Shown piece after piece: positions 1 through 64,000 of a DNA stretch of 64,000 bases. The position numbers were made by a program, and so were the translations under genes. How positions within the stretch are numbered: position 1 is the stretch's first letter; every line of letters starts with the position of its first letter. The DNA comes from Streptomyces sp. NBC_00775 (lineage in GTDB: Bacteria > Actinomycetota > Actinomycetes > Streptomycetales > Streptomycetaceae): contig NZ_CP108938.1 in NCBI RefSeq assembly GCF_036347135.1, positions 930,001 to 994,000 of the forward strand, given 5' to 3'. The notes below the pieces were generated by a model. It did no database searches. It was not told the origin of the DNA and saw only the letters and a program-made list of their open reading frames with translations.

Positions 1-421
1 CGGAACGGAGATGGGCGCGGAATTCCTGCGGCCGGTCCCCTCCGTAGCGCCTGATGATCGGACTGCGTGCGGCCAGTCCAGCCGCCTTCGCCCCGGTGGC
101 CGCGCAGACCGCGAGAACGAACGTCCAGAAGCTGTCCACCAGCACGAAGCCGGCCGTTGCCAGCGCCTGGACCACCAGGGTGGCCGCGTAGACGCCGCGC
201 GCTCCGCGTGTGTCCGCGAGATGGCCGACGACGATGCCCACGGCCAGTGAGACGAGACCGGCGATGCCGAGTCCGAGGCCCACCTGGCCTGCCGGAAGGT
301 GCACCGACTGGGTGAAGTACAGCACCCCGGCGGTCAGGTAGAGGCCGCTGCCGACGGTGTAGACGAAGTTCGAAGCGGCGATGACGCGTTGCGGTCCGGC
401 GTCCGGGATCAGACGGGGCAT
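1..421 (-). CDS. MFS transporter, N-terminal part (cut by window edge)
   Basis: Only the first 140 codons are in the window. The visible protein begins MPRLIPDAGPQRV and carries about four hydrophobic segments. Between the second and third lies the sequence GHLADTRGARG, which matches the conserved loop 2-3 motif of the major facilitator superfamily, so an inner-membrane drug or metabolite antiporter is the likely function. The ATG at 419-421 follows a GGAG about eight bases upstream. The gene is divergent from a UvrA-like ABC protein, a pairing often seen around self-resistance or drug-response genes. The substrate cannot be told from this fragment. Confidence 0.8.
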   Translation of the reverse strand, partial: MPRLIPDAGPQRVIAASNFVYTVGSGLYLTAGVLYFTQSVHLPAGQVGLGLGIAGLVSLAVGIVVGHLADTRGARGVYAATLVVQALATAGFVLVDSFWTFVLAVCAATGAKAAGLAARSPIIRRYGGDRPQEFRAHLRS

Positions 422-467
422 GAAGGGGCTCCGCATTCGGGCAGGCGGTAAGGACCGGTCAAGCTTG

Positions 468-484
468 TTGCATGTTACTTGCAA
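468..484. promoter_or_regulatory. 17-bp inverted repeat between divergent MFS and UvrA-like genes
   Basis: TTGCATGTTACTTGCAA reads nearly the same on both strands: apart from the central base only one pair of positions breaks the symmetry. It lies in the 138-bp divergent spacer and overlaps a TTGCAA that could serve as a -35 box for the UvrA-like gene. Dyads of this size and TTGC/GCAA ends are typical of MarR-family operators. No MarR gene is visible here, so the regulator is unknown. Confidence 0.55.
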
Positions 485-559
485 GAGCAAGAGTTTTGTT
501 ATTACGCATGCGATGGCCTTGTATCGTGGGCTCTGTCCCAAGCCGCAGGAGTCCACCCC

Positions 560-2899
560 ATGCACAGCCCCCACGACCCGTACGTCCGCGTCCGGGGCGC
601 CCGCGAGCACAACCTCCAGGGCGTGGACGTGGACATCCCGCGTGACGTCCTCGCGGTCTTCACCGGCGTCTCCGGCTCCGGCAAGTCCTCGCTGGCCTTC
701 GGGACCATCTACGCGGAGGCGCAGCGCCGCTACTTCGAGTCGGTCGCCCCGTACGCGCGACGGCTGATCCACCAGGTGGGGGCGCCGAAGGTCGGGGAGA
801 TCACGGGGCTGCCGCCCGCGGTGTCCTTGCAGCAGCGGCGGTCGGCGCCGACGTCGCGCTCGTCCGTGGGGACGGTCACCAATCTCTCCAACTCGCTGCG
901 CATGCTGTTCTCGCGGGCGGGCGACTATCCGGAGGGCGCCGCGCGGCTCGACTCGGACGCGTTCTCACCCAATACGGCGGCCGGGGCCTGCCCCGAGTGC
1001 CACGGTCTCGGTCAAGTGCACCGTACGACCGAGGAGTTGCTCGTACCCGATCCGGCGCTGTCGATCCGCGAGGGCGCGATCGCCGCGTGGCCGGGTGCCT
1101 GGCAGGGCAAGAACCTGCGGGACATCCTCGACACGCTCGGCCACGACGTGGACCGGCCCTGGCGGGAACTGCCCGCCGAGGAACGGGAGTGGATCCTCTT
1201 CACGGACGACCAGCCGGTCGTCACCGTGCACCCGGTGCGCGACGCGGAGCGGATCCAACGCCCTTACCAGGGTACGTACATGAGCGCCCGGCGCTATGTC
1301 ATGAAGACCTTCTCCGACACGAAGAGCCCGACGCTCAGGGCCAAGGCGGAGCGGTTTCTCAGCAGCGCCCCCTGTCCGGCGTGCGGCGGCAGCCGGCTGC
1401 GTCCCGAGGCGCTGGCGGTGACGTTCGCCGAACGGAACATCGCCGAGCTGGCCGCGCTGCCGTTGGCGGAGCTGGCTCGTGCGCTGCGGGGAACCGGCGA
1501 GGCCGCCCGGGTCCTCACCGCCGACCTCAGATCCCGTATCGCGCCCGTCGCCGAGCTCGGCCTCGGCTATCTGAGCCTCGACCGGGCGACCCCCACCCTC
1601 TCCGCGGGGGAACTCCAACGGCTGCGTCTGGCAACGCAGTTGCGCTCCGGTCTCTTCGGGGTCGTGTACGTCCTCGACGAGCCGTCCGCGGGACTGCACC
1701 CGGCGGACACCGAGGCCCTGCTCACCGTCCTGGAGCGGCTGAAGTCGGCGGGCAACTCGGTGTTCGTCGTGGAGCACCACCTCGATGTCGTACGGGGCGC
1801 CGACTGGCTCGTCGACGTCGGTCCGCGCGCCGGCGAGCACGGCGGGCGCGTGCTGCACAGCGGCCCGGTCGCGGAGCTGGAGCGCGTGGCGGAGTCCGCG
1901 ACGGCACGCTTCCTCTTCGACCGCTCCCCCGCTGCGGTACGCGACGTCCGGTCACCCGGCGGCCAGCTGAAGATCGGGCCGGTCACCCGGCACAACCTGC
2001 GCGGGGTCACCGCCGAGTTCCCGCTCGGCGTGTTCACCGCGGTCACCGGCGTCTCCGGCTCCGGCAAGTCCACGCTGATCGGCGAGATCACGGAGGAGCT
2101 CCCCGGTGTCGGGCGTCTCGTCTCCGTCGACCAGAAGCCCATCGGCCGTACCCCGCGCTCCAATCTGGCGACCTACACCGGCCTCTTCGACGTCGTACGC
2201 AAGGTCTTCGCCGCGACTCCGGAGGCGAGAAGGCGTGACTACGGCGTGGGGCGCTTCTCCTTCAACGTCGCGGGCGGACGGTGCGAGACGTGTCAGGGCG
2301 AGGGCTTCGTCAGCGTGGAGCTACTGTTCCTGCCCAGCACCTATACGCCGTGCCCGGACTGCGGTGGGGCGCGCTACCACTCCGAGACGCTCGAAGTGAC
2401 GTACCGGGAACGGAACATCGCACAGGTCCTGGACCTGACGGTGGAGGCCGCGGCCGACTTCTTCGCGGACACCCCGGCCGTCGCGCGCAGCCTCACCACG
2501 CTCCTCGACGTGGGCCTCGGCTATCTGCGACTCGGCCAGCCCGCAACCGAGTTGTCCGGCGGTGAGGCCCAGCGCATCAAGCTGGCCAGCGAGTTGCAGC
2601 GGGTGCGTCGCGGCCACACCTTCTATCTCCTCGACGAGCCGACGACGGGGCTGCACCCGGCCGATGTCGAGGTGCTGATGCGCCAGTTGCACGGCCTGGT
2701 CGACGCGGGCCACACGGTCGTGGTCGTCGAGCACGACATGACGGTGGTCGCGGGCGCCGACTGGGTGATCGACCTGGGCCCCGGCGGGGGCGACGCGGGC
2801 GGGCGGATCGTGGCGGCGGGGCCGCCGGCGGAGGTGGCGGCGGCGGCAGAGAGCCGGACGGCGCCCTACCTCGCCCGTGCGCTCGGACAGGGGCGGTAG
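560..2899 (+). CDS. UvrA-like excinuclease-family ATPase (class II, DrrC-type)
   Basis: This 779-residue protein has two ABC ATPase halves. Walker A GVSGSGKS occurs near residues 36-43 and again near 497. The signature is LSAGE in the first half (near 346) and LSGGE in the second (near 664). Zinc-finger CxxC pairs (CPEC/CPAC and CETC/CPDC) interrupt each half as in UvrA. It is about 170 residues shorter than housekeeping UvrA, as in the class II paralogues that lack the UvrB-binding region, a group that includes the daunorubicin-resistance protein DrrC. An upstream in-frame TTG at 479 is unlikely, because ATG 560 has AGGAG eight bases before it and gives the family-typical N-terminus. Its role is probably DNA-linked drug resistance rather than general repair, inferred from family and neighbour. 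Confidence 0.85.
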   Translation: MHSPHDPYVRVRGAREHNLQGVDVDIPRDVLAVFTGVSGSGKSSLAFGTIYAEAQRRYFESVAPYARRLIHQVGAPKVGEITGLPPAVSLQQRRSAPTSRSSVGTVTNLSNSLRMLFSRAGDYPEGAARLDSDAFSPNTAAGACPECHGLGQVHRTTEELLVPDPALSIREGAIAAWPGAWQGKNLRDILDTLGHDVDRPWRELPAEEREWILFTDDQPVVTVHPVRDAERIQRPYQGTYMSARRYVMKTFSDTKSPTLRAKAERFLSSAPCPACGGSRLRPEALAVTFAERNIAELAALPLAELARALRGTGEAARVLTADLRSRIAPVAELGLGYLSLDRATPTLSAGELQRLRLATQLRSGLFGVVYVLDEPSAGLHPADTEALLTVLERLKSAGNSVFVVEHHLDVVRGADWLVDVGPRAGEHGGRVLHSGPVAELERVAESATARFLFDRSPAAVRDVRSPGGQLKIGPVTRHNLRGVTAEFPLGVFTAVTGVSGSGKSTLIGEITEELPGVGRLVSVDQKPIGRTPRSNLATYTGLFDVVRKVFAATPEARRRDYGVGRFSFNVAGGRCETCQGEGFVSVELLFLPSTYTPCPDCGGARYHSETLEVTYRERNIAQVLDLTVEAAADFFADTPAVARSLTTLLDVGLGYLRLGQPATELSGGEAQRIKLASELQRVRRGHTFYLLDEPTTGLHPADVEVLMRQLHGLVDAGHTVVVVEHDMTVVAGADWVIDLGPGGGDAGGRIVAAGPPAEVAAAAESRTAPYLARALGQGR

Positions 2900-2931
2900 C
2901 CGGCAGGTCCCCGAGCCCATGGGCACGGCCG

Positions 2932-3870
2932 TCAGGGGTGTGCGCCGGCCGGTGAACAGGCTCGTCGCGGGCCCCCTTGTGCCGCGTCCGCGAGAGCACG
3001 TCGGTCGTTGTGGGCGCCGGCCGCGAGCACGGGCCGCAGCTCCACCTCGGCCACCAGCCCCCGCGCCGACGCCACCCGCCACAGCGACGCGAGGAGCGAG
3101 TCGTCGCCGACGAAGGCGGGCGCGGTGCTCGCCGCTCCCCCGGTGAGCCGGTAATGGAGGCGCACCGGCTGGACGGGCACGCCGGCGTCGAGCGCGGCCT
3201 GGAAGACGGCCCGGCGGAAGTGTCCCTGGGCCCGGCCGCACCACGTGCTGCCCTCGGGGAAGGCGACCACGGCCGCCCCGCCGCGCAGCGCCTGGGCGAT
3301 CCGGTCCACGGTGGCGGGCAGGGCGCGCAGCCGGTCGCGTTCGATGAACAGGGTGCCGCCGCGAGCCGCCAGCGCGCCCGCCACGGGCCAGCCGCGGACC
3401 TCGGTCTTGGCGAGCATCCGCGCCGGGCGGACGGCGGCGAGCAGCGGGATGTCCAGCCACGAGATGTGGTTGGCGACGATCAGCAGTCCACCGGTGGGCC
3501 CGGCGGCTCCGGTGATCCGTGTCCGTACACCGGCGGCGCGCACGACGGCGAGGCACCAGCGGCGGATCCACCGGTCGCGCGGTACCGCCCGCATGCGTGC
3601 CGCGAGCGGGGTCAGGAGGACGCCGACGAGGACCACCAGCAGCACCGCGGCGAGCCGCAGAACGGCGCGCGGCACCGCCGCCCAGGATGTCGTGGACTCC
3701 ACGCAGCCGTGCGGGGAGCAGGGTGCGGTGGGCAGCCAGGCACTGGTCTGCGGGGCGGGGCGGGGCGCCACAAGCCGCGGCACCGTGGGCACGGGACCGG
3801 GAAGCACCGCGACGCCCGGCCCGCCACCGAGGCGTGGGCGGCGGATGACCGCGAGGCGGGGCGCGCTCAT
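2932..3870 (-). CDS. 1-acyl-glycerol-3-phosphate acyltransferase family protein (OlsA-like)
   Basis: A 312-residue PlsC-family acyltransferase. The catalytic HX4D motif appears as NHISWLD near residue 131 and the substrate motif as FPEGSTW near 204. A hydrophobic segment around residues 75-95 should anchor it to the membrane. The first 70 residues are Pro-rich and not typical of the family. Its ATG overlaps the upstream GNAT stop codon by one base (TGATG), so the two are translationally coupled. A GNAT N-acyltransferase followed by a PlsC-type O-acyltransferase is the classical OlsB-OlsA arrangement for ornithine lipids, where OlsA esterifies lyso-ornithine lipid. A role in ordinary phosphatidic acid synthesis cannot be excluded. 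Confidence 0.8.
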   Translation of the reverse strand: MSAPRLAVIRRPRLGGGPGVAVLPGPVPTVPRLVAPRPAPQTSAWLPTAPCSPHGCVESTTSWAAVPRAVLRLAAVLLVVLVGVLLTPLAARMRAVPRDRWIRRWCLAVVRAAGVRTRITGAAGPTGGLLIVANHISWLDIPLLAAVRPARMLAKTEVRGWPVAGALAARGGTLFIERDRLRALPATVDRIAQALRGGAAVVAFPEGSTWCGRAQGHFRRAVFQAALDAGVPVQPVRLHYRLTGGAASTAPAFVGDDSLLASLWRVASARGLVAEVELRPVLAAGAHNDRRALADAAQGGPRRACSPAGAHP

Positions 3871-4643
3871 CAGGCGGGGACGAGTGAGAGGAAGTGCCGC
3901 AGATAGCGCGGGTTGACCCGGCGCATCGACAGCAGCACGTACAGATCGGCGACCCCGAAGTCCGGGTCGTGCGCGGGTTCGGCGCAGACCCACGCGCCGA
4001 GCCGGAGATAGCCGCGCAGCAGCGGGGGCAGCTCCACGCGGGCCGGTGGCCGGGCTACGCCTTCCGCGCTCCAGGGCAGCAGCGGACGTACCCGGTACTC
4101 CTCGGGCGCCAGGTGCTTGTCCTGGACCCGGTCCCAGGTGCCGGCGGCGAGCGCGCCGCCGTCGGCGAGCGGGATGGAGCAGCAGCCGGCGAGCCACTCG
4201 TGGCCGCCCTCGACCATGTAGCGGGCTATGCCGGCCCAGATCAGCCCGATGACCGTGCCGTCGCGGTGGTCGGGGTGGACGCAGGAGCGGCCGACCTCGA
4301 CGAGCCCGGAGCGGATGGCGGCCAGCGGGCCGAGGTCGAACTCGCTCTCCGAGTACAGGCGTCCGGCGATCGCGGCACGCTCGGGCGGCAGCAGCCGGTA
4401 GGTGCCGACCACCTGGCCGGTCACCGTGTCGCGGACCAGCAGGTGATCGCAGTACGCGTCGAAGGCGTCGATGTCGTGGCCGGGCTCCGGGGTGGTCAGG
4501 AGGGCGCCCATCTCCCCGGCGAAGACGTCGTGGCGCAGCCGCTGGGCGGCACGGACGTCGGCCTCGTCGCGGGCGAGGGTGACGGTGTAGCGGGTCGGGG
4601 CGACGGGTTGCGGGGGGCTGTCGAGGGTGGAAACGCCGGTCAT
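3870..4643 (-). CDS. GNAT-family N-acyltransferase (OlsB / hemolysin-like)
   Basis: A 257-residue protein of the long GNAT type. It has the N-terminal RLRHDVFAGEMGA block and the central EVGRSCVHPDHRDG block, the acyl-carrier-binding region shared by OlsB ornithine acyltransferases and autoinducer-synthase-like GNATs. It lacks any signal peptide and should work at the cytoplasmic membrane face. Start ATG 4643 has GGAG six bases upstream. It is coupled by a TGATG overlap to an OlsA-like acyltransferase, which supports lyso-ornithine (or other amino acid) lipid synthesis from acyl-ACP. The amino acid substrate is inferred from family and context only. Confidence 0.72.
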   Translation of the reverse strand: MTGVSTLDSPPQPVAPTRYTVTLARDEADVRAAQRLRHDVFAGEMGALLTTPEPGHDIDAFDAYCDHLLVRDTVTGQVVGTYRLLPPERAAIAGRLYSESEFDLGPLAAIRSGLVEVGRSCVHPDHRDGTVIGLIWAGIARYMVEGGHEWLAGCCSIPLADGGALAAGTWDRVQDKHLAPEEYRVRPLLPWSAEGVARPPARVELPPLLRGYLRLGAWVCAEPAHDPDFGVADLYVLLSMRRVNPRYLRHFLSLVPA

Positions 4644-4807
4644 GGCACTCTCCTGGTCACGGGCCGGTTTCGGCTCATCGGCGGCAGACCGGATCGGTGC
4701 GGTCTGCGCGCTCCTGTTCTTCCGATGCCGGTTGGCGTGCGCGTGACCTGCGCCAGGAGGGCGGATGTGAGGATGTTGAATGCCAGGGGTGCCCGGGAAC
4801 GCGAGAC

Positions 4808-4839
4808 GGGACCGGGGCTTGAGCACCACACCCGGTCCC
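4808..4839 (-). terminator. Hairpin downstream of sdhB
   Basis: GGGACCGGG (4808-4816) pairs perfectly with CCCGGTCCC (4831-4839) across a 14-base loop, about 35 bases past the sdhB stop. It lacks a U-tract, as is usual for Streptomyces terminators, and closes the sdhCAB unit. Confidence 0.6.
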
Positions 4840-4873
4840 GCCCGTCCGCACCATACGGCGAACGACGTGTCGG

Positions 4874-5619
4874 CTAACGCTTGCCCGCCTTGCGGGTCGC
4901 GCGCAGCCACTCCTTGTTCATGCTGGTGATGGAGACCAGCGGGATGCCCTTCGGGCAGGCGGTCGCGCACTCGCCGGTGAGGGTGCAGCCGCCGAAGCCC
5001 TCGTCGTCCATCTGCGCCACCATGTCGAGCACGCGGGTCTCGCGCTCGGGCGCGCCCTGCGGCAGGACGTTCAGGTGGTTGACCTTCGCCGAGGTGAACA
5101 GCATCGCCGCGCCGTTCGGGCAGGCCGCGACGCAGGCGCCGCAGCCGATGCACTCGGCGTGCTCGAAGGCGAAGTCGGCGTCCGGCTTGGGTACGGGCGT
5201 CGCGTGTGCCTCGGGCGCGGCGCCGGTCGGGGCGGTGATGTAGCCGCCGGCCTGGATGATCCGGTCGAAGGCCGACCGGTCCACCACCAGGTCCTTCACC
5301 ACCGGGAAGGCCGAGGCGCGCCACGGCTCGATGTCGATCGTGTCGCCGTCCTGGAAGGACCGCATGTGCAGCTGGCAGGTGGTGGTGCGCTCGGGTCCGT
5401 GTGCGTCACCGTTGATGACGAGCGAGCAGGCACCGCAGATGCCCTCGCGGCAGTCGTGGTCGAAGGCGACGGGGTCGTCGCCGCTCAGGATGAGCTCCTC
5501 GTTGAGGGTGTCGAGCATCTCCAGGAAGGACATGTCGGCCGAGATGTCGTCCACCTCGTACGTGGACATCGCTCCGTCGGCGCCGGCGTTCTTCTGCCGC
5601 CAGACGCGCAGGGTGAGCT

Positions 5620-5623
<4 letters not shown>
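4874..5623 (-). CDS. sdhB: Succinate dehydrogenase / fumarate reductase iron-sulfur subunit
   Basis: A 249-residue electron-transfer subunit. A plant-type [2Fe-2S] motif CREGICGAC (Cys58, 63, 66, with Cys83) lies in the N-terminal half. The bacterial-ferredoxin-type motif [11 protein letters not shown] near residue 157 and the [12 protein letters not shown] stretch supply ligands for the [4Fe-4S] and [3Fe-4S] centres. Electrons move from SdhA FAD through these clusters to the haem/quinone site in SdhC. Its ATG overlaps the sdhA stop by four bases (ATGA), giving coupled translation. The three-gene set without sdhD is the one-cytochrome type seen in Bacillus and in the secondary Sdh of actinobacteria. 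Confidence 0.95.
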
Positions 5624-7569
<1,946 letters not shown>

Positions 7570-7570
7570 G

Positions 7571-8278
7571 TCAGCTCACCACTCCGGTCATGACACCGAC
7601 GGGTACGGAGATGAAGCCCGCCGTGAGCACCAGCGCGAGGACGTTGGCGACGGTTTTGAAGGCGCGGTCGCGGGTGCGGCTGCCGACGCCGAGGGTCTGG
7701 GCCGCGCTCCAGAAGCCGTGCCGGATGTGCAGGCCGAGCGCGAGCATCGCGACGATGTAGATGACGTTGCCGTACCAGGTGGAGAAGGTGTCCACGACGT
7801 TCTGGTACGGGTGGCCCTCCTGGAAGCCGCCGGAGTGCACGGTGCCGGTCGTCAGGTCGAGGATGTGCCAGACGATGAACAGGCCGAGGATGGTCCCGCC
7901 CCAGCGCATGGTGCGCGTCGCGTAGCTGGACCTCGGCTTCTTGTGCACGTACTTGCTGGGGCGCGCCTTGATGTCGCGGCGGCTGAGCTGGTACGCGGAG
8001 ACGGCGTGCGCGACGACGGCGACGACCAGCACCACGCGGACGAGCCAGAGCGTCCATTCGTAGTGCATGAAGGGCTCACCGACCGTGCGCAGCCAGTGCC
8101 CGTAGTGGTTGAATTCGCCGGCCCCGAAGTAGATCTTCAGGTTCCCGATCATGTGGGCGACCAGGTACAGCACCATGATCAGGCCGCTGACGGCCATCAC
8201 GGTCTTCTTGCCGACGGAGCTGTCCCACACGGTGCGCGCCATGGACGGCCGTCGGTCCGTCCGCGTTGCCAGAGCCAT
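7571..8278 (-). CDS. sdhC: Succinate dehydrogenase cytochrome b subunit (five-helix type)
   Basis: A 235-residue membrane protein with five hydrophobic helices, for example [19 protein letters not shown] near residue 25. Histidines in the helices ([29 protein letters not shown]) are candidates for the two haem b groups of the single-subunit anchor. I chose ATG 8278. No Shine-Dalgarno precedes it, but a -10-like TAGCGT lies only eight bases upstream, so the mRNA is probably leaderless or nearly so. An alternative in-frame ATG at 8242 also lacks a clear ribosome site. A LysR gene is divergently placed. Confidence 0.92.
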
Positions 8279-8286
8279 GTCACGGA

Positions 8287-8317
8287 ACGCTAGGGCCCGA
8301 GGGGCCGATCGGTCCAA
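8287..8317 (-). promoter_or_regulatory. sdhC: Predicted sdhC promoter (leaderless)
   Basis: On the minus strand TTGGAC (8317-8312) and TAGCGT (8292-8287) are separated by 19 bases, and the ATG of sdhC begins eight bases after the -10 box. Transcription would therefore start at or within about two bases of the start codon. Confidence 0.5.
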
Positions 8318-8338
8318 GACATGGTGCGGCTCGATTCC

Positions 8339-8353
8339 ATAGGCATGCCCTAT
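8339..8353. promoter_or_regulatory. LysR-type box (T-N11-A) between sdhC and lysR
   Basis: ATAGGCATGCCCTAT has matching five-base arms (ATAGG/CCTAT) around a five-base centre and contains T-N11-A (8340 to 8352). Its centre is about 67 bases upstream of the predicted sdhC transcription start, the canonical recognition-site position for LysR activators. It also lies ten bases before the LysR start codon, where binding would repress the regulator itself. Confidence 0.65.
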
Positions 8354-8362
8354 CGTGGCTGT

Positions 8363-9247
8363 GTGCAGTTCACGCAGCTCCAATACTTCGTGGCCGTCGC
8401 CGAGACCCGGCACTTCACCCGGGCCGCCGATCTGGTCCATGTGGCACAGCCGTCCCTGTCCCAGCAGATCAAGGCGCTGGAGCGGGAGTTGGGGGCGGAT
8501 CTGTTCCTGCGGGCGCGCGGGAACATCACGCTCACGGACGCGGGCGAGGCGCTGCTGCCACTGGCCCGGCGCATCCTCGCCGACGCGGACACGGCCCGGC
8601 ACGAGGTGCAGGAGCTGGCCCAGCTGCGCAGCGGCCGGATCCGCCTCGGTGCGACCCCGAGCCTGTGCACCGGTCTGCTCCCGGACGTGCTGCGCGCCTT
8701 CCACGACCGCTATCCGGGCATCCGGCTGCTGATCGAGGAGGGCGGTTCGCACGATCTCGTACGGGAACTCGCGCGCGGCGCCCTCGACCTCGCCCTGGTC
8801 GTCCTCCCCCTCCCGACGCCGTCCCCCGCACTGACCACGGTGGAGCTGCTGCGCGAGGACCTGGTGGTGGTGTCGTCGCCGGAGGCCCCCGCACCTGGCC
8901 GCGGCCGGCGCACGGTCCGTGTCGCCGATCTGGAGGGCGAGCGTCTGGTGATGTTCCGGCACGGCTACGACCTGCGGGAACTGACCGTCGCCGCCTGTCG
9001 CGCCGAGGGCTTCGAACCCGACTTCGCCGTGGAGGGCGGCGAGATGGACGCCGTCCTCGGCTTCGTCCGGTCGGGGCTGGGCGTGGCCGTCGTGCCGCGC
9101 ATGGTGGCGACGCGGTCCGGGCGGGGGCTACGGGTGACACCGCTGGCCCGGCCCGGACTGCACCGGACGATCGCGCTGGCCCACCGCAGCGATGTAGCTC
9201 CCCCGCGCGCGGCGAGGGAGCTGCAGAGGATGCTGCTGGAGCGTTGA
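8363..9247 (+). CDS. LysR-family transcriptional regulator of the sdhCAB locus
   Basis: A 294-residue regulator. Starting at GTG 8363 gives the standard LysR opening QFTQLQYFVAVAETRHF, with the winged helix-turn-helix in residues 1-60 (AADLVHVAQPSLSQQIK as the recognition region). The remainder is a periplasmic-binding-like co-inducer domain (SGRIRLGATPSLCTGLLP onward). An in-frame ATG at 8321 would run through the operator and is less likely. It is divergent from sdhC across 84 bp containing a LysR box, so it probably activates sdhCAB in response to a metabolite. The ligand is not evident. Confidence 0.88.
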   Translation: MQFTQLQYFVAVAETRHFTRAADLVHVAQPSLSQQIKALERELGADLFLRARGNITLTDAGEALLPLARRILADADTARHEVQELAQLRSGRIRLGATPSLCTGLLPDVLRAFHDRYPGIRLLIEEGGSHDLVRELARGALDLALVVLPLPTPSPALTTVELLREDLVVVSSPEAPAPGRGRRTVRVADLEGERLVMFRHGYDLRELTVAACRAEGFEPDFAVEGGEMDAVLGFVRSGLGVAVVPRMVATRSGRGLRVTPLARPGLHRTIALAHRSDVAPPRAARELQRMLLER

Positions 9248-9289
9248 ACCGTCAGCTCGGCTCGGAGGGGAACAGGGGCAGGGGGTGGG

Positions 9290-10069
9290 TCACCAGGTCG
9301 GAACGAAGCCGCCGTCGATGATCAGGTCACTGCCGGTGATGTTCCGTGCGCGGTCACCGGCGAGGAAGAGGACCAGTTCGGCGACCTCGGCGGGCTGGGA
9401 GAAGCGGCCGGTCACGGTGGACCCGGCCACCTGCGCGACCACGTCGTCGGGAGCGATGCCGGCGGCGGCCGACACGGTCGCGGCCACTCCGTCCCCACCG
9501 AGCCACAGCTCCGTCTCCACCGGGCCGGGGCTCACGGTGTTGACCCGGATGCCCCGGGGCCCGACCTCCTTCGACAGCGCCTTGGAGAAGGCGACCAGGG
9601 CGGCCTTACCCGCGCTGTAGTCGATCACCATAGGGTCGGGCAGCGTCGCGTTGACCGAGCCGACGGTCACCACGGAGCCCTGGCCGGCCTCCAGCATCAG
9701 GGGCAGGGCGGCCCGGGTGACCCGTACGGCCGTGAGCAGGTTCAGATCGACGGTGCGCGCCCAGTCCTCGTCGGTCACAGTGAGGAAGCCGCCGGTGCGA
9801 GCCGGGGCCGAGCCCACGTTGTTGACGAGGACGTCGACGCGCCCTCCCGCGGCCTCGACCAGCCGCTCCGCCGCACCGGGTTCGGCGAGATCGACGGGCA
9901 CCCAGGTGACGGAGCCCTCCTTCACCAGCGCGTCCAGCCCCGCCGACATGGTGCGGGACCCTGCGACGACCGTCGCCCCCGCCCTGGTCAGCGCCTCCAC
10001 GACGGCCAGTCCGATGCCCTTGCTGGCTCCGGTCACCACGGCGGTCCGGCCCTGCAGTTCCGTGCTCAT
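9290..10069 (-). CDS. SDR-family oxidoreductase
   Basis: A 259-residue classical short-chain dehydrogenase. The cofactor motif is TGASKGIG near residue 14, NNVG near 85, and the catalytic Ser with the YSAGKAA Tyr-Lys pair near 150. The C-terminus NITGSDLIIDGGFVPTW is typical. An in-frame ATG lies 15 bases upstream, but ATG 10069 has GGAG and GAGGACG immediately before it. It ends 42 bp from the convergent LysR gene. The substrate is unknown. The decayed alpha/beta hydrolase upstream suggests a once-functional small operon. Confidence 0.85.
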   Translation of the reverse strand: MSTELQGRTAVVTGASKGIGLAVVEALTRAGATVVAGSRTMSAGLDALVKEGSVTWVPVDLAEPGAAERLVEAAGGRVDVLVNNVGSAPARTGGFLTVTDEDWARTVDLNLLTAVRVTRAALPLMLEAGQGSVVTVGSVNATLPDPMVIDYSAGKAALVAFSKALSKEVGPRGIRVNTVSPGPVETELWLGGDGVAATVSAAAGIAPDDVVAQVAGSTVTGRFSQPAEVAELVLFLAGDRARNITGSDLIIDGGFVPTW

Positions 10070-10195
10070 CGTCCTCAACTCCATTGCTACGGCGCCTGAT
10101 TCGGGGCGCCTGGTGGTGTTCGTTCCGGCGGTCCGGCCGTTGGCCGGCGGTAGGGGTGGCTCGTCGATCGTCCGACGCCGTCGGCCTCCTTTCCG

Positions 10196-10895
10196 TCAGG
10201 CGCGCGACGTGTCCCGGCCGCAGACGCCCTGGCGGGCCAGCCACCGCAGCGTGTACTCGGCCACCGTCCGCCAGCCGTGGTCGACGACCAGCGAGTGCCC
10301 GCGGTCGGGGAACCGCTTGAGGTCGGTGACGGCGGACGAGTCGCCGTAGAGCTTGTATGCCGAGCGCGTCACGACGTCCGGCACGGTGTGGGCGGCCTGG
10401 CCGGAGATCATCAACAGCGGGCCGCGCTCCGCGGGTTGTCGGTGGCCACGGCCGCCGAGGAGTTCCGGCTGAAGGTGGCGAAGGCAGCTTCGAAGAGCGG
10501 TCGGCCCGGCGAGGGAACACTGAACCGCTCGTACAGGTCGTCGGACTCGGCCGGCGGCAGCGCGTTGCCGAAGCCGTAGCGGAACTGGGCGGCGGTCAGG
10601 GAGACGGCCCGGCGCCGGTCGGCGGGGTTGCCCAGGACCGGGAGGCCCACACGCAGCTGCGCCAGGGGCACCGCCTTGACGCCCTTGATCGGGGCCGGGT
10701 CGATGGCCACGGCGGCCCTGCCCAGGCCCGCGCCCAGCAGCCGCTGGGCGACCAGGCTGCCGAAGGAGTGCCCGGTGAGAACCGGCGGACGGTCGAGGGG
10801 GCGGATGATCCCCGCGTAGTGGTCGGTGACCTCGTCGACCCCGAGTCCCGCGACGGCCTCAAGGTGTCGCCGCGACTCGAGTACCGCGGCTCGGT
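10196..10895 (-). pseudogene. Remnant of an alpha/beta hydrolase (5' truncated, frameshifted)
   Basis: In one frame the minus strand reads an alpha/beta hydrolase without its N-terminal third: HLEAVAGLGVDEVTDHYAG, then TGHSFGSL carrying the nucleophile elbow GHSFG, then AIDPAPIKGVKAVPLAQL. Around 10425-10435, just after ATDNPR, the frame breaks by one base, and the C-terminal part (MISGQAAHTVPDVVTRS, then FPDRGHSLVVDHGW with the catalytic His) continues in another frame to the stop at 10196. No start codon and oxyanion-loop region of its own remain. The 5' side runs directly into a fragment of an unrelated regulator. A sequencing error could explain the single-base shift but not the missing N-terminus. 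Confidence 0.75.
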
Positions 10896-11093
10896 CTCCG
10901 CCTCCACACCGGCCTCGCGGATCACCCGATGGCCCAGCTCGGCGGCGCGTGCCGCGGCGACCTCCAGCGGGACGCTCTTGCCGGCTCCCGGCTCTCCGCG
11001 CAGCAGCGGGGCCCGCCCGTCGGACGACGTGGCGAGCCGGGAGACCTCGGCGATCTCCGGCTCCCGGCCGACCAGAGGCCCTGCGTCCGCCAT
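10896..11093 (-). pseudogene. 5' fragment of a LuxR-type (LAL) ATPase regulator
   Basis: From ATG 11093, with a good GGGGGAGAGAGG ribosome site, the frame encodes about 66 residues. They read as the start of the AAA-type ATPase domain of large LuxR regulators: GPLVGREPEIAEV, then LLRGEPGAGKS (Walker A), then AAARAAELGHRVIR. After GVEAE near 10895 similarity ends and hydrolase sequence begins in a different frame. The intact family is about 900 residues, so over 90 percent is missing. Confidence 0.7.
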
Positions 11094-11199
11094 CGGCCCT
11101 CTCTCCCCCTGCGCTCCGGCTGACACCGACGGCTTCCATGTGCCCGGACAGCGCTGCGGCGTGGCTCCCGCTGGAGGAGACCACGCCGCCTACGACGTC

Positions 11200-13335
11200 T
11201 CAGCCCGTCGCGTCCACCAGCGCCAACTCGTGCAGCCGCTCCGGCGGTCCCGGCCGGGCGTAGTACCAGCCCTGGGCGGTGTCGCAGCCCAGTATCCGCA
11301 GCTGCTCGGCCTGGGCGCCCGTTTCCACGCCCTCGACGGTGACCGCGAGGTCGAGGCTGTGGGCGAGGGAGACGATGCCCTCGACGATCTTCAGGTCGAC
11401 CGGGTCGGCGGGGAACTGCTGCATGCTCTGGGTGAAGGACCGGTCCAGCTTCAGGATGCTGACCGGCAGGCGGCGCAGGTTGGCGAGGTTGGAGTAGCCC
11501 GTGCCGAAGTCGTCGAGGGCGATGTCGACGCCCATCTCGGCCAGCCGGCGCAGCGGCTTGAGCAGGTCGTCGTCGGCGCCGATCAGCGCGGACTCGGTGA
11601 CCTCCAGGCACAGCACGTCCGCGTCGAGCCCTTCGCGCTCCAGGATGTCGACCGTGTCCTGGACCAGGCCGGGATGGGTCAGCTGGCACGGCGACAGATT
11701 GACGTTGATCCGCAGCGGGCCCGCGTCGGAGTGTCGTTCCTGCCACGCGCGGGCCTGGCGCACCGACTGCTCCAGGACCCAGCGGCCGAGCGGCACGATC
11801 AGGCCGGTGTGCTCGGCGAGCGGGATGAACTGGTCGGGGCCGAGGACGCCGTGCTGCGGGTGCAGCCAGCGCACCAGCGCCTCCGCGCCGTGCACACTGC
11901 CGTCGCCGAGGTGCACCAGTGGCTGGTACTCGATGAAGAACTCGCCCCGCTCCAGGGCGGCGGGCAGCGCGGTGGTGAGTCCGTGCCGGGTGATGGCGCG
12001 GGCGTCCGCCTCGGGGTCGGCGAGCTCGAAGCGGTTGCCGCCCGCGGACTTCGCCCGGTACATCGTGATGTCGGCGCTGCGCAGCACCTCGGCGGGGCCG
12101 CGCTCACCGGCCGGTCCCTCGACGATGCCGATGCTGCCGCGCACGGTCAGTTCGCGGCCGTCGATACGGACGGGGGTGACGAGCGCGTTCATGATGCGGT
12201 CGGCCAGCGCGTCGACCTCGCGCTCGGTGTCGGGACCGGTGGTCAGCGCCACGAACTCGTCGCCGCCGAGCCGGGCGACCATCTCGCCGGGGGCGGTCGC
12301 GCAGGACTGCAGCCGGTCGGCGACCTCGACGAGCAGCCGGTCGCCGGCCGCGTGCCCGAGGCTGTCATTGATGGTCTTGAAACCGTCGAGGTCGAGGTAG
12401 CACAGCCCGAAGCGCTGGCCCTCGCCCGCGGACAGCGCCTTCTCCAGGCGCTCGAAGAACAGGGTGCGGTTGGGCAGTCCGGTGAGCGCGTCGTGCGTGG
12501 CCTCGTAGCGCAGCCGCAGATTGAGCAGCCGCCGCTCGGTGGTGTCCTCCATCAGCGCGAGCTGGTACTGGGGTTCGCCGTCCGCGTCGCGCAGCAGAGA
12601 GACCGTCAGGTTGGTCCACAGGGCCGTGCCGTCGGGACGGTAGAAGGCCTTTTCGACGTGGTAATGCTCGCGCTCGCCGCGTACCAACTCCTCGTACAGG
12701 CGCCAGACCTGGGGAGCGTCCTCGGGGTGCGTCCACTCGGGGACCTTGCGTCCGCGGACCCCCTGCTCGGAGCCGCCGAACATCCGCAGCAGTGCTCCGT
12801 TGACCTGCAGTATGTTGCCTTCGAGGTCGGCGATGCCGATTCCTATGGCCGCGCCCTCGAAGACCGCGCGGAAGCGGGCCTCGCTGGCGTGCAGCGCCTC
12901 GGCGACCGCGCTGCGGGCGTTCAACGTCGCCTGAGCGATGGCCTCCTGCTCGGTCAGCGTCCGCTCGCGCAGCGCCTGCGCGAACCCGGCGGCCATGGCG
13001 TGCTGCAGCCGCGCCGACCGGGTCCGCAGCGCGTCCTGGGGCCCGTCCTCGCCGCAGTAGAGCACCAGATAGGCGTCCACGCAGTCGAGGGTGCGGCTGA
13101 GCACCTCCGGGTCGGTGCAGTGCGCGGCGATGAGCGCGGCGCCGACCGCCTGGCCCTCGGCCGCGTCGAAGGCCCTGGCCCGCAGCGCGTCGCTCAACCG
13201 CCGGGCGAGCGGCACCAGTTGCTGCTCGAACTCCGGCCGGGTCAGCGACGTCGAGGTGACCGGGAAGACCGCCCGGCTCCAGATCGTCGCGAACCGGCGC
13301 AGTCTGTCCTCCGGTCCGTCCGGCTCGGCGGTCAC
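11200..13335 (-). CDS. rmdA: RmdA-like PAS-GGDEF-EAL cyclic di-GMP enzyme
   Basis: A 711-residue cytosolic protein. An N-terminal helical region is followed by a PAS domain (about residues 150-275), a GGDEF domain with intact GGDEF at 357-361, and an EAL domain with intact EALVRW near 483 and DDFGTGYSN near 595. Both active-site signatures are present, so synthesis and hydrolysis of c-di-GMP are both possible. The RxxD product-inhibition site expected five residues before GGDEF is absent. Domain order, length and location beside sdhCAB match RmdA of S. coelicolor, a c-di-GMP phosphodiesterase that affects aerial growth and sporulation. Its GTG start overlaps the upstream methyltransferase stop by four bases, so the pair is co-translated. 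Confidence 0.85.
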   Translation of the reverse strand: MTAEPDGPEDRLRRFATIWSRAVFPVTSTSLTRPEFEQQLVPLARRLSDALRARAFDAAEGQAVGAALIAAHCTDPEVLSRTLDCVDAYLVLYCGEDGPQDALRTRSARLQHAMAAGFAQALRERTLTEQEAIAQATLNARSAVAEALHASEARFRAVFEGAAIGIGIADLEGNILQVNGALLRMFGGSEQGVRGRKVPEWTHPEDAPQVWRLYEELVRGEREHYHVEKAFYRPDGTALWTNLTVSLLRDADGEPQYQLALMEDTTERRLLNLRLRYEATHDALTGLPNRTLFFERLEKALSAGEGQRFGLCYLDLDGFKTINDSLGHAAGDRLLVEVADRLQSCATAPGEMVARLGGDEFVALTTGPDTEREVDALADRIMNALVTPVRIDGRELTVRGSIGIVEGPAGERGPAEVLRSADITMYRAKSAGGNRFELADPEADARAITRHGLTTALPAALERGEFFIEYQPLVHLGDGSVHGAEALVRWLHPQHGVLGPDQFIPLAEHTGLIVPLGRWVLEQSVRQARAWQERHSDAGPLRINVNLSPCQLTHPGLVQDTVDILEREGLDADVLCLEVTESALIGADDDLLKPLRRLAEMGVDIALDDFGTGYSNLANLRRLPVSILKLDRSFTQSMQQFPADPVDLKIVEGIVSLAHSLDLAVTVEGVETGAQAEQLRILGCDTAQGWYYARPGPPERLHELALVDATG

Positions 13336-14144
13336 GCCGTGCGCCCCACGCCGGCGAACCCGGAGAAGGAATAAGGATCCTCGTCCTCGGGTGCCGTGTC
13401 GGGCCGCCAGTTCGGCATCGGCACCAGTCCGGGTTCCACCATGTCGTACCCCTCGAAGAACCGCGCGATCTCGTCGCGCGTGCGCATGATCAGTGGATTG
13501 CGGATGCTCTTGTAGACGTCGACCGTGCCCTCGGCCCGCTCCGGGGGGAGCGGAATTCCCTCGAACGAGGCATGCGTGACAATGAGCAGGCTGCCCGGCG
13601 CGAGCGCGTCGCGCAGTTCGGCCACCGCACTGTACGGGTCGTCCGCGTCTTCCACGAAGTGAAGTATGGCAACGAGAAGGAGGGCGACCGGCCGGTTCAG
13701 GTCGATCAGGCGCTGCAACTGAGGGCTCGCCAGGATCTCCTGGGGCTTGAGCAGATCGGCGGCGACGACGTCCGCGTCCTCGTTACCCTTCAGTACGGAC
13801 TGGCTGTGCGCGACGGCCACCGGGTCGTGATCGACGTACACGACGTGCGCGCCGGGCCGTGCCGCCTGGGCGACCTCGTGGACATTGCCGAAGGTCGGAA
13901 TGCCCGAACCGATGTCCAGGAACTGGTCGATGCCCTCGTCGGCCGCGAAGCGCACGGCGCGGCGCATGAACGCGCGGTTCGCCTGCATGATCTTGGGAAG
14001 TCCCGGCAGGAACTCCATCGCCTTGCGTGCCGCTTCCCGGTCGACCTCGAAGTTGTGCGAACCGCCCAGGTAGTAGTCATAGATACGGGACACGCTCGGC
14101 ACCGAGATGTCGATGCTCCGGGGGGCCCAGGCGGGACGCTCCAT
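13332..14144 (-). CDS. SAM-dependent methyltransferase, DUF574 family
   Basis: A 270-residue member of the actinobacterial DUF574 methyltransferases. Typical blocks are SVSRIYDYYLGGSHNFEVDR near residue 16, the SAM-binding FLDIGSGIPT near 75, and VVYVDHDPVAVAHSQ for the ribose-binding acidic loop. These genes are very abundant in Streptomyces and mostly of unknown substrate. The four-base overlap with rmdA (GTGA) argues for a link with c-di-GMP control or development, which is inference. No strong ribosome site precedes ATG 14144. Confidence 0.85.
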   Translation of the reverse strand: MERPAWAPRSIDISVPSVSRIYDYYLGGSHNFEVDREAARKAMEFLPGLPKIMQANRAFMRRAVRFAADEGIDQFLDIGSGIPTFGNVHEVAQAARPGAHVVYVDHDPVAVAHSQSVLKGNEDADVVAADLLKPQEILASPQLQRLIDLNRPVALLLVAILHFVEDADDPYSAVAELRDALAPGSLLIVTHASFEGIPLPPERAEGTVDVYKSIRNPLIMRTRDEIARFFEGYDMVEPGLVPMPNWRPDTAPEDEDPYSFSGFAGVGRTA

Positions 14145-14534
14145 CTATCTCTCCAAGGCGTAGTCGACGGTGTAGGCGATCCAGTGTTCGAGCTGAGGCT
14201 ACTGATCGCCCGCCAAAGGAGCGAGCCAAAACGGAAATTGACCGTCCGTTCCCGGTCACTGCCTCCGGCAAGTGCCGAATTGGCGCCCCGTGAGCGCCAC
14301 CCGAACACGCCTCTCACCGCCCCTGCGAAATCGCTCCGAAGCATTCCAAAAAGCTCCGGGGGGTTTCCCGCCCGGACACGCCAAGCGGCCCGCCCCCTCC
14401 GTGCGGTGCGGAGGGGGCGGACCTTGGGTCGCGCGCGTTGCTGTGTTCGTCCGGCACACTTGCCTGTCTGTTCCACTCCCTTCCGCGTTCCGTTGTCTTC
14501 CGGGTGAGGCGATCAACCCTGGGGAGGTGATCCG
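14145..14534. other. 390-bp spacer without a gene
   Basis: The right part holds the terminator at 14390-14420. The left part, next to the methyltransferase start, must contain that operon's promoter, though no clear -35/-10 pair stands out. Short reading frames here have no ribosome sites or recognisable domains, and I reject them as genes. Confidence 0.5.
14390..14420 (-). terminator. Strong hairpin downstream of the repeat lipoprotein
   Basis: CCGCCCCCTCCG (14390-14401) and CGGAGGGGGCGG (14409-14420) form a perfect 12-bp GC stem with a seven-base loop, about 115 bases past the end of the lipoprotein gene. Confidence 0.65.
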
Positions 14535-15479
14535 CTACTCCGACGCGCCGACCGGCTTTCCTTCGGGCGAGACGGCGTACCACGTGCCGCCGACGCCCTG
14601 ACCGTTGGTGTCCCCGGGAGCCGTGTCACCGGAGAAGGTGTAAATGGGCCAGCAGTTGACCGTCATCTGCTTGATGCCGTCCGGGCGGGTGAAGCCCATG
14701 AGGCCCTTCTTCTTGACGCCCTTGGTGTCGTTCGCGGAGACCGGCGCGACCGCGGGCCACTTCTCCAGGCAGGCACCGGTGCAGGCCGACTTCGAGACCG
14801 GCCAGGCCTGGTCCTTCATGAAGCGGTAGACCGTCATGCCGTTCTTGTCGACGACGATGTCACCGAGCTTCGGGTCGTTGCGGACCGACAGGCCGGGCAG
14901 GTCGGCCAGCGTCGCCTTCTTGCCGTTGGGGGCCGACGCGAACCAAGTGCCGCCCACACCCTGGCCGTTGGTGTCCCCGGCCTTGGTGTCCTTCGCGTAC
15001 CGGTACATCGGCCAGCCGGCGATGGTCAGCTGCTTCGTGCCGTCCGACCGCGTGACCTCGCCAAGAAGCGCCTTGTCCACACCGGTGGCGGCCTCGGCAC
15101 CCTCGGCGGGCACGGGCGGCCAGGCCTTCGCGCAGTCACCGTCACAGCTCGACTTGGGCGGCTCGGCCGTGTCCTTGTCGAAGCGGTAGAGGGTGAAGCC
15201 GGCACTGTCGGTCAGCACCTTGCCGAGCTGCGTGCTCTCCGCAACGGTGAGCTGACCCGCGGCTTCCGCCTGGGCCGCGGCGCTCTGCTGGTCCTTGGAA
15301 TCGGCGCCGTAGCCATTGCCGGCGGTCGTGCTCGTTCCGTAATCACCGGCGGCGGCGGTCGCACCCACGTTCTGGCTCCCCGTCGACTGGGTGCCCTGTT
15401 CCTGACCGCACGCCGTCGTGAGCGCCAGCACGGCCGCAGCTGCCGCTACGAGTGAGGCGCTCCGCCAGGAGGTCTTCAT
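14535..15479 (-). CDS. Secreted lipoprotein with YxxD-type repeats (SCO0930-like)
   Basis: A 314-residue lipoprotein. The signal peptide ends in the lipobox LTTAC (Cys24). After an Ala/Gly/Thr-rich linker come two homologous halves, about residues 80-190 and 195-312. Each contains a LYRFDKD/VYRFMKD motif, a paired-Cys block (SSCDGDCAKAWPP, SACTGACLEKWP), a WPMYRYAKD/WPIYTFSGD motif and the shared GDTNGQGVGGTW. This matches the COG4315-type lipoproteins thought to work in extracytoplasmic electron transfer. Closeness to the sdh operon makes a redox role attractive, but that is inference. ATG 15479 begins a normal signal sequence. Confidence 0.8.
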   Translation of the reverse strand: MKTSWRSASLVAAAAAVLALTTACGQEQGTQSTGSQNVGATAAAGDYGTSTTAGNGYGADSKDQQSAAAQAEAAGQLTVAESTQLGKVLTDSAGFTLYRFDKDTAEPPKSSCDGDCAKAWPPVPAEGAEAATGVDKALLGEVTRSDGTKQLTIAGWPMYRYAKDTKAGDTNGQGVGGTWFASAPNGKKATLADLPGLSVRNDPKLGDIVVDKNGMTVYRFMKDQAWPVSKSACTGACLEKWPAVAPVSANDTKGVKKKGLMGFTRPDGIKQMTVNCWPIYTFSGDTAPGDTNGQGVGGTWYAVSPEGKPVGASE

Positions 15480-15738
15480 TGGTAACTCCCGCTGTTCGCA
15501 TAAGTGTTGCAGCGCCCTGCTGCGCCGCGCATGGCCCTAGGTACGGGCGGGAGTGGCGGGAGTGTTCAACCGGCTCACAAATTTCTTTCCGGAACCTGTG
15601 ACGCGAACCGCGAGGTTCGCACACATGTGCGCACGCACCGGCGTTTCCCGCCCGGTTCGTCAAACCACCGGGGGGTGCACGTCCTCCCTTCGGGGGCAAT
15701 CCCCCGGCACTCCGGCGTGCGCGGGCGCTGCGCGCCCC
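15480..15738. other. Divergent spacer with a GNRA-loop hairpin
   Basis: GCGAACC (15603-15609) pairs perfectly with GGTTCGC (15614-15620) around a GCGA tetraloop. Further on, CCGGGGG near 15668-15674 can pair with CCCCCGG at 15701-15707. These may form a structured 5' leader for the plus-strand gene. No known riboswitch consensus is recognisable. A GGAAC at about 15591 resembles an ECF (SigE-type) -35 element. Confidence 0.3.
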
Positions 15739-16365
15739 ATGATCTCCGTCGTGCATGGACTCACGCGGACCCGATCCGCCCTCGTCATACGGGTGTTGGC
15801 GCTGCTGACGCTCACCTGGATTCTCAGCGGCGCGCCGAGCGGAACGGCCGCGGCCGACTCCTGCGCGTATGCCTCCACGGGCCCGGACGGCGAAGGGACG
15901 ACGGCGGTGGCCGTCGCGGGGAGCGGCGCGGTGGCGGTCGCCGGGAACACCACCTGGTGCCCGACCCCGACCCCCACCCCCACCCCCACCCCGACACCAC
16001 CCTGCCCGACCCCGACGCCCACTCCGACCCCTACGCCGACGCCCACACCGACCCCGACGCCCAAACCCACGCCCACACCCACCCATTCGCCGAGACCCCA
16101 ACCACCGCCTCCCCCACCCCCGCCTCCTCCGACGCCGACACCACGGCCCGTGGCACCGCGGCCCACCCCGCCGCCGAAGCCCACGCCCATGCCCACGCCC
16201 ACACCGAGCGCGCGCCCCAAGCCGTCGCCGTCTCCGGTGAGTTATCCGGCGTACCGCATCCCGCCGCGCAAGCACCCGCCCCGCAGCGGCCCGTCGCTGG
16301 TCTCGCTCACCCTGCTCATCACCGCGCCCGCGGTGCTCGCCGTAGCGGCGCTGCGCCCGCGCTGA
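15739..16365 (+). CDS. Secreted Pro/Thr-rich wall-spanning protein with C-terminal membrane anchor
   Basis: From ATG 15739 the 208-residue product has a signal peptide ([20 protein letters not shown], then TAAADS). A short Gly/Ala/Val segment follows, then about 90 residues of PTPTP repeats mixed with poly-Pro, and finally a hydrophobic helix [20 protein letters not shown] ending in RPR. This layout suits a stalk crossing the cell wall while anchored in the membrane. No Shine-Dalgarno is evident; an in-frame ATG further upstream at 15553 would encode a non-signal-like N-terminus. It is followed after 14 bases by a DUF4239 membrane gene. No enzymatic domain is visible. Confidence 0.72.
15959..16240 (+). 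repeat. Degenerate CCSACS tandem repeat encoding Pro-Thr
   Basis: About 280 bases made almost wholly of CCC/CCG and ACC/ACG codons, forming (Pro-Thr)n blocks and a run of ten prolines. The opposite strand therefore shows a false Val-Gly repeat frame. Confidence 0.85.
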
Positions 16366-16379
16366 CCCTGGAGGCATCC

Positions 16380-17144
16380 TTGTCGGAATGGCTTGTTCTC
16401 GTCCTCGCGATGGCGGCCGCATGCGTCGTCGTCCTCATCGTGACCCTCGTACGCCATCGGGCGGCCCCGGTGGACGAGGATCCGTCCGAGACCCCGGACG
16501 TGATCGAGTACATGAGCATGATGATCGGCGTGGTGTACGCCATCGTCCTCGGCCTGGCCATCGCCGGCGTCTGGGAGGGACGCGGCGTCGCCCAGGACCA
16601 TGTGCAGACGGAGGCCCAGGCCCTGCACGAGATCTCGGAGCGGGTCCGCGTCTACCCGCCCGACGTGCGCGACCGCATCCGCGCCGACGTCAACACGTAT
16701 GTCAGCCACGTGGTCCACACCGAGTGGAAGACCATGGCGGACGAGGGTCATGTGACGGCCCAGGGCGGCCGGCTCTTCGACCGTATCCGTCAGGACGTCA
16801 CCGACTACGAGCCGAAGACGGACTTCGAGGCCCAGGCGTACCAGCCGCTCGTCGACCAGGTCACGGCGGCGGACGCCGCGCGCAACTCCCGCGCCGACTC
16901 GACGGGGGCGACCATGCCGGGAGTGGTGTGGTTCGGGCTGATCACCGGCGCCGTGGTCACCGTCGGCATGATCTTCGCCCTGCAGATCCGGCGCACCACC
17001 CGCGAGCTGATCCTCGCCGGGCTGTTCTCCGCCCTGATCGCCTTCCTGCTCTTCCTGATCTGGGACTTCGACGCGCCGTACAGCCGGGGGATCACCGCCT
17101 CGGCGGAACCGTTCACCGCGCTGTTCCCGCACCTTCCCGGGTGA
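16380..17144 (+). CDS. DUF4239-type integral membrane protein
   Basis: A 254-residue membrane protein. I chose TTG 16380 because GGAGG lies five bases upstream and the product starts directly with a membrane helix (SEWLVLVLAMAAACVVVLIV). A second helix is near residue 50. A 120-residue soluble helical section rich in charged residues follows, then two helices at the C-terminus (VVWFGLITGAVVTVGMIFAL and LAGLFSALIAFLLFLIWDF). The pattern fits the bestrophin-like DUF4239 family, for which channel activity has been proposed but the function is unsettled. It is probably co-transcribed with the Pro/Thr-rich protein. Confidence 0.72.
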   Translation: MSEWLVLVLAMAAACVVVLIVTLVRHRAAPVDEDPSETPDVIEYMSMMIGVVYAIVLGLAIAGVWEGRGVAQDHVQTEAQALHEISERVRVYPPDVRDRIRADVNTYVSHVVHTEWKTMADEGHVTAQGGRLFDRIRQDVTDYEPKTDFEAQAYQPLVDQVTAADAARNSRADSTGATMPGVVWFGLITGAVVTVGMIFALQIRRTTRELILAGLFSALIAFLLFLIWDFDAPYSRGITASAEPFTALFPHLPG

Positions 17145-17370
17145 CGGACGCTCAGTAGGCGCTCGGCGCCGAGGGGGGCGGGCGCCACGCCGCGTCCGTC
17201 CCCCGACTACACGCACACCGTCCCCCGTGCGGCCCACACGGTTGACCCATTCGCGCGACTGCGATCGCGCGCCCGCGCACCCTTTCCTAGCGTTCCGCTC
17301 ATCGAGGTGCATTTCTGGCGCAAGCGGAAAAGGTCCGCGGCACGGCTCCTCGGGGACCTGGAGGCTCACC

Positions 17371-17919
17371 ATGCGCGCGATACGCGTCGCTTCGGCCGCA
17401 CTGCTGGGCCTGACCGCCCTGACCTTCACCGCACCCAGCGCCTTCGCAGATGACGGGGACACCCACAACATCACCCCGTTCGGCTTCAGCGTCCAGCCGT
17501 CGACCATCGCCGCGGGCGGCCGGCTCTCGCTGCTGCTGAAGAGAGACGGGGGCTGCAACGGGACCGTCAGGATCTCCTCGGGTGTCTTCGACACCGTCTC
17601 CATCCCCTCGGGCCGGTCCTCGGCCACGGCCACGGTCGACCGGGACGCCCGGCAGGGCGCCGTGTACGAGGTGACGTTCCTGTGCGACGGCGTGAGCGGC
17701 CACACGGACATCACCATCGGCACCGGCACCGGCACCGGCCGTTCCGACGACCTGTCGCCCGTCCAGGTCCCCGCGCAACAGGGTGTCAGGGCCGGTGTCG
17801 GCGGCAGTGTCGGCGGCTTCGACGTGAAGGCGATCGGCCTGGGAGCCGCGCTCGTCGGCGGCTCCGTCGGTGTGGCGTGGTACATGTCGCGCCGCTGCGG
17901 CGCGTCCGACGACTCCTGA
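17371..17919 (+). CDS. Small secreted protein with Ig-like domain and C-terminal membrane segment
   Basis: A 182-residue product starting at ATG 17371 (GGAGG seven bases upstream). It has a signal peptide (ASAALLGLTALTFTAPSAFA), an Ig-like beta domain of about 85 residues starting at VQPSTIAAGGRLSL with one Cys pair (GGCNG, TFLCDG), and a Gly-rich linker. It ends in a helix (IGLGAALVGGSVGVAWYM) followed by SRRC, which suggests a membrane or sortase-type anchor with a basic tail but without a classical LPxTG. The central domain is clearly related to that of the oppositely oriented gene at 18046-18891. Function is unknown. Confidence 0.75.
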   Translation: MRAIRVASAALLGLTALTFTAPSAFADDGDTHNITPFGFSVQPSTIAAGGRLSLLLKRDGGCNGTVRISSGVFDTVSIPSGRSSATATVDRDARQGAVYEVTFLCDGVSGHTDITIGTGTGTGRSDDLSPVQVPAQQGVRAGVGGSVGGFDVKAIGLGAALVGGSVGVAWYMSRRCGASDDS

Positions 17920-17927
17920 CGCTGTGA

Positions 17928-17979
17928 GACAGCCCTTCGCCCCGGACCCCCTCGGGAGGGTCCGGGGCGAAGGGCTGTC
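17928..17979. terminator. Perfect 22-bp bidirectional terminator hairpin
   Basis: Bases 17928-17949 and 17958-17979 are perfect inverted copies (starting GACAGCCCTTCG and ending CGAAGGGCTGTC) around an eight-base loop. It sits between two convergent surface-protein genes and can stop transcription from both sides. Confidence 0.85.
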
Positions 17980-18045
17980 TCGTGCGGCTTCCGAAGGGGG
18001 TTCCGGTCCCGAAGGGGGAGGACCGGCCTTTCGGGGCGATGCCGG

Positions 18046-18891
18046 TCAGGTCCTCTTCTCGGACCTGCGGCGCAACCAGAACACTCCGCCGCCGACGACG
18101 GCCGCGGCCAGCAGGCCGCCGCCGATGGCCATGTCGGTGGGCGTGGCGCCGGTCGAGCTGCTGCCGCCGAGACCACCGCGGACACCGCCGATCACCGTGA
18201 AGGCGGACGGACGGGTCAGCGCGCCCGCACCCACGCAGTTGACCGTGATGTCGTACGAGCCGGGGCGCGCGTCACGGTTCACGGTCGCCCTTCCGCTCGC
18301 CCTGTCGCCGTTGGTCGGGATCCGCGAGAGAGTCGCGCGCCGGAACGCGGGCGAGGTCATGGTGCCGCCGTTCCGGCACCCGTCGACCGTCACCGTCAGC
18401 TGGCCGCCGGCGGCGATGACGCTGGGCGTGGCGACGATGTTCCTCGAAATGCCCCCGAAGTTGCCGCCGAGCCCGTTCCCGTTGTTGCCGCCGAACCCGT
18501 TCCCGTTGTTGTTGCCGAGCCCGTTCCCGTTGTTGTTGCCCGGTCGGCCCCCGTCGTTGTTGCCGAACCCCCCGTTGTTATTGCCAAATCCGTTGTTGTT
18601 GCCGAACCCCCCGTTGTTGTTGCCGAACCCCCCATTGTTGTTGCCGAACCCCCCGTTGTTGTTGCCCGGCCGCCCCCCGTCGTTGTTGCCGAACCCACCC
18701 CCGTTGTTGTTGCCCGGCCGGCCCCCGTCGTTGTTGCCGAACACGCCCTCGTTGTTGTTCCCGAAGTCACCCGCATTGTTGTCGCTCTGACTGCCCGCCC
18801 CGCCCATACCGTCCGCGACGGCCGCGGGGGCGGCGAGCCCGAGGACGGCGACCGCTGTGGCCGCGGCCGCCAGGGCACGTGAGTTTCGCAT
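18046..18891 (-). CDS. Secreted Asn/Gly-repeat protein with Ig-like domain and membrane anchor
   Basis: A 281-residue product from ATG 18891 (GGAGGATC just upstream). It has a signal peptide (ALAAAATAVAVLGLAAPAAVA) and then about 105 residues of GNNNGG/GNNDGGRPGNNN repeats. An Ig-like domain follows (ATPSVIAAGGQLTVTVDGC to NCVGAG), paralogous to that of the neighbour at 17371-17919. A Gly/Ser linker, a helix (DMAIGGGLLAAAVVGGGVFWL) and a basic tail RRRSEKRT complete it. The Asn-rich section is striking in a genome that usually avoids AAT/AAC-rich stretches. It probably extends through the wall as a surface display or adhesion protein. No family name is recognised for the whole protein. Confidence 0.75.
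   Translation of the reverse strand: MRNSRALAAAATAVAVLGLAAPAAVADGMGGAGSQSDNNAGDFGNNNEGVFGNNDGGRPGNNNGGGFGNNDGGRPGNNNGGFGNNNGGFGNNNGGFGNNNGFGNNNGGFGNNDGGRPGNNNGNGLGNNNGNGFGGNNGNGLGGNFGGISRNIVATPSVIAAGGQLTVTVDGCRNGGTMTSPAFRRATLSRIPTNGDRASGRATVNRDARPGSYDITVNCVGAGALTRPSAFTVIGGVRGGLGGSSSTGATPTDMAIGGGLLAAAVVGGGVFWLRRRSEKRT
18462..18783 (-). repeat. Tandem GNNNGG-coding repeat
   Basis: Repeated units of GGCAACAACAACGGG type (18-27 bases) with two longer GNNDGGRPGNNN units. The near-identical copies make copy-number change by slippage or recombination likely, so strain-to-strain length variation is expected. Confidence 0.85.
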
Positions 18892-19223
18892 GTGATCCTC
18901 CGCGGAAGACGCCCCGGGAACCGTCCCCGGTCGATCGGCGAGAAAGCGCCTCCCAGACAGACCCTCAGATGCCGTGCACAGGGCCGCATTTCGAGAATGG
19001 TCCGTCCTGGTGAGAGGACACGCCGAGAGAATTCCACACAATCGGATATTGCCGCAGGTCACGGACCGTCAGAAAATTCCTGCCCGTGGCAACTCGGATG
19101 GCTCACGACGGATGTACTCCGCCACCCGTTCGCCCGCGCCCCGTCGCCCGCCGGACGTGCTGCACTTAGCGTTCTCATATGCGCGACGGACGCGGCGACG
19201 GCCGCGTCGAGAGGGGATTGCGA
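18892..19223. other. 332-bp divergent spacer before the sortase
   Basis: No gene seen. A TAGCGT at 19167-19172, six bases before an in-frame ATG at 19179, could drive a leaderless version of the sortase. The AT-richer patch at 19030-19080 is the likeliest site for the opposite promoter. Confidence 0.4.
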
Positions 19224-19886
19224 ATGTCTGCGTCCGAGCTGGCCGAAGAGGAGGAACGGCAGCGGAAGCGCGCCCCGTGGGGCGTGATAGCGCTTGTCCT
19301 GCTGACCGGCCTCGCACTCATCCGGAATGGTTCCGGTGAGTTCGACGTGGGCCCTCCGCAGCCCGCTTCGGCGGCGGCAGCAGACAGCCGCACCTCCGGT
19401 GGCACCTTCTCGAGCGTGCCGGCCCCGCTGCCGTACTCCGTGGCGGACCGGATCAGGATCCCGGCGATCCAGGTCGACGCCCCGGTCATGCCGGTGGGCC
19501 TGGACGTCGACGGATGGGTCGGGGCGCCGCCGCCGGACAACCCGAACCTCGCGGGCTGGTTCACCGGCGCGGTCTCGCCCGGCGAAAAGGGCACGGCCGT
19601 GATCGTGGGCCATGTCGACAACATGCAGGGCCCCGCCGTCTTCTACGGGCTCGGGGCGCTCAAGAAGGGGAACCGGATCGAGGTCCCGCGCAAGGACGGG
19701 AAGACCGCGGTGTTCGAGATCTACGGCATCGAGGTCTTCGCGAAGAGCGGTTTCCCCGGCGACCGCGTGTACAGCAGCAAGGGAGCTCCCGAATTGCGGG
19801 TCATCACCTGCGGGGGCGGTTTCTCCAAGCAGCACGGCTACGACGGAAACGTCGTCGTGTTCGCCCGCCTGGTCGAGGTTCGCTGA
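19224..19886 (+). CDS. Class F sortase
   Basis: A 220-residue transpeptidase when started at ATG 19224 (GAGAGGGG upstream); an upstream ATG at 19179 would add 15 residues and would fit a leaderless mRNA. After a cytoplasmic acidic/basic tail comes a membrane helix (WGVIALVLLTGLALIRNG), then the sortase beta-barrel. The active-site residues are His near 128 in VIVGHVDN, Cys near 195 in LRVITCGGGF and Arg near 213 in VVVFARL. Class F sortases are common in actinobacteria and mostly lack defined substrates. The neighbouring secreted proteins with C-terminal helix plus basic tail are candidate substrates, which is inference. Confidence 0.85.
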   Translation: MSASELAEEEERQRKRAPWGVIALVLLTGLALIRNGSGEFDVGPPQPASAAAADSRTSGGTFSSVPAPLPYSVADRIRIPAIQVDAPVMPVGLDVDGWVGAPPPDNPNLAGWFTGAVSPGEKGTAVIVGHVDNMQGPAVFYGLGALKKGNRIEVPRKDGKTAVFEIYGIEVFAKSGFPGDRVYSSKGAPELRVITCGGGFSKQHGYDGNVVVFARLVEVR

Positions 19887-19939
19887 GCGTTCCCCGACCG
19901 GGCGGGCGAAAGCCCGTCGGTGGGCCTTTTCCCTGTCCT

Positions 19940-19977
19940 GCCGACGGGCCGACGTGGAGGACCGTCGGCCCGTCGGC
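19940..19977. terminator. Perfect 15-bp bidirectional terminator
   Basis: GCCGACGGGCCGACG (19940-19954) and CGTCGGCCCGTCGGC (19963-19977) are exact inverted copies with an eight-base loop, between the convergent sortase and deacetylase genes. A smaller GC hairpin with a GAAA loop precedes it near 19904-19920. Confidence 0.8.
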
Positions 19978-19982
19978 GGTCG

Positions 19983-20828
19983 CTACACGAATTGCCGTCG
20001 CGGCACGGTGAGGTGATAGCCGGAATCCAGCAGCCGCGGCAGATAGCGACGCAGCGCCCGTACGGTCTGCGAGCGGTCGCCGCCCGCGTCGTGCGAGAGG
20101 ACGACGACGCCCGGGGCGGCTCCGCTCTCGACCCGGTCGATGATGGTGCCGGTGCCCGGGGTCTCCCAGTCGAGGGAGTCGACCGTCCAGGCCAGCGGCT
20201 CCATGCCCAGTTCGGCGCCGATCTGGAAGGTGGCCCGGTTCCAGGCCCCGTACGGCGCGCGGAACCAGACGGGCGGCTCACCGTAGGCGTCGTCGATGAC
20301 CTCGCAGGTGCGCTCGATCTCGGAGTGGATCGCCGAGCGGGAGAGCTTGGTCAGCAGCGGGTGGGTCCAGGTGTGGTTGCCGACGATGTGGCCGTCGTCG
20401 GCCATCTCGCTCAGCAGGTCCTTGTTGTCGACGGCCATCTCCCCGCACACGAAGAACATCGCGCGCACGTCGTACTCGCGCAGGGTGCGCAGGATGTCCG
20501 GGGTGTAGCGCGGGTCGGGGCCGTCGTCGAAGGTCAGCACCATGCGGCGGCCTCGGCCGGACACGCTCAGGATCGGCTCGTGCCGGACGGCGGTGCGCGG
20601 GTGTGCGCTGTGCGGTGGGCCGTATCCGGCCATCGGCTGGAGGCGGTAGGCGGACGGCTTCAGGGCGCGGTGCGCCGGTGGGCCCGATACCGCACGGGCA
20701 CTGCGTACCGGCTTCACGGCCGGTTCGGCGGTCAGGACGCGGGCCGTGCCCGCCGCCCCGGCCGCTCCCAGGACGGCGGCGCCGGCGATCAACGCCCGGC
20801 GCCGGGTGAGCAGCTGATCCTTTTTCAT
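19983..20828 (-). CDS. Polysaccharide deacetylase (NodB domain), exported
   Basis: A 281-residue protein. The N-terminus LTRRRALIAGAAVLGAAGAAG looks like a twin-arginine signal. The NodB domain has TFDDGPD (residues 99-105, catalytic base and metal-binding Asp), the metal-binding NHTWTH near 152, RAPYG near 195 and the C-terminal LSHDAGGD motif. Family members remove N- or O-acetyl groups from peptidoglycan, chitin oligomers or xylan; peptidoglycan or wall glycan is most likely beside the sortase and lysX. ATG 20828 gives a normal export signal. It is 81 bases downstream of lysX on the same strand. Confidence 0.85.
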   Translation of the reverse strand: MKKDQLLTRRRALIAGAAVLGAAGAAGTARVLTAEPAVKPVRSARAVSGPPAHRALKPSAYRLQPMAGYGPPHSAHPRTAVRHEPILSVSGRGRRMVLTFDDGPDPRYTPDILRTLREYDVRAMFFVCGEMAVDNKDLLSEMADDGHIVGNHTWTHPLLTKLSRSAIHSEIERTCEVIDDAYGEPPVWFRAPYGAWNRATFQIGAELGMEPLAWTVDSLDWETPGTGTIIDRVESGAAPGVVVLSHDAGGDRSQTVRALRRYLPRLLDSGYHLTVPRRQFV

Positions 20829-20909
20829 GACTCATCAGTCACCCCAAAGAGGGGCGGCGCAGCTCAGCAACACCGGCGCGGACCTACGAAAACACCCGCC
20901 CGGCCCATT

Positions 20910-23900
20910 TCAGCGACGGCGCACCAAGGGGAACGGCAACGTCTCACGGATCGTCAGCCCGGTGAGGAACATGACCAGCCGGTCGACACCGATGCCGAGC
21001 CCTCCGGTGGGCGGCATCGCGTACTCCAGCGCGTCGAGGAAGTCCTCGTCCAGCTCCATCGCCTCAGGGTCTCCCCCGGCGGCGAGCAGCGACTGCGCGG
21101 TCAGCCGCCGGCGCTGCTCGACGGGGTCGGTCAACTCCGAGTAGGCGGTGCCCAGTTCGGTGCCGAAGGCGACGAGGTCCCAGCGCTCGGCGAGGCGCGG
21201 GTCGACGCGGTGCTGCCGGGTGAGCGGGGAGACGTCGGTCGGGAAGTCCTTGTAGAACGTGGGCAGCCGGGTCTTCTCCTCGACCAGTCGTTCGTACATC
21301 TCCAGTACGACGTCGCCGCGTCCGTCGTCGGCGGTGTACGGCACGCCCGCGCGGTCGCACAGCCGCTGCAGCGTCTCCAGCGGCGTATCGGCGTCGGCCT
21401 CCTCCCCCAGGGCCTCGGAGATCGCGCCGTACACCGTCTTGACGGGCCAGAGCCCGGAGATGTCGTACTCGGTGCCGTCCTTGCGTGCGACGGGCGCGCC
21501 GAAGGCGGCGGTCGCGGCGCCCTGGATGAGTTCGCGGGTGAGGTCGAGCATGACGTCGTAGTCGGCGAAGGCCTGGTAGGCCTCCAGCATCGTGAACTCG
21601 GGGTTGTGCTTGTAGGAGACGCCCTCGTTGCGGAAGGTGCGGCCCATCTCGAAGACCTTCTCCAGGCCGCCGACGCACAGCCGCTTGAGGTAGAGCTCGG
21701 GTGCGATGCGCAGATAGAGGTTCAGGTCGTAGGCGTTGATGTGGGTGGTGAAGGGCCGGGCGTTGGCGCCGCCGTGGATCTGCTGGAGCATCGGGGTCTC
21801 GACCTCCAGGTAACCGCGGTCCAGCAGGCCCTGGCGCAGCGCCTGTACGGCCGTGGAGCGGGCCCGGACGACCTGGCGGGCGTCGGGGCTGGAGACCAGG
21901 TCGAGATAGCGGCGGCGCACCTTCGCCTCGGGGTCGGCGAGGCCCCGGCGCTTGTCGGGCAGCGGGCGCAGGCATTTGCCGGTGAGCTGCCAGGACGTGA
22001 CGAAGACGGTCAGTTCGCCCTTGTCGCTGACGCCCGCGAGGCCGTCGGCGGTGATGTGGTCGCCGATGTCGATGTCCTTGCGGAACCGGTCGAGGGCGGC
22101 TCCGGAGTCCTGGCGGGTGAGGGCGAGCTGGCGGTCCCCGGACCAGTCGCGCAGCACGGCGAAGACGATGCCGCCGAAGTCGCGTACGAGGATGACGCGC
22201 CCGGCGACGGTCACCTGGGCGCCCTCGCGGACCTCGGCGAGGGCGTGGGTGCGCGGGGGGATGCCCACCGGGTAGGGGTCGGTGCCGTCGGCGCGCAGCC
22301 GGTGGAGTTTTTGGTGCCGGATGCGGACCTGTTCGGGCAGGCCCGTGGTGGGATCTCCGGCCCCGGCCGCGTCCCCTCCGTCGAGCCCGAGGGCCGACAG
22401 CGACGGCAGGCCTTCGGTGCCGGCGGGCCTGGGTCCGCTCCTGGCGTGTCCCTTGCCCCAGAGCTTGCGCAGCGAGGGCACGGAGACGAAGCCCTCGGCG
22501 ATGCCGGACGCCAGGCCGATGCGAGCGAGGGCGCCGGTCTCGCCGTAACAGATGAAGCGCGGGTACCACTCGGGGTGGTACTTGGCGTTGGACCGGTACA
22601 GGGCCTCCAGCTGCCACCACCGGGAGAAGAACAGCAGCAGCCTGCGCCAGAGCCTGAGCACCGGCCCCGCGCCGATGCGGGCGCCCTCCTCGAAGACCGA
22701 GCGGAAGGCCGCGAAATTGAGGGAGATACGCCGTACGCCGAACTTCCCGGCGGCCGCGCACAGCTCCGCGACCATGAACTCCATGACCCCGTTGGGGGCG
22801 CTGCGGTCGCGGCGCATCAGGTCGAGCGAGATGCCGTCCAGGCCCCAGGGCACGAAGGAGAGCAGCGCGAGGAGCTTGCCGTCGGCGGTCATCGCCTCGA
22901 CGAGGAGACAGTCCCCGTCCTCGGGGTCGCCGAGCCGGTCGAGCGCCATCGAGAAGCCGCGTTCGGTCTCGGTGTCGCGCCAGGCGTCGGCCCGGCCCAC
23001 GATCTCCTCCATCTCCTCGTCGGTGAGGGTGGAGTGGCGGCGTATCCGGCAGGTGGCACCGGTGCGCTTCACCCGGTTGACGGCCTGGCGGGTGACACGC
23101 ATGTCGCGGCCCTCCAGGTCGAAGCCGGCGACGTACAGGATCGCCTCGTCGCCGAGTTGGAGCGCGCCGAGCCCGGAGCGCACGAACGCCTTCGCGCCGT
23201 CCTCCGAGGCACCCATCACGGCGGGCGCCCAGGCATAGTGGCGGGCCGCGTCGAGCCAGGCGCCGATGGCGTGCGGCCAGGCCTCGCGGTCGCCTACGGG
23301 GTCGCCGCTGGCGAGGCAGACACCGGCCTCGACACGGTAGGTGACGGCGGCCTTGCCGCTGGGCGAGAAGACGACGGCCTTGTCGCGGCGGGTCGCGAAG
23401 TAGCCGAGGGAGTCGTCGGCGCCGTACGCCTGGAGCAGCGCCCGGATGCGGGACTCCTCGTCGCCGTGCAGGGCCGCCTCCAGGCGCTGCGAGCGGAAGA
23501 GCGTGGTGGCGGCGTTGAGCAGGGCGAGGGCGCCGAACAGGCCGAGGACGAAGGACAGGGCCTTCGGCGGGCGCCCGTCGAAGGAGTGTCCGGAGACGAT
23601 GCCGCCGCAGACCCGGTTGGCCGCCCACAACAGCCGCTGGCCGCGCGGCAGCGTGCCCGGGAACAGCTCGACCAGGCCCCAGCCGACCAGGATGGCCACG
23701 GCGAGCCCGAGGAGGAGCACGGTGAGGGCCTGCCAGACGGCGCCGCGCCGGTGGGCCGCGTAGAACTCCTCACGGGCCACGATCAGCAGCGCCAGCGCGA
23801 GCAGGCAGACGACGAGGGACGGGACCGACGAGCCGTACAGGCCGAGCGCGACGCCGAGGATGTCGCCGAGGACGAGGAGACCCAGGTAGACGACGACCAG

Positions 23901-24188
23901 CCACCAGGCGACCTTCTTGCGGGCGGCGGTCGCGCCGGCGAGCAGGAAGAGGAAGACGGCGTACGCGAGGTTGGCGCTGACCGGGACGGTCAGCAGGTCG
24001 AGGAAGCGCACGACGGGGCGCAGCAGCCGCCGCAGCGGCTCGATGAAGGCGAGCAGAGCGCAGAGCAGTCCGAGGGCGCCGAAGAAGGCCGCGAAGCCCT
24101 CGGGCACCTTGCTGAGGAACCCGCCCCGGGACGGCCGTATCGGACCTGTGGCGTCCTTCGGTGCGCGGGCCTCCACGGTGGCACTCAT
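20910..24188 (-). CDS. lysX: Bifunctional lysylphosphatidylglycerol synthetase / lysyl-tRNA synthetase
   Basis: A 1092-residue protein, the usual LysX length. The N-terminal part holds six or so membrane helices (residues 30-240) and then a DUF2156/MprF-type transferase domain (about 280-600, [13 protein letters not shown] region). The C-terminal half is a class II lysyl-tRNA synthetase: an OB-fold ([15 protein letters not shown]), motif 2 in [18 protein letters not shown] and motif 3 in [12 protein letters not shown]. It charges tRNA-Lys and transfers lysine to phosphatidylglycerol, lowering surface charge and protecting against cationic peptides. ATG 24188 is chosen because the longer frame up to 24347 runs across the divergent spacer. 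It is divergent from a universal stress protein. Confidence 0.93.
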
Positions 24189-24288
24189 GGTGTCGACTGT
24201 AGGAAGAGCGGCGCGTGGCCGCCCGTCGAGCGGCGTGCCCGGCTCCCCGGCGGGGGCGGGACCTGCGGTTTCCGATAGCCTCACAGCC

Positions 24289-24753
24289 GTGACGGAACAG
24301 CAGGGCTCGCATCGCTTCGAGCGGGGCACGGACGGTCCCAAGGTCATCCTCGTCGGCGTGGACGGCTCCGACTCCTCGCTGCGCGCCGCGGCCTATGCCG
24401 GTGGCCTGGCCCGACGGCAGCACGCGCTGCTCGCCGTGGTCTACGTCCAGCCCGTGATGGCGGCGGGGGCGGCGCTCGGGGTGCCGGTCGCGGAGACGAC
24501 CGACGAGATCGCCGAGGACCTGGTCCAGTACATCCGCGACGCGACCGAGCGGGTGAAGGGGATATTCGAGGTGCGCTGGGAGTTCCACACCTTCCGCGGC
24601 GACCCCTACAACGGACTGGTCACCGCGGCGGACGAGCTCAAGGCGGACGCCGTGGTGGTCGGCGCCTCCGAGCAGGCGGGACACCGGATCATCGGCTCGG
24701 TGGCGATCCGGCTGGTGAAGGCCGGGCACTGGCCGGTCACGGTCGTGCCGTAG
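24289..24753 (+). CDS. Universal stress protein (UspA family)
   Basis: A 154-residue single-domain UspA fold from GTG 24289. It has the N-terminal strand [19 protein letters not shown], the central helix [19 protein letters not shown] and the ATP-binding-type glycine pattern [18 protein letters not shown], ending PVTVVP. The G-2X-G-9X-G-S/T pattern suggests nucleotide binding. Divergent from lysX across about 100 bp. Its role would be in stress or dormancy, inferred from family only. Confidence 0.85.
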
Positions 24754-24765
24754 ACCGGCCGACGA

Positions 24766-24788
24766 GCGCCCGGGTTCCCGCCGGGCGC
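24766..24788. terminator. Bidirectional hairpin between usp and capA-like genes
   Basis: GCGCCCGG (24766-24773) pairs with CCGGGCGC (24781-24788) over a seven-base loop, in the 40-bp gap between convergent genes. Confidence 0.6.
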
Positions 24789-24793
24789 GACGG

Positions 24794-25963
24794 CTACTGG
24801 CCCATGACGAGCCCGTCCTGGGCCGCGCGCCGGCTCAGGACGACGTCCCTGATCCGGTCGCGTACGCCGCCGACCCCGGCCCCTTGGTCCAGGGCGGCGT
24901 TGAGGTTGACGACGCGACCGGCGTCGAGGTCGTACGCCTGCGGAATGAACTCGGCCTTCGTCACCTCCCACCGCCCGCCCTTGTGCGCGGGCGGGGCGAA
25001 GGTGAACCGCCCCATGGTGCTCTCGTTGCCGCGCGGGTCCTGGACGCCCTGGTGGTTGTACATCTCGCCGGCGACCTGGTCGCCCATGCCGTAGATGACC
25101 CAGGTGCCGTTGACCTTCTCGTACGCCTGCGGGACGTGTGCGTGGGTGCCGAGGATCAGGTCGATGTCGGGCCTCCCGTTCGTCACGGAGGCGGTCAGCT
25201 CCTTGCTCAGCCTCAGCTGCTGCTCGTTCGGCGCGTCCTGCCATTCGGTGCCCCAGTGCAGGGATACGACGACGACGTCGGCGCCCGCCTTCCGGGCGGC
25301 GCGGGCGTCCGCGATGATTCTGACCGGATCGATCAGGTTGACGGCCCAGGGCTGCCCCATCGGAAGCGGCAACCCGTTCGTGTCGTAGGTATAGGCGAGA
25401 TGCGCGACGTTGGCGTCGCCCGCGCGCATCATGGTGACGCTGTTCGCCTCGTCCGCCGTGCGCGCCGTTCCCGCGTGCCGTAGGCCCACCTGGTCGAAGG
25501 CGTCCAGAGTGCGCCGGATGCCGGCGGCGCCGTCGTCCAGGCTGTGGTCCGAGGCGGTGGAGCAGGCGTCGTAGCCGGTCGCGGCGAGCCCCACGGCCAC
25601 CTGCGGCGGGGACTTGAACGTCGGGTAGCCGGTGTAGTGGCCGTCCGCGCCGTACACGGTCTCCATGTGACAGATCGCCAGATCGGCACCGGACACGACG
25701 GGCATGACCGCCGCGAACATCGGCCGGAAGTCGTACCCGTGACCTCCCGCGTCGAAGTTCGCCCGTTCGATGACCGAGGTGTACGGCAGCACGTCGCCGG
25801 AGGCGACGAGGGTGAACCCGGGTGGGGCGGAGGGGGCCGGGGCCCCGGGGAGTCCGCTCTGCGGGGCATGTGTCGCCGGGGCCTGCTGCGCTTGGCAGCC
25901 CGCGGTGGCCGCGATGAGTACGGCCGCGAGGGCCGCGGTGGTGTGTCGCCTGCGTGTGGTCAT
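24794..25963 (-). CDS. CapA-family lipoprotein (PGA_cap metallophosphatase-like)
   Basis: A 389-residue product. The N-terminal signal ends at a lipobox-like ATAGC (Cys22). The domain has LVASGDVLPYTSV, a NGLPLP middle part and the metal-site motifs VVVVSLHWGTEW and LILGTHAHVPQ, typical of the CapA calcineurin-like fold. Homologues act in poly-gamma-glutamate capsule synthesis, but many Streptomyces members are stand-alone and of unknown function, as seems the case here because no capB/capC is near. ATG 25963 has GAGG five bases upstream; the longer frame to 26047 has no ribosome site. Confidence 0.82.
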   Translation of the reverse strand: MTTRRRHTTAALAAVLIAATAGCQAQQAPATHAPQSGLPGAPAPSAPPGFTLVASGDVLPYTSVIERANFDAGGHGYDFRPMFAAVMPVVSGADLAICHMETVYGADGHYTGYPTFKSPPQVAVGLAATGYDACSTASDHSLDDGAAGIRRTLDAFDQVGLRHAGTARTADEANSVTMMRAGDANVAHLAYTYDTNGLPLPMGQPWAVNLIDPVRIIADARAARKAGADVVVVSLHWGTEWQDAPNEQQLRLSKELTASVTNGRPDIDLILGTHAHVPQAYEKVNGTWVIYGMGDQVAGEMYNHQGVQDPRGNESTMGRFTFAPPAHKGGRWEVTKAEFIPQAYDLDAGRVVNLNAALDQGAGVGGVRDRIRDVVLSRRAAQDGLVMGQ

Positions 25964-26229
25964 CAGCCTCGCCCCGATGCGGTCATATCTACCTATGAAT
26001 TGACACGAATCCACATACGAGGGCGGCCAAGAGTCAAGGAGCAACACCCACTGCTAGCCCGTCCGGCGCCTGCGACGAGCCCGTCAGGGCGAACGGGGGT
26101 CTCGGGGCGGAGCCCCGGCGGGGCTCACCGAACCGTTCGGCGCACCGTTCACCGACGGCTTCGACCGCCCACCGCACAACCGTGCCCCGCCCCTGTCCCC
26201 GTGGGGCGGCACCCGCTGGCATACACGCC
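25964..26229. other. Divergent promoter region, capA-like / ECF sigma
   Basis: The patch 25981-26045 is unusually AT-rich for this genome, with a TTGACA at 26001-26006 on the plus strand and a TTGACT on the minus strand. Neither has a convincing -10 at normal spacing. This is most likely where both genes' promoters lie. Confidence 0.4.
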
Positions 26230-26778
26230 ATGACGGCCGGAACCATCACCATCACCCGCGGAACGACCGCCGAGCACGAGCTGGCCGCGCTGCAGCGCGA
26301 GCACGGCCGCCCCCTCTTCGCGCTGCTGCTGCGCCTGTCCGACGGCGACCGGCAACGCGCCGAGGACCTGGTGCAGGAGACCTTCGTACGCGCCTGGCAG
26401 CATCCCGAGGCGCTGCGTGCCGACGACTTCGACTCCGTACGCCCCTGGCTGCTCACCGTCGGACGGCGGCTCGCGATCGACGCGCGGCGGGCGCGCCAGG
26501 CACGGCCCGCGGAGGTCGGGGACGCGGTGCTGGAGAGTGCGCGTGTCTGCGCCGATCACGCCGAACGGTCCGCGGCGACGCTCGATGTACGGGAGGCTGT
26601 GAAGACTCTCACTCCCGAGCACCGTGAAGTCCTGGTGCAGGTGTACTTCCAGGGGGCGAGTGTGGCGGAAGCCGCCGCGGCGCTGGGAATTCCGCCCGGT
26701 ACCGTGAAGTCCCGCGCGTACTACGCGCTCCGCGCCCTGCGCCGGGTTCTTCCAGGATATGCGGCCGACCTGCGGTGA
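26230..26778 (+). CDS. ECF RNA polymerase sigma factor (SigL/SigK-like)
   Basis: A 182-residue ECF sigma. Region 2 includes LLLRLSDGDRQRAEDLVQET and FVRAWQHP; region 4 is LTPEHREVLVQVYFQGASVA, then EAAAALGIPPGTVKSRAYYA with a helix-turn-helix for -35 recognition. The sequence style is that of SigK/SigL-type factors controlled by zinc-finger or RskA anti-sigma proteins. A candidate anti-sigma gene lies one gene downstream. The ATG at 26230 has no good ribosome site; an in-frame ATG at 26182 is less likely because it adds a Pro-rich stretch. Confidence 0.88.
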   Translation: MTAGTITITRGTTAEHELAALQREHGRPLFALLLRLSDGDRQRAEDLVQETFVRAWQHPEALRADDFDSVRPWLLTVGRRLAIDARRARQARPAEVGDAVLESARVCADHAERSAATLDVREAVKTLTPEHREVLVQVYFQGASVAEAAAALGIPPGTVKSRAYYALRALRRVLPGYAADLR

Positions 26779-26916
26779 AACCGAAGGCCGAGTCAAACCT
26801 CCGTAAAGCGCCTGCCGAGGACCATGGTTGAGTATTCCGCTTGTCCTCATCCGTGTTCCGGACCGAGAGCCCGGGGTCGGGCGACGCGCACGCACACCGG
26901 AGGAAGGCAGGAAGGG

Positions 26917-27432
26917 ATGCTGCACAGAGGCCAGGAGAGCACGGACGGCACCGGCGGTGGGGAACTCACCGTCCCCATGGCGTGGTTGTACGCCGAATAC
27001 ATCGCCGACGAACTGCTGCGGACCGGCGACCTGATGCCGCCCACGTCCTTCGAGTTCCGCGCCGGACGCGACGCGCTGGCGCTGACCATCTTCCTCTCCG
27101 ACAGTGGCGGTGAACTCTCCGGGATCCGGGTGGTCACGCAGCTGGAGACGTGGCTTTCGCTGACGGCGTACGACCAGCCGTGGCAGGACTGGGTGCGCGA
27201 GCGGATGGCGGGGCTCGCGGCGGAGGCGGTCGAATCCGGCGCTCCCGCGCCGGACTTGGAGCTGGCGTCGGCGGCCTGGCGTTGGCTGGAGGAGACCGAG
27301 CTGCTCGCCCCCGACCTGGACGCGGTGCCTGGTGGCGGGCCGGTGCCGGGCGAGGACGACGGTCCGAAGGTGTGGACGCCGGCCTGGCGGCTGGGGCTGC
27401 CGCTGGGGCATCTGGCGATCCATCTGTTCTGA
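26917..27432 (+). CDS. Conserved-looking hypothetical protein
   Basis: A 171-residue soluble protein. ATG 26917 is chosen because two GGA-rich ribosome sites (AGGAAGG, GGAAGGG) precede it. No signal peptide, membrane segment or known motif is visible. It is acidic, with a beta-type segment FEFRAGRDALALTIFLSD and a Trp-rich middle (PWQDWVRERM, SAAWRWLEE). It lies between an ECF sigma gene and a zinc-finger anti-sigma candidate, all on one strand, so a role in that signalling unit is possible but unproven. Confidence 0.6.
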   Translation: MLHRGQESTDGTGGGELTVPMAWLYAEYIADELLRTGDLMPPTSFEFRAGRDALALTIFLSDSGGELSGIRVVTQLETWLSLTAYDQPWQDWVRERMAGLAAEAVESGAPAPDLELASAAWRWLEETELLAPDLDAVPGGGPVPGEDDGPKVWTPAWRLGLPLGHLAIHLF

Positions 27433-27620
27433 CCACCCTGTCCGACCGCACGTCCGGGCAAATTTTTCGCGCTCGTACCAATCCGCGGGCCGTCGTGCTC
27501 CGAATGTCTTGGCCGCTATTCCGGACGGGGCTTGAGTGATTCGACGGTCTGGTGCGTACCGGTGGGCAACAGCAACACCACCCCACCCCGCACCATCGCC
27601 ACAAGGATTCGGTATTCGGT

Positions 27621-28271
27621 ATGAGGTCCCTGGAACGGCATCGTGACGTCGGCGCCTACGCGCTCGGCGTGCTGGACGAGGCGGAGGCCTTCCGCTTCGA
27701 GGACCACCTCATGGAGTGCCGTAGCTGCACGGCGTACGTGAGTGAGTTCCGGCCCGCCGCACGGCAGTTGATGCTGTACCGGCGAGCCACACCGCGCTCC
27801 GTGCACCCCTTCGCCGCCCCCGGTCCCCGGCTGCTGGACCGGCTGCTCGGCGAGGTGGCGACACGGCACAGGAGCGGGCGCAGGCGCTTCCTGTACGCGG
27901 TGGCGGCCTCCGTGGTGTTCGCGGCGGGCGGGCCCGCGATCGCGATGGTCACCGCGCAGGGTCACCAGTCGGCCGCGGTGGCCGCGACAGACGCGAAGAC
28001 CGGTGTATGGGCCCAGGTCACGGCCGAGGACCGGGACTGGGGCAGCGAGGTCGAGGTCAAGGTCAAGGACGCCGGGGGCCCTCGCCCCTGTCAGCTCGTC
28101 GTGGTCGGCAAGGACGGCTCGGAGCAGACGGTGGCGAGCTGGATGGTGCACTCGCACGACGGCAAGGCCATCAGCGTGCGGGGCGGCGCCGCGCTCCGGT
28201 CCGAGGAGATCAGCCGGTTCGAGGTGCGCACGACGGACGGCAAGCACCTGGTGACGCTCAAGTCCCGCTGA
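27621..28271 (+). CDS. Zinc-finger (zf-HC2) transmembrane anti-sigma factor candidate
   Basis: A 216-residue protein. The N-terminal ZAS-type domain has His29, Cys33 and Cys36 (HLMECRSC) with GAYALGVLDEAEA before it, as in zinc-containing anti-sigma factors. A single membrane helix (FLYAVAASVVFAAGGPAIAM, about residues 95-115) separates it from an extracytoplasmic C-terminal domain resembling the RskA sensor part. It should hold an ECF sigma at the membrane and release it on signal; the sigma factor two genes upstream is the obvious partner. ATG 27621 is the first Met before the zinc motif; the ribosome site is weak. Confidence 0.78.
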   Translation: MRSLERHRDVGAYALGVLDEAEAFRFEDHLMECRSCTAYVSEFRPAARQLMLYRRATPRSVHPFAAPGPRLLDRLLGEVATRHRSGRRRFLYAVAASVVFAAGGPAIAMVTAQGHQSAAVAATDAKTGVWAQVTAEDRDWGSEVEVKVKDAGGPRPCQLVVVGKDGSEQTVASWMVHSHDGKAISVRGGAALRSEEISRFEVRTTDGKHLVTLKSR

Positions 28272-28275
28272 CCGG

Positions 28276-29136
28276 CTACTTGAGGAGGCGGGACATCCGG
28301 CGGTCCGCCAGCGGCTTGCCGCCCGTCTGGCAGGTCGGGCAGTACTGCAGCGCGGAGTCGCTGAAGGAGACCTCGCGGATGGTGTCGCCGCACACCGGAC
28401 AGAGCTCGCCCGCCCTGCCGTGCACCCGCAGCCCGCTCTTCTTCTCCGCCTTCAGACGTCCGGCGGCCAGTCCGCGGGAGCGCTCGACGGCCTCGGTGAG
28501 CGTGGAGCGCAGCGCCTCGTACAGGCGTCGTGTCTCCTCGGGTCTCAGCGAGGAGGCGAGCTTGAAGGGCGACATCCTGGCGGCGTGCAGGATCTCGTCG
28601 CTGTACGCGTTGCCCACACCCGCGATCAGGCTCTGGTCGCGCAGCGCGCCCTTGAGCTGTCGCCGCTCGCCCTTCAGCAACTCGGCGAACCGCACCTCGT
28701 CGAAGTCGTCCGCGAGCGGGTCGGGGCCGAGCCGGGCCACGCCGGGGATCTGCTCCGGGTCCCGCACCACATACACGGCGAGCCGCTTCTGGGTGCCGGC
28801 CTCGGTGAGGTCGAAGCCCTCGCCGGTCTCCAGCGCGACCCGCAGCGCGAGCGGGCCCTTGCCCGGACGGGGCGGTCCGTCGGGCAGCGTGTCCTTCCAG
28901 TGCAGCCAGCCCGCACGGGCCAGGTGCGTCACGAAGTGCAGGCCGTCCGCCTCGATGTCGAGGAACTTGCCGTGCCGGTGCACGGCTGTCACCTCGCGCC
29001 CCTCGAAGGCGCTGACGGGCGGGTCGTACGTCTTCAGGACACTGATCGCGACGGGCAGCACGCGCACGACCTCACGACCGACGAGATGGTCGGCCAGAAA
29101 GTCCTTGAGCGCTTCGACCTCGGGCAGTTCCGGCAT
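28276..29136 (-). CDS. Fpg/Nei-family DNA glycosylase
   Basis: A 286-residue base-excision enzyme. The N-terminus PELPEVEALKDFL supplies the catalytic Pro1 (after Met removal) and Glu. SLIAGVGNAYSDEILH is the helix-two-turn-helix DNA-binding signature. The C-terminal zinc finger has CPVC and CPTC. The absence of the classical Fpg void-filling spacing and the variant finger tail (QTGGKPLADRRMSRLLK) place it in the actinobacterial Fpg/Nei-like subgroup rather than canonical MutM. It removes oxidised bases and cuts by beta/delta elimination. It ends four bases from the convergent anti-sigma gene. Confidence 0.9.
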   Translation of the reverse strand: MPELPEVEALKDFLADHLVGREVVRVLPVAISVLKTYDPPVSAFEGREVTAVHRHGKFLDIEADGLHFVTHLARAGWLHWKDTLPDGPPRPGKGPLALRVALETGEGFDLTEAGTQKRLAVYVVRDPEQIPGVARLGPDPLADDFDEVRFAELLKGERRQLKGALRDQSLIAGVGNAYSDEILHAARMSPFKLASSLRPEETRRLYEALRSTLTEAVERSRGLAAGRLKAEKKSGLRVHGRAGELCPVCGDTIREVSFSDSALQYCPTCQTGGKPLADRRMSRLLK

Positions 29137-29181
29137 ACGTCCAGAGTGCCATCCGCCACCGACAACACCAGGCGAGGGAGC

Positions 29182-31257
29182 TCAGTTCCGTTCCGGGACG
29201 ATGAACTCGCACCACACGCACTTGCCGCCGCCGCGGGCCTCGACGCCCCAGACGTCGGCCAGCCGGTCGACGAGCAGGAGGCCGCGGCCCGAGACGCCGG
29301 ACTCGCCGGCCTCGCGGCGGCGCGGCAGGGCGCTGGAGGAGTCCTCGATCTCGGCGCGCAGCCTGCGGTCGGGGCCGGCGAGGACGCGCAGGGTGACGAT
29401 GGCGGAGCCCTCGGTGTGCATCAGGGCGTTGGTGATCAGTTCGTCGGCGACCAGCTCGATCTCGTCGGAGCGCTCGCGGGCACCCCAGGCACGGACGGCG
29501 GCGCGGATCATGTGGCGGGCCTCGGTGAGCGCCTCGGGGTCGCCGGGCGCCACACGCTGCTGGAGCCGGCCGCCGGACTGCTGGGTGGTGGCGCCGCGGC
29601 GGCGCAGGACCAGCAGCGCCACGTCGTCGTCGCCGCCGCGCTCCTCGGCCATGTCGATGAGCCGCTCGGCGAGGTCGGCGACGTCGTCCGGGCCCGAGCG
29701 GATGAGCTCCATGAGGGTGTGCATGCCGTCGTCGAGGTCGATGCCGGGCTGCTCGACGAGGCCGTCGGTGAACAGCAGCAGGCTCTGGCCCGGGTCGAGT
29801 TCGACGGTGTCGACCGGGTATTCGAGGCGGCCGAACTCGGCGGACAGGCCGAGCGGCAGGCCCCCGTCGACGGCGAGCCGATGGCAGCTTCCGTCGGTCC
29901 CCCGGATCAGCGGGTCGATATGGCCGGCCCGGACGAGCTGGACGACTCCGGTGGACAGGTCGGCCTCCGCGTACAGACAGGTCGCGAAGCGGTCGGTGTC
30001 GAGTTCGTGCAGGAAGACCGAGGCGCGGGCCATCACGGTCGCGGGGGTGTGGCCCTCGGCGGCGTAGGCGCGCAGCACGATGCGCAGCTGGCCCATGACG
30101 GCGGCGGCGTGTGTGTCGTGGCCCTGGACGTCGCCGATGACGGCGCCGACGCGGCCGCCGGGCAGCGGGATCACGTCGTACCAGTCGCCGCCGATGTCCC
30201 GGCCGAGGGAGGCGGAGCGATAGCGGACGGCTATGTCGGCGTCGGGCACGCTGGGGATGGAGCGCGGCAGCATGGCCTGCTGGAGGCCTTGGGCGAGGTC
30301 CTTCTCCTGCTCGTAGAACATGGCCCGCTGCAGGCTCTGCGCGATGCTGCTGCCGAGCGCGACGAGGACGTTGCGCTCGTCCGCCGAGAAGCCGCGCCGG
30401 TCGTTGTAGAGCAGGCCGATCGCGCCGATGGGTCTGGCCTGCACGATGAGCGGCAGATACGCGGCCGAGGTGATCTTCAGATCGGTGATGTTCGGCCACA
30501 GCAGGGGATACGACTCGGCGAACTCCTCCGGCGACTCGATGAAGTGCGGCGCGAGGTTCCGTACGACCTCGTTCATCGGGTACTGCGCGTCGATGCGCGT
30601 GACCCGGGTGCCGGGCACGTAGCTGTCCGAGGGGCCCGCGGCGACCATACGGATGCGGCCGGCCTCCACCAGGCCCATGACCAGGCTCTTCGCCCCGAGG
30701 TGGGTGAGGCCGTGGGTGTCCTCCAGGACGTCGATGACGTCCTGAACGGTGCGGGCGTGCGCGAGGGCCGCCGTGGTGATCTGGACGACGTTGGTCTGCT
30801 GGCGCCGGGCCTCGTCCTGGGCGGCCTGATCACGGCGCGCCGCGCTCTCGCCCAGCTCCTCGGTGGCGTCGCGGACGATGCCGATGATCCGGCGCGGGCG
30901 GCCGGTCTCGTCGCGGCGGATGTAGCCCTGGGTGTGGGTCCAGCGCAGGGAGCCGTCGCGGCGGCGGACGCGGAAGTAGGCGCCGTAGTTCTCGCTGCCG
31001 TCCTTGATGGCCTGCGACACCACGGCGTCGAGTCTGCGGCCCTCCGTCGGGGGCACGCGGATCCCCAGGCTCTCCGGCTGGCCGTCGTATTCGTCGGGGC
31101 GCATATCGAAGATCTCGTGGGCCTGGGCGTCCATGTGGAACAGACCGGTGTCCAGGTCCCAGTCGAAGCTGCCCATGCGGTTGAGCGCCAGGATCGGATC
31201 CGGGTGGGCGGGCCAGTCGTCCGGGAGTGACAGGGCGCTCGCACCCCGATCAACCAT
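29182..31257 (-). CDS. PAS-GAF-SpoIIE phosphatase with HATPase domain
   Basis: A 691-residue signalling protein. A PAS/PAC domain covers about residues 20-135 (RVRRRDGSLRWTHTQGYIRR) and a GAF domain about 155-325. A PP2C/SpoIIE serine phosphatase spans about 345-555, with metal-binding DIGGDWYDV, GDVQGHD, LLLFTDGLVE and GGDDDVALLVL. A C-terminal HATPase_c kinase domain like RsbW covers about 575-691 (ELVADELITNALMH, SGRGLLLVDRLA). Such proteins dephosphorylate anti-anti-sigma factors and can also phosphorylate them, linking environmental signals to alternative sigma factors. No cognate STAS gene is adjacent. ATG 31257 follows a terminator-isolated spacer. Confidence 0.9.
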   Translation of the reverse strand: MVDRGASALSLPDDWPAHPDPILALNRMGSFDWDLDTGLFHMDAQAHEIFDMRPDEYDGQPESLGIRVPPTEGRRLDAVVSQAIKDGSENYGAYFRVRRRDGSLRWTHTQGYIRRDETGRPRRIIGIVRDATEELGESAARRDQAAQDEARRQQTNVVQITTAALAHARTVQDVIDVLEDTHGLTHLGAKSLVMGLVEAGRIRMVAAGPSDSYVPGTRVTRIDAQYPMNEVVRNLAPHFIESPEEFAESYPLLWPNITDLKITSAAYLPLIVQARPIGAIGLLYNDRRGFSADERNVLVALGSSIAQSLQRAMFYEQEKDLAQGLQQAMLPRSIPSVPDADIAVRYRSASLGRDIGGDWYDVIPLPGGRVGAVIGDVQGHDTHAAAVMGQLRIVLRAYAAEGHTPATVMARASVFLHELDTDRFATCLYAEADLSTGVVQLVRAGHIDPLIRGTDGSCHRLAVDGGLPLGLSAEFGRLEYPVDTVELDPGQSLLLFTDGLVEQPGIDLDDGMHTLMELIRSGPDDVADLAERLIDMAEERGGDDDVALLVLRRRGATTQQSGGRLQQRVAPGDPEALTEARHMIRAAVRAWGARERSDEIELVADELITNALMHTEGSAIVTLRVLAGPDRRLRAEIEDSSSALPRRREAGESGVSGRGLLLVDRLADVWGVEARGGGKCVWCEFIVPERN

Positions 31258-31297
31258 GGGGCCACCTTGCCAGGATTTGCTCGATTGTTCGACTTCT

Positions 31298-31321
31298 GGG
31301 GAGCCCGTTTCCGGGCTCCCC
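31298..31321 (-). terminator. Hairpin between the disordered lipoprotein and the SpoIIE gene
   Basis: GGGGAGCCCG (31298-31307) and CGGGCTCCCC (31312-31321) form a perfect 10-bp stem with a TTTC loop, 15 bases after the lipoprotein stop. Confidence 0.7.
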
Positions 31322-31335
31322 CGCCGAGCGGGAGC

Positions 31336-32739
31336 TCAGCTGTCGAAGACGTCGGTCGGGGCGTCGAAGATGCTGTCCGACGTGGACGGGTCGTCGGGGA
31401 TCAGACCGCCGCCGTCGGGTACGTCGGGGCTGTCCGGAACGGTGTCGGGGCCGATGTCCTCGCCCGAGGGGCTGGATGTGTCCGGCTCACTCGACGGGGC
31501 CGGCGGCGAGGAGGGCTCGTCGGACGCGGACCGGTCGGGGGAGGTCGTGCCGGTCTCCGGAGCGGTGCTCCGGTCCGAGGGGGTCCCGTTCGACGGCGTC
31601 CGGTCCGAAGGGGGCGGCGTGGACCCGGGGTCCGCGGTCGGCGGGGCCGTGACGGTGGCCGTCGGGCACTCCGGGGGCTCTGCCGCCCGGTCCGCCGGGT
31701 CCGTCGGCTCGTCCGCCGGGTCCATCGGCTCGTCCGCCGGGTCCATCGATTCGTCCGCCGGGGACTGGAGCTTCGCCGTGTCGGAGAGCGCGGAGTCGGA
31801 GTCGAGGGTCTCGCCCGGGGCGCTCTCGGTCGCTCCCGGCATGTCGGTCACCGTCTCGGTGGGCGTGACGCAGTCGGACGCCGATGCGTCGGGCCGGGGG
31901 CTCTCGTCGTGCGGGGCGGTGCCGGCCGAGTGGTCCGGCCTCGGGGCTTGCGTCTGCGTCCAGTCGTCGGCCGGCGGAACGACGTGGTCGTGGTGGCCGT
32001 CGTCGCCGATCCTGCGCTCGATCCAGGTGTTGTCGACGATGTTGATGATCGTGATGTTGGTGATCACGGTGGGCGCCGGGGTCACCACGACGACCTGGGC
32101 CGGCCGGTATCCGTCCCAGGCCCGCCCCTGGGTGCCCGGGTTCCCCTCCAGCGCGGAGGGCGGGTTCAGCGGGTTGCCGCAGGCGCAGCGGACGCGGGGC
32201 ACGCCCCGGTTGTCGACGAGGACGGCGGTGCCCGCCTGGAGCACGGACTGGTAGCTGGTCGCCTCCCCCTTGCTGAACCCGTGGTTCGTGACCCGCGTGT
32301 CGGCGCGCAGCAGCACCGAGGTCAGTCCGCGCAGGAAGTCCGGTACGGAGGCCTGGGAGATCCCCGAGGCCTGCGCGAAGGCACGCGCCTTGCTCCGGTC
32401 CGCGGCGAGGAACCCGATCTGCTTCTCGACGTCGCAGCTGCCGGCGTTCTGGGTGCCGCCGTAGAGGCCCGGCGTGGAGCCCGAGAGGGAGCGCTCGCCC
32501 TGGCCGCCGGAGGCGGCGCCGGTGGACGCCGGTTGCGGCATTCGGGTGACGGGTGGCGGGGTCGCGGAGGAGTCGGTGAAGGGGTGGGGGCCCTGGTCCG
32601 CGACGGGCTGGAGGAAGACCTCGCTGCCGGATCCGCCGGATGCCACCTTGTCCTTCTGGTTGTCGCTGCCGCACCCGGCGACGAGGAGCGCCGCCGAGAG
32701 TGCGCAGGCCGTGACGAGGGTTCTGGTGGGTATGTGCAC
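31336..32739 (-). CDS. Lipoprotein of DUF6777 type with long disordered tail
   Basis: A 467-residue lipoprotein from GTG 32739 (GGGAG eight bases upstream). The lipobox is LVAGC. Residues 35-250 form a globular domain with the CDVEKQIGFLAADRSKARAF block and a CACGNPLNPP motif, a pattern I associate with the actinobacterial DUF6777 lipoproteins. The last 200 residues are Pro/Ser/Thr/Asp-rich and probably unstructured, including a short tandem repeat MDPADEP (three copies near residue 345-365). Function unknown; probably wall-exposed. It is divergent from the LMF1-like gene. Confidence 0.68.
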   Translation of the reverse strand: MHIPTRTLVTACALSAALLVAGCGSDNQKDKVASGGSGSEVFLQPVADQGPHPFTDSSATPPPVTRMPQPASTGAASGGQGERSLSGSTPGLYGGTQNAGSCDVEKQIGFLAADRSKARAFAQASGISQASVPDFLRGLTSVLLRADTRVTNHGFSKGEATSYQSVLQAGTAVLVDNRGVPRVRCACGNPLNPPSALEGNPGTQGRAWDGYRPAQVVVVTPAPTVITNITIINIVDNTWIERRIGDDGHHDHVVPPADDWTQTQAPRPDHSAGTAPHDESPRPDASASDCVTPTETVTDMPGATESAPGETLDSDSALSDTAKLQSPADESMDPADEPMDPADEPTDPADRAAEPPECPTATVTAPPTADPGSTPPPSDRTPSNGTPSDRSTAPETGTTSPDRSASDEPSSPPAPSSEPDTSSPSGEDIGPDTVPDSPDVPDGGGLIPDDPSTSDSIFDAPTDVFDS

Positions 32740-32875
32740 CGCGTTCTCCCGTTCCTGCCGGGCTATGCGTTGATCCCCCGCCGATTTCGCCCACCATTGT
32801 CTGCGTCCCTCGCTTGGCTCACGCAAGCGGAGGCAGTCACCCAGCGTCACAATGGAAGGGAGAGGAGCACTCGAC

Positions 32876-34306
32876 GTGCAGTGGTTCGTCGCCCCCGAGT
32901 ACTGGCTGAGCCGGCTGGTCTTCCAGCGGGCGCTGGCCGTCGTGTACCTCGTCGCGTTCCTGGGCGCGGCGGTGCAGTTCCGCGCGCTGATCGGGGAGCG
33001 CGGGATGCTGCCGGTCCCCCGTTTCGTGGAGCGCGTGGCGTTCCGTCACGCGCCGAGCGTGTTCCACTGGCACTACTCGGACCGCTTCTACGCGGCCTGG
33101 GCCTGGACGGGCTGCGCGGTGTCGGTGGCGTTGATCGCAGGCCTGGACTCGCAACTGCCGCTCTGGGGCGGAATGTTGCTGTGGCTCGTTCCCTGGGCGC
33201 TGTATCTGTCGATCGTCAACGTCGGCCAGACGTGGTACTCGTTCGGGTGGGAGTCGCTGCTGCTGGAGGTGGGTTTCCTCGCGGTCTTCCTCGGCAACGA
33301 CGAGGTGGCCCCACCGGTCGTCGTCCTCTTCCTGCTGCGCTGGGTGCTGTTCCGGGTGGAGTTCGGCGCCGGGCTGATCAAGATGCGGGGCGACGCGTGC
33401 TGGCGGAAGCTGACCTGCCTGTACTACCACCATGAGACACAGCCGATGCCGGGCCCGCTGAGCTGGTTCTTCCACCATCTCCCCAAGCCGTTCCACCGGG
33501 CCGAGGTGGCCGCCAACCACGTCACCCAACTCGTCGTCCCCATCCTGCTGTTCACCCCGCAGCCGATCGCGACGGCCGCCGCCTCGCTGATGATCCTCAC
33601 CCAGTTGTGGCTGGTCCTGTCCGGCAACTTCTCCTGGCTGAACTGGATCACCATCGTGCTGGCCCTGTCGGCGGTCGAGTTCCCCACCACCGCCCCGCAC
33701 GTGGCCGGGACACCCCTCTGGTTCGAGATCGTGGTCCTCGCGGTGGCCACGGGCCTGGTGGCCCTCAGTTACCGCCCGGTGCGCAATCTGTTCTCCCGGC
33801 GCCAGGTCATGAACCGCTCCTTCGACCCGCTCCACCTGGTCAACACCTACGGGGCGTTCGGCAGTATCAGCCGGGTGCGGTACGAGGTGATCGTCGAGGG
33901 CACGGCGGACGGCATCCCGCTGGAGGATGCGGAGTGGCGGGAGTACGAGTTCAAGGGCAAGCCGGGTGATCCACGGCATTGGCCGCGCCAGTTCGCTCCG
34001 TACCATTTGCGGCTCGACTGGCTGATGTGGTTCGCGGCGCTCTCCCCCGCCTACGCCGGTGAGTGGTTCGCGGGTCTCGTGGAGCGACTCCTGGAGAACG
34101 ACCGCGACACACTGCGGCTGCTGCGCCGCTCCCCGTTCCCGGCCGACGCCCCGCCCCGCTATGTCCGTGCCCGGCTCTTCCGCTACCGGTACACGACCTG
34201 GCGCGAACTGCGGGAGACGGGCGCGTGCTGGCACCGGACGTACGTACGCGACTTCCTGCCGCCGACACGGTTGGAGACGGAGGCCGAGCGCCGTGTCCGG
34301 TACTAG
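32876..34306 (+). CDS. Lipase maturation factor (LMF1)-like membrane protein
   Basis: A 476-residue polytopic membrane protein with seven or more helices. It has hallmark LMF1-family blocks: GQTWYSFGWESLLLEVGFLA, VEFGAGLIKMRGD, LTCLYYHHETQPMPGPLSWF and, in the soluble C-terminal half, WREYEFKGKPGDP and FAPYHLRLDWLMWF. Animal LMF1 helps fold lipases in the ER; bacterial homologues are uncharacterised. GTG 32876 is preferred over ATG 32852 because GAGGAG lies eight bases before it. It stands alone, divergent from the lipoprotein and convergent with the fucose operon. Confidence 0.85.
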   Translation: MQWFVAPEYWLSRLVFQRALAVVYLVAFLGAAVQFRALIGERGMLPVPRFVERVAFRHAPSVFHWHYSDRFYAAWAWTGCAVSVALIAGLDSQLPLWGGMLLWLVPWALYLSIVNVGQTWYSFGWESLLLEVGFLAVFLGNDEVAPPVVVLFLLRWVLFRVEFGAGLIKMRGDACWRKLTCLYYHHETQPMPGPLSWFFHHLPKPFHRAEVAANHVTQLVVPILLFTPQPIATAAASLMILTQLWLVLSGNFSWLNWITIVLALSAVEFPTTAPHVAGTPLWFEIVVLAVATGLVALSYRPVRNLFSRRQVMNRSFDPLHLVNTYGAFGSISRVRYEVIVEGTADGIPLEDAEWREYEFKGKPGDPRHWPRQFAPYHLRLDWLMWFAALSPAYAGEWFAGLVERLLENDRDTLRLLRRSPFPADAPPRYVRARLFRYRYTTWRELRETGACWHRTYVRDFLPPTRLETEAERRVRY

Positions 34307-34455
34307 ACGGTTCCCCCTGGATTCACGGATACCGGCGGGCGAGCGCGGCCGTGCCGGGAACGTCGCCGGTCCGTCGGCCCAGGTCGAGACTGGTGGACAG
34401 GTACCAGGGCAGACGCAGGGTGCGGGGCGAGCGGCGCTGACGCCTCGGCCGAAGG

Positions 34456-35310
34456 TCAGATGTCGTACACGCGGGTGGCGGTGCCCCCGAAGATCTCGGC
34501 GCGCTCGTCGTCGCTCAGCTCGACGATCAGCCCGGCCGCGATGTCACCGACTCCGGAGTATGTGGCCGCCAGTGTGCACACCGGCCAGTCGGAGCCGTAC
34601 ATCAGGCGGTTCGAACCGAAGGCGTCCAGCACGGTGTCCGCGTAGGGGCGCAGCTCGGCCAGTGGATACGTCCCCTGCGGCCAGGACCTCCAGTTCGCCT
34701 CCGTCACCAGGCCCGAGAGCTTGCCCACCGTGTTGGGGAGCGCGGCCAGCGCCCGGACGTCCGATGCCCACGGTTCGAGTTCGCCCGACGCGATCGGCGG
34801 TTTGCCCAAGTGGTCCAGAACGAACGTGAGTTCCGGCAGAGCCTCGGCCGCCTTGACGCAGGCGGACAGCTGGTGGGGCAGCACGACCAGGTCGTAGACC
34901 AGGCCGGCCCCGGCGACCGCCGCGAGTCCGCGCCGGACGTCCGGACGCAGCAGCCACTCGGGGTCGAGCTCGCCCTGCACCTGATGGCGGATGCCCTTGA
35001 GGTACCGGCCGCCCGTCATCTCCCGCAGCCGGGCCAGCTCGTCGGCGGCGTCCGGGCGGGTCAGGTCGGTCCACCCCACGACCCCCGCCACCAGTTCGCT
35101 CTCCTCCGCGAGGGCGAGGAACTCCGGGGTCTCCTCGGCCACGGTGACCGTCTGCACCAGGACCGTGCGGCCGAACCCGGCGGCCCGCGCCTGCGGTTCG
35201 AGATCCGCGAGGGTGAAGTTCCGTCGCAGCGGCAGGAGTTCGGGCCCGGTGATCCAGTCCTGGTCGCGGACGGAGAGGTCCCACACATGGTGGTGCGCGT
35301 CCACGTTCAC
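34456..35310 (-). CDS. Amidohydrolase family L-fuconolactonase-like enzyme
   Basis: A 284-residue TIM-barrel amidohydrolase of the COG3618 type. It opens VNVDAHHHVWD (metal-site HxH), has VLDHLGKPPI in the middle and ends with RLMYGSDWPVC, which carries the catalytic Asp. Relatives hydrolyse L-fucono-, L-rhamnono- or 4-sulfomuconolactone. As the last gene of an operon that also encodes L-fuconate dehydratase, mutarotase and an aldose dehydrogenase, L-fucono-1,5-lactone is the most likely substrate. GTG 35310 overlaps the mutarotase stop by four bases (GTGA). Cytoplasmic. Confidence 0.8.
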   Translation of the reverse strand: MNVDAHHHVWDLSVRDQDWITGPELLPLRRNFTLADLEPQARAAGFGRTVLVQTVTVAEETPEFLALAEESELVAGVVGWTDLTRPDAADELARLREMTGGRYLKGIRHQVQGELDPEWLLRPDVRRGLAAVAGAGLVYDLVVLPHQLSACVKAAEALPELTFVLDHLGKPPIASGELEPWASDVRALAALPNTVGKLSGLVTEANWRSWPQGTYPLAELRPYADTVLDAFGSNRLMYGSDWPVCTLAATYSGVGDIAAGLIVELSDDERAEIFGGTATRVYDI

Positions 35311-35621
35311 GGCAGCTCCCACACGACGGGCAGCCCGGCGCCGGCACCCTCGCCGGAGTAGTCGTGGACGACGTCGAGGAGTTCGGCCATGCGGGCCTGC
35401 CAGGCGATGTTGACCGGCAGCTTCTCCAGTGCGGCGAGCATCCGCGCGTAGTCCTCGCACTCCAGGACGTGGAACAGATCGGTTCCGCTGCGCCAGATCG
35501 TCCAGGAGGTGGCTCCGGCGGCCTTGATGGCCGCGGTGAGCTCTTCGGGGACCTCGCGGTGAGCGGTCTCGTACTCGGCGACGCGGTCCGCGCGGACCGT
35601 GGTGTGCAGCGCGACTCTCAT
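35307..35621 (-). CDS. Sugar mutarotase (L-rhamnose/L-fucose mutarotase family)
   Basis: A 104-residue member of the RhaM-type (DUF718) mutarotases. It has MRVALHTTVRADRVAEY with the active-site His, TSWTIWRSGTDLFHVLECED in the core and WQARMAELLD near the end. These enzymes interconvert alpha and beta anomers of 6-deoxy sugars. In this operon it would supply the beta-anomer of L-fucose to the aldose dehydrogenase. Its ATG overlaps the aldo/keto reductase stop (ATGA), and its stop overlaps the lactonase start, so the three are strictly coupled. Confidence 0.85.
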   Translation of the reverse strand: MRVALHTTVRADRVAEYETAHREVPEELTAAIKAAGATSWTIWRSGTDLFHVLECEDYARMLAALEKLPVNIAWQARMAELLDVVHDYSGEGAGAGLPVVWELP

Positions 35622-36604
35622 GACGGCTCCTGTGCGGGTACGGGAGCGGCGGCGGGCAGCAGGCCTTCCGCACGCAGTTCCTCCCAGAACTCCAGGGGTA
35701 CCGGCGCCGCGAACTGCTCGGCACAGTCGCGGACTTCGTGCGGGGAACGCGCACCCACCAGGACGCTCGCCACGGCCGGATGTGCGGCGGGGAAGGCCAG
35801 CGCGGCGGCACGCAGGGTGCTGCCGTGCCGCTCGGCGATGGCTTTGAGGCGCAGAGCGCGCTCCAGCAACTCACCGGAGGCCGCCGTGTAGTTGTACGTC
35901 GCTCCAGGTCTCGGGTCCGCCAGCAGCCCGGAGTTGAAGGCGCCGCCGATGACGACGGACGTGCCGCGCTGCTGGGCGGCGGGCAGCAGGCCGGTGAGCG
36001 CGCGGTGGTCGAGCAGGGTGTACCGCCCCGCGCACAGCACCACGTCGACGTCCGTGTCGCGGACGAAGCGGGTGAGCATCTCGGTCTGGTTCATGCCCGC
36101 GCCGATCGCCCCGATCACGCCCTCCGAGCGCAGCTTCTCCAGGGCGGGGTAACCCTCCCGGAAGGCCTGCTCGGCGTGGTCGTCCGGGTCGTGCAGGTAG
36201 ACGACGTCCACGTGGTCGAGGCCGAGCCGTTCGAGGCTGGCGTCCAGGCCGCGTCGTACGCCGTCGGCGCTGAAGTCCCAGACGCGGCGGTGTGTGGCGG
36301 GCACGGCGAAGCCGTCGGCGAGGTCGTCGCCGCCCGCGTCCGTGGGCTCCAGGAGGCGGCCCACCTTCGTGGAGACGGTGTACTCGGCGCGGGGCCGCTC
36401 GCGCAGGGCCGCGCCGAGGCGCCGTTCGGAGAGGCCGATGCCGTAGTGCGGCGCGGTATCGAAGTAGCGGATGCCTGCCGCCCAGGCCGCGTCGACCGCC
36501 TCGTACGCCTGCTCGTCGCTCACCGCGGTGAACAGGTTGCCGATGCCCGCGGCGCCGAAGGACAGCTCGCTGACCTCGACGCCGCTTCTCCCGAGCGTGC
36601 TCAC
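35618..36604 (-). CDS. Aldo/keto reductase, probable L-fucose dehydrogenase
   Basis: A 328-residue AKR-family TIM barrel. The catalytic tetrad is visible as Asp and Tyr in YFDTAPHYGIGLSERRLG, Lys in STKVGRLL and His in VVYLHDPDDH. The sequence belongs to the D-threo-aldose 1-dehydrogenase / L-fucose dehydrogenase branch, which oxidises L-fucose (and L-galactose, D-arabinose) to the lactone with NAD(P)+. That is exactly the first step needed by the neighbouring lactonase and dehydratase. GTG 36604 overlaps the SDR stop by four bases (GTGA). Confidence 0.82.
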   Translation of the reverse strand: MSTLGRSGVEVSELSFGAAGIGNLFTAVSDEQAYEAVDAAWAAGIRYFDTAPHYGIGLSERRLGAALRERPRAEYTVSTKVGRLLEPTDAGGDDLADGFAVPATHRRVWDFSADGVRRGLDASLERLGLDHVDVVYLHDPDDHAEQAFREGYPALEKLRSEGVIGAIGAGMNQTEMLTRFVRDTDVDVVLCAGRYTLLDHRALTGLLPAAQQRGTSVVIGGAFNSGLLADPRPGATYNYTAASGELLERALRLKAIAERHGSTLRAAALAFPAAHPAVASVLVGARSPHEVRDCAEQFAAPVPLEFWEELRAEGLLPAAAPVPAQEPS

Positions 36605-37365
36605 TGGCCCACCGGGCGCAGTCGCAGTCCCTGCATTCCGCCGTCGACGGCGAGTGCCGTGCCGGTGGTGGCGCCGGACAGCGGGCTCGCCAAGTAGGCG
36701 ACCGCGCCCGCGACTTCGGCTGCCGAGACCAGCCGGCCGGAGGGCTGACGGGCCTCCAGCGCGGCCCGTTCGGCGACCGGGTCGTCGGCGGCGTCGAGCA
36801 GACGGGCGATCCACGGGGTGTCCGCCGTTCCGGGGTTCACGCAGTTGACGCGGACGCCCTCGCGGAGGTGGTCGGCGGCCATGGCGAGGGTGAGGGAGAG
36901 GACGGCGCCCTTGGAGGCGGAGTACAGGGCGCGCTGGGGCAGGCCCGCGGTGGCGGCGATGGAGCAGGTGTTCACGATGGCCGCGTGCTCGGATTCCCGC
37001 AGATGGGGCAGGGCGGCCCGGGTCGTACGGACCATGCCGAGGACGTTGACGTCCAGGACCCGGTGCCACTGCTCGTCGTCGTTGTCCTCGACGGTTCCCT
37101 GGGCGCCGATGCCCGCGTTGTTGATCAGTACGTCGAGTCCGCCGAGGTCGGCGACCGCCGCGGCCACGGCCTCCCGTACGGACGCGTCGTCGGTGACGTC
37201 GGCGCGATAGCCGAGCAGTGGCTTCTCGACGGACGACGGGTCGAGGTCGAGAACGGCGACCTGGGCGCCGCGCGCGGCGAGCAGGTCGGCGGTGGCCCGG
37301 CCGAGGCCGGAGGCGCCGCCGGTCACCAGCGCCCGGAGGCCGGCGAAGTCCTGAGGGTCCGTCAT
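36601..37365 (-). CDS. SDR, probable 2-keto-3-deoxy-L-fuconate dehydrogenase
   Basis: A 254-residue classical short-chain dehydrogenase with [11 protein letters not shown] near residue 15, NNAG near 85, YSASKGAV (catalytic Tyr-Lys) near 155 and the C-terminal [13 protein letters not shown]. Placed between fuconate dehydratase and fucose dehydrogenase, it most likely oxidises 2-keto-3-deoxy-L-fuconate at C4 to the 2,4-diketo acid, as in the Xanthomonas-type pathway. The family alone would not give this specificity. ATG 37365 overlaps the dehydratase stop (ATGA). Confidence 0.8.
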
Positions 37366-38717
37366 ACTGCTGCGCCCTTCTTGTCGTTGAGCTTCTGCTG
37401 TGCCAGGTCGGCGGCCCAGAAGGTGCCGCCGGGGTAGGTGAACTCCTCGATGGACCCGGGCCGCATGGTGGCCGAGAAGCCCGGCGCGGCGGGTGCCGTG
37501 TAGTGGCCCTCGCGGATCACGACCGGGTCGAGGAAGTGGTCGTGGAGATGGTCGACGTATTCGATGACCCGGTCCTCGGTGGTGCCGGAGAGTGCCACGA
37601 AGTCGAACATCGACAGGTGCTGGACGAGTTCGCACAGGCCGACACCGCCGGCGTGCGGGCAGACGGGCACCCCGAACTTGGCCGCGAGCAGCAGGATGGC
37701 GAGGTTCTCGTTGACGCCGCCGACGCGGGCGGCGTCGATCTGCAGGACGTCGATGGCGCCTGCCTGGAGGAGCTGCTTGAAGATGATGCGGTTCTGGACA
37801 TGCTCGCCGGTGGCGACCTTGACGGGGGCGACGGCCTTGCGGATGGCGGCATGGCCGAGGACGTCGTCGGGGCTGGTCGGCTCCTCGATCCAGTACGGCT
37901 GGAACTCGGCGAGCGCCTTGGTCCAGGTGATCGCCTCGTCGACGTTCCAGCGCTGGTTGGCGTCGATCGCGATGCGGATGTCCGGGCCGACCACCGAGCG
38001 GGCGACCCGGCAGCGGCGCACGTCGTCCGCGAGATCCGCGCCCACCTTCAGCTTGATCTGGGTGAACCCCTCGGTGACGGCCTCGGCGGCCAGTCGGGTC
38101 AGCTTCTCGTCGCTGTAGCCGAGCCAGCCGGGCGAGGTGGTGTAGGCGGGGAAACCCCGCTCGACGAGCCGGGCCCTGCGCTCCTCGGCGCCTTCCCGCC
38201 CGTGCCGCAGCAGCTCCAGCGCCTCCTCCGGCGTGAGCGCGTCCGTGATGTAGCGGAAGTCGACCTGGCGTACCAGCCATTCGGGCTCGGCGTCGGCGAG
38301 CAGCCGCCACAGCGGCTTGTTCGCGCGCTTGGCGGCCAGATCCCATACGGCGTTGACGACGGCGCCGATCGCCATGTGCATCACGCCCTTCTCGGGTCCG
38401 AGCCAGCGCAGCTGACTGTCGCCGATCAGGTCCCGGCCCAGGGAGCCCGGGTCGGCGCACAGCTCGTCGACGGACCGTCCGACCACATGCCCGCGCAGCG
38501 CGTCGATCGCGGCGACCTGGACATCATTGCCCCGCCCGATGGTGAAGGTGAAGCCGTGCCCCTCGGCGCCGTCGGCCGCGTCGCTGCGCAGCACGACGTA
38601 CGCCGCCGAGTAGTCGGGGTCCGGGTTCATCGCGTCGGAGCCGTCGAGCTCGCGCGAGGTGGGGAAACGGATGTCGTAGGTGTCGACCGCGGTGATGCGG
38701 GCGGGGGTCGGGGACAC
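37362..38717 (-). CDS. L-fuconate dehydratase (enolase superfamily)
   Basis: A 451-residue enzyme of the mandelate-racemase branch, close to characterised L-fuconate dehydratase in length and landmarks. It has [12 protein letters not shown] in the capping domain, the KxK pair in IKLKVG near residue 220, metal ligands in IAIDANQRW (about 249), [10 protein letters not shown] (about 276) and VATGEHVQN (about 303), and the general-base His in [12 protein letters not shown] near 352. It converts L-fuconate to 2-keto-3-deoxy-L-fuconate. GTG 38717 has AAAGG nine bases before it. It is 53 bases downstream of the ABC permease and overlaps the SDR. Confidence 0.88.
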
Positions 38718-38770
38718 GGAAGGCCTTTCGATCGGTGGCAAGGGATCCTCGGACTCGGGGATCCGAGAAG

Positions 38771-39796
38771 TCAGTCCTGGGCGCGTCCTGTCGTCACGCG
38801 GGCGATCATCAGGGCGACCAGGATGATTCCGCCGTAGATGGCCTGGATCCAGAAGGACGGCACCTGGGCGAGGGTGAGCAGGTTCTGGACGACGCCCAGG
38901 AGGAGTACGCCGGTGAGAGCGCCGAACATGGTGCCCTTGCCGCCGTCGAGGCTGATGCCGCCGATGACCGCGGCCGCCATCACCGTGAAGATCATGTTGT
39001 TGCCCTGGTTGGCGCTGATCGCACCGACGTAGCCGGTCTGCATGATGCCGCCGACCGAGGCGAGGACGCCCGCGACGACGGACACCCCGAGCAGCACCCG
39101 GTCGACACGGATGCCTGCCGCGCGGGCCGCTTCCGCGTTGCCGCCGATCGCGTACAGGGCGCGGCCGATCCGGTGGTACTTGAGGATCAGCCCGGCGACA
39201 CCGAAGGCGACCGCGGCCAGCCACACCGACAGCGGGACGCGCAGGAAGGTGGAGGTGGCCAGCGAGAAGAACGCGTCGGGCATGCCGAACAGCGTCTTGC
39301 CCTTGGTGGCACCGACCAGCAGGCCGCGCAGGACGATCAGCATCGCGAGGGTGACGATGAAGGCGTTGAGCTTGAACTTCACGACGAGGATGCCGTTGAA
39401 GGCGCCGATGAGTCCGCCCACGACGAGGATCGCGAGGAGGGCGAGCGCCGCCGGCCATTGGGTGCCCCAGCCGGACTGCGCGGCCGGCAGCACCAGCAGG
39501 GCGCCGATGGCGGGTGCGATGCCGACCACCGACTCCAGCGACAGATCGATCTTGCCGGTGATCAGTACCAGCGACTCGGCGAGGACCACCATCGCGAGCG
39601 CTGCCGAGGCGCCCAGGATGGAGATCAGGTTCCGTTCGGTGAGGAACGAGTCGTTGACGATCGCGCCGAGCACCATGAGCACCAACAGGGCTGGTACGAG
39701 GGCGAGTTCGCGGGCGCGGCGGAGGAGTACGGCCTTGGCGGTGCGGGGGTCCGGAGTCCGCGGTGGGGTGAGCGGCGGGGCCTTGGTGTCAGCCAT
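38771..39796 (-). CDS. CUT2-type sugar ABC transporter permease (RbsC/RhaP-like)
   Basis: A 341-residue permease with eight to ten helices. The BPD_transp_2 features include [20 protein letters not shown] in the first half, [20 protein letters not shown] (the EAA-like loop contacting the ATPase) and [23 protein letters not shown]2 importers take up monosaccharides such as ribose, rhamnose or fucose. The start overlaps the ATPase gene by eight bases. With the fucose-degrading genes directly downstream, L-fucose or another 6-deoxy-hexose is the probable substrate. Confidence 0.88.
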
Positions 39797-41282
39797 GGTC
39801 CACTCCTTCGATGGAGGCGATCAGCTCGTGGTCGTGCCAGCCCGCCGGGTGCTCGGCGACGACACGGCCGTGGAAGAGGACGAGGACGCGGTCGCAGCGG
39901 CGCAGGTCGTCGAGTTCGTCGGAGACGACGAGCACGGCGGTGCCGTCCTCCCGGGCGCTGTCCATGCGGGAGAGCAGGGACTCCTTGGACTTCACGTCGA
40001 CGCCCGCGGTGGGGTTGATGAGGACGAGCAGGCGCGGGTCCGAGGCGAGGGCGCGGGCCATGACGACTTTCTGCGCGTTGCCGCCAGAGAGGTCGGAGAC
40101 GGGCTGCTCGGGTCCCTCGGTGTGGATGTCGAGGCGTTCGATCAGCTCGGTGGCGAAGCCGCGTCTGCGGTCGGTGCCGATGAAGCCGTAGCGGCCGAGG
40201 CGGCCCAGGACGCTCATGGTGGCGTTGTCGCCGATGCTCATCCCGGAGACGAGACCCTGGTCGTGCCGGTCGCGCGGAACGCAGCCGACGCCCGCCTTGA
40301 GCGCGGCACGCACATCGCCGAACGGCAGCCGCTCGCCGTCGAGTCGAGCGGTTCCACCGGTCGGGGTGTGCAGTCCGGCGAACGACTCGGCCAGCTCGAT
40401 CTTGCCGCTGCCGCTGGACCCGGCGAGGCCGAGGACCTCACCGCGGCGGACGGTGAGGTCGATGCCGTCGTACGCGTGCGAGGTCAGCCCCTGGACGTCG
40501 AGCATCACCCGGGCTCCGGCGGCCACGGACCGGCGCGTGTCCCCGTGTTCGGTGATCGACTCCCCCGCCATGGCCTCCACCAGCGCCGGGCGCGGGAGTT
40601 CGGCGACCGGCGCGGTGGTGATCCAGCGGGCGTCGCGGAGCACGGTGACGGTCTGGCACACCTCGTACACCTCCTGGAGGTGGTGCGAGATGAACAGGAA
40701 GGTGACGCCGGACTCCTGGAGTGCCCGCATGCGGGTGAAGAGCCGCTCGATCTCCCGGTTGTCGAGCTGCGCGGTCGGTTCGTCGAGGACGATGAACCGG
40801 GCGCCGAAGCTCAACGCCCGAGCGATCTCGACCATTTGGCGGTCCTCGACCTTGAGGTCGGCGGTCCGCGCCTCCGGGTCGACCCGCACGTCCCAGGTCT
40901 GAAGGACCTCCGCCGCCTCGGCCCGCAGCCGGCGCCAGCTGATGAAGCCGCCCCGGCCGACCGGCTGCCGGTTGATGAAGAGGTTTTCGGCGACCGTCAA
41001 CTCCGGTACGACGGTGGGCTTTTGGTACACGCAGGCGACCTTGCGGCGCCAGGCGTCGCGGTCGGCGAGCGGGGGTGCGGGCTCGCCGTCGAAGCGGACC
41101 GTGCCCTCGTCGGGGGCCTGGAGGCCGGTCAGAATGGTGACGAGGGTGGACTTGCCCGCGCCGTTGCGCCCGACGAGGGCGTGCGACTCGCCCGGCAGGA
41201 CGGTGAGTCGGCCGTCTTGGAGTGCGACGGTGGGGCCGTACCGCTTGGCCACGCCCCGCGCCTCCACCAGTGGGGTGCTCAT
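39789..41282 (-). CDS. CUT2-type sugar ABC transporter ATPase (two ABC domains)
   Basis: A 497-residue fused ATPase of the RbsA/RhaT kind. The first domain has Walker A GRNGAGKST near residue 37 and Walker B FIVLDEPTAQLD. The second has Walker A GSSGSGK, signature LSGGNAQK and, in place of Walker B, LLVLINPTAGVDVKSK, where the usual Asp-Glu is Ile-Asn. The second site is thus probably hydrolysis-deficient, which is seen in some rhamnose-type importers. ATG 41282 overlaps the binding-protein stop by four bases (ATGA). It energises import with the permease and lipoprotein on either side. Confidence 0.88.
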   Translation of the reverse strand: MSTPLVEARGVAKRYGPTVALQDGRLTVLPGESHALVGRNGAGKSTLVTILTGLQAPDEGTVRFDGEPAPPLADRDAWRRKVACVYQKPTVVPELTVAENLFINRQPVGRGGFISWRRLRAEAAEVLQTWDVRVDPEARTADLKVEDRQMVEIARALSFGARFIVLDEPTAQLDNREIERLFTRMRALQESGVTFLFISHHLQEVYEVCQTVTVLRDARWITTAPVAELPRPALVEAMAGESITEHGDTRRSVAAGARVMLDVQGLTSHAYDGIDLTVRRGEVLGLAGSSGSGKIELAESFAGLHTPTGGTARLDGERLPFGDVRAALKAGVGCVPRDRHDQGLVSGMSIGDNATMSVLGRLGRYGFIGTDRRRGFATELIERLDIHTEGPEQPVSDLSGGNAQKVVMARALASDPRLLVLINPTAGVDVKSKESLLSRMDSAREDGTAVLVVSDELDDLRRCDRVLVLFHGRVVAEHPAGWHDHELIASIEGVDHG

Positions 41283-42343
41283 GTGACCGTGTTGCCCCAG
41301 AGCTTGGGGTCGTCGACGTTGTCCTTGGTCACCAGCGGCGCGGGCAGCTGGTCCTCCAGGATGCCGCTGGGCAGCTTGACGATCTCGGAGTCGTGGTCGG
41401 TCGGGCCGGTCTTGAACGTCTTTCCCTGCATCGCGGCCTTGATGTAGTACATGCCGTACTTGGCGTACGCGTCGGCGGGCTGCGAGACGGTGGCGTCGAT
41501 CTCGCCCTTGCGGATGGCGTCGAACTCCTGCGGGATGCCGTCGTTCGAGACGATCGCGATGTGGCCCGCCTGGCCCGTCTTCTTCAGCATGCCCTTGGAC
41601 TTGAGGGTCTGGAGGGTGGGAGCGAGGTAGACGCCGCCCGCCTGCATGTAGATGCCCTTGATGTCGGGGTTGGCGTTCAGCAGGGTGTCCAGCTTGGAGG
41701 CCGCGGTGTCGGACTCCCACTTGGCGGGGATCTCCAGGACCTTCAGCTTCGGGTAGTTCTTCCGCACGCAGGTGCGGAACGCCTCGGAACGCTCACGGCC
41801 GTTGACGGACGCCAGATCGCCCATGATCTGCACGACCTTGCCGGAGCTGATCTGCTTGCCGAGGTACTGACAGGCCTTCTCGCCGTACGCGACGTTGTTG
41901 GCGCGTACGACCATGGCGACCTTGCCCTTCTCGGGCGCGACGTCGACGGCGACCACGGGGACGCCCTTGCGCTCGGCCTGGTCGAGGCCGGCGGCGATGG
42001 CGGCGCTGTCCAGGGGAGCCACGACCAGGCCCTTCACACCCTGGTTGAGCTGGTTGTTGATGTCGGTGATCTGCTGCGACGGATCACTGTTGGAGTTGAC
42101 GGTCTTGAGCGCGTCCACGCCCTCGGACGTCGCCATCTTCGGGACGTAGTCGTTGTACGACTGCCAGAACGGTGAGGTCAGCAGGGGCAGGATCACCCCG
42201 ACCTTGCCGGTGCCGCCTCCACCGCCGCCCGAGGCCCCGGTGTCCTTGGTGCTGCCGCACGCCGTGAGCGCGAGGGTCGCGCAGGCGGCCACAGCCACCG
42301 CACTGAGGGAGATCCGCCTGTTTCGCAGTTTTCTGCCGGCCAT
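41279..42343 (-). CDS. Sugar ABC transporter substrate-binding lipoprotein (CUT2 type)
   Basis: A 354-residue lipoprotein with lipobox LTACG (Cys30) and a Gly-rich linker. It has the Peripla_BP_4 fold: KVGVILPLLTSPFWQSYND, then DINNQLNQGVKGLVVAPLD, then AIVSNDGIPQEFDAIRKGE. The RbsB-like pattern indicates a monosaccharide ligand. It is the first gene of an operon that continues through ATPase, permease and five fucose enzymes, and it is divergent from a GntR regulator across 165 bp containing an inverted-repeat operator. Confidence 0.88.
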   Translation of the reverse strand: MAGRKLRNRRISLSAVAVAACATLALTACGSTKDTGASGGGGGGTGKVGVILPLLTSPFWQSYNDYVPKMATSEGVDALKTVNSNSDPSQQITDINNQLNQGVKGLVVAPLDSAAIAAGLDQAERKGVPVVAVDVAPEKGKVAMVVRANNVAYGEKACQYLGKQISSGKVVQIMGDLASVNGRERSEAFRTCVRKNYPKLKVLEIPAKWESDTAASKLDTLLNANPDIKGIYMQAGGVYLAPTLQTLKSKGMLKKTGQAGHIAIVSNDGIPQEFDAIRKGEIDATVSQPADAYAKYGMYYIKAAMQGKTFKTGPTDHDSEIVKLPSGILEDQLPAPLVTKDNVDDPKLWGNTVT

Positions 42344-42385
42344 CTAACAGCTCCTCGTTGAGCGAGATCGAGCAGGTGACCGCAT

Positions 42386-42400
42386 ATTTATCAGACCACT
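42386..42400. promoter_or_regulatory. Degenerate GntR half-site
   Basis: ATCAGACCACT at 42390-42400 contains the right arm GACCACT of the perfect operator at 42450-42464, with four of seven matches in the left arm. A second weak copy is at 42467-42481. Multiple spaced sites suggest cooperative binding. Confidence 0.35.
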
Positions 42401-42449
42401 TCGCTGCCGCAACACCCTCCGGAGCCAAATTTCCCCGCTTTCAAGCGAT

Positions 42450-42464
42450 AGTGGTCCGACCACT
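42450..42464. promoter_or_regulatory. Predicted operator of the GntR regulator
   Basis: AGTGGTCCGACCACT is a perfect 15-bp palindrome with a single central base, 45 bp upstream of the GntR start and about 107 bp upstream of the ABC-fucose operon. The TGGTC-N-GACCA core is the form bound by FadR-subfamily GntR proteins. Confidence 0.7.
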
Positions 42465-42508
42465 CCGGTGGTTAGACTGCGGCGCACCCGGCGACAGGAG
42501 GAAACGGC

Positions 42509-43210
42509 GTGGACGAGTCCGCCCCGCAGAAGGGCACCGTGACACAGCGCGCCATCGAGCAGATCACGGCGATGATCGGCGAGGGCCGTCTCGAGCCGGG
42601 CCAGCGGCTGCCGACCGAGCGTGATCTCGCCGCCCAGCTGGGCATCTCCCGCAGCTCGATGCGCGAGGCGATCCGCGCGCTCACGGTCATGGGCGTCCTG
42701 GAGGCACGGCACGGATCGGGCATCTACGTCACGCAGTTGGAGGCCGGGGACCTCCTGGAGACCTTCGGTGTGGTGGCCGATCTGTCCCGGGGCCCGCGCC
42801 TGGTCGAACTGCTGGAGATCCGCCGGATCCTGGAGTCGACGGCGACCGCGCTCGCCGCCGCCCGCATCTCGGCGGACGAGCTCGCCGAGGTCGAGAAACA
42901 CCTCGCGGCGATGAACGCGACGGACGATCCGGAGGAGATCCTCGCCCACGACCTGGCCTTCCACCGCGCCATCGGGGCGGCGGCGGGCAACGAGACGATG
43001 GCGGCCATCCTGGAGGGCCTCTCCTCACGCACCTTCCGCGCCCGCGTCTGGCGCGGTTACCAGGAGGAGGGCGCCTTCGAGCGCACCCGGCGCGAGCACG
43101 CGGCGATCCACCGCGCGCTGGTGGCGCGCGATCCGGAGGCGGCACGGGCGGCGGCGGCCGCGCACGTGGGCGAGGTGGAGGAGTGGCTGCGGACCCAGCT
43201 CAAGCCGTAG
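42509..43210 (+). CDS. GntR-family (FadR/FCD) transcriptional regulator
   Basis: A 233-residue regulator. The winged helix-turn-helix is in residues 10-75 (GQRLPTERDLAAQLGISRSS, then MREAIRALTVMGVLE), and the FCD ligand domain in 95-225 has the metal-binding Asp/His set (HDLAFHRAIG, HAAIHRALVARD). GTG 42509 has AGGAGG eight bases upstream. Divergent from the CUT2 importer-fucose operon, it is the obvious repressor, with a fucose-pathway intermediate as inducer, which is inference. Its stop codon lies within the loop of a terminator hairpin. Confidence 0.87.
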   Translation: MDESAPQKGTVTQRAIEQITAMIGEGRLEPGQRLPTERDLAAQLGISRSSMREAIRALTVMGVLEARHGSGIYVTQLEAGDLLETFGVVADLSRGPRLVELLEIRRILESTATALAAARISADELAEVEKHLAAMNATDDPEEILAHDLAFHRAIGAAAGNETMAAILEGLSSRTFRARVWRGYQEEGAFERTRREHAAIHRALVARDPEAARAAAAAHVGEVEEWLRTQLKP

Positions 43211-43224
43211 TGGCTTGAGCTGGG
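43194..43224. terminator. Terminator hairpin spanning the gntR stop codon
   Basis: CCCAGCTCAAGCC (43194-43206) and GGCTTGAGCTGGG (43212-43224) pair perfectly, and the five-base loop GTAGT contains the TAG stop of the GntR gene. The left arm is coding sequence. Confidence 0.7.
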
Positions 43225-43331
43225 ACCTGCTTCGTACGGGGGCGGCGCGGCCTCGATCAGGCGACCTCTGCGCCCGGTGGCGGAGCGGCCTCGATCCGGC
43301 ATCCGCTTCCCCTCGTGGCGAAGCGCCCCGG

Positions 43332-46300
43332 TCAGGCGCGCTTCAGCCTGAGTGTCACCAGCTCGAACGGGCGCAGCCGCAGCGTGATCCGGTCGCCTTC
43401 CCGCCCCGGTGCCGCCGCGTCCGCGAGCGGCCGCTCCAGCAGGTCGGTGACCGCGACGGCCGCGACCTCGAAGCCCGCCGTGAGCGAGACGCGCGTACGG
43501 CCGCCGCGGGACTCGTGGAAGCGGACGACCACGTCGCCACTGCCGTCGTCGGCCAGCTTGACCGCCGTCACGACGACCGCGTCCTGGTCGACGGTCACCA
43601 GCGGGGCGACCTCCTGGGAACCGGTCAGCCGCCGCTCCGGCACATTGATCCGCCACCCTTCGCGCACCGCGTCGCCGATCGCCGCACCCGGCACCAGCGC
43701 GTGCCGGAAGCGATGGACGCCCTGATCGGTCTCGGGGTCGGGGAAGCGCGGGGCGCGCAGCAGCGAGACGCGCACGGTGGTGGTCGTACCGGAGTCGGTG
43801 TCGCGGACGGTCCGGGTGACGTCATGGCCGTACGTCGAGTCGTTCACCAGGGCGACGCCCCAGCCGGGCTCCTCGATGTGCACGAACCGGTGGTTGCACG
43901 CCTCGAACTTGGCGGCCTCCCATGACGTGTTGGTGTGCGTGGGCCGGTAGAAGTGCCCGAACTGGGTCTCGGACGCGTACCGTTCGGCGTGCACGTCGAG
44001 CGGGAAGGCGAGCTTCAGGAACTTCTCGGTCTCGTGCCAGTCGACCTCGGTGTAGATGCCGAGCCGCGGCTCCCCCGGAGCGAGCGACAGCACCTGGGTG
44101 ACCCGCGACACGCCGAAGGACCGTACGATCCGCACCGACACGCCGTCCTCACCAGGCACGACCTCGTCCGCGTCGACCAGGTCGGTGACCGTGTTGCGGT
44201 AGAACTCGTCGACGTCCCAGGCGTCCCACATGTTCGGGAAGTCGGGGTGGAGCTGGAGGAGGTTCGCCGCCTGCCCGGGCGCGATCGTCTCGCGGTCGGC
44301 GAGGAGGTCGTACGCGGAGACGACGAGCCCCCGTGCGTCGATCTCGACGTGCAGCAGGCCGTTGTCGAGGACGTAGCCGCCGTTCACGCGCGGCGCGAGC
44401 GCGGCCTCACCCTCGACGAGGGCCGCACCGGCTCCGCCCGCCGCAACCCCGTCCCTGCTGTGCGGCGCCGAGTTGAAGACCAGGGCCGCCGAGCCCTCCC
44501 CGGCCAGGGCGCGCTGGGCCGTGCCGATGATGCCGTCCAGCTCCTCGGCGACCTTCTCGTACGTCTTGCGCGCCTCCCGGTGCACCCAGGCGATGGACGA
44601 CCCGGGCAGGATGTCGTGGAACTGGTGGAGCAGCACCGTCTTCCAGATACGGTCCAACTCCTCGTACGGATACGGGAACCCGGTCCGTACGGCCGCGGTC
44701 GCCGCCCACAGCTCGGCTTCGCGCAGGAGGTGTTCGCTGCGGCGGTTGCCCTGCTTGGTCCTCGCCTGACTGGTGAGCGTGGCGCGGTGGAGCTCCAGGT
44801 ACAACTCGCCGGTCCACACGGGTGCGTTGGGGTATTCGGCCGCCGCCTTCTCGAAGAACTCGGCGGGGGTCTCCCACACCACGGTCGCGGAGCCTTCGAG
44901 GTCGCGGAGCCTGGCCGCCTTGGCGACCATCTCGCGCGTGGTGCCACCGCCTCCGTCGCCCCAGCCGGTGGGGGCGAGGGAGTGCCGGGCGACGCCCTTG
45001 TCCTTGAAGTTTCGGGCCGCGTGGGCGATTTCGCTGCCCTTCATGGAACAGTTGTAGGTGTCGACGGGCGGGAAATGAGTGAAGATCCGGGTGCCGTCGA
45101 TGCCCTCCCACTGGAAGGTGTGGTGCGGGAACTTGTTGGTCTGCGACCACGAGATCTTCTGCGTCAGCAGCCACTTGGAGCCGGCCGCCTTGATGATCTG
45201 CGGCAGCCCCGCGGCGAAACCGAAGGTGTCGGGCAGCCAGGCCTCGTCGTTCTCGACGCCGAACTCGTCGAGGAAGAACCGCTTGCCGTGCACGAACTGA
45301 CGGGCCATCGCCTCCGAGCCCGGCATGTTGGTGTCCGACTCGACCCACATACCGCCGGCGGGCACGAACCGCCCGTCGGTCACCGCCTTCTTCACCCGGG
45401 CCCACACCTCGGGGCGGTGCTCCTTCACCCAGGCCCACTGCTGGGCCTGGGACATGGCGAAGACGAACTCGGGCTCGTCCTCCAGGAGCGCGGTCATGTT
45501 GGAGGTCGTGCGGGCCACCTTGCGGACGGTCTCGCGCAGTGGCCACAGCCACGCGGAGTCGATGTGCGCGTGTCCGACGGCGCTGATGCGGTGGGCGGAG
45601 GGGACGGCGGGCACGGCCAGGACCTCCGCCAGCCGGGCGCGGGCCGCGGCCGCCGTACCGCCCACGTCCTGGAGGTCCACGGCGTCCAGTGCCCGCTCGA
45701 CGGCGCGCAGGATGTCCCAGCGCCGCGCGGACTCCACCGGCAGCTCGGCCATCAGCTCGCCGAGTACCTCCAGGTCGATGACCAGCTGCCAGACGGCCTC
45801 GTCGAGGACGGCGAGGTCCATGCGCTCCAGCTTGTACTGCGGCTCGCTTCCCGCGGTCTCCTTGTCGCCCAACCGCGTGGGCAGGAAGGGGTGGTAGTCG
45901 AGGATGACCGGGTTGGAGGCGGCCTCGATGTGCAGCCTCACCTCCTCGCCGCCCTCGACCGGGGCGCCGATCCGCACCCACTGGTTGCGCGGGTTGAGGC
46001 CCTTCACCGGAGTGCCGTCGGGCCGGTAGACGAGCCCCTCGCACTGGAATCCCGGCATGTTCTCGTCGAAGCCGAGGTCCAGCAGCGCCTCGACGGTCCG
46101 GCCGGCCCACGCCTCGGGCACGGTCCCGGTGACACGGAACCAGCTGGTGCCCCACGGAGCACCCCAGCGCGCGCCCACCTCGATCGGTTCCGGCGCGGCG
46201 GCCAGCCCTTCGGCGACCGGCACCGGCTCGCCGGGCGCGTGCCACACCGCCACCTCCAGCGGTACGGACTCGGGGTACACGGCGGGGCGGATGCGCTCGT

Positions 46301-46349
46301 CGAGGACGCGCCGGAGGCGGGCTTCGACCAGGGTGCGGTCGTCATGCAT
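43332..46349 (-). CDS. GH38 alpha-mannosidase, cytoplasmic
   Basis: A 1005-residue GH38 enzyme. The family signature GHAHIDSAWLWPLRET starts near residue 259 and supplies zinc-binding His and Asp. The nucleophile Asp is in AWLPDTFGFAAGLPQI near 371, and LHQFHDILPGSS near 570 gives a further zinc His. The C-terminal beta domains end in PFELVTLRLKRA. There is no signal peptide, so it works on imported oligosaccharides. ATG 46349 has GGAG nine bases upstream. It is the last gene of the operon with GH85, GH5 and a CUT1 importer, where it would strip alpha-mannose from N-glycan fragments. Confidence 0.93.
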   Translation of the reverse strand: MHDDRTLVEARLRRVLDERIRPAVYPESVPLEVAVWHAPGEPVPVAEGLAAAPEPIEVGARWGAPWGTSWFRVTGTVPEAWAGRTVEALLDLGFDENMPGFQCEGLVYRPDGTPVKGLNPRNQWVRIGAPVEGGEEVRLHIEAASNPVILDYHPFLPTRLGDKETAGSEPQYKLERMDLAVLDEAVWQLVIDLEVLGELMAELPVESARRWDILRAVERALDAVDLQDVGGTAAAARARLAEVLAVPAVPSAHRISAVGHAHIDSAWLWPLRETVRKVARTTSNMTALLEDEPEFVFAMSQAQQWAWVKEHRPEVWARVKKAVTDGRFVPAGGMWVESDTNMPGSEAMARQFVHGKRFFLDEFGVENDEAWLPDTFGFAAGLPQIIKAAGSKWLLTQKISWSQTNKFPHHTFQWEGIDGTRIFTHFPPVDTYNCSMKGSEIAHAARNFKDKGVARHSLAPTGWGDGGGGTTREMVAKAARLRDLEGSATVVWETPAEFFEKAAAEYPNAPVWTGELYLELHRATLTSQARTKQGNRRSEHLLREAELWAATAAVRTGFPYPYEELDRIWKTVLLHQFHDILPGSSIAWVHREARKTYEKVAEELDGIIGTAQRALAGEGSAALVFNSAPHSRDGVAAGGAGAALVEGEAALAPRVNGGYVLDNGLLHVEIDARGLVVSAYDLLADRETIAPGQAANLLQLHPDFPNMWDAWDVDEFYRNTVTDLVDADEVVPGEDGVSVRIVRSFGVSRVTQVLSLAPGEPRLGIYTEVDWHETEKFLKLAFPLDVHAERYASETQFGHFYRPTHTNTSWEAAKFEACNHRFVHIEEPGWGVALVNDSTYGHDVTRTVRDTDSGTTTTVRVSLLRAPRFPDPETDQGVHRFRHALVPGAAIGDAVREGWRINVPERRLTGSQEVAPLVTVDQDAVVVTAVKLADDGSGDVVVRFHESRGGRTRVSLTAGFEVAAVAVTDLLERPLADAAAPGREGDRITLRLRPFELVTLRLKRA

Positions 46350-46378
46350 GAGAGTGCTCCGTGGGGTGAGGGTGCGGG

Positions 46379-48379
46379 CTACCAGGTGTGGGTGGTCGTG
46401 GCGGCGGTCGAGATGGTGAACAGCTCCCCCACCGCGCGCAGTTCGAACCGTGCGGCGGTCTCGCCCTGCTCGGGGACGAGCCCGCCGGCGTAGAACGCGC
46501 GCTGGCAGGTGCCACCGAGGAAGCGGCGCGTGCCATCGGGGAGTGTCCGGTACAGCTCGTAGTGGCGTACGGGGCCGGTGGCGCCCTGCCAGGCGAAGCG
46601 CAGGCCGCCTCCGTCGGCGTCGGTGACGCGCAGGTCGGTGGGCGCGGCGGGGGTCACCACCGCGTCCCGGACGGCGAGCCCGCCGAGGCGCCAGCGCACG
46701 GGCCCGCCGGCGGCGGTCAGCCGGACGCCGATCGCGTGCACGGTCCCCGACAGGCCCGTCAGCCGCACGGTCGAGGTACCCCAGCTGCCGCTCGCGCTCA
46801 CGGGGAAGTACGTGTACGGGGGCGCCCCACCCGCCGTGCCCGGCTCGGCGGTGGCGACGGCGAGCTCGACCCGTGCGCTGCCGGAGTCGAGACGGTGGGT
46901 GAGCTCCACGACCGTGTCCGCGCCGAGCGGCAGCCGTGTCGCGTAAAGGTCCAGCGCGGCCGGCGCGTCGAGGGCGCCGTCGACCAGGAGACTGCTGCCG
47001 CCGCGCCAGGCGTCCGCGAAGTCGAAGGTGACCGAGGGGCGCCCGCCGGTGGTCCGCACCACCCAGCGGCGGGACGGCAGCCGGTCCTGGAGACCGAGGT
47101 GGTTCCAGGCGGCACCCGAGGTGACCTTGCCGTCCTCGTACCACTTCAGTCCGTGCCCGGTGTTGAAGACGGTCGCGAAGGGCACGGAGCTCACGGTGGA
47201 CCGGTCGGCGACGGAGACGGCGGGGGCGCGCCAGCCGGCGGTCGGGTCCGGCTTGGCGGGGTCGAGGGAGCTGCCGGTCCAGAACGTGTCGTCGGCGGCG
47301 TGGAAGTCGCCGGGCGTGCGGCTCGCGGGCAGGTGGTTGCGGGTCCACTCGGGCCGGTAGAAGCCGATGGAGGTGACGTGCGTCCTGGTGGTCGGCACGA
47401 TGGCGTCCCAGTTCACGGACGTGCCGGTGCCGCCCGCCTCGACGTCGACGCCCGCCCACAACTCGTAGCGGCTGCGGCCGAGTTGCTGGGCCGTCGTACC
47501 CGAGGACGCCAGACTGCTCTGGGACCAGCGGAAGTCGATGAACATGGTGTCGGCGGCCTGGAAGAACGTCTTGTTCTGGCTGTTCAGCGCGCCCTGCCAG
47601 CTCACCGAGCCGCTTACGGTCATGGAGTCGTACCAGGTGACGCGCTGGCCCTTGGCCGCCCCGAGCGTCTTCAGCTCTTTGAGGAAACCGAGCATGTCGG
47701 TGGCGAGCGCGGTGTTCCCGCCGCCGGTCTCGGCGTTGATGAACCAGCCGTCGAAGCCGTACGCGGCGGCTACGGCGACGAGTTGGGCGGCGAGCGGGTA
47801 GTGCCCGGTGGAGTCCTTCTGCACCAGGTCGCGGGTCCACTGGAGCTGGCCGCCGTAGGCGACGGGCGGCAGGAAGACATTGCCGAGGACGGGTACGCCG
47901 TGCCGGTGGGCCGCGTCCACGATCGGGGCGTTCGGGGCGAGGATCAGGCCCTCGCCGGACGAGCCGCCCCAGAAGACGAGTTCGTCGACGTACGCCCAGT
48001 GGGTGAGGGCGTAGTAGTCGGCGGTGGCCGCGCCCTGCGAAGGGTTGCCCGACGTGGGGCCGAAGGAGACCAGGGACTGGATGCGGGCCTGGCCTGAGCG
48101 GGCCGTCGTGTTCGCGGGGGTCGGGGTGAAGCGTGCGGCGAGCGGCACGGACGCCGCGTTGAACGCCAGATCCGTGTCGCCGTCGGCGCGCCAGGCATTG
48201 AGGCTGCGCCAGGTGATGCCGGTGCCGGGGGTGCCCGAGGGAAGCGAGTCGGGATACCAGTAGGAGGCGTACGGCTGGAGGTCGCGGGTGGCCGCGGCCG
48301 CCGTGCCGGACAGGCCGGGGACGAGCCCCGCGGCGACGCCGGCTCCGGCGAGCAGGACGGTGCGTCTGCTGAGGTTCAC
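46379..48379 (-). CDS. GH85 endo-beta-N-acetylglucosaminidase, Tat-exported
   Basis: A 666-residue secreted enzyme. GTG 48379 starts LSRRTVLLAGAGVAAG, a twin-arginine signal, with a GGAG upstream. The catalytic barrel (about 35-380) opens with LQPYASYWYPDSLPSGTPG and contains GFDGWFINAETG near residue 207-218, the Asn/Glu pair that GH85 enzymes use in substrate-assisted cleavage. Behind it come a galactose-binding-like beta domain and a fibronectin-III-like domain (APTDLRVTDADGGG to FLGGT). GH85 cuts the chitobiose core of N-glycans on glycoproteins, leaving one GlcNAc on the protein. It would release the oligosaccharide imported by the CUT1 system in the same operon. Confidence 0.9.
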   Translation of the reverse strand: MNLSRRTVLLAGAGVAAGLVPGLSGTAAAATRDLQPYASYWYPDSLPSGTPGTGITWRSLNAWRADGDTDLAFNAASVPLAARFTPTPANTTARSGQARIQSLVSFGPTSGNPSQGAATADYYALTHWAYVDELVFWGGSSGEGLILAPNAPIVDAAHRHGVPVLGNVFLPPVAYGGQLQWTRDLVQKDSTGHYPLAAQLVAVAAAYGFDGWFINAETGGGNTALATDMLGFLKELKTLGAAKGQRVTWYDSMTVSGSVSWQGALNSQNKTFFQAADTMFIDFRWSQSSLASSGTTAQQLGRSRYELWAGVDVEAGGTGTSVNWDAIVPTTRTHVTSIGFYRPEWTRNHLPASRTPGDFHAADDTFWTGSSLDPAKPDPTAGWRAPAVSVADRSTVSSVPFATVFNTGHGLKWYEDGKVTSGAAWNHLGLQDRLPSRRWVVRTTGGRPSVTFDFADAWRGGSSLLVDGALDAPAALDLYATRLPLGADTVVELTHRLDSGSARVELAVATAEPGTAGGAPPYTYFPVSASGSWGTSTVRLTGLSGTVHAIGVRLTAAGGPVRWRLGGLAVRDAVVTPAAPTDLRVTDADGGGLRFAWQGATGPVRHYELYRTLPDGTRRFLGGTCQRAFYAGGLVPEQGETAARFELRAVGELFTISTAATTTHTW

Positions 48380-48422
48380 TGTGTGCTCCGTATTCGTTGG
48401 GGGACGGACTACGGTGCTGGGG

Positions 48423-49655
48423 TCACGCGATGGCCTGACCCGGTGTGACGACCTCGCTGATACCGCGAGCGACGAGGTGCTCCTTGTCGTCGGCACGGCT
48501 CGCGAGGACAGTGGTGGGACGGACCCCGTCGGCGGTCAGCCGGGCGAAGGCCTCGAACACCGGGCCTCCCGGCGCACAGACCGAACGGCCCGGCGCGGTG
48601 TCGACGACCAGCGCGGTGGTGCGCGCGGCGGGTGTCTGCGGCCGGCCCTCCTTGACGATCCGGGCGAGGGTCTCCCCGGCCGGCTTGGTCTGCCGGTCAT
48701 TGGTCAACAGGCCCAGGCTGTACTCGAGTTCGGGGAAGTCGGAGAGGTCGCGGCTGACGTCGTGCGAGCACCACCAGGTCACGCCCCACACATCGGGGCA
48801 GTCGAGGGCGTTCGCGACGGTCGCCTCGGTGAAGGCGGCCGCGTGCTCGGCGGGGATCAGCGGGGCGGGCGCACCGACCTCCTGGAGCCAGACCGGGCGG
48901 TGCGGGTCGTCCGCCCAGGCCTTGGCGAGTTCGATGAGGTACGCGGCGTGGTGCTCGGTGGCGACACCCGTGCGGCCGTGCCGCTGGGCCGTCCCGTTGA
49001 ACACCCACGAGTGCACGGCGGTGACCGCGCCGAGCCGTGCCGAGTGCTCGGGCGTGAACGGCTGGTCGTCCTGGTACCAGGCGGCGTCGTACGAGGCGTG
49101 CAGATGCAGCTTGCCGGGGGCGCCTTCCGCGCAGGCGGTGAGCAGACGCCGAAGCCACGCCCCGGCCTGCTCGGGCGTGACGCGGTCCGGGTCGGGGTGC
49201 GGGCCGGCGGCGAACTGGTTGACCTCGTTGCCGATGGTCATGCCGATGAAGTTCGGCCGGTCGGCGAGCGCCGCGGCCAGGGTGCGCAGATACTCCGCCT
49301 CCCCCTCCACCACCTCCGGGTCGGTGAAGAGGTTGCGCCGGTGCCAGGTCCGCGTCCAGGCGGGCAGGAAGTCGAAGCTCGACAAGTGCCCTTGCAGTCC
49401 GTCGACGTTGACGTCGAGGCCGCGTTCGGCGGCCGCGTCGGCGAGCGCGACGAGCTGCTCCATGGCGCGCGGGCGGATCAGGGTGCGGTTGGGCTGGAAG
49501 TAGGGCCACAGCGGGAAGACCCGGATGTGGTCCAGGCCGAGCGCGGCGATCGAGTCGAGATCGGCGCGTACGGCGTCGAGGTCGAAGTCGAGCCAGTGGT
49601 GGAACCACCCTTGACTCGGGGTGTAGTTGACGCCGAAGCGCACGGCAGCAGACAT
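48423..49655 (-). CDS. GH5-type glycosidase, probable Man-beta-1,4-GlcNAc mannosidase (GH5_18-like)
   Basis: A 410-residue clan GH-A barrel without signal peptide. It opens RFGVNYTPSQGWFHHWLDFD; the acid/base Glu is in TIGNEVNQF near residue 140 and the nucleophile Glu in VWLQEVGAP near 256. The overall look is that of GH5 subfamily 18, whose studied members are bacterial beta-mannosidases acting on Man-beta-1,4-GlcNAc, the core left after GH85 and GH38 action. The subfamily call rests on recognition and context, not on a search. ATG 49655 has AAGGA seven bases upstream. Confidence 0.78.
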   Translation of the reverse strand: MSAAVRFGVNYTPSQGWFHHWLDFDLDAVRADLDSIAALGLDHIRVFPLWPYFQPNRTLIRPRAMEQLVALADAAAERGLDVNVDGLQGHLSSFDFLPAWTRTWHRRNLFTDPEVVEGEAEYLRTLAAALADRPNFIGMTIGNEVNQFAAGPHPDPDRVTPEQAGAWLRRLLTACAEGAPGKLHLHASYDAAWYQDDQPFTPEHSARLGAVTAVHSWVFNGTAQRHGRTGVATEHHAAYLIELAKAWADDPHRPVWLQEVGAPAPLIPAEHAAAFTEATVANALDCPDVWGVTWWCSHDVSRDLSDFPELEYSLGLLTNDRQTKPAGETLARIVKEGRPQTPAARTTALVVDTAPGRSVCAPGGPVFEAFARLTADGVRPTTVLASRADDKEHLVARGISEVVTPGQAIA

Positions 49656-49687
49656 GCGGATTCCTTGCGGATCTGAGGTACGGGAGG

Positions 49688-50593
49688 TCAGCCCTTGACG
49701 GCGCCCTCACCCACGCCACGGAAGAAGTACCGCTGGAGACAGGCGAACAGGGCGATCAGCGGCGCCACGGCGATGATCGTGCCCGCGGCGACGAGCCGTT
49801 CGTCGTTGGCGAAGGTGCCGTGCAGATAGTTGAGTCCGATGGTCAGGGTGAACTTCGAGGGGTCGCTGAGGACGATGAGCGGCCACAGGAAGTCGTCCCA
49901 GGAACCCATGAAGGCGAAGATCGCGACGACGGCGAGGGTGCCCTTCACCGACGGCAGCGCGATCCTCAGGAACCGCTGCCAGGCGTTCGCCCCGTCGACG
50001 AAGGCCGCCTCCTCGATCTCGTAGGGAAGGTTGAGGAAGGCGTTGCGCATCAGCAGGACGTTCATGGCGCTGATGCAGGCGGGCAGCACGACACCGATCA
50101 GCGTGTTGTTCAGACCGAGTTCCCGCATGGTCGTGAACTGGGCGATGATGATGCTCTCGGCGGGCACGAGCATCGCCAGGATGAAGACGAGTGTCGCGAC
50201 GCGCCGGCCGCGGTAGCGCAGCCGGGCCAGGGCGTAGCCCGCGAGCGCCGAACCGAAGCAGTTCGTCACGACGTTGGCGGTGGCGACCTTCAGCGAGTTG
50301 AGGGCGTAGTCCCAGACCGGAATGGTGTCGGCAACTCGCTTGTAATTGTGGAGAGTTGGCTCGCTCGGCAGAAACTTGGGCGGTGAGCTGAAGATGTCCT
50401 CGTGCGGCCCCTTGAGGGATGTCGACAGCTGCCACAGGAACGGTCCGACCGTCAGGGCGAGTACGGCGAGCAACAGCAGGTAGCGCAGGGCAAGTTCCCA
50501 GGCGCGGATGCGGCGGCCGTGCTCGTCGGCGACACGGGGCTCCCGCGCGGCCGCCGGACGCTCCACCGGTCGTGTCTTCTCGGCGACGCTCAC
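49688..50593 (-). CDS. CUT1-type ABC transporter permease (MalG-like)
   Basis: A 301-residue inner-membrane permease with six helices. The EAA loop is EEAAFVDGANAWQRFLRIAL, which contacts the ATPase. A MalG-type N-terminus starts LRYLLLLAVLALTVGPFLWQ. GTG 50593 overlaps the upstream permease stop by four bases (GTGA). CUT1 systems import oligosaccharides. No ATPase gene is in the operon; in Streptomyces the shared MsiK ATPase commonly serves such importers. Confidence 0.9.
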   Translation of the reverse strand: MSVAEKTRPVERPAAAREPRVADEHGRRIRAWELALRYLLLLAVLALTVGPFLWQLSTSLKGPHEDIFSSPPKFLPSEPTLHNYKRVADTIPVWDYALNSLKVATANVVTNCFGSALAGYALARLRYRGRRVATLVFILAMLVPAESIIIAQFTTMRELGLNNTLIGVVLPACISAMNVLLMRNAFLNLPYEIEEAAFVDGANAWQRFLRIALPSVKGTLAVVAIFAFMGSWDDFLWPLIVLSDPSKFTLTIGLNYLHGTFANDERLVAAGTIIAVAPLIALFACLQRYFFRGVGEGAVKG

Positions 50594-51507
50594 GCCTCCT
50601 CCTTCCGGTCGGCGCGCAGCACCAGCAGCATCAGGACGACGGTGACGGCGAAGACGACGACCGAGATGGCGGAGGCGTAGCCGACCCGGCCGCTCAGCCC
50701 GGTACCGGTGCGCTGGACGAGCATGACGAGGGTGGTGTCCTCGCCCGCGGGACCGCCGTCCGGGCCCGCCATCAGATACACCTCGGAGAACACCTTGAAC
50801 GCGGAGACCGAGGAGAGCGCGCCGACCAGGACCATGGTGGAGCGGACGGCGGGCACGGTGACCGTGAAGAAGCGGCGCACCGCGCCCGCGCCGTCCACCA
50901 TCGCGGCCTCGTGCAGTTCGCGGGGCACGTTCGCCAGCGCGGCCAAATAAATGATCATGTAGTAGCCGAGGCCCCGCCACACCGTGACGGCCATGGCGCT
51001 CAGCAGGAGCAGCCACTGATCGCTGAGGAAGCCGACCCTGCCGACACCGATCGCCTCCAACAGCGCGTTCACCAGCCCGCGTTCGTCCAGCAGCCACACC
51101 CAGATGAGCCCGACCACGACGATCGAGGCGACGACCGGGGTGTAGAAGGCCGACCGGAAGAACGTGATGCCGGGGATGTTCTTCTGGACCAGCAGGGCGA
51201 GCAGCAGCGGCAGCAGGACGAGCGCGGGGACGACCCCGAGCACGTACAGCGTGCTGTTGCGCAGACCGGTCCAGAACATGTCGTCGTGCAGCAGCTCGCG
51301 GAAGTTGGCGAGGCCCACGAACCTGCCCGGGATCAGGGTGCGGCGGTCGGTGAAGGCGTTGATGAGCGTGGAGGCGAACGGGTACAGGATGAAGACGCCG
51401 GTGATCAGCAGCCCGGGAGCGGCGAACAGCCAGGGGCTGCTGGGCAGATGGCGCCGCACCCGCGCCGCACGCCGGGGTCCGCCGAAAACGGTGGAAGAAC
51501 TCGCCAT
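50590..51507 (-). CDS. CUT1-type ABC transporter permease (MalF-like)
   Basis: A 305-residue permease with six helices. LFAAPGLLITGVFILYPFAS forms the first helix and HEAAMVDGAGAVRRFFTVTV is the EAA loop. It starts six bases after the binding-protein stop and overlaps the MalG-like permease. With it, this forms the membrane pore of the oligosaccharide importer of the GH85-GH38 operon. Confidence 0.9.
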   Translation of the reverse strand: MASSSTVFGGPRRAARVRRHLPSSPWLFAAPGLLITGVFILYPFASTLINAFTDRRTLIPGRFVGLANFRELLHDDMFWTGLRNSTLYVLGVVPALVLLPLLLALLVQKNIPGITFFRSAFYTPVVASIVVVGLIWVWLLDERGLVNALLEAIGVGRVGFLSDQWLLLLSAMAVTVWRGLGYYMIIYLAALANVPRELHEAAMVDGAGAVRRFFTVTVPAVRSTMVLVGALSSVSAFKVFSEVYLMAGPDGGPAGEDTTLVMLVQRTGTGLSGRVGYASAISVVVFAVTVVLMLLVLRADRKEEA

Positions 51508-51513
51508 GCCGGA

Positions 51514-52809
51514 TCAGCCCTGCTGCTGGAGCAGCGTGTCGCAGGCCTTGACAGCGTTGTCAAGAGCCGTCTTGGGGCTCTCCTTGCCCTGGAGCGCCTT
51601 GGCGACCTCGTTGCGCAGCGCGGTCTTCATCTGCTCGCTGAAGAGGACGGGGGTGTAATTGACCGCGTTCTTCAGGGACTTGGCGGCCGCGATCCGCACG
51701 CGGGTCTCGTCGGTGCCGTCCTCCTTGGTGAAGTACGGGTCGTCGAGCGAGCCGGCGGTGCTCGGGAAGATGGCGACCTTCTTGGCGAACGACATCTGGT
51801 TCTGGGCGTCGGTGACGTAGTGCGCGAAGGCGACCGCCGCCGGGGTGTGCTTGGTGCGGGAGTTGACCATCACACCCATCACGTACATGTTCACCTTGCC
51901 GGTGCTGGTGATCTGGTCGGTGATGCCGATGTTCTTGTACAGGTTGGGCGCCTGCTTCTTGAAGTTGCCGAGGTCCAGGGCGCTGCCCGGGTTCATGGCG
52001 ACGGCCTCGGTGAGGAACTTCTTGCCGGACGACTCGGGGGTCGCGGTCAGCGCCTGCGGGTCGAGCGCCTTGGCGTCGTACAACTCCTTGTACTTGGTCA
52101 GGAGTTCGACCCCCTTGGTGTCGTTGAACGCGAAGCCGGTGCCTTCCTTGTTCATCAGCTCGACGCCATAGCGGCCGAAGTCCTCGACGGTGGGCACATT
52201 GGCGAGGGTGGCGACCTTGCCGTCGCTCTTCTTCGCCAGCTGCAGGGCGTCGGCGAAGAGTTCGTCGTACGTCGTGGGCGGCTTGGAGGCGTCGAGTCCG
52301 GCCTCCTTGAAGAGCGACTTGTTGTAGAAGAGCGGGCCGGTGTTGAGGTACCAGGGGAAGGCGTACGTGCCGGTCATGCCCGGTATCCGGTGGCTGGCCC
52401 AGGCGCCGTCCAGGTACTCCTTCTTGTACTGGCCGGCGGACTTGTCGAGATCCAGGGCCAGGCCCGCCTTGGCGAGCGGGGCGACGAGGTCCGGCGAGAC
52501 GTTGACGACGTCGGGCAGGGTGCCGCCGGCCGCGTCCGCGCTGATCTTGTCGGCGTACCCCTCGGCGGGCTGGTCGATCCACTTCACATGGGTGCCGGGG
52601 TACTTCTTCTCGAAGTCGGCGATCACACCCTCGAAGTACGGCTTGAAGTTGGCCCTCAGGTTCCAGGTCTGGAAGGTGATGTTGCCCTCGACCTTGCCGG
52701 AGGCGTCCGTCGAACCGCCGCCGTCGTCACCGGAACCGCAGGCGCTCAGCGGCAGGACGAGGGCGACGGCGGCGACGACAAGTGCGGGTGCTCTGCGAGG
52801 CTTTCGCAC
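51514..52809 (-). CDS. CUT1-type oligosaccharide-binding lipoprotein
   Basis: A 431-residue extracellular binding protein of the MalE/SBP_bac_1 family. The lipobox is LSACG. The fold shows NITFQTWNLRANFKPYFEGV, GTLPDVVNVSPDLVAPLAKA and Trp/Tyr-rich sugar contacts (YAFPWYLNTGPLFYN). GTG 52809 has AGGAG ten bases upstream; the longer TTG start is less likely. It is the first gene of a six-gene operon (importer, GH5, GH85, GH38), so an N-glycan-derived oligosaccharide is the probable ligand. It is divergent from a LacI repressor with operators between them. Confidence 0.88.
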   Translation of the reverse strand: MRKPRRAPALVVAAVALVLPLSACGSGDDGGGSTDASGKVEGNITFQTWNLRANFKPYFEGVIADFEKKYPGTHVKWIDQPAEGYADKISADAAGGTLPDVVNVSPDLVAPLAKAGLALDLDKSAGQYKKEYLDGAWASHRIPGMTGTYAFPWYLNTGPLFYNKSLFKEAGLDASKPPTTYDELFADALQLAKKSDGKVATLANVPTVEDFGRYGVELMNKEGTGFAFNDTKGVELLTKYKELYDAKALDPQALTATPESSGKKFLTEAVAMNPGSALDLGNFKKQAPNLYKNIGITDQITSTGKVNMYVMGVMVNSRTKHTPAAVAFAHYVTDAQNQMSFAKKVAIFPSTAGSLDDPYFTKEDGTDETRVRIAAAKSLKNAVNYTPVLFSEQMKTALRNEVAKALQGKESPKTALDNAVKACDTLLQQQG

Positions 52810-52858
52810 GGTGACCGGGCTCCTTCGCAACGGTGGGTGAACGGTGCCGCGCCAGACC

Positions 52859-52868
52859 TTGCATGCAA
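52859..52868. promoter_or_regulatory. Palindrome TTGCATGCAA near the binding-protein start
   Basis: A perfect 10-bp palindrome about 50 bp upstream of the binding-protein GTG, in its 5' leader or promoter. Its relation to the LacI operators is unclear. Confidence 0.25.
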
Positions 52869-52898
52869 CTCACCAGGGAAGTCAATGGATTTGGTTCA

Positions 52899-52913
52899 GC
52901 TAAATTCATTAGC
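52899..52913. promoter_or_regulatory. Candidate LacI operator facing the importer operon
   Basis: GCTAAATTCATTAGC has perfect five-base arms GCTAA/TTAGC, the same arm sequence (CTAA/TTAG) as the GCGC-centred sites near the repressor gene, but with an odd-length centre. It lies about 90 bp upstream of the binding-protein start. Confidence 0.45.
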
Positions 52914-52963
52914 GGCACAACATGGCTGGTCAGGGATCTATGACAGGCCCCTTGAAACAGATC

Positions 52964-53003
52964 ACTAATGCGCTTTAGAGTGCAGCCACTCAAGCGCATT
53001 AGT
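52964..53003. promoter_or_regulatory. Paired LacI operators between repressor and importer operon
   Basis: Two 14-bp sites, CTAATGCGCTTTAG (52965-52978, 12 of 14 symmetric) and CTCAAGCGCATTAG (52989-53002), each with a central CpG as is usual for LacI-family operators, have centres 24 bp apart. They are also inverted copies of each other: ACTAATGCGCTT and AAGCGCATTAGT match exactly. The second ends 17 bp before the LacI start codon, so autoregulation is expected. Confidence 0.7.
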
Positions 53004-53019
53004 ACTCCGCCCCAGCAGA

Positions 53020-54075
53020 ATGGTGAGCAACGTGCCAGCCAAGCGGTCTCCCGCGCGCCGGCCGACGATGAAGGACATCGCGCGGCGCGCCGGAGTCTCC
53101 GAAAGCGCGGTCTCCTTCGCGCTCAACGACCGGCCCGGAGTCTCCGAGGTCACCCGCGACCGGGTGCGCCGGGTCGCCGAGCAGCTGGGCTGGCGGCCCA
53201 GTACGGCGGCGCGTCAGCTGTCCGGCGAAGGTGCGGCCACGGTCGGTCTGGTCGTGGCACGCCCCGCCGACACGCTCGGCGTGGACTCGTTCTTCCTCCA
53301 GCTGATCTCCGGCATCCAGGAAGTGCTGGCGGAGCGTCATCTCGGCCTGCTCTTCCAGGTGGTCGAGGACGTGGACGCCGAGTGCGCGGTCTACCGTCGC
53401 TGGTGGGCGGAGCACCGCGTGGACGGCGTGATGGTCGTGGACCCGCGCGTCGACGATCCTCGTCCGGACCTCCTGGACGAGCTGGGCCTGCCCGCCGTGG
53501 TCATCGGCGGTGCGCCGGACGCCCGGCATCCCGGGCTGTCCGTCGTCTGGGCGGACGACGCGGGCGCCATGGCCGCGGTCGTGGACGAGCTGTACGCGCT
53601 CGGCCACCGTCGGATCGTGCACATCGCGGGCCTGCCGGGGCTCGCCCACACCGAGCGCCGGATGCGTACCCTGCGCGCGGAGGCCCGCCGGCGGGGCCTG
53701 GCCGAGGTGCGTTCGGTGCCGACCGACTACTCGGACGCGGAGGGGGCGGCCGTCACGCGCCGCGTGCTGGAGAGCGGCACACCGCCGACCGCGCTGGTCT
53801 ACGACAACGACGTGATGGCCGTCGCCGGCGTCGCCGCCGCGACGGAGCTGGGCTTCTCCGTTCCGGGTGACGTCTCGGTGGTGGCCTGGGAGGACTCCGC
53901 ACTGTGCCGCATGGTCAAGCCATGGCTGTCCGCCCTCTCCCGCGACACCGTGCAGTTCGGGCGCACGGCCGCGCAGGAACTGACCGCGCTGCTGGACGGC
54001 GGTCCGGCGCGCACGGTGCAGGTGCCGGTGCCGCGGTTGATCGAGCGGGACAGCACGGGTCCCTGCGGGGCGTGA
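53020..54075 (+). CDS. LacI-family transcriptional repressor
   Basis: A 351-residue regulator. The helix-turn-helix and hinge are TMKDIARRAGVSESAVSFAL near residues 16-35 and RPSTAARQLSG; the rest is a periplasmic-binding-like sugar-sensing domain (TVGLVVARPADTLG, ALVYDNDVMAVAGVAAATEL, DVSVVAWEDSALCRM). ATG 53020 is used. In-frame GTG codons at 53023 and 53032 are alternatives because no clear ribosome site precedes the ATG. It is divergent from the importer-GH5-GH85-GH38 operon, which it most likely represses until an N-glycan breakdown product binds. Confidence 0.88.
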   Translation: MVSNVPAKRSPARRPTMKDIARRAGVSESAVSFALNDRPGVSEVTRDRVRRVAEQLGWRPSTAARQLSGEGAATVGLVVARPADTLGVDSFFLQLISGIQEVLAERHLGLLFQVVEDVDAECAVYRRWWAEHRVDGVMVVDPRVDDPRPDLLDELGLPAVVIGGAPDARHPGLSVVWADDAGAMAAVVDELYALGHRRIVHIAGLPGLAHTERRMRTLRAEARRRGLAEVRSVPTDYSDAEGAAVTRRVLESGTPPTALVYDNDVMAVAGVAAATELGFSVPGDVSVVAWEDSALCRMVKPWLSALSRDTVQFGRTAAQELTALLDGGPARTVQVPVPRLIERDSTGPCGA

Positions 54076-54114
54076 CAGCGGCGCGGGGCCGAAGCGGGGT
54101 TCGGGTGGAGCGGG

Positions 54115-54145
54115 AGGGGTGGACGTCGTGCGGACGTCCACCCCT
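54115..54145. terminator. Bidirectional terminator between lacI and the fucosidase
   Basis: AGGGGTGGACGTC (54115-54127) and GACGTCCACCCCT (54133-54145) form a perfect 13-bp stem with loop GTGCG, between two convergent genes. Confidence 0.8.
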
Positions 54146-54182
54146 GAGACGGCGGCAGTCGGACCAGGCCCGCGCGCGGGAG

Positions 54183-56540
54183 TCAGACCTGCCACTCCAC
54201 CTTGAACACCCACACGTACTGCCCGGCCTTGCGGGCCGCCTCCGGTACGTCGATCACCAGCGAACCGTTGCTCACCGTCCAGGTCAGCGGACGGTCGTGG
54301 CCCAGCAGGGTGACCTTGTCCCCGCCGCGGATCGGCACCGGCGCCTCGACGGTCAGTTTGTTGCCGGGCGCGGTCAGCGAGTGGATGTAGAACGCCTTGT
54401 TCTGCCGGACCGTGAACCGCAGGTCCTCGCCGAGCTGGGCCATGCGTGACCAGTACGTCGTGTCGTAGATCGCCTCGCCGTTGGTCCGCAGCCAGCGGCC
54501 GGTCTCGCGCAGCCGGGTCTGCATGATCTCCGGGATGGTGCCGTCGGCGCGCGGGCCGATGTCGAGCAGGAAGTTGCCGTTCTTCGACACGATGTCGACC
54601 AGGCTGCGGACGACCTCCTCGGCGGTCATGTACGCGGCGTCGGGCGTCGCCTGGTTGTAGCCGTAGCTGAAGGGGTCGAGCCCCCGGCTGGACTCCCACT
54701 TGGCGACAACGGTGTTCTCGTACGTCGTGTACTCGGGTGTCGTGAAGTCGTGGAAGCCGATGCCGGAGCGGTTGTTGACGGTGACCTCGTACGGCTTCGG
54801 CCGGTTCTTGCCGTGGTTGAAGTACTCGGCGAGGACACGAGCACTGTCGTTCGCCCCGCCGATGTCGCACCACAGCACGGACGGGTCGTAGCCGTGGATC
54901 AGCTCCAGCATCTGCGGGGCCTGATAGTCCTTCACATAGTCCTTGCCCGCGGTGTATCCGGTGTACGGGACCGGCTCCTGGGTGTACGGATTGCGCGGGG
55001 CGTGGCCCATCCACGGGTTGTCGGGGTTGAACCACTCGGGCATGGAGAAGTACAGGCCCCGGTGCAGCTCCGGAGTGAACTGCCGGGAGGCGTCGAAGAG
55101 TTCGCGGATCAGATCGCGCTTCGGCCCCATCTTCACGGCGTTGCGGTCGGCGACCTTGGTGTCCCAGAGGGCGAATCCCTCATGGTGTTTCGAGGTCAGG
55201 ACGTGGTACTGGGCTCCCGCGTCCCGGAACAGCTCCACCCACGCCCGGGGGTCGAAGTTCTTCGCCGTGAACATCGGGATGAAGTCGTCGTAGGCGAAGT
55301 TCTCCCCGTACTTCTCCCGGTGGTAGGCGTACACGGCGTTGTCCGGGCTCTGCAGGTGGTTCCAGTACCACTCGGCGTACTGCTTGCCGACGGGTGACCA
55401 CGCGGGCACGGAGTAGACGCCCCAGTGGATGAAGATGCCGAACTTCGCGCGGTGGAACCAGTAGGGGGCCTGGTGTCCGGAGAGTGACTCCTCGTTGGGC
55501 TGGTAGTCGGGCACGCCGATGGTCAACTCGCGGCTGCTGGAGGTGACTCGCTCGCCGCGTCCGGTGACGACGACCGCGCCGACCTGGGTGGTTCCGGGTG
55601 CCGTACCCACCCGGCTGCGGATGCCGACGCGGACGCGCGCCTGCTCACCGGGGTCGAGGCGCGTCACGCGCGCGGGCTCGACCGTGCGGGCGCCCGCCAC
55701 GTCGACGCCGACCGACACACGGTCACCGGCGAGGACGGCGACCGTGCCCGCGTTGACGACGGTGGCCTCGACGCTCTGGGCGCCGCTCGACTCCAGGAGG
55801 GAGAAGGTGGAGTGGGCGTCCCGCAGGGCCAACGCCCGTCCCTGGGCGGCCGGCTGGAGGGACAGGGCGAAGATGTGCAGGGACGCCTTGTTGGCCTCGG
55901 CGGGGTTGGTGGTCGGCAGGGTCAGGGCCACCGCGTCCCGCTGTGGATCGATCCAGACCTCGGCCGTGCCGATGCCGACGCGATGCTCGTCCTTGGTGCC
56001 GTCCGGTTTGTAGCGGTACGCGGCCGACAGTGAGCCGCCCGCCGCGTACCAGTCCGAGCCGCCCAGCCCGGCGGTGGTCGTCGAGCCGTCGGCGTAGTGG
56101 ACGGTGGCCTTGCCGGAAGCGTTGCCGTAGCTGCCCGCGGTGAGGAACAGGGCCGACAGATAACGGCCCTTGGGCAGGTCGATGCGCTGGCCCATCGCCA
56201 CCACGTTGTTCTTGGCGCCCGCGCCGGAGGAGAGGAACTGGAACGCGGTCCCGTCGACCTCCACGCGTCCCGCGGGGAGTTCCTCGCCCGGGAACGTGTA
56301 GCCGGAACCGTCGAAGTTCCCGCCGCGTGCCGCGGCGGTGTCGATGCCGTCGTTGTCGACGTAGGTGTCGAGCGGTACGGGTACCGGGTCGGGGACGGGC
56401 ACCCACTGGCCCTCCTGCCCGCCTGCGGAGGGCACCTCGCCCACGGCCCGCGCTTCGGCCGTGGCGGCGAGGGGAAGAGTGGCCGCGACGGCGACTCCGG
56501 CCGCGGCTCCCAGTACCTGACGTCTTGGATGCATGCTCAT
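54183..56540 (-). CDS. Secreted GH29 alpha-L-fucosidase
   Basis: A 785-residue exported enzyme. The N-terminus MHPRRQVLGAAAGVAVAATL is a twin-arginine-like signal. Residues 50-390 form N-terminal beta domains with NPCBM- and NEW3-like character. The GH29 barrel spans about 395-700, with FGIFIHWGVYSVPAWSP, LTSKHHEGFALW and the nucleophile Asp in VLWCDIGG near residue 556, followed by FLLDIGPRADGTIPE and a C-terminal beta sandwich. It releases alpha-L-fucose from glycans outside the cell, feeding the CUT2 importer and fucose pathway 12 kb away. ATG 56540 has GGGAG upstream. It is transcribed alone. Confidence 0.92.
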   Translation of the reverse strand: MSMHPRRQVLGAAAGVAVAATLPLAATAEARAVGEVPSAGGQEGQWVPVPDPVPVPLDTYVDNDGIDTAAARGGNFDGSGYTFPGEELPAGRVEVDGTAFQFLSSGAGAKNNVVAMGQRIDLPKGRYLSALFLTAGSYGNASGKATVHYADGSTTTAGLGGSDWYAAGGSLSAAYRYKPDGTKDEHRVGIGTAEVWIDPQRDAVALTLPTTNPAEANKASLHIFALSLQPAAQGRALALRDAHSTFSLLESSGAQSVEATVVNAGTVAVLAGDRVSVGVDVAGARTVEPARVTRLDPGEQARVRVGIRSRVGTAPGTTQVGAVVVTGRGERVTSSSRELTIGVPDYQPNEESLSGHQAPYWFHRAKFGIFIHWGVYSVPAWSPVGKQYAEWYWNHLQSPDNAVYAYHREKYGENFAYDDFIPMFTAKNFDPRAWVELFRDAGAQYHVLTSKHHEGFALWDTKVADRNAVKMGPKRDLIRELFDASRQFTPELHRGLYFSMPEWFNPDNPWMGHAPRNPYTQEPVPYTGYTAGKDYVKDYQAPQMLELIHGYDPSVLWCDIGGANDSARVLAEYFNHGKNRPKPYEVTVNNRSGIGFHDFTTPEYTTYENTVVAKWESSRGLDPFSYGYNQATPDAAYMTAEEVVRSLVDIVSKNGNFLLDIGPRADGTIPEIMQTRLRETGRWLRTNGEAIYDTTYWSRMAQLGEDLRFTVRQNKAFYIHSLTAPGNKLTVEAPVPIRGGDKVTLLGHDRPLTWTVSNGSLVIDVPEAARKAGQYVWVFKVEWQV

Positions 56541-56553
56541 GAGCGGCTCCCAT

Positions 56554-56571
56554 TCATCGGATGTCTGATGA
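56554..56571. promoter_or_regulatory. Inverted repeat upstream of the fucosidase gene
   Basis: TCATC and GATGA flank an eight-base centre, 14 bp upstream of the fucosidase ATG. The core ATCGGATG (56556-56563) recurs directly at 56629-56636, 73 bp away. The minus strand reads ATCAGAC, also found at the GntR half-site near 42390. Likely a regulator site. Confidence 0.4.
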
Positions 56572-56786
56572 TCGAGCGACCACCAAAAGCTGTCAATGGG
56601 GCATGCAGTCAGAGAAGTTGAGTCAGTGATCGGATGATCTCTCGCAGCGTGGAGACACCGGACGGCCCCCGCACGAAAGTCCAGGAGCCTCGGACCGCAT
56701 ATCCGGGCGCGGCAGCCCTCGACGCGGCACCCCGCCCCCGGGCAGAGTGCTCCTCGCACTACTCACCAGTACGACAAGGAGCGCCC

Positions 56787-58145
56787 GTGACCAGCTGGGT
56801 CGGCCGGACCGCCGTCGAGATCGCCGCAGCCGTACGCGAGAAGCGGGTCACCCCCCGCGAAGTGGTGGCCGAACACCTCGCACGGATCGAGCGGCTCGAC
56901 GGCCGCGTCGGCGCCTTCCGCACCGTTCGGGCGGCGGCGGCCCTCGCGGAGGCCGACGAGCTGGCCACGAGGGATCTGGGCGAACTCCCCCTCGCGGGCG
57001 TGCCCTTGGCGGTCAAGGACAACCTCCCGGTGCGCGGCGAGTCGAACCGCAACGGCTCCGCCGCGACCCCGGACACGCCCGCCGACCACGACCATGTGAC
57101 CGTGGCCCGGCTGCGCGCGGCGGGCGCCGTGGTCGTGGGTCTGACGAACGTGCCCGAGCTCTGCATCTTCGGCACCACGGAGGGCGTGCACGGCACCGCC
57201 CGCAACCCGTGGGACCTCTCCCGCACGGCGGGCGGTTCGTCGGGCGGCAGCGCGGCCGCGGTCGCCGCCGGGATGGTGCCGGTCGCGCTCGGCAACGACG
57301 GGATGGGCTCGCTGCGCATCCCGGCCGCCAACTGCGGCCTTGTCACCCTGAAGCCGGGCCACGGCGTGGTGCCCGCCGGGATCGGTCACGGCGACTGGTT
57401 CGGCATGTCGGAGAACGGTCCGCTGGCGACCACGGTCGAGGACGCGCGGCTGATGTTCTCCCTCCTCGCGGACACCGAGGTGCTCCGCCCCTCGGAGCCC
57501 GTCACCCGGAAGATCGCCGTCTCGGTGCGCAGCCCCCTGGCCGGTGTGAGCGTCGGCCGACCGTATACGACCGCGGCCCGGGAGGCGGCCGGGCTGCTGG
57601 CCGGGGCGGGCCACCAGGTGCGTCCCGCCGACCCGCCGTACCCGCTGTGGCTGAGCACGACCTCGCTCGCGCACTGGACGGCGGGCACCGCGGTCGACGC
57701 GGAGGAGCTCGACCCGCGCCGGCTCGCCCGGCGTACCCGCGTGCACGCCGCCGTCGGCCGCCGCTTCGTGGCCGGCGTCCGCGAGGGCGAGCGCCGTGAG
57801 CAGCTGCGCAAGCGTCTGGAGCCGTTCTTCGAGGAGTACGACGTACTGCTCACGCCGGCGCTCGCCCGGCGCGGTCCCGCCGCCGCGGCCTGGCACGAGC
57901 GGGGCTGGCTGCGCAATCTGATGGCCAACACGAACTACTCGCCGCTGACTCCGCCGTGGAACCTGACCGGCTGGCCCGCGATGTCGGTGCCGTTCGGGAC
58001 GCTGCCGAGCGGTGCCCCCTGCGCCGTACAGCTCGTCGGCCGTCCCGGCTCCGAGTCGGCTCTCCTCGATGTGGCGGGACAGCTGGAGGAGCTGCGGCCA
58101 TGGCGGCGGACGGCTCCCCTCGACCAGGTCGTGGCCGGCAGCTGA
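56787..58145 (+). CDS. Amidase signature family protein
   Basis: A 452-residue amidase. The Ser-cisSer-Lys triad is visible: Lys in LAVKDNLPVRGE near residue 80, the cis-Ser in TAGGSSGGSAAAVAAGM near 150 and the nucleophile Ser in MGSLRIPAANCGL near 174. GTG 56787 has AAGGAG seven bases upstream; the frame open from 56634 has no support. It hydrolyses carboxylic amides, but the substrate is unknown. It is divergent from the fucosidase and ends directly against a minus-strand gene with no gap. I see no sign that it belongs to the glycan pathway. Confidence 0.87.
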   Translation: MTSWVGRTAVEIAAAVREKRVTPREVVAEHLARIERLDGRVGAFRTVRAAAALAEADELATRDLGELPLAGVPLAVKDNLPVRGESNRNGSAATPDTPADHDHVTVARLRAAGAVVVGLTNVPELCIFGTTEGVHGTARNPWDLSRTAGGSSGGSAAAVAAGMVPVALGNDGMGSLRIPAANCGLVTLKPGHGVVPAGIGHGDWFGMSENGPLATTVEDARLMFSLLADTEVLRPSEPVTRKIAVSVRSPLAGVSVGRPYTTAAREAAGLLAGAGHQVRPADPPYPLWLSTTSLAHWTAGTAVDAEELDPRRLARRTRVHAAVGRRFVAGVREGERREQLRKRLEPFFEEYDVLLTPALARRGPAAAAWHERGWLRNLMANTNYSPLTPPWNLTGWPAMSVPFGTLPSGAPCAVQLVGRPGSESALLDVAGQLEELRPWRRTAPLDQVVAGS

Positions 58146-58601
58146 TCAGTCCCACCAGTTGAACAGCAGGTCTCCCACTGCCTCGGGGCGCCAGTGGCGG
58201 ACCTGGGCGAGCTCCGCCATCGCCAGCTCGCTCAGGTCCACCTCGGTCATCGGCGCGCTCAGATCACGAGCGTGCAGGACCCGATATCCGACAGTCCCGA
58301 AGCATCCAGCCCAGGCCGGCGGGTCGACGAAACGTGCCACCGGCCGGCCGGGGACCGGCGGAGTGCCGGTGAAGGCGACAACGGGCAGGTGATCGTGGCA
58401 CAGGACGACGAGCGAGGCCCCACGTCCGGCGATCGTGACCGCGTGGAAGCTGGAGACTCCGGCGAAGGACAGCTCGTCGACGCGAGCCCCGATTTCCCGC
58501 GCGGCCTCGAAGCAGGCACTTCTGAACGACGCCCTGTCCGCCGGTGCGAGCGGCACATCACGCCCGCCCCAGAACCCGGTCGCTCCCCGCGCCAGTCGCA
58601 T
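58146..58601 (-). CDS. Hypothetical protein
   Basis: A 151-residue soluble protein from ATG 58601, with GGGAG nine bases upstream. No signal peptide or helix is seen. It contains GVSSFHAVTIAGRGASLVVL and a Trp-rich end (RHWRPEAVGDLLFNWWD), which I cannot assign. It starts 11 bases after the GNAT gene's stop, so the two are probably co-transcribed. Confidence 0.65.
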   Translation of the reverse strand: MRLARGATGFWGGRDVPLAPADRASFRSACFEAAREIGARVDELSFAGVSSFHAVTIAGRGASLVVLCHDHLPVVAFTGTPPVPGRPVARFVDPPAWAGCFGTVGYRVLHARDLSAPMTEVDLSELAMAELAQVRHWRPEAVGDLLFNWWD

Positions 58602-58612
58602 CGGCACTCTCC

Positions 58613-59095
58613 CTACAGCGCCCGGTACATGATGTGCAGCCCCACCAGCCCGTGCCGTGCGTGCTCGTACGCGTCCGGCACGGTGCCCAGGATCGTGAAA
58701 CCGAGCGAAGTCCACAGCTTGACGGCCGGGTTGGTCTCCACGACGGCGTTGAACACCATGCCTCGGTAGCCGTCGGCCTTCGCCGCGGCGAGGATGTGTT
58801 CGGCGAGGGCGCGGCCGATGCCACGTCCGGACCGCTCCGGGTCGACCATGAATCCGGCGTTGGCGATCCGGGCGGCGGGACCGCCGTAGTTGGGGGTGAC
58901 GAAGGCCGAGCCGACGACGGCTCCGGTGTCGTCCTCGGCGACGTACACCCGCTTGCCCGGAGCCATCCACAGGGCGCGAGCGGCTTCCTCGGAGGTGTCC
59001 GGGTCCCAGGCGTAGGTCTCGCGGGCGGCGACGATCCGGTGCCAGAAAGGCCAGATCCGCGGCCAGTCGTCGGCCGCGGCTTCTCTGATGAGCAT
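58613..59095 (-). CDS. GNAT-family N-acetyltransferase
   Basis: A 160-residue GNAT. The acetyl-CoA motif A is ANAGFMVDPERSGRGIGRAL near residue 78-97 (Q/RxxGxG/A form), with YVAEDDTGAVVGSAFV before it and NPAVKLWTSLGFTILGTVPD as motif B. Such proteins acetylate small amines, antibiotics or protein N-termini; the substrate cannot be predicted. ATG 59095 is the first Met before the fold. It lies downstream of a 57-residue protein gene on the same strand. Confidence 0.88.
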   Translation of the reverse strand: MLIREAAADDWPRIWPFWHRIVAARETYAWDPDTSEEAARALWMAPGKRVYVAEDDTGAVVGSAFVTPNYGGPAARIANAGFMVDPERSGRGIGRALAEHILAAAKADGYRGMVFNAVVETNPAVKLWTSLGFTILGTVPDAYEHARHGLVGLHIMYRAL

Positions 59096-59154
59096 GGGCG
59101 TGAGTCTGACACGCCCATGCCGTCATCGATCGCGATGGGTCCTGCCGGGGCCGG

Positions 59155-59328
59155 TCAGTCGACGCTGGGCAGGATGTGGGGCTCGGCGAGGTCGTCCTCG
59201 TACCCCGCGAGGCGGATCGGCGCGGACCTGGCCCACACCTCCAGGCTGCCGAGCTTCTCGGGCCCACGGCTCGCGCGCTCCGTGCGTTCCTTGGGGCGCT
59301 TATCGCGATTCGTCTTCTCCGGTGTCAC
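59155..59328 (-). CDS. Small uncharacterised protein, 57 residues
   Basis: GTG 59328 is preceded by an excellent AAGGAG seven bases upstream. The product begins TPEKTNRDKRPKERTERASR, strongly basic, and ends in a different style: SLEVWARSAPIRLAG, then YEDDLAEPHILPSVD. The sharp switch from charged leader to an aromatic, Pro-containing tail is reminiscent of small regulatory proteins or ribosomal-peptide precursors, but no maturation enzyme is seen nearby and I do not recognise the family. G/C third-position bias supports coding. Confidence 0.6.
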   Translation of the reverse strand: MTPEKTNRDKRPKERTERASRGPEKLGSLEVWARSAPIRLAGYEDDLAEPHILPSVD

Positions 59329-59750
59329 CGCGCACTCCTTATGTGTCGGGTCACCCTCGGGACGTACAGGACCGGTCTACTGCCGGTCGCCTGACGCCCG
59401 CTCGGGTCTGAGTGGAAGGCAGTTAGGGACGCGGTGGCGCCGGTAACTCGTATGAGAGCAGGCCGTGGTGACCGGCTTGTCCCGGGACGGACCATGGGTG
59501 TGGGTGGAACCCAGAAAGGCTGCCCGTCCGGTACAGGTTAACCAAATGAGCGGCCGCCCGCTCGATGGGGCTGAAAACAAGAAGTTACTGTCTCAAGTCA
59601 CCGGGCGCCCATCAGGCCCCGATCTGCGGTGATTTGAAACATGATGCCCTCTTCGACACCACCCATTCGGCTCAATACCGACGGTGAGCAGGGTCACTGA
59701 ACCGGCCACGGGTCATGTCTGATTCCACCGATCGGGAGAGAGTCGAACCC
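59329..59750. other. 422-bp divergent spacer
   Basis: No convincing gene. The stretch 59540-59690 is AT-richer than its surroundings (for example AACAAGAAGTTACTG) and probably holds the permease promoter. Reading frames here lack ribosome sites. No tRNA or known riboswitch pattern is recognisable. Confidence 0.45.
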
Positions 59751-60923
59751 ATGGACGCGATCCTCCACGCACTGTCCCTCACGGGCTCGATGACCTGGGA
59801 GATCACCTGGGCGCTGATCCTCGGCTTCGGTCTGTCCGCCATCGTCCAGGCGGTGGTGCGCCGGGCGACGGTCGTACGGCTGCTCGGCGACGACCGGCCA
59901 CGGACACTCACGCTCGCCGCCGGGCTCGGAGCGGCCTCCTCCTCCTGCTCCTACGCGGCCGTCGCCCTCGCGCGGTCGCTGTTCCGCCAAGGCGCGAACT
60001 TCACGGCGGCGATGGCGTTCGAGATCGCCTCGACCAATCTGGTGGTCGAACTCGGAGTGATCCTGGCCCTGTTGATGGGCTGGCAGTTCACACTCGCGGA
60101 ATTCGTCGGCGGACCCGTCATGATCGTGCTGCTGGCCGTGCTCTTCCGGCGCTTCCTGCGCGAGCGGCTGCTGCGGCAGGCCCGGGAGCAGGCGGACCGC
60201 GGGATCGCCGGGTCCATGGAGGGGCATGCGGCGATGGACATGTCGGTCCAGGGCGAAGGGTCATTCGCACGGCGACTGTTGTCGGGCGACGGTTTCACCT
60301 CGGTCTCGCATGTCTTCGTCATGGAGTGGGCGGCGATCCTGCGCGACCTGGTGATCGGTCTGCTGATCGCCGGCGCGATCGCGGCCTGGGTGCCCGACGC
60401 GTTCTGGAGCTCCCTCTTCCTGGACGGGCATCCGCTCGCCGCGAAGGTGATCGGCCCGCTCGTCGGACCGCTGGTGGCGATCGCCTCGTTCGTGTGTTCC
60501 ATCGGGAACGTGCCGCTCGCCGTGGTCCTCTGGAAGGGCGGCATCAGCTTCGGCGGCGTCGTCGCGTTCATCTTCGCCGACCTGCTGATCCTGCCGATCC
60601 TGAACATCTACCGGAAGTACTACGGGCCACGCATGACCGGCTTCCTGCTCGTCACCTTCTATACGGCGATGGTGCTCGCCGGATACGTCGTGGAGTTCGT
60701 CTTCGGCGGCCTCGGGCTCATCCCCGACCAGGCCGACGCGGAGATCCCCATGGAGGGCGTCTCCTGGAACTACACGACCTGGTTGAACATCGTCTTCCTG
60801 CTGCTCGCGGCCACCTTGGTGTGGCGGTTCGTGCGGACGGGAGGAGTGGCCATGCTGCGGATGATGGGCGGGGCACCGGAAGCGGACCATCCGGGCCATC
60901 ACGGCCATCCCGGCCATCACTGA
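59751..60923 (+). CDS. YraQ/ArsP-type (UPF0718) permease with His-rich C-terminus
   Basis: A 390-residue membrane protein with about eight to ten helices. Two homologous halves carry the family motifs GAASSSCSYAAVALARSLFR and SFVCSIGNVPLAVVLWKGG, with conserved Cys in each, as in ArsP and YraQ permeases. The C-terminus ends in HPGHHGHPGHH, a probable metal-binding tail. ATG 59751 follows GGGAGAGAG; an in-frame ATG at 59715 adds 12 residues. ArsP exports organoarsenicals, while other members are unassigned. The tail suggests metal or metalloid handling. No arsR or arsenic gene is nearby. Confidence 0.82.
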   Translation: MDAILHALSLTGSMTWEITWALILGFGLSAIVQAVVRRATVVRLLGDDRPRTLTLAAGLGAASSSCSYAAVALARSLFRQGANFTAAMAFEIASTNLVVELGVILALLMGWQFTLAEFVGGPVMIVLLAVLFRRFLRERLLRQAREQADRGIAGSMEGHAAMDMSVQGEGSFARRLLSGDGFTSVSHVFVMEWAAILRDLVIGLLIAGAIAAWVPDAFWSSLFLDGHPLAAKVIGPLVGPLVAIASFVCSIGNVPLAVVLWKGGISFGGVVAFIFADLLILPILNIYRKYYGPRMTGFLLVTFYTAMVLAGYVVEFVFGGLGLIPDQADAEIPMEGVSWNYTTWLNIVFLLLAATLVWRFVRTGGVAMLRMMGGAPEADHPGHHGHPGHH

Positions 60924-61028
60924 ACACGGCACGCAGTTCAGGTCCCGTTGGCCGATTCGCAAGGCAGTCATGATCTGCTGACCCCCGGCAACGGCTTTTC
61001 CCGCGCGAGGACTCGGGAGGACTGACGC

Positions 61029-61649
61029 ATGGAGCTGCGCAGCGTCGAGGAGCTGATGGATCTGCTGCACGCCTGCCGGGGCGCCTGGGACACCCCAGAT
61101 CGCGGTGGCGACCCGGTCGATCTGCACGATCACGCCCTGCAGACCGCCGCGCTGCTGCGCCGCGGCCATCCCAGCGACAAGGAACTCCAGGTGGCGGGCC
61201 TGGTGCACGACATCGGCCATCTGCTCAGGCCGGGTGACGACGCCGGTCACGCCGACTGCGCGGCCGACGCCGTACGGCCCCTGCTCGGTGAGCGGGTCTC
61301 CCGTCTCGTACGACTGCACGTGGCGGCGAAGCGCTATCTGGCCACCACGTCGCCGGGCCGTGGACTGTCCCCGCAGAGCGCGCTGACCCTGACCGTGCAG
61401 GGCGGCGCCATGACACCGTGGGAGGCGGCGGCGTTCGAGCGCGATCCGCTCGCCGAGGACGCGGTGACCCTGCGGCAGGCCGACGACGCGGGCAAGGTCG
61501 TCGGGCTGGACGCCGGGGTCATGGAGGACTGGCGTACGGTCCTGGAGCTGGTGGCGGCGCGGCACTCACGGCTGGGGGCCGTCGACCGGCGGCACCGATG
61601 GCCGGGGACTGTCGGCCGGCAGCGCTCACTGCCGGGGGCTGTTGACTGA
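61029..61649 (+). CDS. HD-domain protein (PhnZ/inositol-oxygenase-like)
   Basis: A 206-residue protein from ATG 61029 (GGGAGGA nine bases upstream). The HD fold shows LHDHALQTAALLRRGHPSDK, then VAGLVHDIGHLL (HD pair), HADCAAD and VRLHVAAKRYL. The spacing of His ligands resembles di-iron HD oxygenases such as PhnZ and myo-inositol oxygenase more than nucleotide phosphohydrolases. The last 30 residues are three imperfect repeats (RHSRLGAVD, RHRWPGTVG, RQRSLPGAVD) that look like a recent expansion beyond the domain. Substrate unknown. It lies 105 bases after the permease on the same strand. Confidence 0.75.
   Translation: MELRSVEELMDLLHACRGAWDTPDRGGDPVDLHDHALQTAALLRRGHPSDKELQVAGLVHDIGHLLRPGDDAGHADCAADAVRPLLGERVSRLVRLHVAAKRYLATTSPGRGLSPQSALTLTVQGGAMTPWEAAAFERDPLAEDAVTLRQADDAGKVVGLDAGVMEDWRTVLELVAARHSRLGAVDRRHRWPGTVGRQRSLPGAVD
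61561..61648 (+). repeat. Imperfect 30-bp tandem repeat at the end of the HD gene
   Basis: Three degenerate copies of about 30 bases encode a 10-residue unit ending (L/W)(P)GxV(D/G). The repeat runs to the stop codon. Confidence 0.6.
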
Positions 61650-61674
61650 CGGCCCGTCATGAGACCGTACGCGG

Positions 61675-62514
61675 ATGATGTCGCCGTACGGGATCGAGGG
61701 CAGGGCCGCCATCGTCACCGGGGCCTCGCGCGGGATCGGTCTCGCCGTCGCCCAGGCGCTCGCGGACGCGGGAGCGCGGGTGTGCGTGACCGCCCGGGAC
61801 CCGGACGGGGTGGCCCGGGCCGCCGAGCGGGTCGGGGGCATCGGGCTCGCCGGCTCGGTCGCCGACCCCGCACATCTGTGGGAGCTGACCGAGCTCGCGC
61901 TGCGGGAGTTCGGGCGCATCGACGTCGTGGTGAACAACGCGGCGACCAATCAGCCGTACGGCCCCCTCATGGACGCCGAACCGGACCGCTGGCGCGAGGC
62001 GTTCACGGTCAACGTCGAGGCACCGCTGCGGCTGGTGCAGTACGTCTGGCGGGCCTGGATGGGCGAGCACGGCGGGGCGGTCGTCAACATCTGCACGGAG
62101 GGCGCCGGGCATGTCGGCCCCCACGTGGGCGCGTACGGCACCAGCAAGGCCGCCCTGCTGCATCTGACCCAGCAGCTCGCGGGCGAACTGGCCCCCAAGG
62201 TGCGGGTCAACTCCGTCTCCCCCGGCCTCGTCCGCACCGAGATGGCCCGTTTCGTGTGGGAGGACGGCGAGGACGAGCTGGGTGCCGGACTCCCGCTGGG
62301 TCGCATCGGGCGGCCCGAGGACATCGCCCGGGCGGTGCTGTGGCTGGCATCGGACGCGGCCGAGTGGATCACCGGCGCCGACCTCCTGGTCGACGGAGGG
62401 ACGCGGGTCAGGGCCGCGTACACCGCCGCCACCGGCCCCACCGTCCAGGAGCGCCTGCGGACGCGGACGCCCGGTGTCCAGGGGCCCGCCGACTCGGCAG
62501 GACAACGACCGTGA
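61675..62514 (+). CDS. SDR-family oxidoreductase
   Basis: A 279-residue classical SDR. It has VTGASRGIGLA near residue 15, NNAATNQPYG near 89, YGTSKAALLHL (catalytic Tyr-Lys) near 158 and the C-terminal ITGADLLVDGG. An extra tail of about 35 residues (ATGPTVQERL onward) exceeds the family length. Two ATGs lie in tandem at 61675 and 61678; no strong ribosome site chooses between them. It starts 25 bases after the HD gene, so they may form an operon. The substrate cannot be predicted. Confidence 0.85.
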   Translation: MMSPYGIEGRAAIVTGASRGIGLAVAQALADAGARVCVTARDPDGVARAAERVGGIGLAGSVADPAHLWELTELALREFGRIDVVVNNAATNQPYGPLMDAEPDRWREAFTVNVEAPLRLVQYVWRAWMGEHGGAVVNICTEGAGHVGPHVGAYGTSKAALLHLTQQLAGELAPKVRVNSVSPGLVRTEMARFVWEDGEDELGAGLPLGRIGRPEDIARAVLWLASDAAEWITGADLLVDGGTRVRAAYTAATGPTVQERLRTRTPGVQGPADSAGQRP

Positions 62515-62525
62515 CCGCGCGTTGA

Positions 62526-64000
62526 ATGGTGACCATGGGTGTTCGGCGACGGGCGAGACACCACGGACGAACGGCGCTGACGGCAGCCGCGGTGGCCTCC
62601 CTGCTCTCGGCGGGCTACGCCGCCCCCGGATCCGCGTCGGCCGCGGCTCCGCCGCCCCAGCCTCCGCCCCAGCTCACCCAGTCGAAGGTGGACGACGCGG
62701 TGGGCAAGCTCGACGGGATCGTCCAGGACGGCATGAAGAAGACCGGCGTGCCCGGCGTGGCGGTCGTCGTGGTCTACAAGGACCGCGTCCTCTACCTGAA
62801 GGGCTTCGGCGAGCGGAAGGTGGGGCAGTCCGCCGCCGTCGACCCGGACACGGTCTTCGAGCTGGCCTCCCTGTCCAAGCCACTGGCCTCGACCGTGGTC
62901 GCCGGTGTCGTCGGCGGCAAGGCCATCGGCTGGGACGACCCCGTGGCAGGGCAGCTGCCCGGCTTCGCGCTCAAGGATCCCTGGGTCACCAGGCATGTGA
63001 CGTACGCCGACCTCTTCTCGCACCGCAGCGGTCTGCCCGACCACGCCGGTGACCTGCTGGAGGACCTCGGATACGACCGGACGTACATCCTGGACCATCT
63101 GCGCCACGAGCCGCTGAGCCCGTTCCGCGCGAGCTACGCGTACACGAACTACGGGGTCACGGCCGCGGGCCAGGCGGCCGCGAACGTCAAGGACACGACG
63201 TGGGAGAAGCTGGCCGAGGACACGCTGTACGGCCCCGCCGGCATGAACGCCACCAGTTCCCGCTTCGCCGACTACGACCGGGCCAAGGACAGGGCCGTCA
63301 ACCATGTGCAGAGCGCGGACGGCACCTGGCAGGCGAAGTACGTCCGTGACGCCGACGCCCAGTCGCCCGCCGGCGGCGCGAGCTCCACGGCCCGCGACAT
63401 GGGCACCTGGCTGCGTCTGCAGCTCGCGAACGGGAAGCTCGACGGCAAGCAGATCATCCCCGCCGACCCGCTGGAGCGCACCCATCTGCCCGAGATCGTG
63501 GCCCAGCCCCCGCGTGCCCCGGCGGGCCGCGCCGGGTTCTACGGCCTCGGCTGGAACGTCGGCTACGACGACCAGGGCCGACTGCGCCTCAACCACTCCG
63601 GCGCCTTCGATCTCGGCGCGAACACCAATGTGACGATGCTGCCCGGCGAACAGCTCGGCATCGTCGTCCTCACCAACGGAGCACCGGTGGGGCTCGCCGA
63701 CTCGATCGCGCTGAACTTCTTCGACACCGCCCAGTACGGCAAGCCCACGGCCGACTGGCTCAGCCTGGTCGACCAGGTGTACCAGCAGCAGGAACGGGCG
63801 GGCCGCTCCCCCACCGACTACGCCAAGCCCCCGCAGAACGCTGCCGCCGCCCGGCCCGACAGCGCGTACACGGGCACGTACGCCAACGACTTCTACGGCC
63901 CGCTCACCGTCACAACCGACCAGGGCGGACTCACCATGAGCCTGGGCCCGAAGCCGATGAGGTTCCGGCTCACCCACTACGACGGCGACACGTTCAGCTT
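62526..64000 (+). CDS. Secreted serine hydrolase (beta-lactamase / class C PBP family), partial
   Basis: The gene runs off the window after 491 codons. Possible starts are ATG 62526, GTG 62529 and ATG 62535, all in one frame and none with a good ribosome site. After a signal peptide (RTALTAAAVASLLSAGYAAP) the beta-lactamase fold shows the SxxK motif in ELASLSKPLAS near residue 116, YxN in YAYTNYG near 204 and HxG in NHSGAFDLG near 358. A C-terminal domain (SAYTGTYANDFYGPL) begins before the edge. Such proteins are D-amino-acid esterases/peptidases or carboxypeptidases rather than true beta-lactamases. Confidence 0.87.
   Translation, partial: MVTMGVRRRARHHGRTALTAAAVASLLSAGYAAPGSASAAAPPPQPPPQLTQSKVDDAVGKLDGIVQDGMKKTGVPGVAVVVVYKDRVLYLKGFGERKVGQSAAVDPDTVFELASLSKPLASTVVAGVVGGKAIGWDDPVAGQLPGFALKDPWVTRHVTYADLFSHRSGLPDHAGDLLEDLGYDRTYILDHLRHEPLSPFRASYAYTNYGVTAAGQAAANVKDTTWEKLAEDTLYGPAGMNATSSRFADYDRAKDRAVNHVQSADGTWQAKYVRDADAQSPAGGASSTARDMGTWLRLQLANGKLDGKQIIPADPLERTHLPEIVAQPPRAPAGRAGFYGLGWNVGYDDQGRLRLNHSGAFDLGANTNVTMLPGEQLGIVVLTNGAPVGLADSIALNFFDTAQYGKPTADWLSLVDQVYQQQERAGRSPTDYAKPPQNAAAARPDSAYTGTYANDFYGPLTVTTDQGGLTMSLGPKPMRFRLTHYDGDTFS

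Follow-up and report, generated by a model that had tools for sequence, protein, structure and literature searches.

Six genes on the minus strand of Streptomyces sp. NBC_00775 encode, in order of reading, a solute-binding protein (SBP), two permeases and glycoside hydrolases of families GH5, GH85 and GH38, and a lacI gene diverges from them; the locus occupies positions 43332-54075 of the window, the 64,000-nucleotide stretch of DNA analysed here. The sequence-only reading, which had described a minus-strand unit of importer, GH5, GH85 and GH38 with a divergent LacI, was correct in coordinates and gene calls, and its family assignments for GH85, GH5, GH38, the importer and LacI were confirmed by Pfam and by phmmer matches to solved chains. 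Neighbouring genes of the six overlap by 4 bases at the closest and stand 43 bases apart at the widest, so a single transcript from the SBP gene to the GH38 gene is plausible. A consensus scan found no terminator 3' of the GH38 gene. Two long open reading frames, of 1502 and 705 aa, were not accepted as genes over their full length, because the true starts are internal. A defence-family scan of three other proteins of the window gave no matches.

The GH5 beta-mannosidase (48423..49655, minus strand) has no Pfam or NCBIfam match, and its assignment comes from solved structures. Nine of its ten phmmer matches fall between 4e-107 and 3e-220; eight of these nine are named GH5_18, BlMan5B or exo-beta-1,4-mannosidase and one merely 'Glycosyl hydrolase'. 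The best is ScGH5_18 (7lr7, 2.7e-220), and BlGH5_18, 6gvb exo-beta-1,4-mannosidase and BlMan5B are among the others, so that the protein, earlier called GH5_18-like, can be placed in GH5_18 itself. Glu144 and Glu259, which we take to be the catalytic glutamates, lie in conserved motifs aligned with the solved chains, and one of them is Ala in the 7lr8 chain. No signal peptide is visible in the translation, and the substrate is predicted to be Man-beta-1,4-GlcNAc. The GH85 endo-beta-N-acetylglucosaminidase (46379..48379, minus strand, GTG start) matches Pfam Glyco_hydro_85 (5.6e-85) and GH85_C, and among solved structures 2vtf (8.5e-111) and 2w91 Endo-D (6e-71). Its N-terminus, VNLSRRTVLLAGAG, carries a twin-arginine motif, which suggests secretion. 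The N-x-E motif at 215/217 is presumably the catalytic motif of the family; the surrounding WFINAETG aligns with WFINQQTE of 2vtf, in which we assume the residue change to be engineered. The GH38 alpha-mannosidase (43332..46349, minus strand) has four GH38-type domains above the Pfam cut-off (GH38N at 1.9e-94, a middle domain and two C-terminal domains) and matches the solved alpha-mannosidases 7ufr-7ufu (1e-218 to 1e-252) and 5jm0 (5e-125). The motifs of His260, Asp264 and Asp374, presumably those of the metal and the nucleophile, are present, and no signal peptide is visible in its translation. In this genome, GH18 genes occur at nine places, six of them over the cut-off.

The remaining three genes have the domains of a CUT1 importer: SBP_bac_1 in the SBP (51514..52809, minus strand; Pfam 3.5e-44) and BPD_transp_1 in permease 1 (50590..51507, minus strand; 2.4e-11) and permease 2 (49688..50593, minus strand; 1.7e-19), whose genes overlap by 4 bases. 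Permease 1 is UgpA-like, UgpA being its best NCBIfam model, at a score under that model's cut-off. The lipobox of the SBP (VLPLSAC, with LSAC at its core) suggests an N-terminal lipid anchor. The best solved match of the SBP is 6wpm (7.6e-27), which is apparently linked to a Synechococcus sugar-binding protein; the remaining matches are weaker and bind assorted sugars. The operon has no ATPase gene. Elsewhere in the genome one ATPase exceeds the PRK11650 cut-off (G000:C1:5874479-5875606); it presumably has a UgpC/MsiK-type role and may serve this importer.

The divergent regulator (53020..54075, plus strand) combines a LacI helix-turn-helix (Pfam LacI, 2.4e-14) with a sugar-binding domain (Peripla_BP_3, 9.5e-36). 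Two LacI-type candidate operators lie beside its gene, CTAATGCGCTTTAG at 52965..52978 and CTCAAGCGCATTAG at 52989..53002, 24 bases apart from start to start; the first overlaps the predicted lacI -10 box (52976-52981) by 3 bases. As far as we found, this tandem arrangement is new. Of 150 Streptomyces genomes, 37 have it, always at a single place (reversed-pattern control, 0); in 35 of the 37 it is less than 6 kb from a GH5_18 gene, the other two having the pair and the gene on separate contigs of draft genomes. Near-perfect single sites number 136 across the 80 named loci; 135 of them fall in the gap between lacI and the SBP gene, and the outlier is about 50 bases from lacI. The exact pair is missing in 16 of the 74 named loci that have both lacI and the SBP gene. 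In the genome of this strain, the operator pattern at one mismatch or fewer leaves just the two sites at lacI. A wider regulon was rejected, sites with two mismatches being at chance level (6 places, versus 29 in the reversed control); of the four two-mismatch places, the one examined (264598) is another neighbourhood of a LacI and a sugar SBP. A promoter-like box 5' of the SBP gene (TTGACT ... CAAGGT, 52856..52888, minus strand) was recognized as a conserved block in an alignment and was not picked up by the consensus scan. All 11 sequences of this alignment were picked from loci having the tandem site, so the operator conservation within it is partly a product of selection. Relative to the promoter-like box, the candidate operators are about 80-117 bases further upstream, and simple overlap thus does not explain repression of the operon.

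The gene order recurs in many related genomes, as seen among 60 related loci, eight of them from a second clade, and among the 80 named loci; such recurrence would not arise by chance. S. griseofuscus DSM 40191 and S. albiflavescens are among the relatives with the complete operon. Flanks were counted in the 57 of 80 named loci that have 10 kb on both sides, the 80 being the closest of 473 relatives and hence close relatives. LacI, importer, GH5_18 and GH38 occur together in 55 of these 57 loci, 36 of which also hold GH85, and a lacI gene is present in 56. In a survey of 150 genomes, GH85 and GH5_18 were both found in 57, GH5_18 only in 15, GH85 only in two and neither in 76; GH5_18 was scored at 67% identity or more, which drops the second clade (51-59%), weak matches and short fragments, and the GH85 counts rest on 59 genomes including one weak partial (G030). 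The two genes are within 10 kb of each other in 52 of the 57 genomes having both. This co-occurrence appears to be new, as far as we found.

The families of all the parts fit, GH85 and GH5_18 co-occur, and LacI, importer, GH5_18 and GH38 cluster; for these reasons, we read the locus as an inducible N-glycan scavenging operon, with a probability of about 85%. The secreted GH85 would act on high-mannose or hybrid N-glycans of foreign glycoproteins by cutting their chitobiose core, and the CUT1 importer would take up the freed oligosaccharide with the help of a shared genomic ATPase. In the cytoplasm, GH38 would strip alpha-mannose and GH5_18 would split the leftover Man-beta-1,4-GlcNAc into mannose and GlcNAc. 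LacI would bind the tandem operator and keep its own gene, and probably the operon, repressed until a glycan signal arrives. The gene order, predicted locations and pathway logic proposed earlier are supported by the families and by the matches to solved structures. The tandem operator near GH5_18 speaks for an inducible operon, although the exact pair is missing in 36 of the 72 GH5_18 genomes.

Two further observations count against the N-glycan operon and point instead to fungal or plant mannan, or a beta-mannoside fragment, as the substrate, with GH85 optional and GH5_18 and GH38 acting on imported manno-oligosaccharides. GH85 is missing at 20 of the 57 full-flank loci, which mostly keep the importer, GH5_18 and GH38 (one of the 37 GH85s counted is merely 28% identical), and the solved relatives of the SBP are distant and bind various sugars. 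In addition, one Streptomyces genome paper places GH5_18 under mannan (PMC11475409), and same-clade GH5 proteins, GimA and GimB, are described in PMC12691653 as opening the sporangium matrix in Actinoplanes, a role that likewise counts against an N-glycan function. However, GH85 is present in 57 of the 72 GH5_18 genomes versus 2 of the 78 others, genomes without it may use another endoglycosidase, and the characterised B. longum enzymes BlGH5_18 and BlMan5B cut Man-beta-1,4-GlcNAc, the N-glycan core disaccharide. We therefore regard a mannan substrate as very improbable.

The N-glycan operon lies between genes for fucose use, which the sequence-only reading had not mentioned. Convergent with lacI is a gene for a GH29 alpha-L-fucosidase with a twin-arginine-like N-terminus (Pfam Alpha_L_fucos 1.5e-102; PDB 2zwy 1e-81); the Pfam scan was run on the reading frame from 56759, and the assigned start gives 54183..56540 on the minus strand. 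About 11 kb beyond it is a gene for a GH92 alpha-mannosidase. Directly downstream of the N-glycan operon, an operon for L-fucose import and catabolism (34456..42343, minus strand) was identified by profile and structure matches, with a divergent GntR/FCD regulator (42509..43210, plus strand; FCD 1.2e-25, GntR 3.7e-20). A 206-aa minus-strand reading frame at 42344-42964 runs antisense to the regulator gene, which has proper third-position GC, and was not accepted as a gene. The non-phosphorylating L-fucose pathway comprises an importer, mutarotase, dehydrogenase, lactonase, L-fuconate dehydratase and SDR. The operon holds this gene list, encoding a CUT2 SBP, ATPase and permease, L-fuconate dehydratase (1yey, 3e-209), an SDR, an aldo/keto reductase, a RhaM-type mutarotase and an L-fuconolactonase-type amidohydrolase (4dlf, 1.4e-46); the NCBIfam lactonase score of the last is 220 against a cut-off of 400, and its exact gene name is tentative.

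The secreted-type GH29 upstream and the L-fucose operon downstream raise the possibility of an island for fucosylated N-glycans, in which GH29 would free fucose, the CUT2 operon would import and oxidise it and the N-glycan operon would take the rest. GH5_18 and fuconate dehydratase (at least 79% identity) are no more than 20 kb apart in 25 of the 34 genomes with both, a conserved adjacency that is new as far as we found. On the other hand, the adjacency could be plain inheritance, GH29 adjoins the operon in just 6 of the 57 loci, and no operator copy (one mismatch or fewer) lies inside the fucose operon of this genome. Co-selection of the two modules by presence was also rejected: they are uncorrelated (34 genomes with both, 38 with GH5_18 only, 30 with the dehydratase only and 48 with neither; p 0.32 by a Fisher test, which ignores shared ancestry), the dehydratase count dropping places below 79% identity and a partial one in G119 (82%, no GH5_18), which would make the 30 into 31. 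Two genomes (G020 and G111) carry GH85 next to the fucose operon but apart from GH5_18. A functional link was rejected here too, the arrangement looking like a relic: a GH38 fragment adjoins GH85 in G020 (locus L220; none was seen in L221 of G111), and neither locus has an operator at 12 or more of 14 positions. The fucosylated-glycan reading, which extends the scavenging explanation without excluding it, is thus rather doubtful, and we propose only tentatively a conserved Streptomyces island of GH29, the tandem-operator LacI-controlled N-glycan operon and L-fucose oxidation, with GH92 about 11 kb beyond GH29.

A gene set for feeding on N-glycans, of the kind mostly discussed for bacteria of the gut and skin, is thus common in soil Streptomyces and apparently under specific regulation there; the glycoproteins are likely to be of fungal, plant or insect origin. 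Through the conserved operator pair the inducer could be sought directly, and the fucose operon linked to it provides a testable extension. If the island is real, one soil organism would dismantle both the mannose and the fucose parts of foreign glycoproteins.

The N-glycan operon, widespread in Streptomyces, belongs to a kind of locus that has been described before. Its conserved cluster unites GH5_18, GH38, a sugar importer and a regulator, which we take to be the defining set of a Gram-positive N-glycan utilisation locus. The sequence-only claim that no Streptomyces operon of such composition had been described does not hold, given the solved ScGH5_18, the GH5_18 of S. cattleya pSCAT and the genus-wide spread. 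Higgins et al. (2021) reportedly treated the N-glycan pathways of actinobacteria that live in the gut and in soil. In Bifidobacterium longum (BlGH5_18, BlMan5B and the GH38 of 7ufr-7ufu, which we take to be from this species), the same families make the same core cuts, at lower similarity; B. longum presumably also has GH85. A close parallel is the pSCAT locus of Streptantibioticus (Streptomyces) cattleyicolor (S. cattleya), where GH5_18 (78% identical), GH38 (79.5%) and LacI (75%) have the same relative order and one operator copy likewise lies between lacI and GH5_18. It differs in its position on a megaplasmid and in having ABC genes (permeases 52-55% identical) in opposite orientation beside a second GH38; a search of the 25-kb stretch there gave no GH85. 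PMC6160142 counts 51 Streptomyces GH5_18 sequences, mentions that GH38 and GH5_18 also occur as a pair in other actinobacteria and describes CaMan5_18, which adjoins GH38, as a confirmed exo-beta-1,4-mannosidase. The Cutibacterium acnes GH38/GH5_18/GH20 locus of the same paper adds GH20 and GH18 in strain 266, with GH85 mentioned there just for some strains, and shares with the present operon the GH38 and GH5_18 pair and cytoplasmic trimming of the core (PMC6160142).

The minus-strand genes for an SBP, two permeases and GH5, GH85 and GH38 enzymes (43332-52809), together with the divergent plus-strand lacI gene (53020-54075), lie where the sequence-only reading had placed them; spacings along the six-gene run, computed from the gene coordinates, are 6, -4, 32, 43 and 29 bases. 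Pfam bears out the importer (SBP_bac_1 in the SBP, BPD_transp_1 in each of both permeases), the GH85 enzyme (Glyco_hydro_85 and GH85_C), the GH38 enzyme (full GH38 domain set) and the regulator (LacI and Peripla_BP_3), and a Pfam search with the GH5 protein gave no match. The proposed GH5_18-like character of that protein agrees with its ten solved matches, which are headed by ScGH5_18 (2.7e-220), continue with 9y4v ('Glycosyl hydrolase'), BlGH5_18 chains, the exo-beta-1,4-mannosidase 6gvb and BlMan5B chains, all at 4e-107 or better, and end with an endo-beta-mannanase (1.7e-21). For GH85 the solved matches include 2vtf/3fha, at about 1e-110, as well as Endo-D 2w91 (6e-71); those for GH38 include 7ufr-7ufu (1e-218 to 1e-252) and Ams1 chains. 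The motif residues are all intact (GH85 N215/E217; GH5_18 E144/E259; GH38 H260/D264/D374). The operon is genuine and well supported, and its N-glycan scavenging role, each functional step of which is read from the protein families, is very probable (probability 0.85).

Such an operon is ordinary for Streptomyces. GH5_18 was matched at 0.001 in 97 of 150 sampled genomes of the genus, and at 67% identity or more in 72. Among the 57 named loci that have 10 kb of flank at either end, drawn from the best 80 of 473 relatives, LacI is present in 56, while the SBP, the two permeases and GH38 are found in 55. GH85 is present in 37 of these loci, one copy being just 28% identical, and GH29 in six; the full set of seven (lacI plus the six-gene run) occurs in 36. 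GH85 occurs in 59 of the 150 genomes: 57 have both it and GH5_18, 15 GH5_18 only, two GH85 only and 76 neither. Fisher's test, which takes no account of ancestry, gives a p of about 1e-24; the two genes lie within 10 kb of each other in 52 of the 57.

Five loci (L076-L080) carry a second GH5_18 clade (54-57% identity), whose neighbouring CUT1 importer is more distantly related; neither GH85 nor GH38 was matched within their 19-kb stretch, and this clade perhaps serves another substrate. In two further loci (L220 from G020, L221 from G111), GH85 has an amidase gene on one side and the fucose operon on the other. In L220 it also has a GH38 fragment next to it, likely a relic of the operon; on a separate contig the operon is found without GH85.

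Two putative 14-base LacI-type operators, CTAATGCGCTTTAG (operator 1, 52965-52978) and CTCAAGCGCATTAG (operator 2, 52989-53002), start 24 bases apart in the lacI-SBP gap. At up to one mismatch, the 11.1-Mb genome holds no single site besides these two; at two mismatches, six places match the pattern versus 29 for the reversed control. Of the 150 genomes, 37 contain the tandem pattern, each once (reversed control, 0). In 35 of them a GH5_18 gene, in one case of the second clade (G045), is no more than 6 kb away; the remaining two sites come from draft genomes and sit on different contigs. The 72 GH5_18 genomes divide evenly into 36 with the exact pair and 36 without it, some of the latter retaining a single copy. 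Within the best 80 of 473 relatives, 58 of the 74 loci having lacI and SBP genes contain the pair, always in the gap between them, and 135 of 136 sites matching at least 13/14 positions lie there, the other being near lacI (L211). This putative operator pair is conserved, and no description of it was met in the literature searched for the operon and its fucose neighbour. LacI probably represses its own gene, because the predicted lacI -10 box (one promoter-like hit versus 0.1 expected) shares three bases with operator 1. Between the operators and the promoter-like box of the SBP gene there are about 80-117 bases, so that simple overlap does not explain how the latter is repressed; an intervening palindrome, CTAAATTCATTAG (52900-52912), which is only partly conserved, might take part.

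Downstream, minus-strand genes at 34456-42343 encode a CUT2 importer, an SDR, an aldo/keto reductase, a RhaM-type mutarotase, an L-fuconolactonase-type protein and an L-fuconate dehydratase (solved match 1yey, 3e-209). With the accompanying GntR regulator, 34456-43210 forms a complete-looking non-phosphorylating L-fucose operon, of which no description was found in a search that covered few subscription journals. In the same 57 full-flank loci (from the best 80 of 473), the fucose SBP is present in 29 and the fucose GntR in 31. GH5_18 and fuconate dehydratase (at least 79% identity) lie within 20 kb in 25 of the 34 genomes having both; their presence across the 150 genomes is uncorrelated (both 34, GH5_18 only 38, dehydratase only 30, neither 48; p 0.32), and shared descent can explain the adjacency. 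Upstream lies a GH29 fucosidase gene (54183-56540) whose product has a twin-arginine-like N-terminus. Some 3 kb after the end of the window comes a GH92 alpha-mannosidase gene (997270-999678 of the contig), and two more GH92 genes are at 2535267-2539615.

The novelty for Streptomyces claimed by the sequence-only reading does not hold, as the operon's kind is already known. No description of the exact operon was found in a search that covered few subscription journals, which does not prove its absence. A 2021 paper (Higgins et al.), cited by PMC9061262 and PMC12691653, deals according to its title with N-glycan pathways of gut- and soil-dwelling actinobacteria. PMC6160142 reports a GH38/GH5_18 pair from C. 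acnes, mentions that bifidobacteria and further genera have it too, and puts the number of GH5_18 sequences in Streptomyces at 51; the Streptomyces CAZyme tables of PMC11475409 include GH5_18 (placed under mannan), GH38 and GH85, and that paper mentions that putative chitinases may target N-glycans.

Relatives also reside on plasmids. A GH5_18 gene 75% identical to that of the window is carried by the 2.8-Mb plasmid record of Streptomyces sp. BHT-5-2 (NZ_CP081497.1, 377825-379060), and S. cattleya plasmid pSCAT encodes a GH5_18 that is 78% identical. On pSCAT (L217, 16348-24871), the genes convergent to the GH5_18-GH38 pair encode an alpha-amylase-family protein, a second GH38 of 1459 aa with an NPCBM-associated domain, and ABC permeases. 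S. cattleya has one operator copy, placed between lacI and GH5_18.
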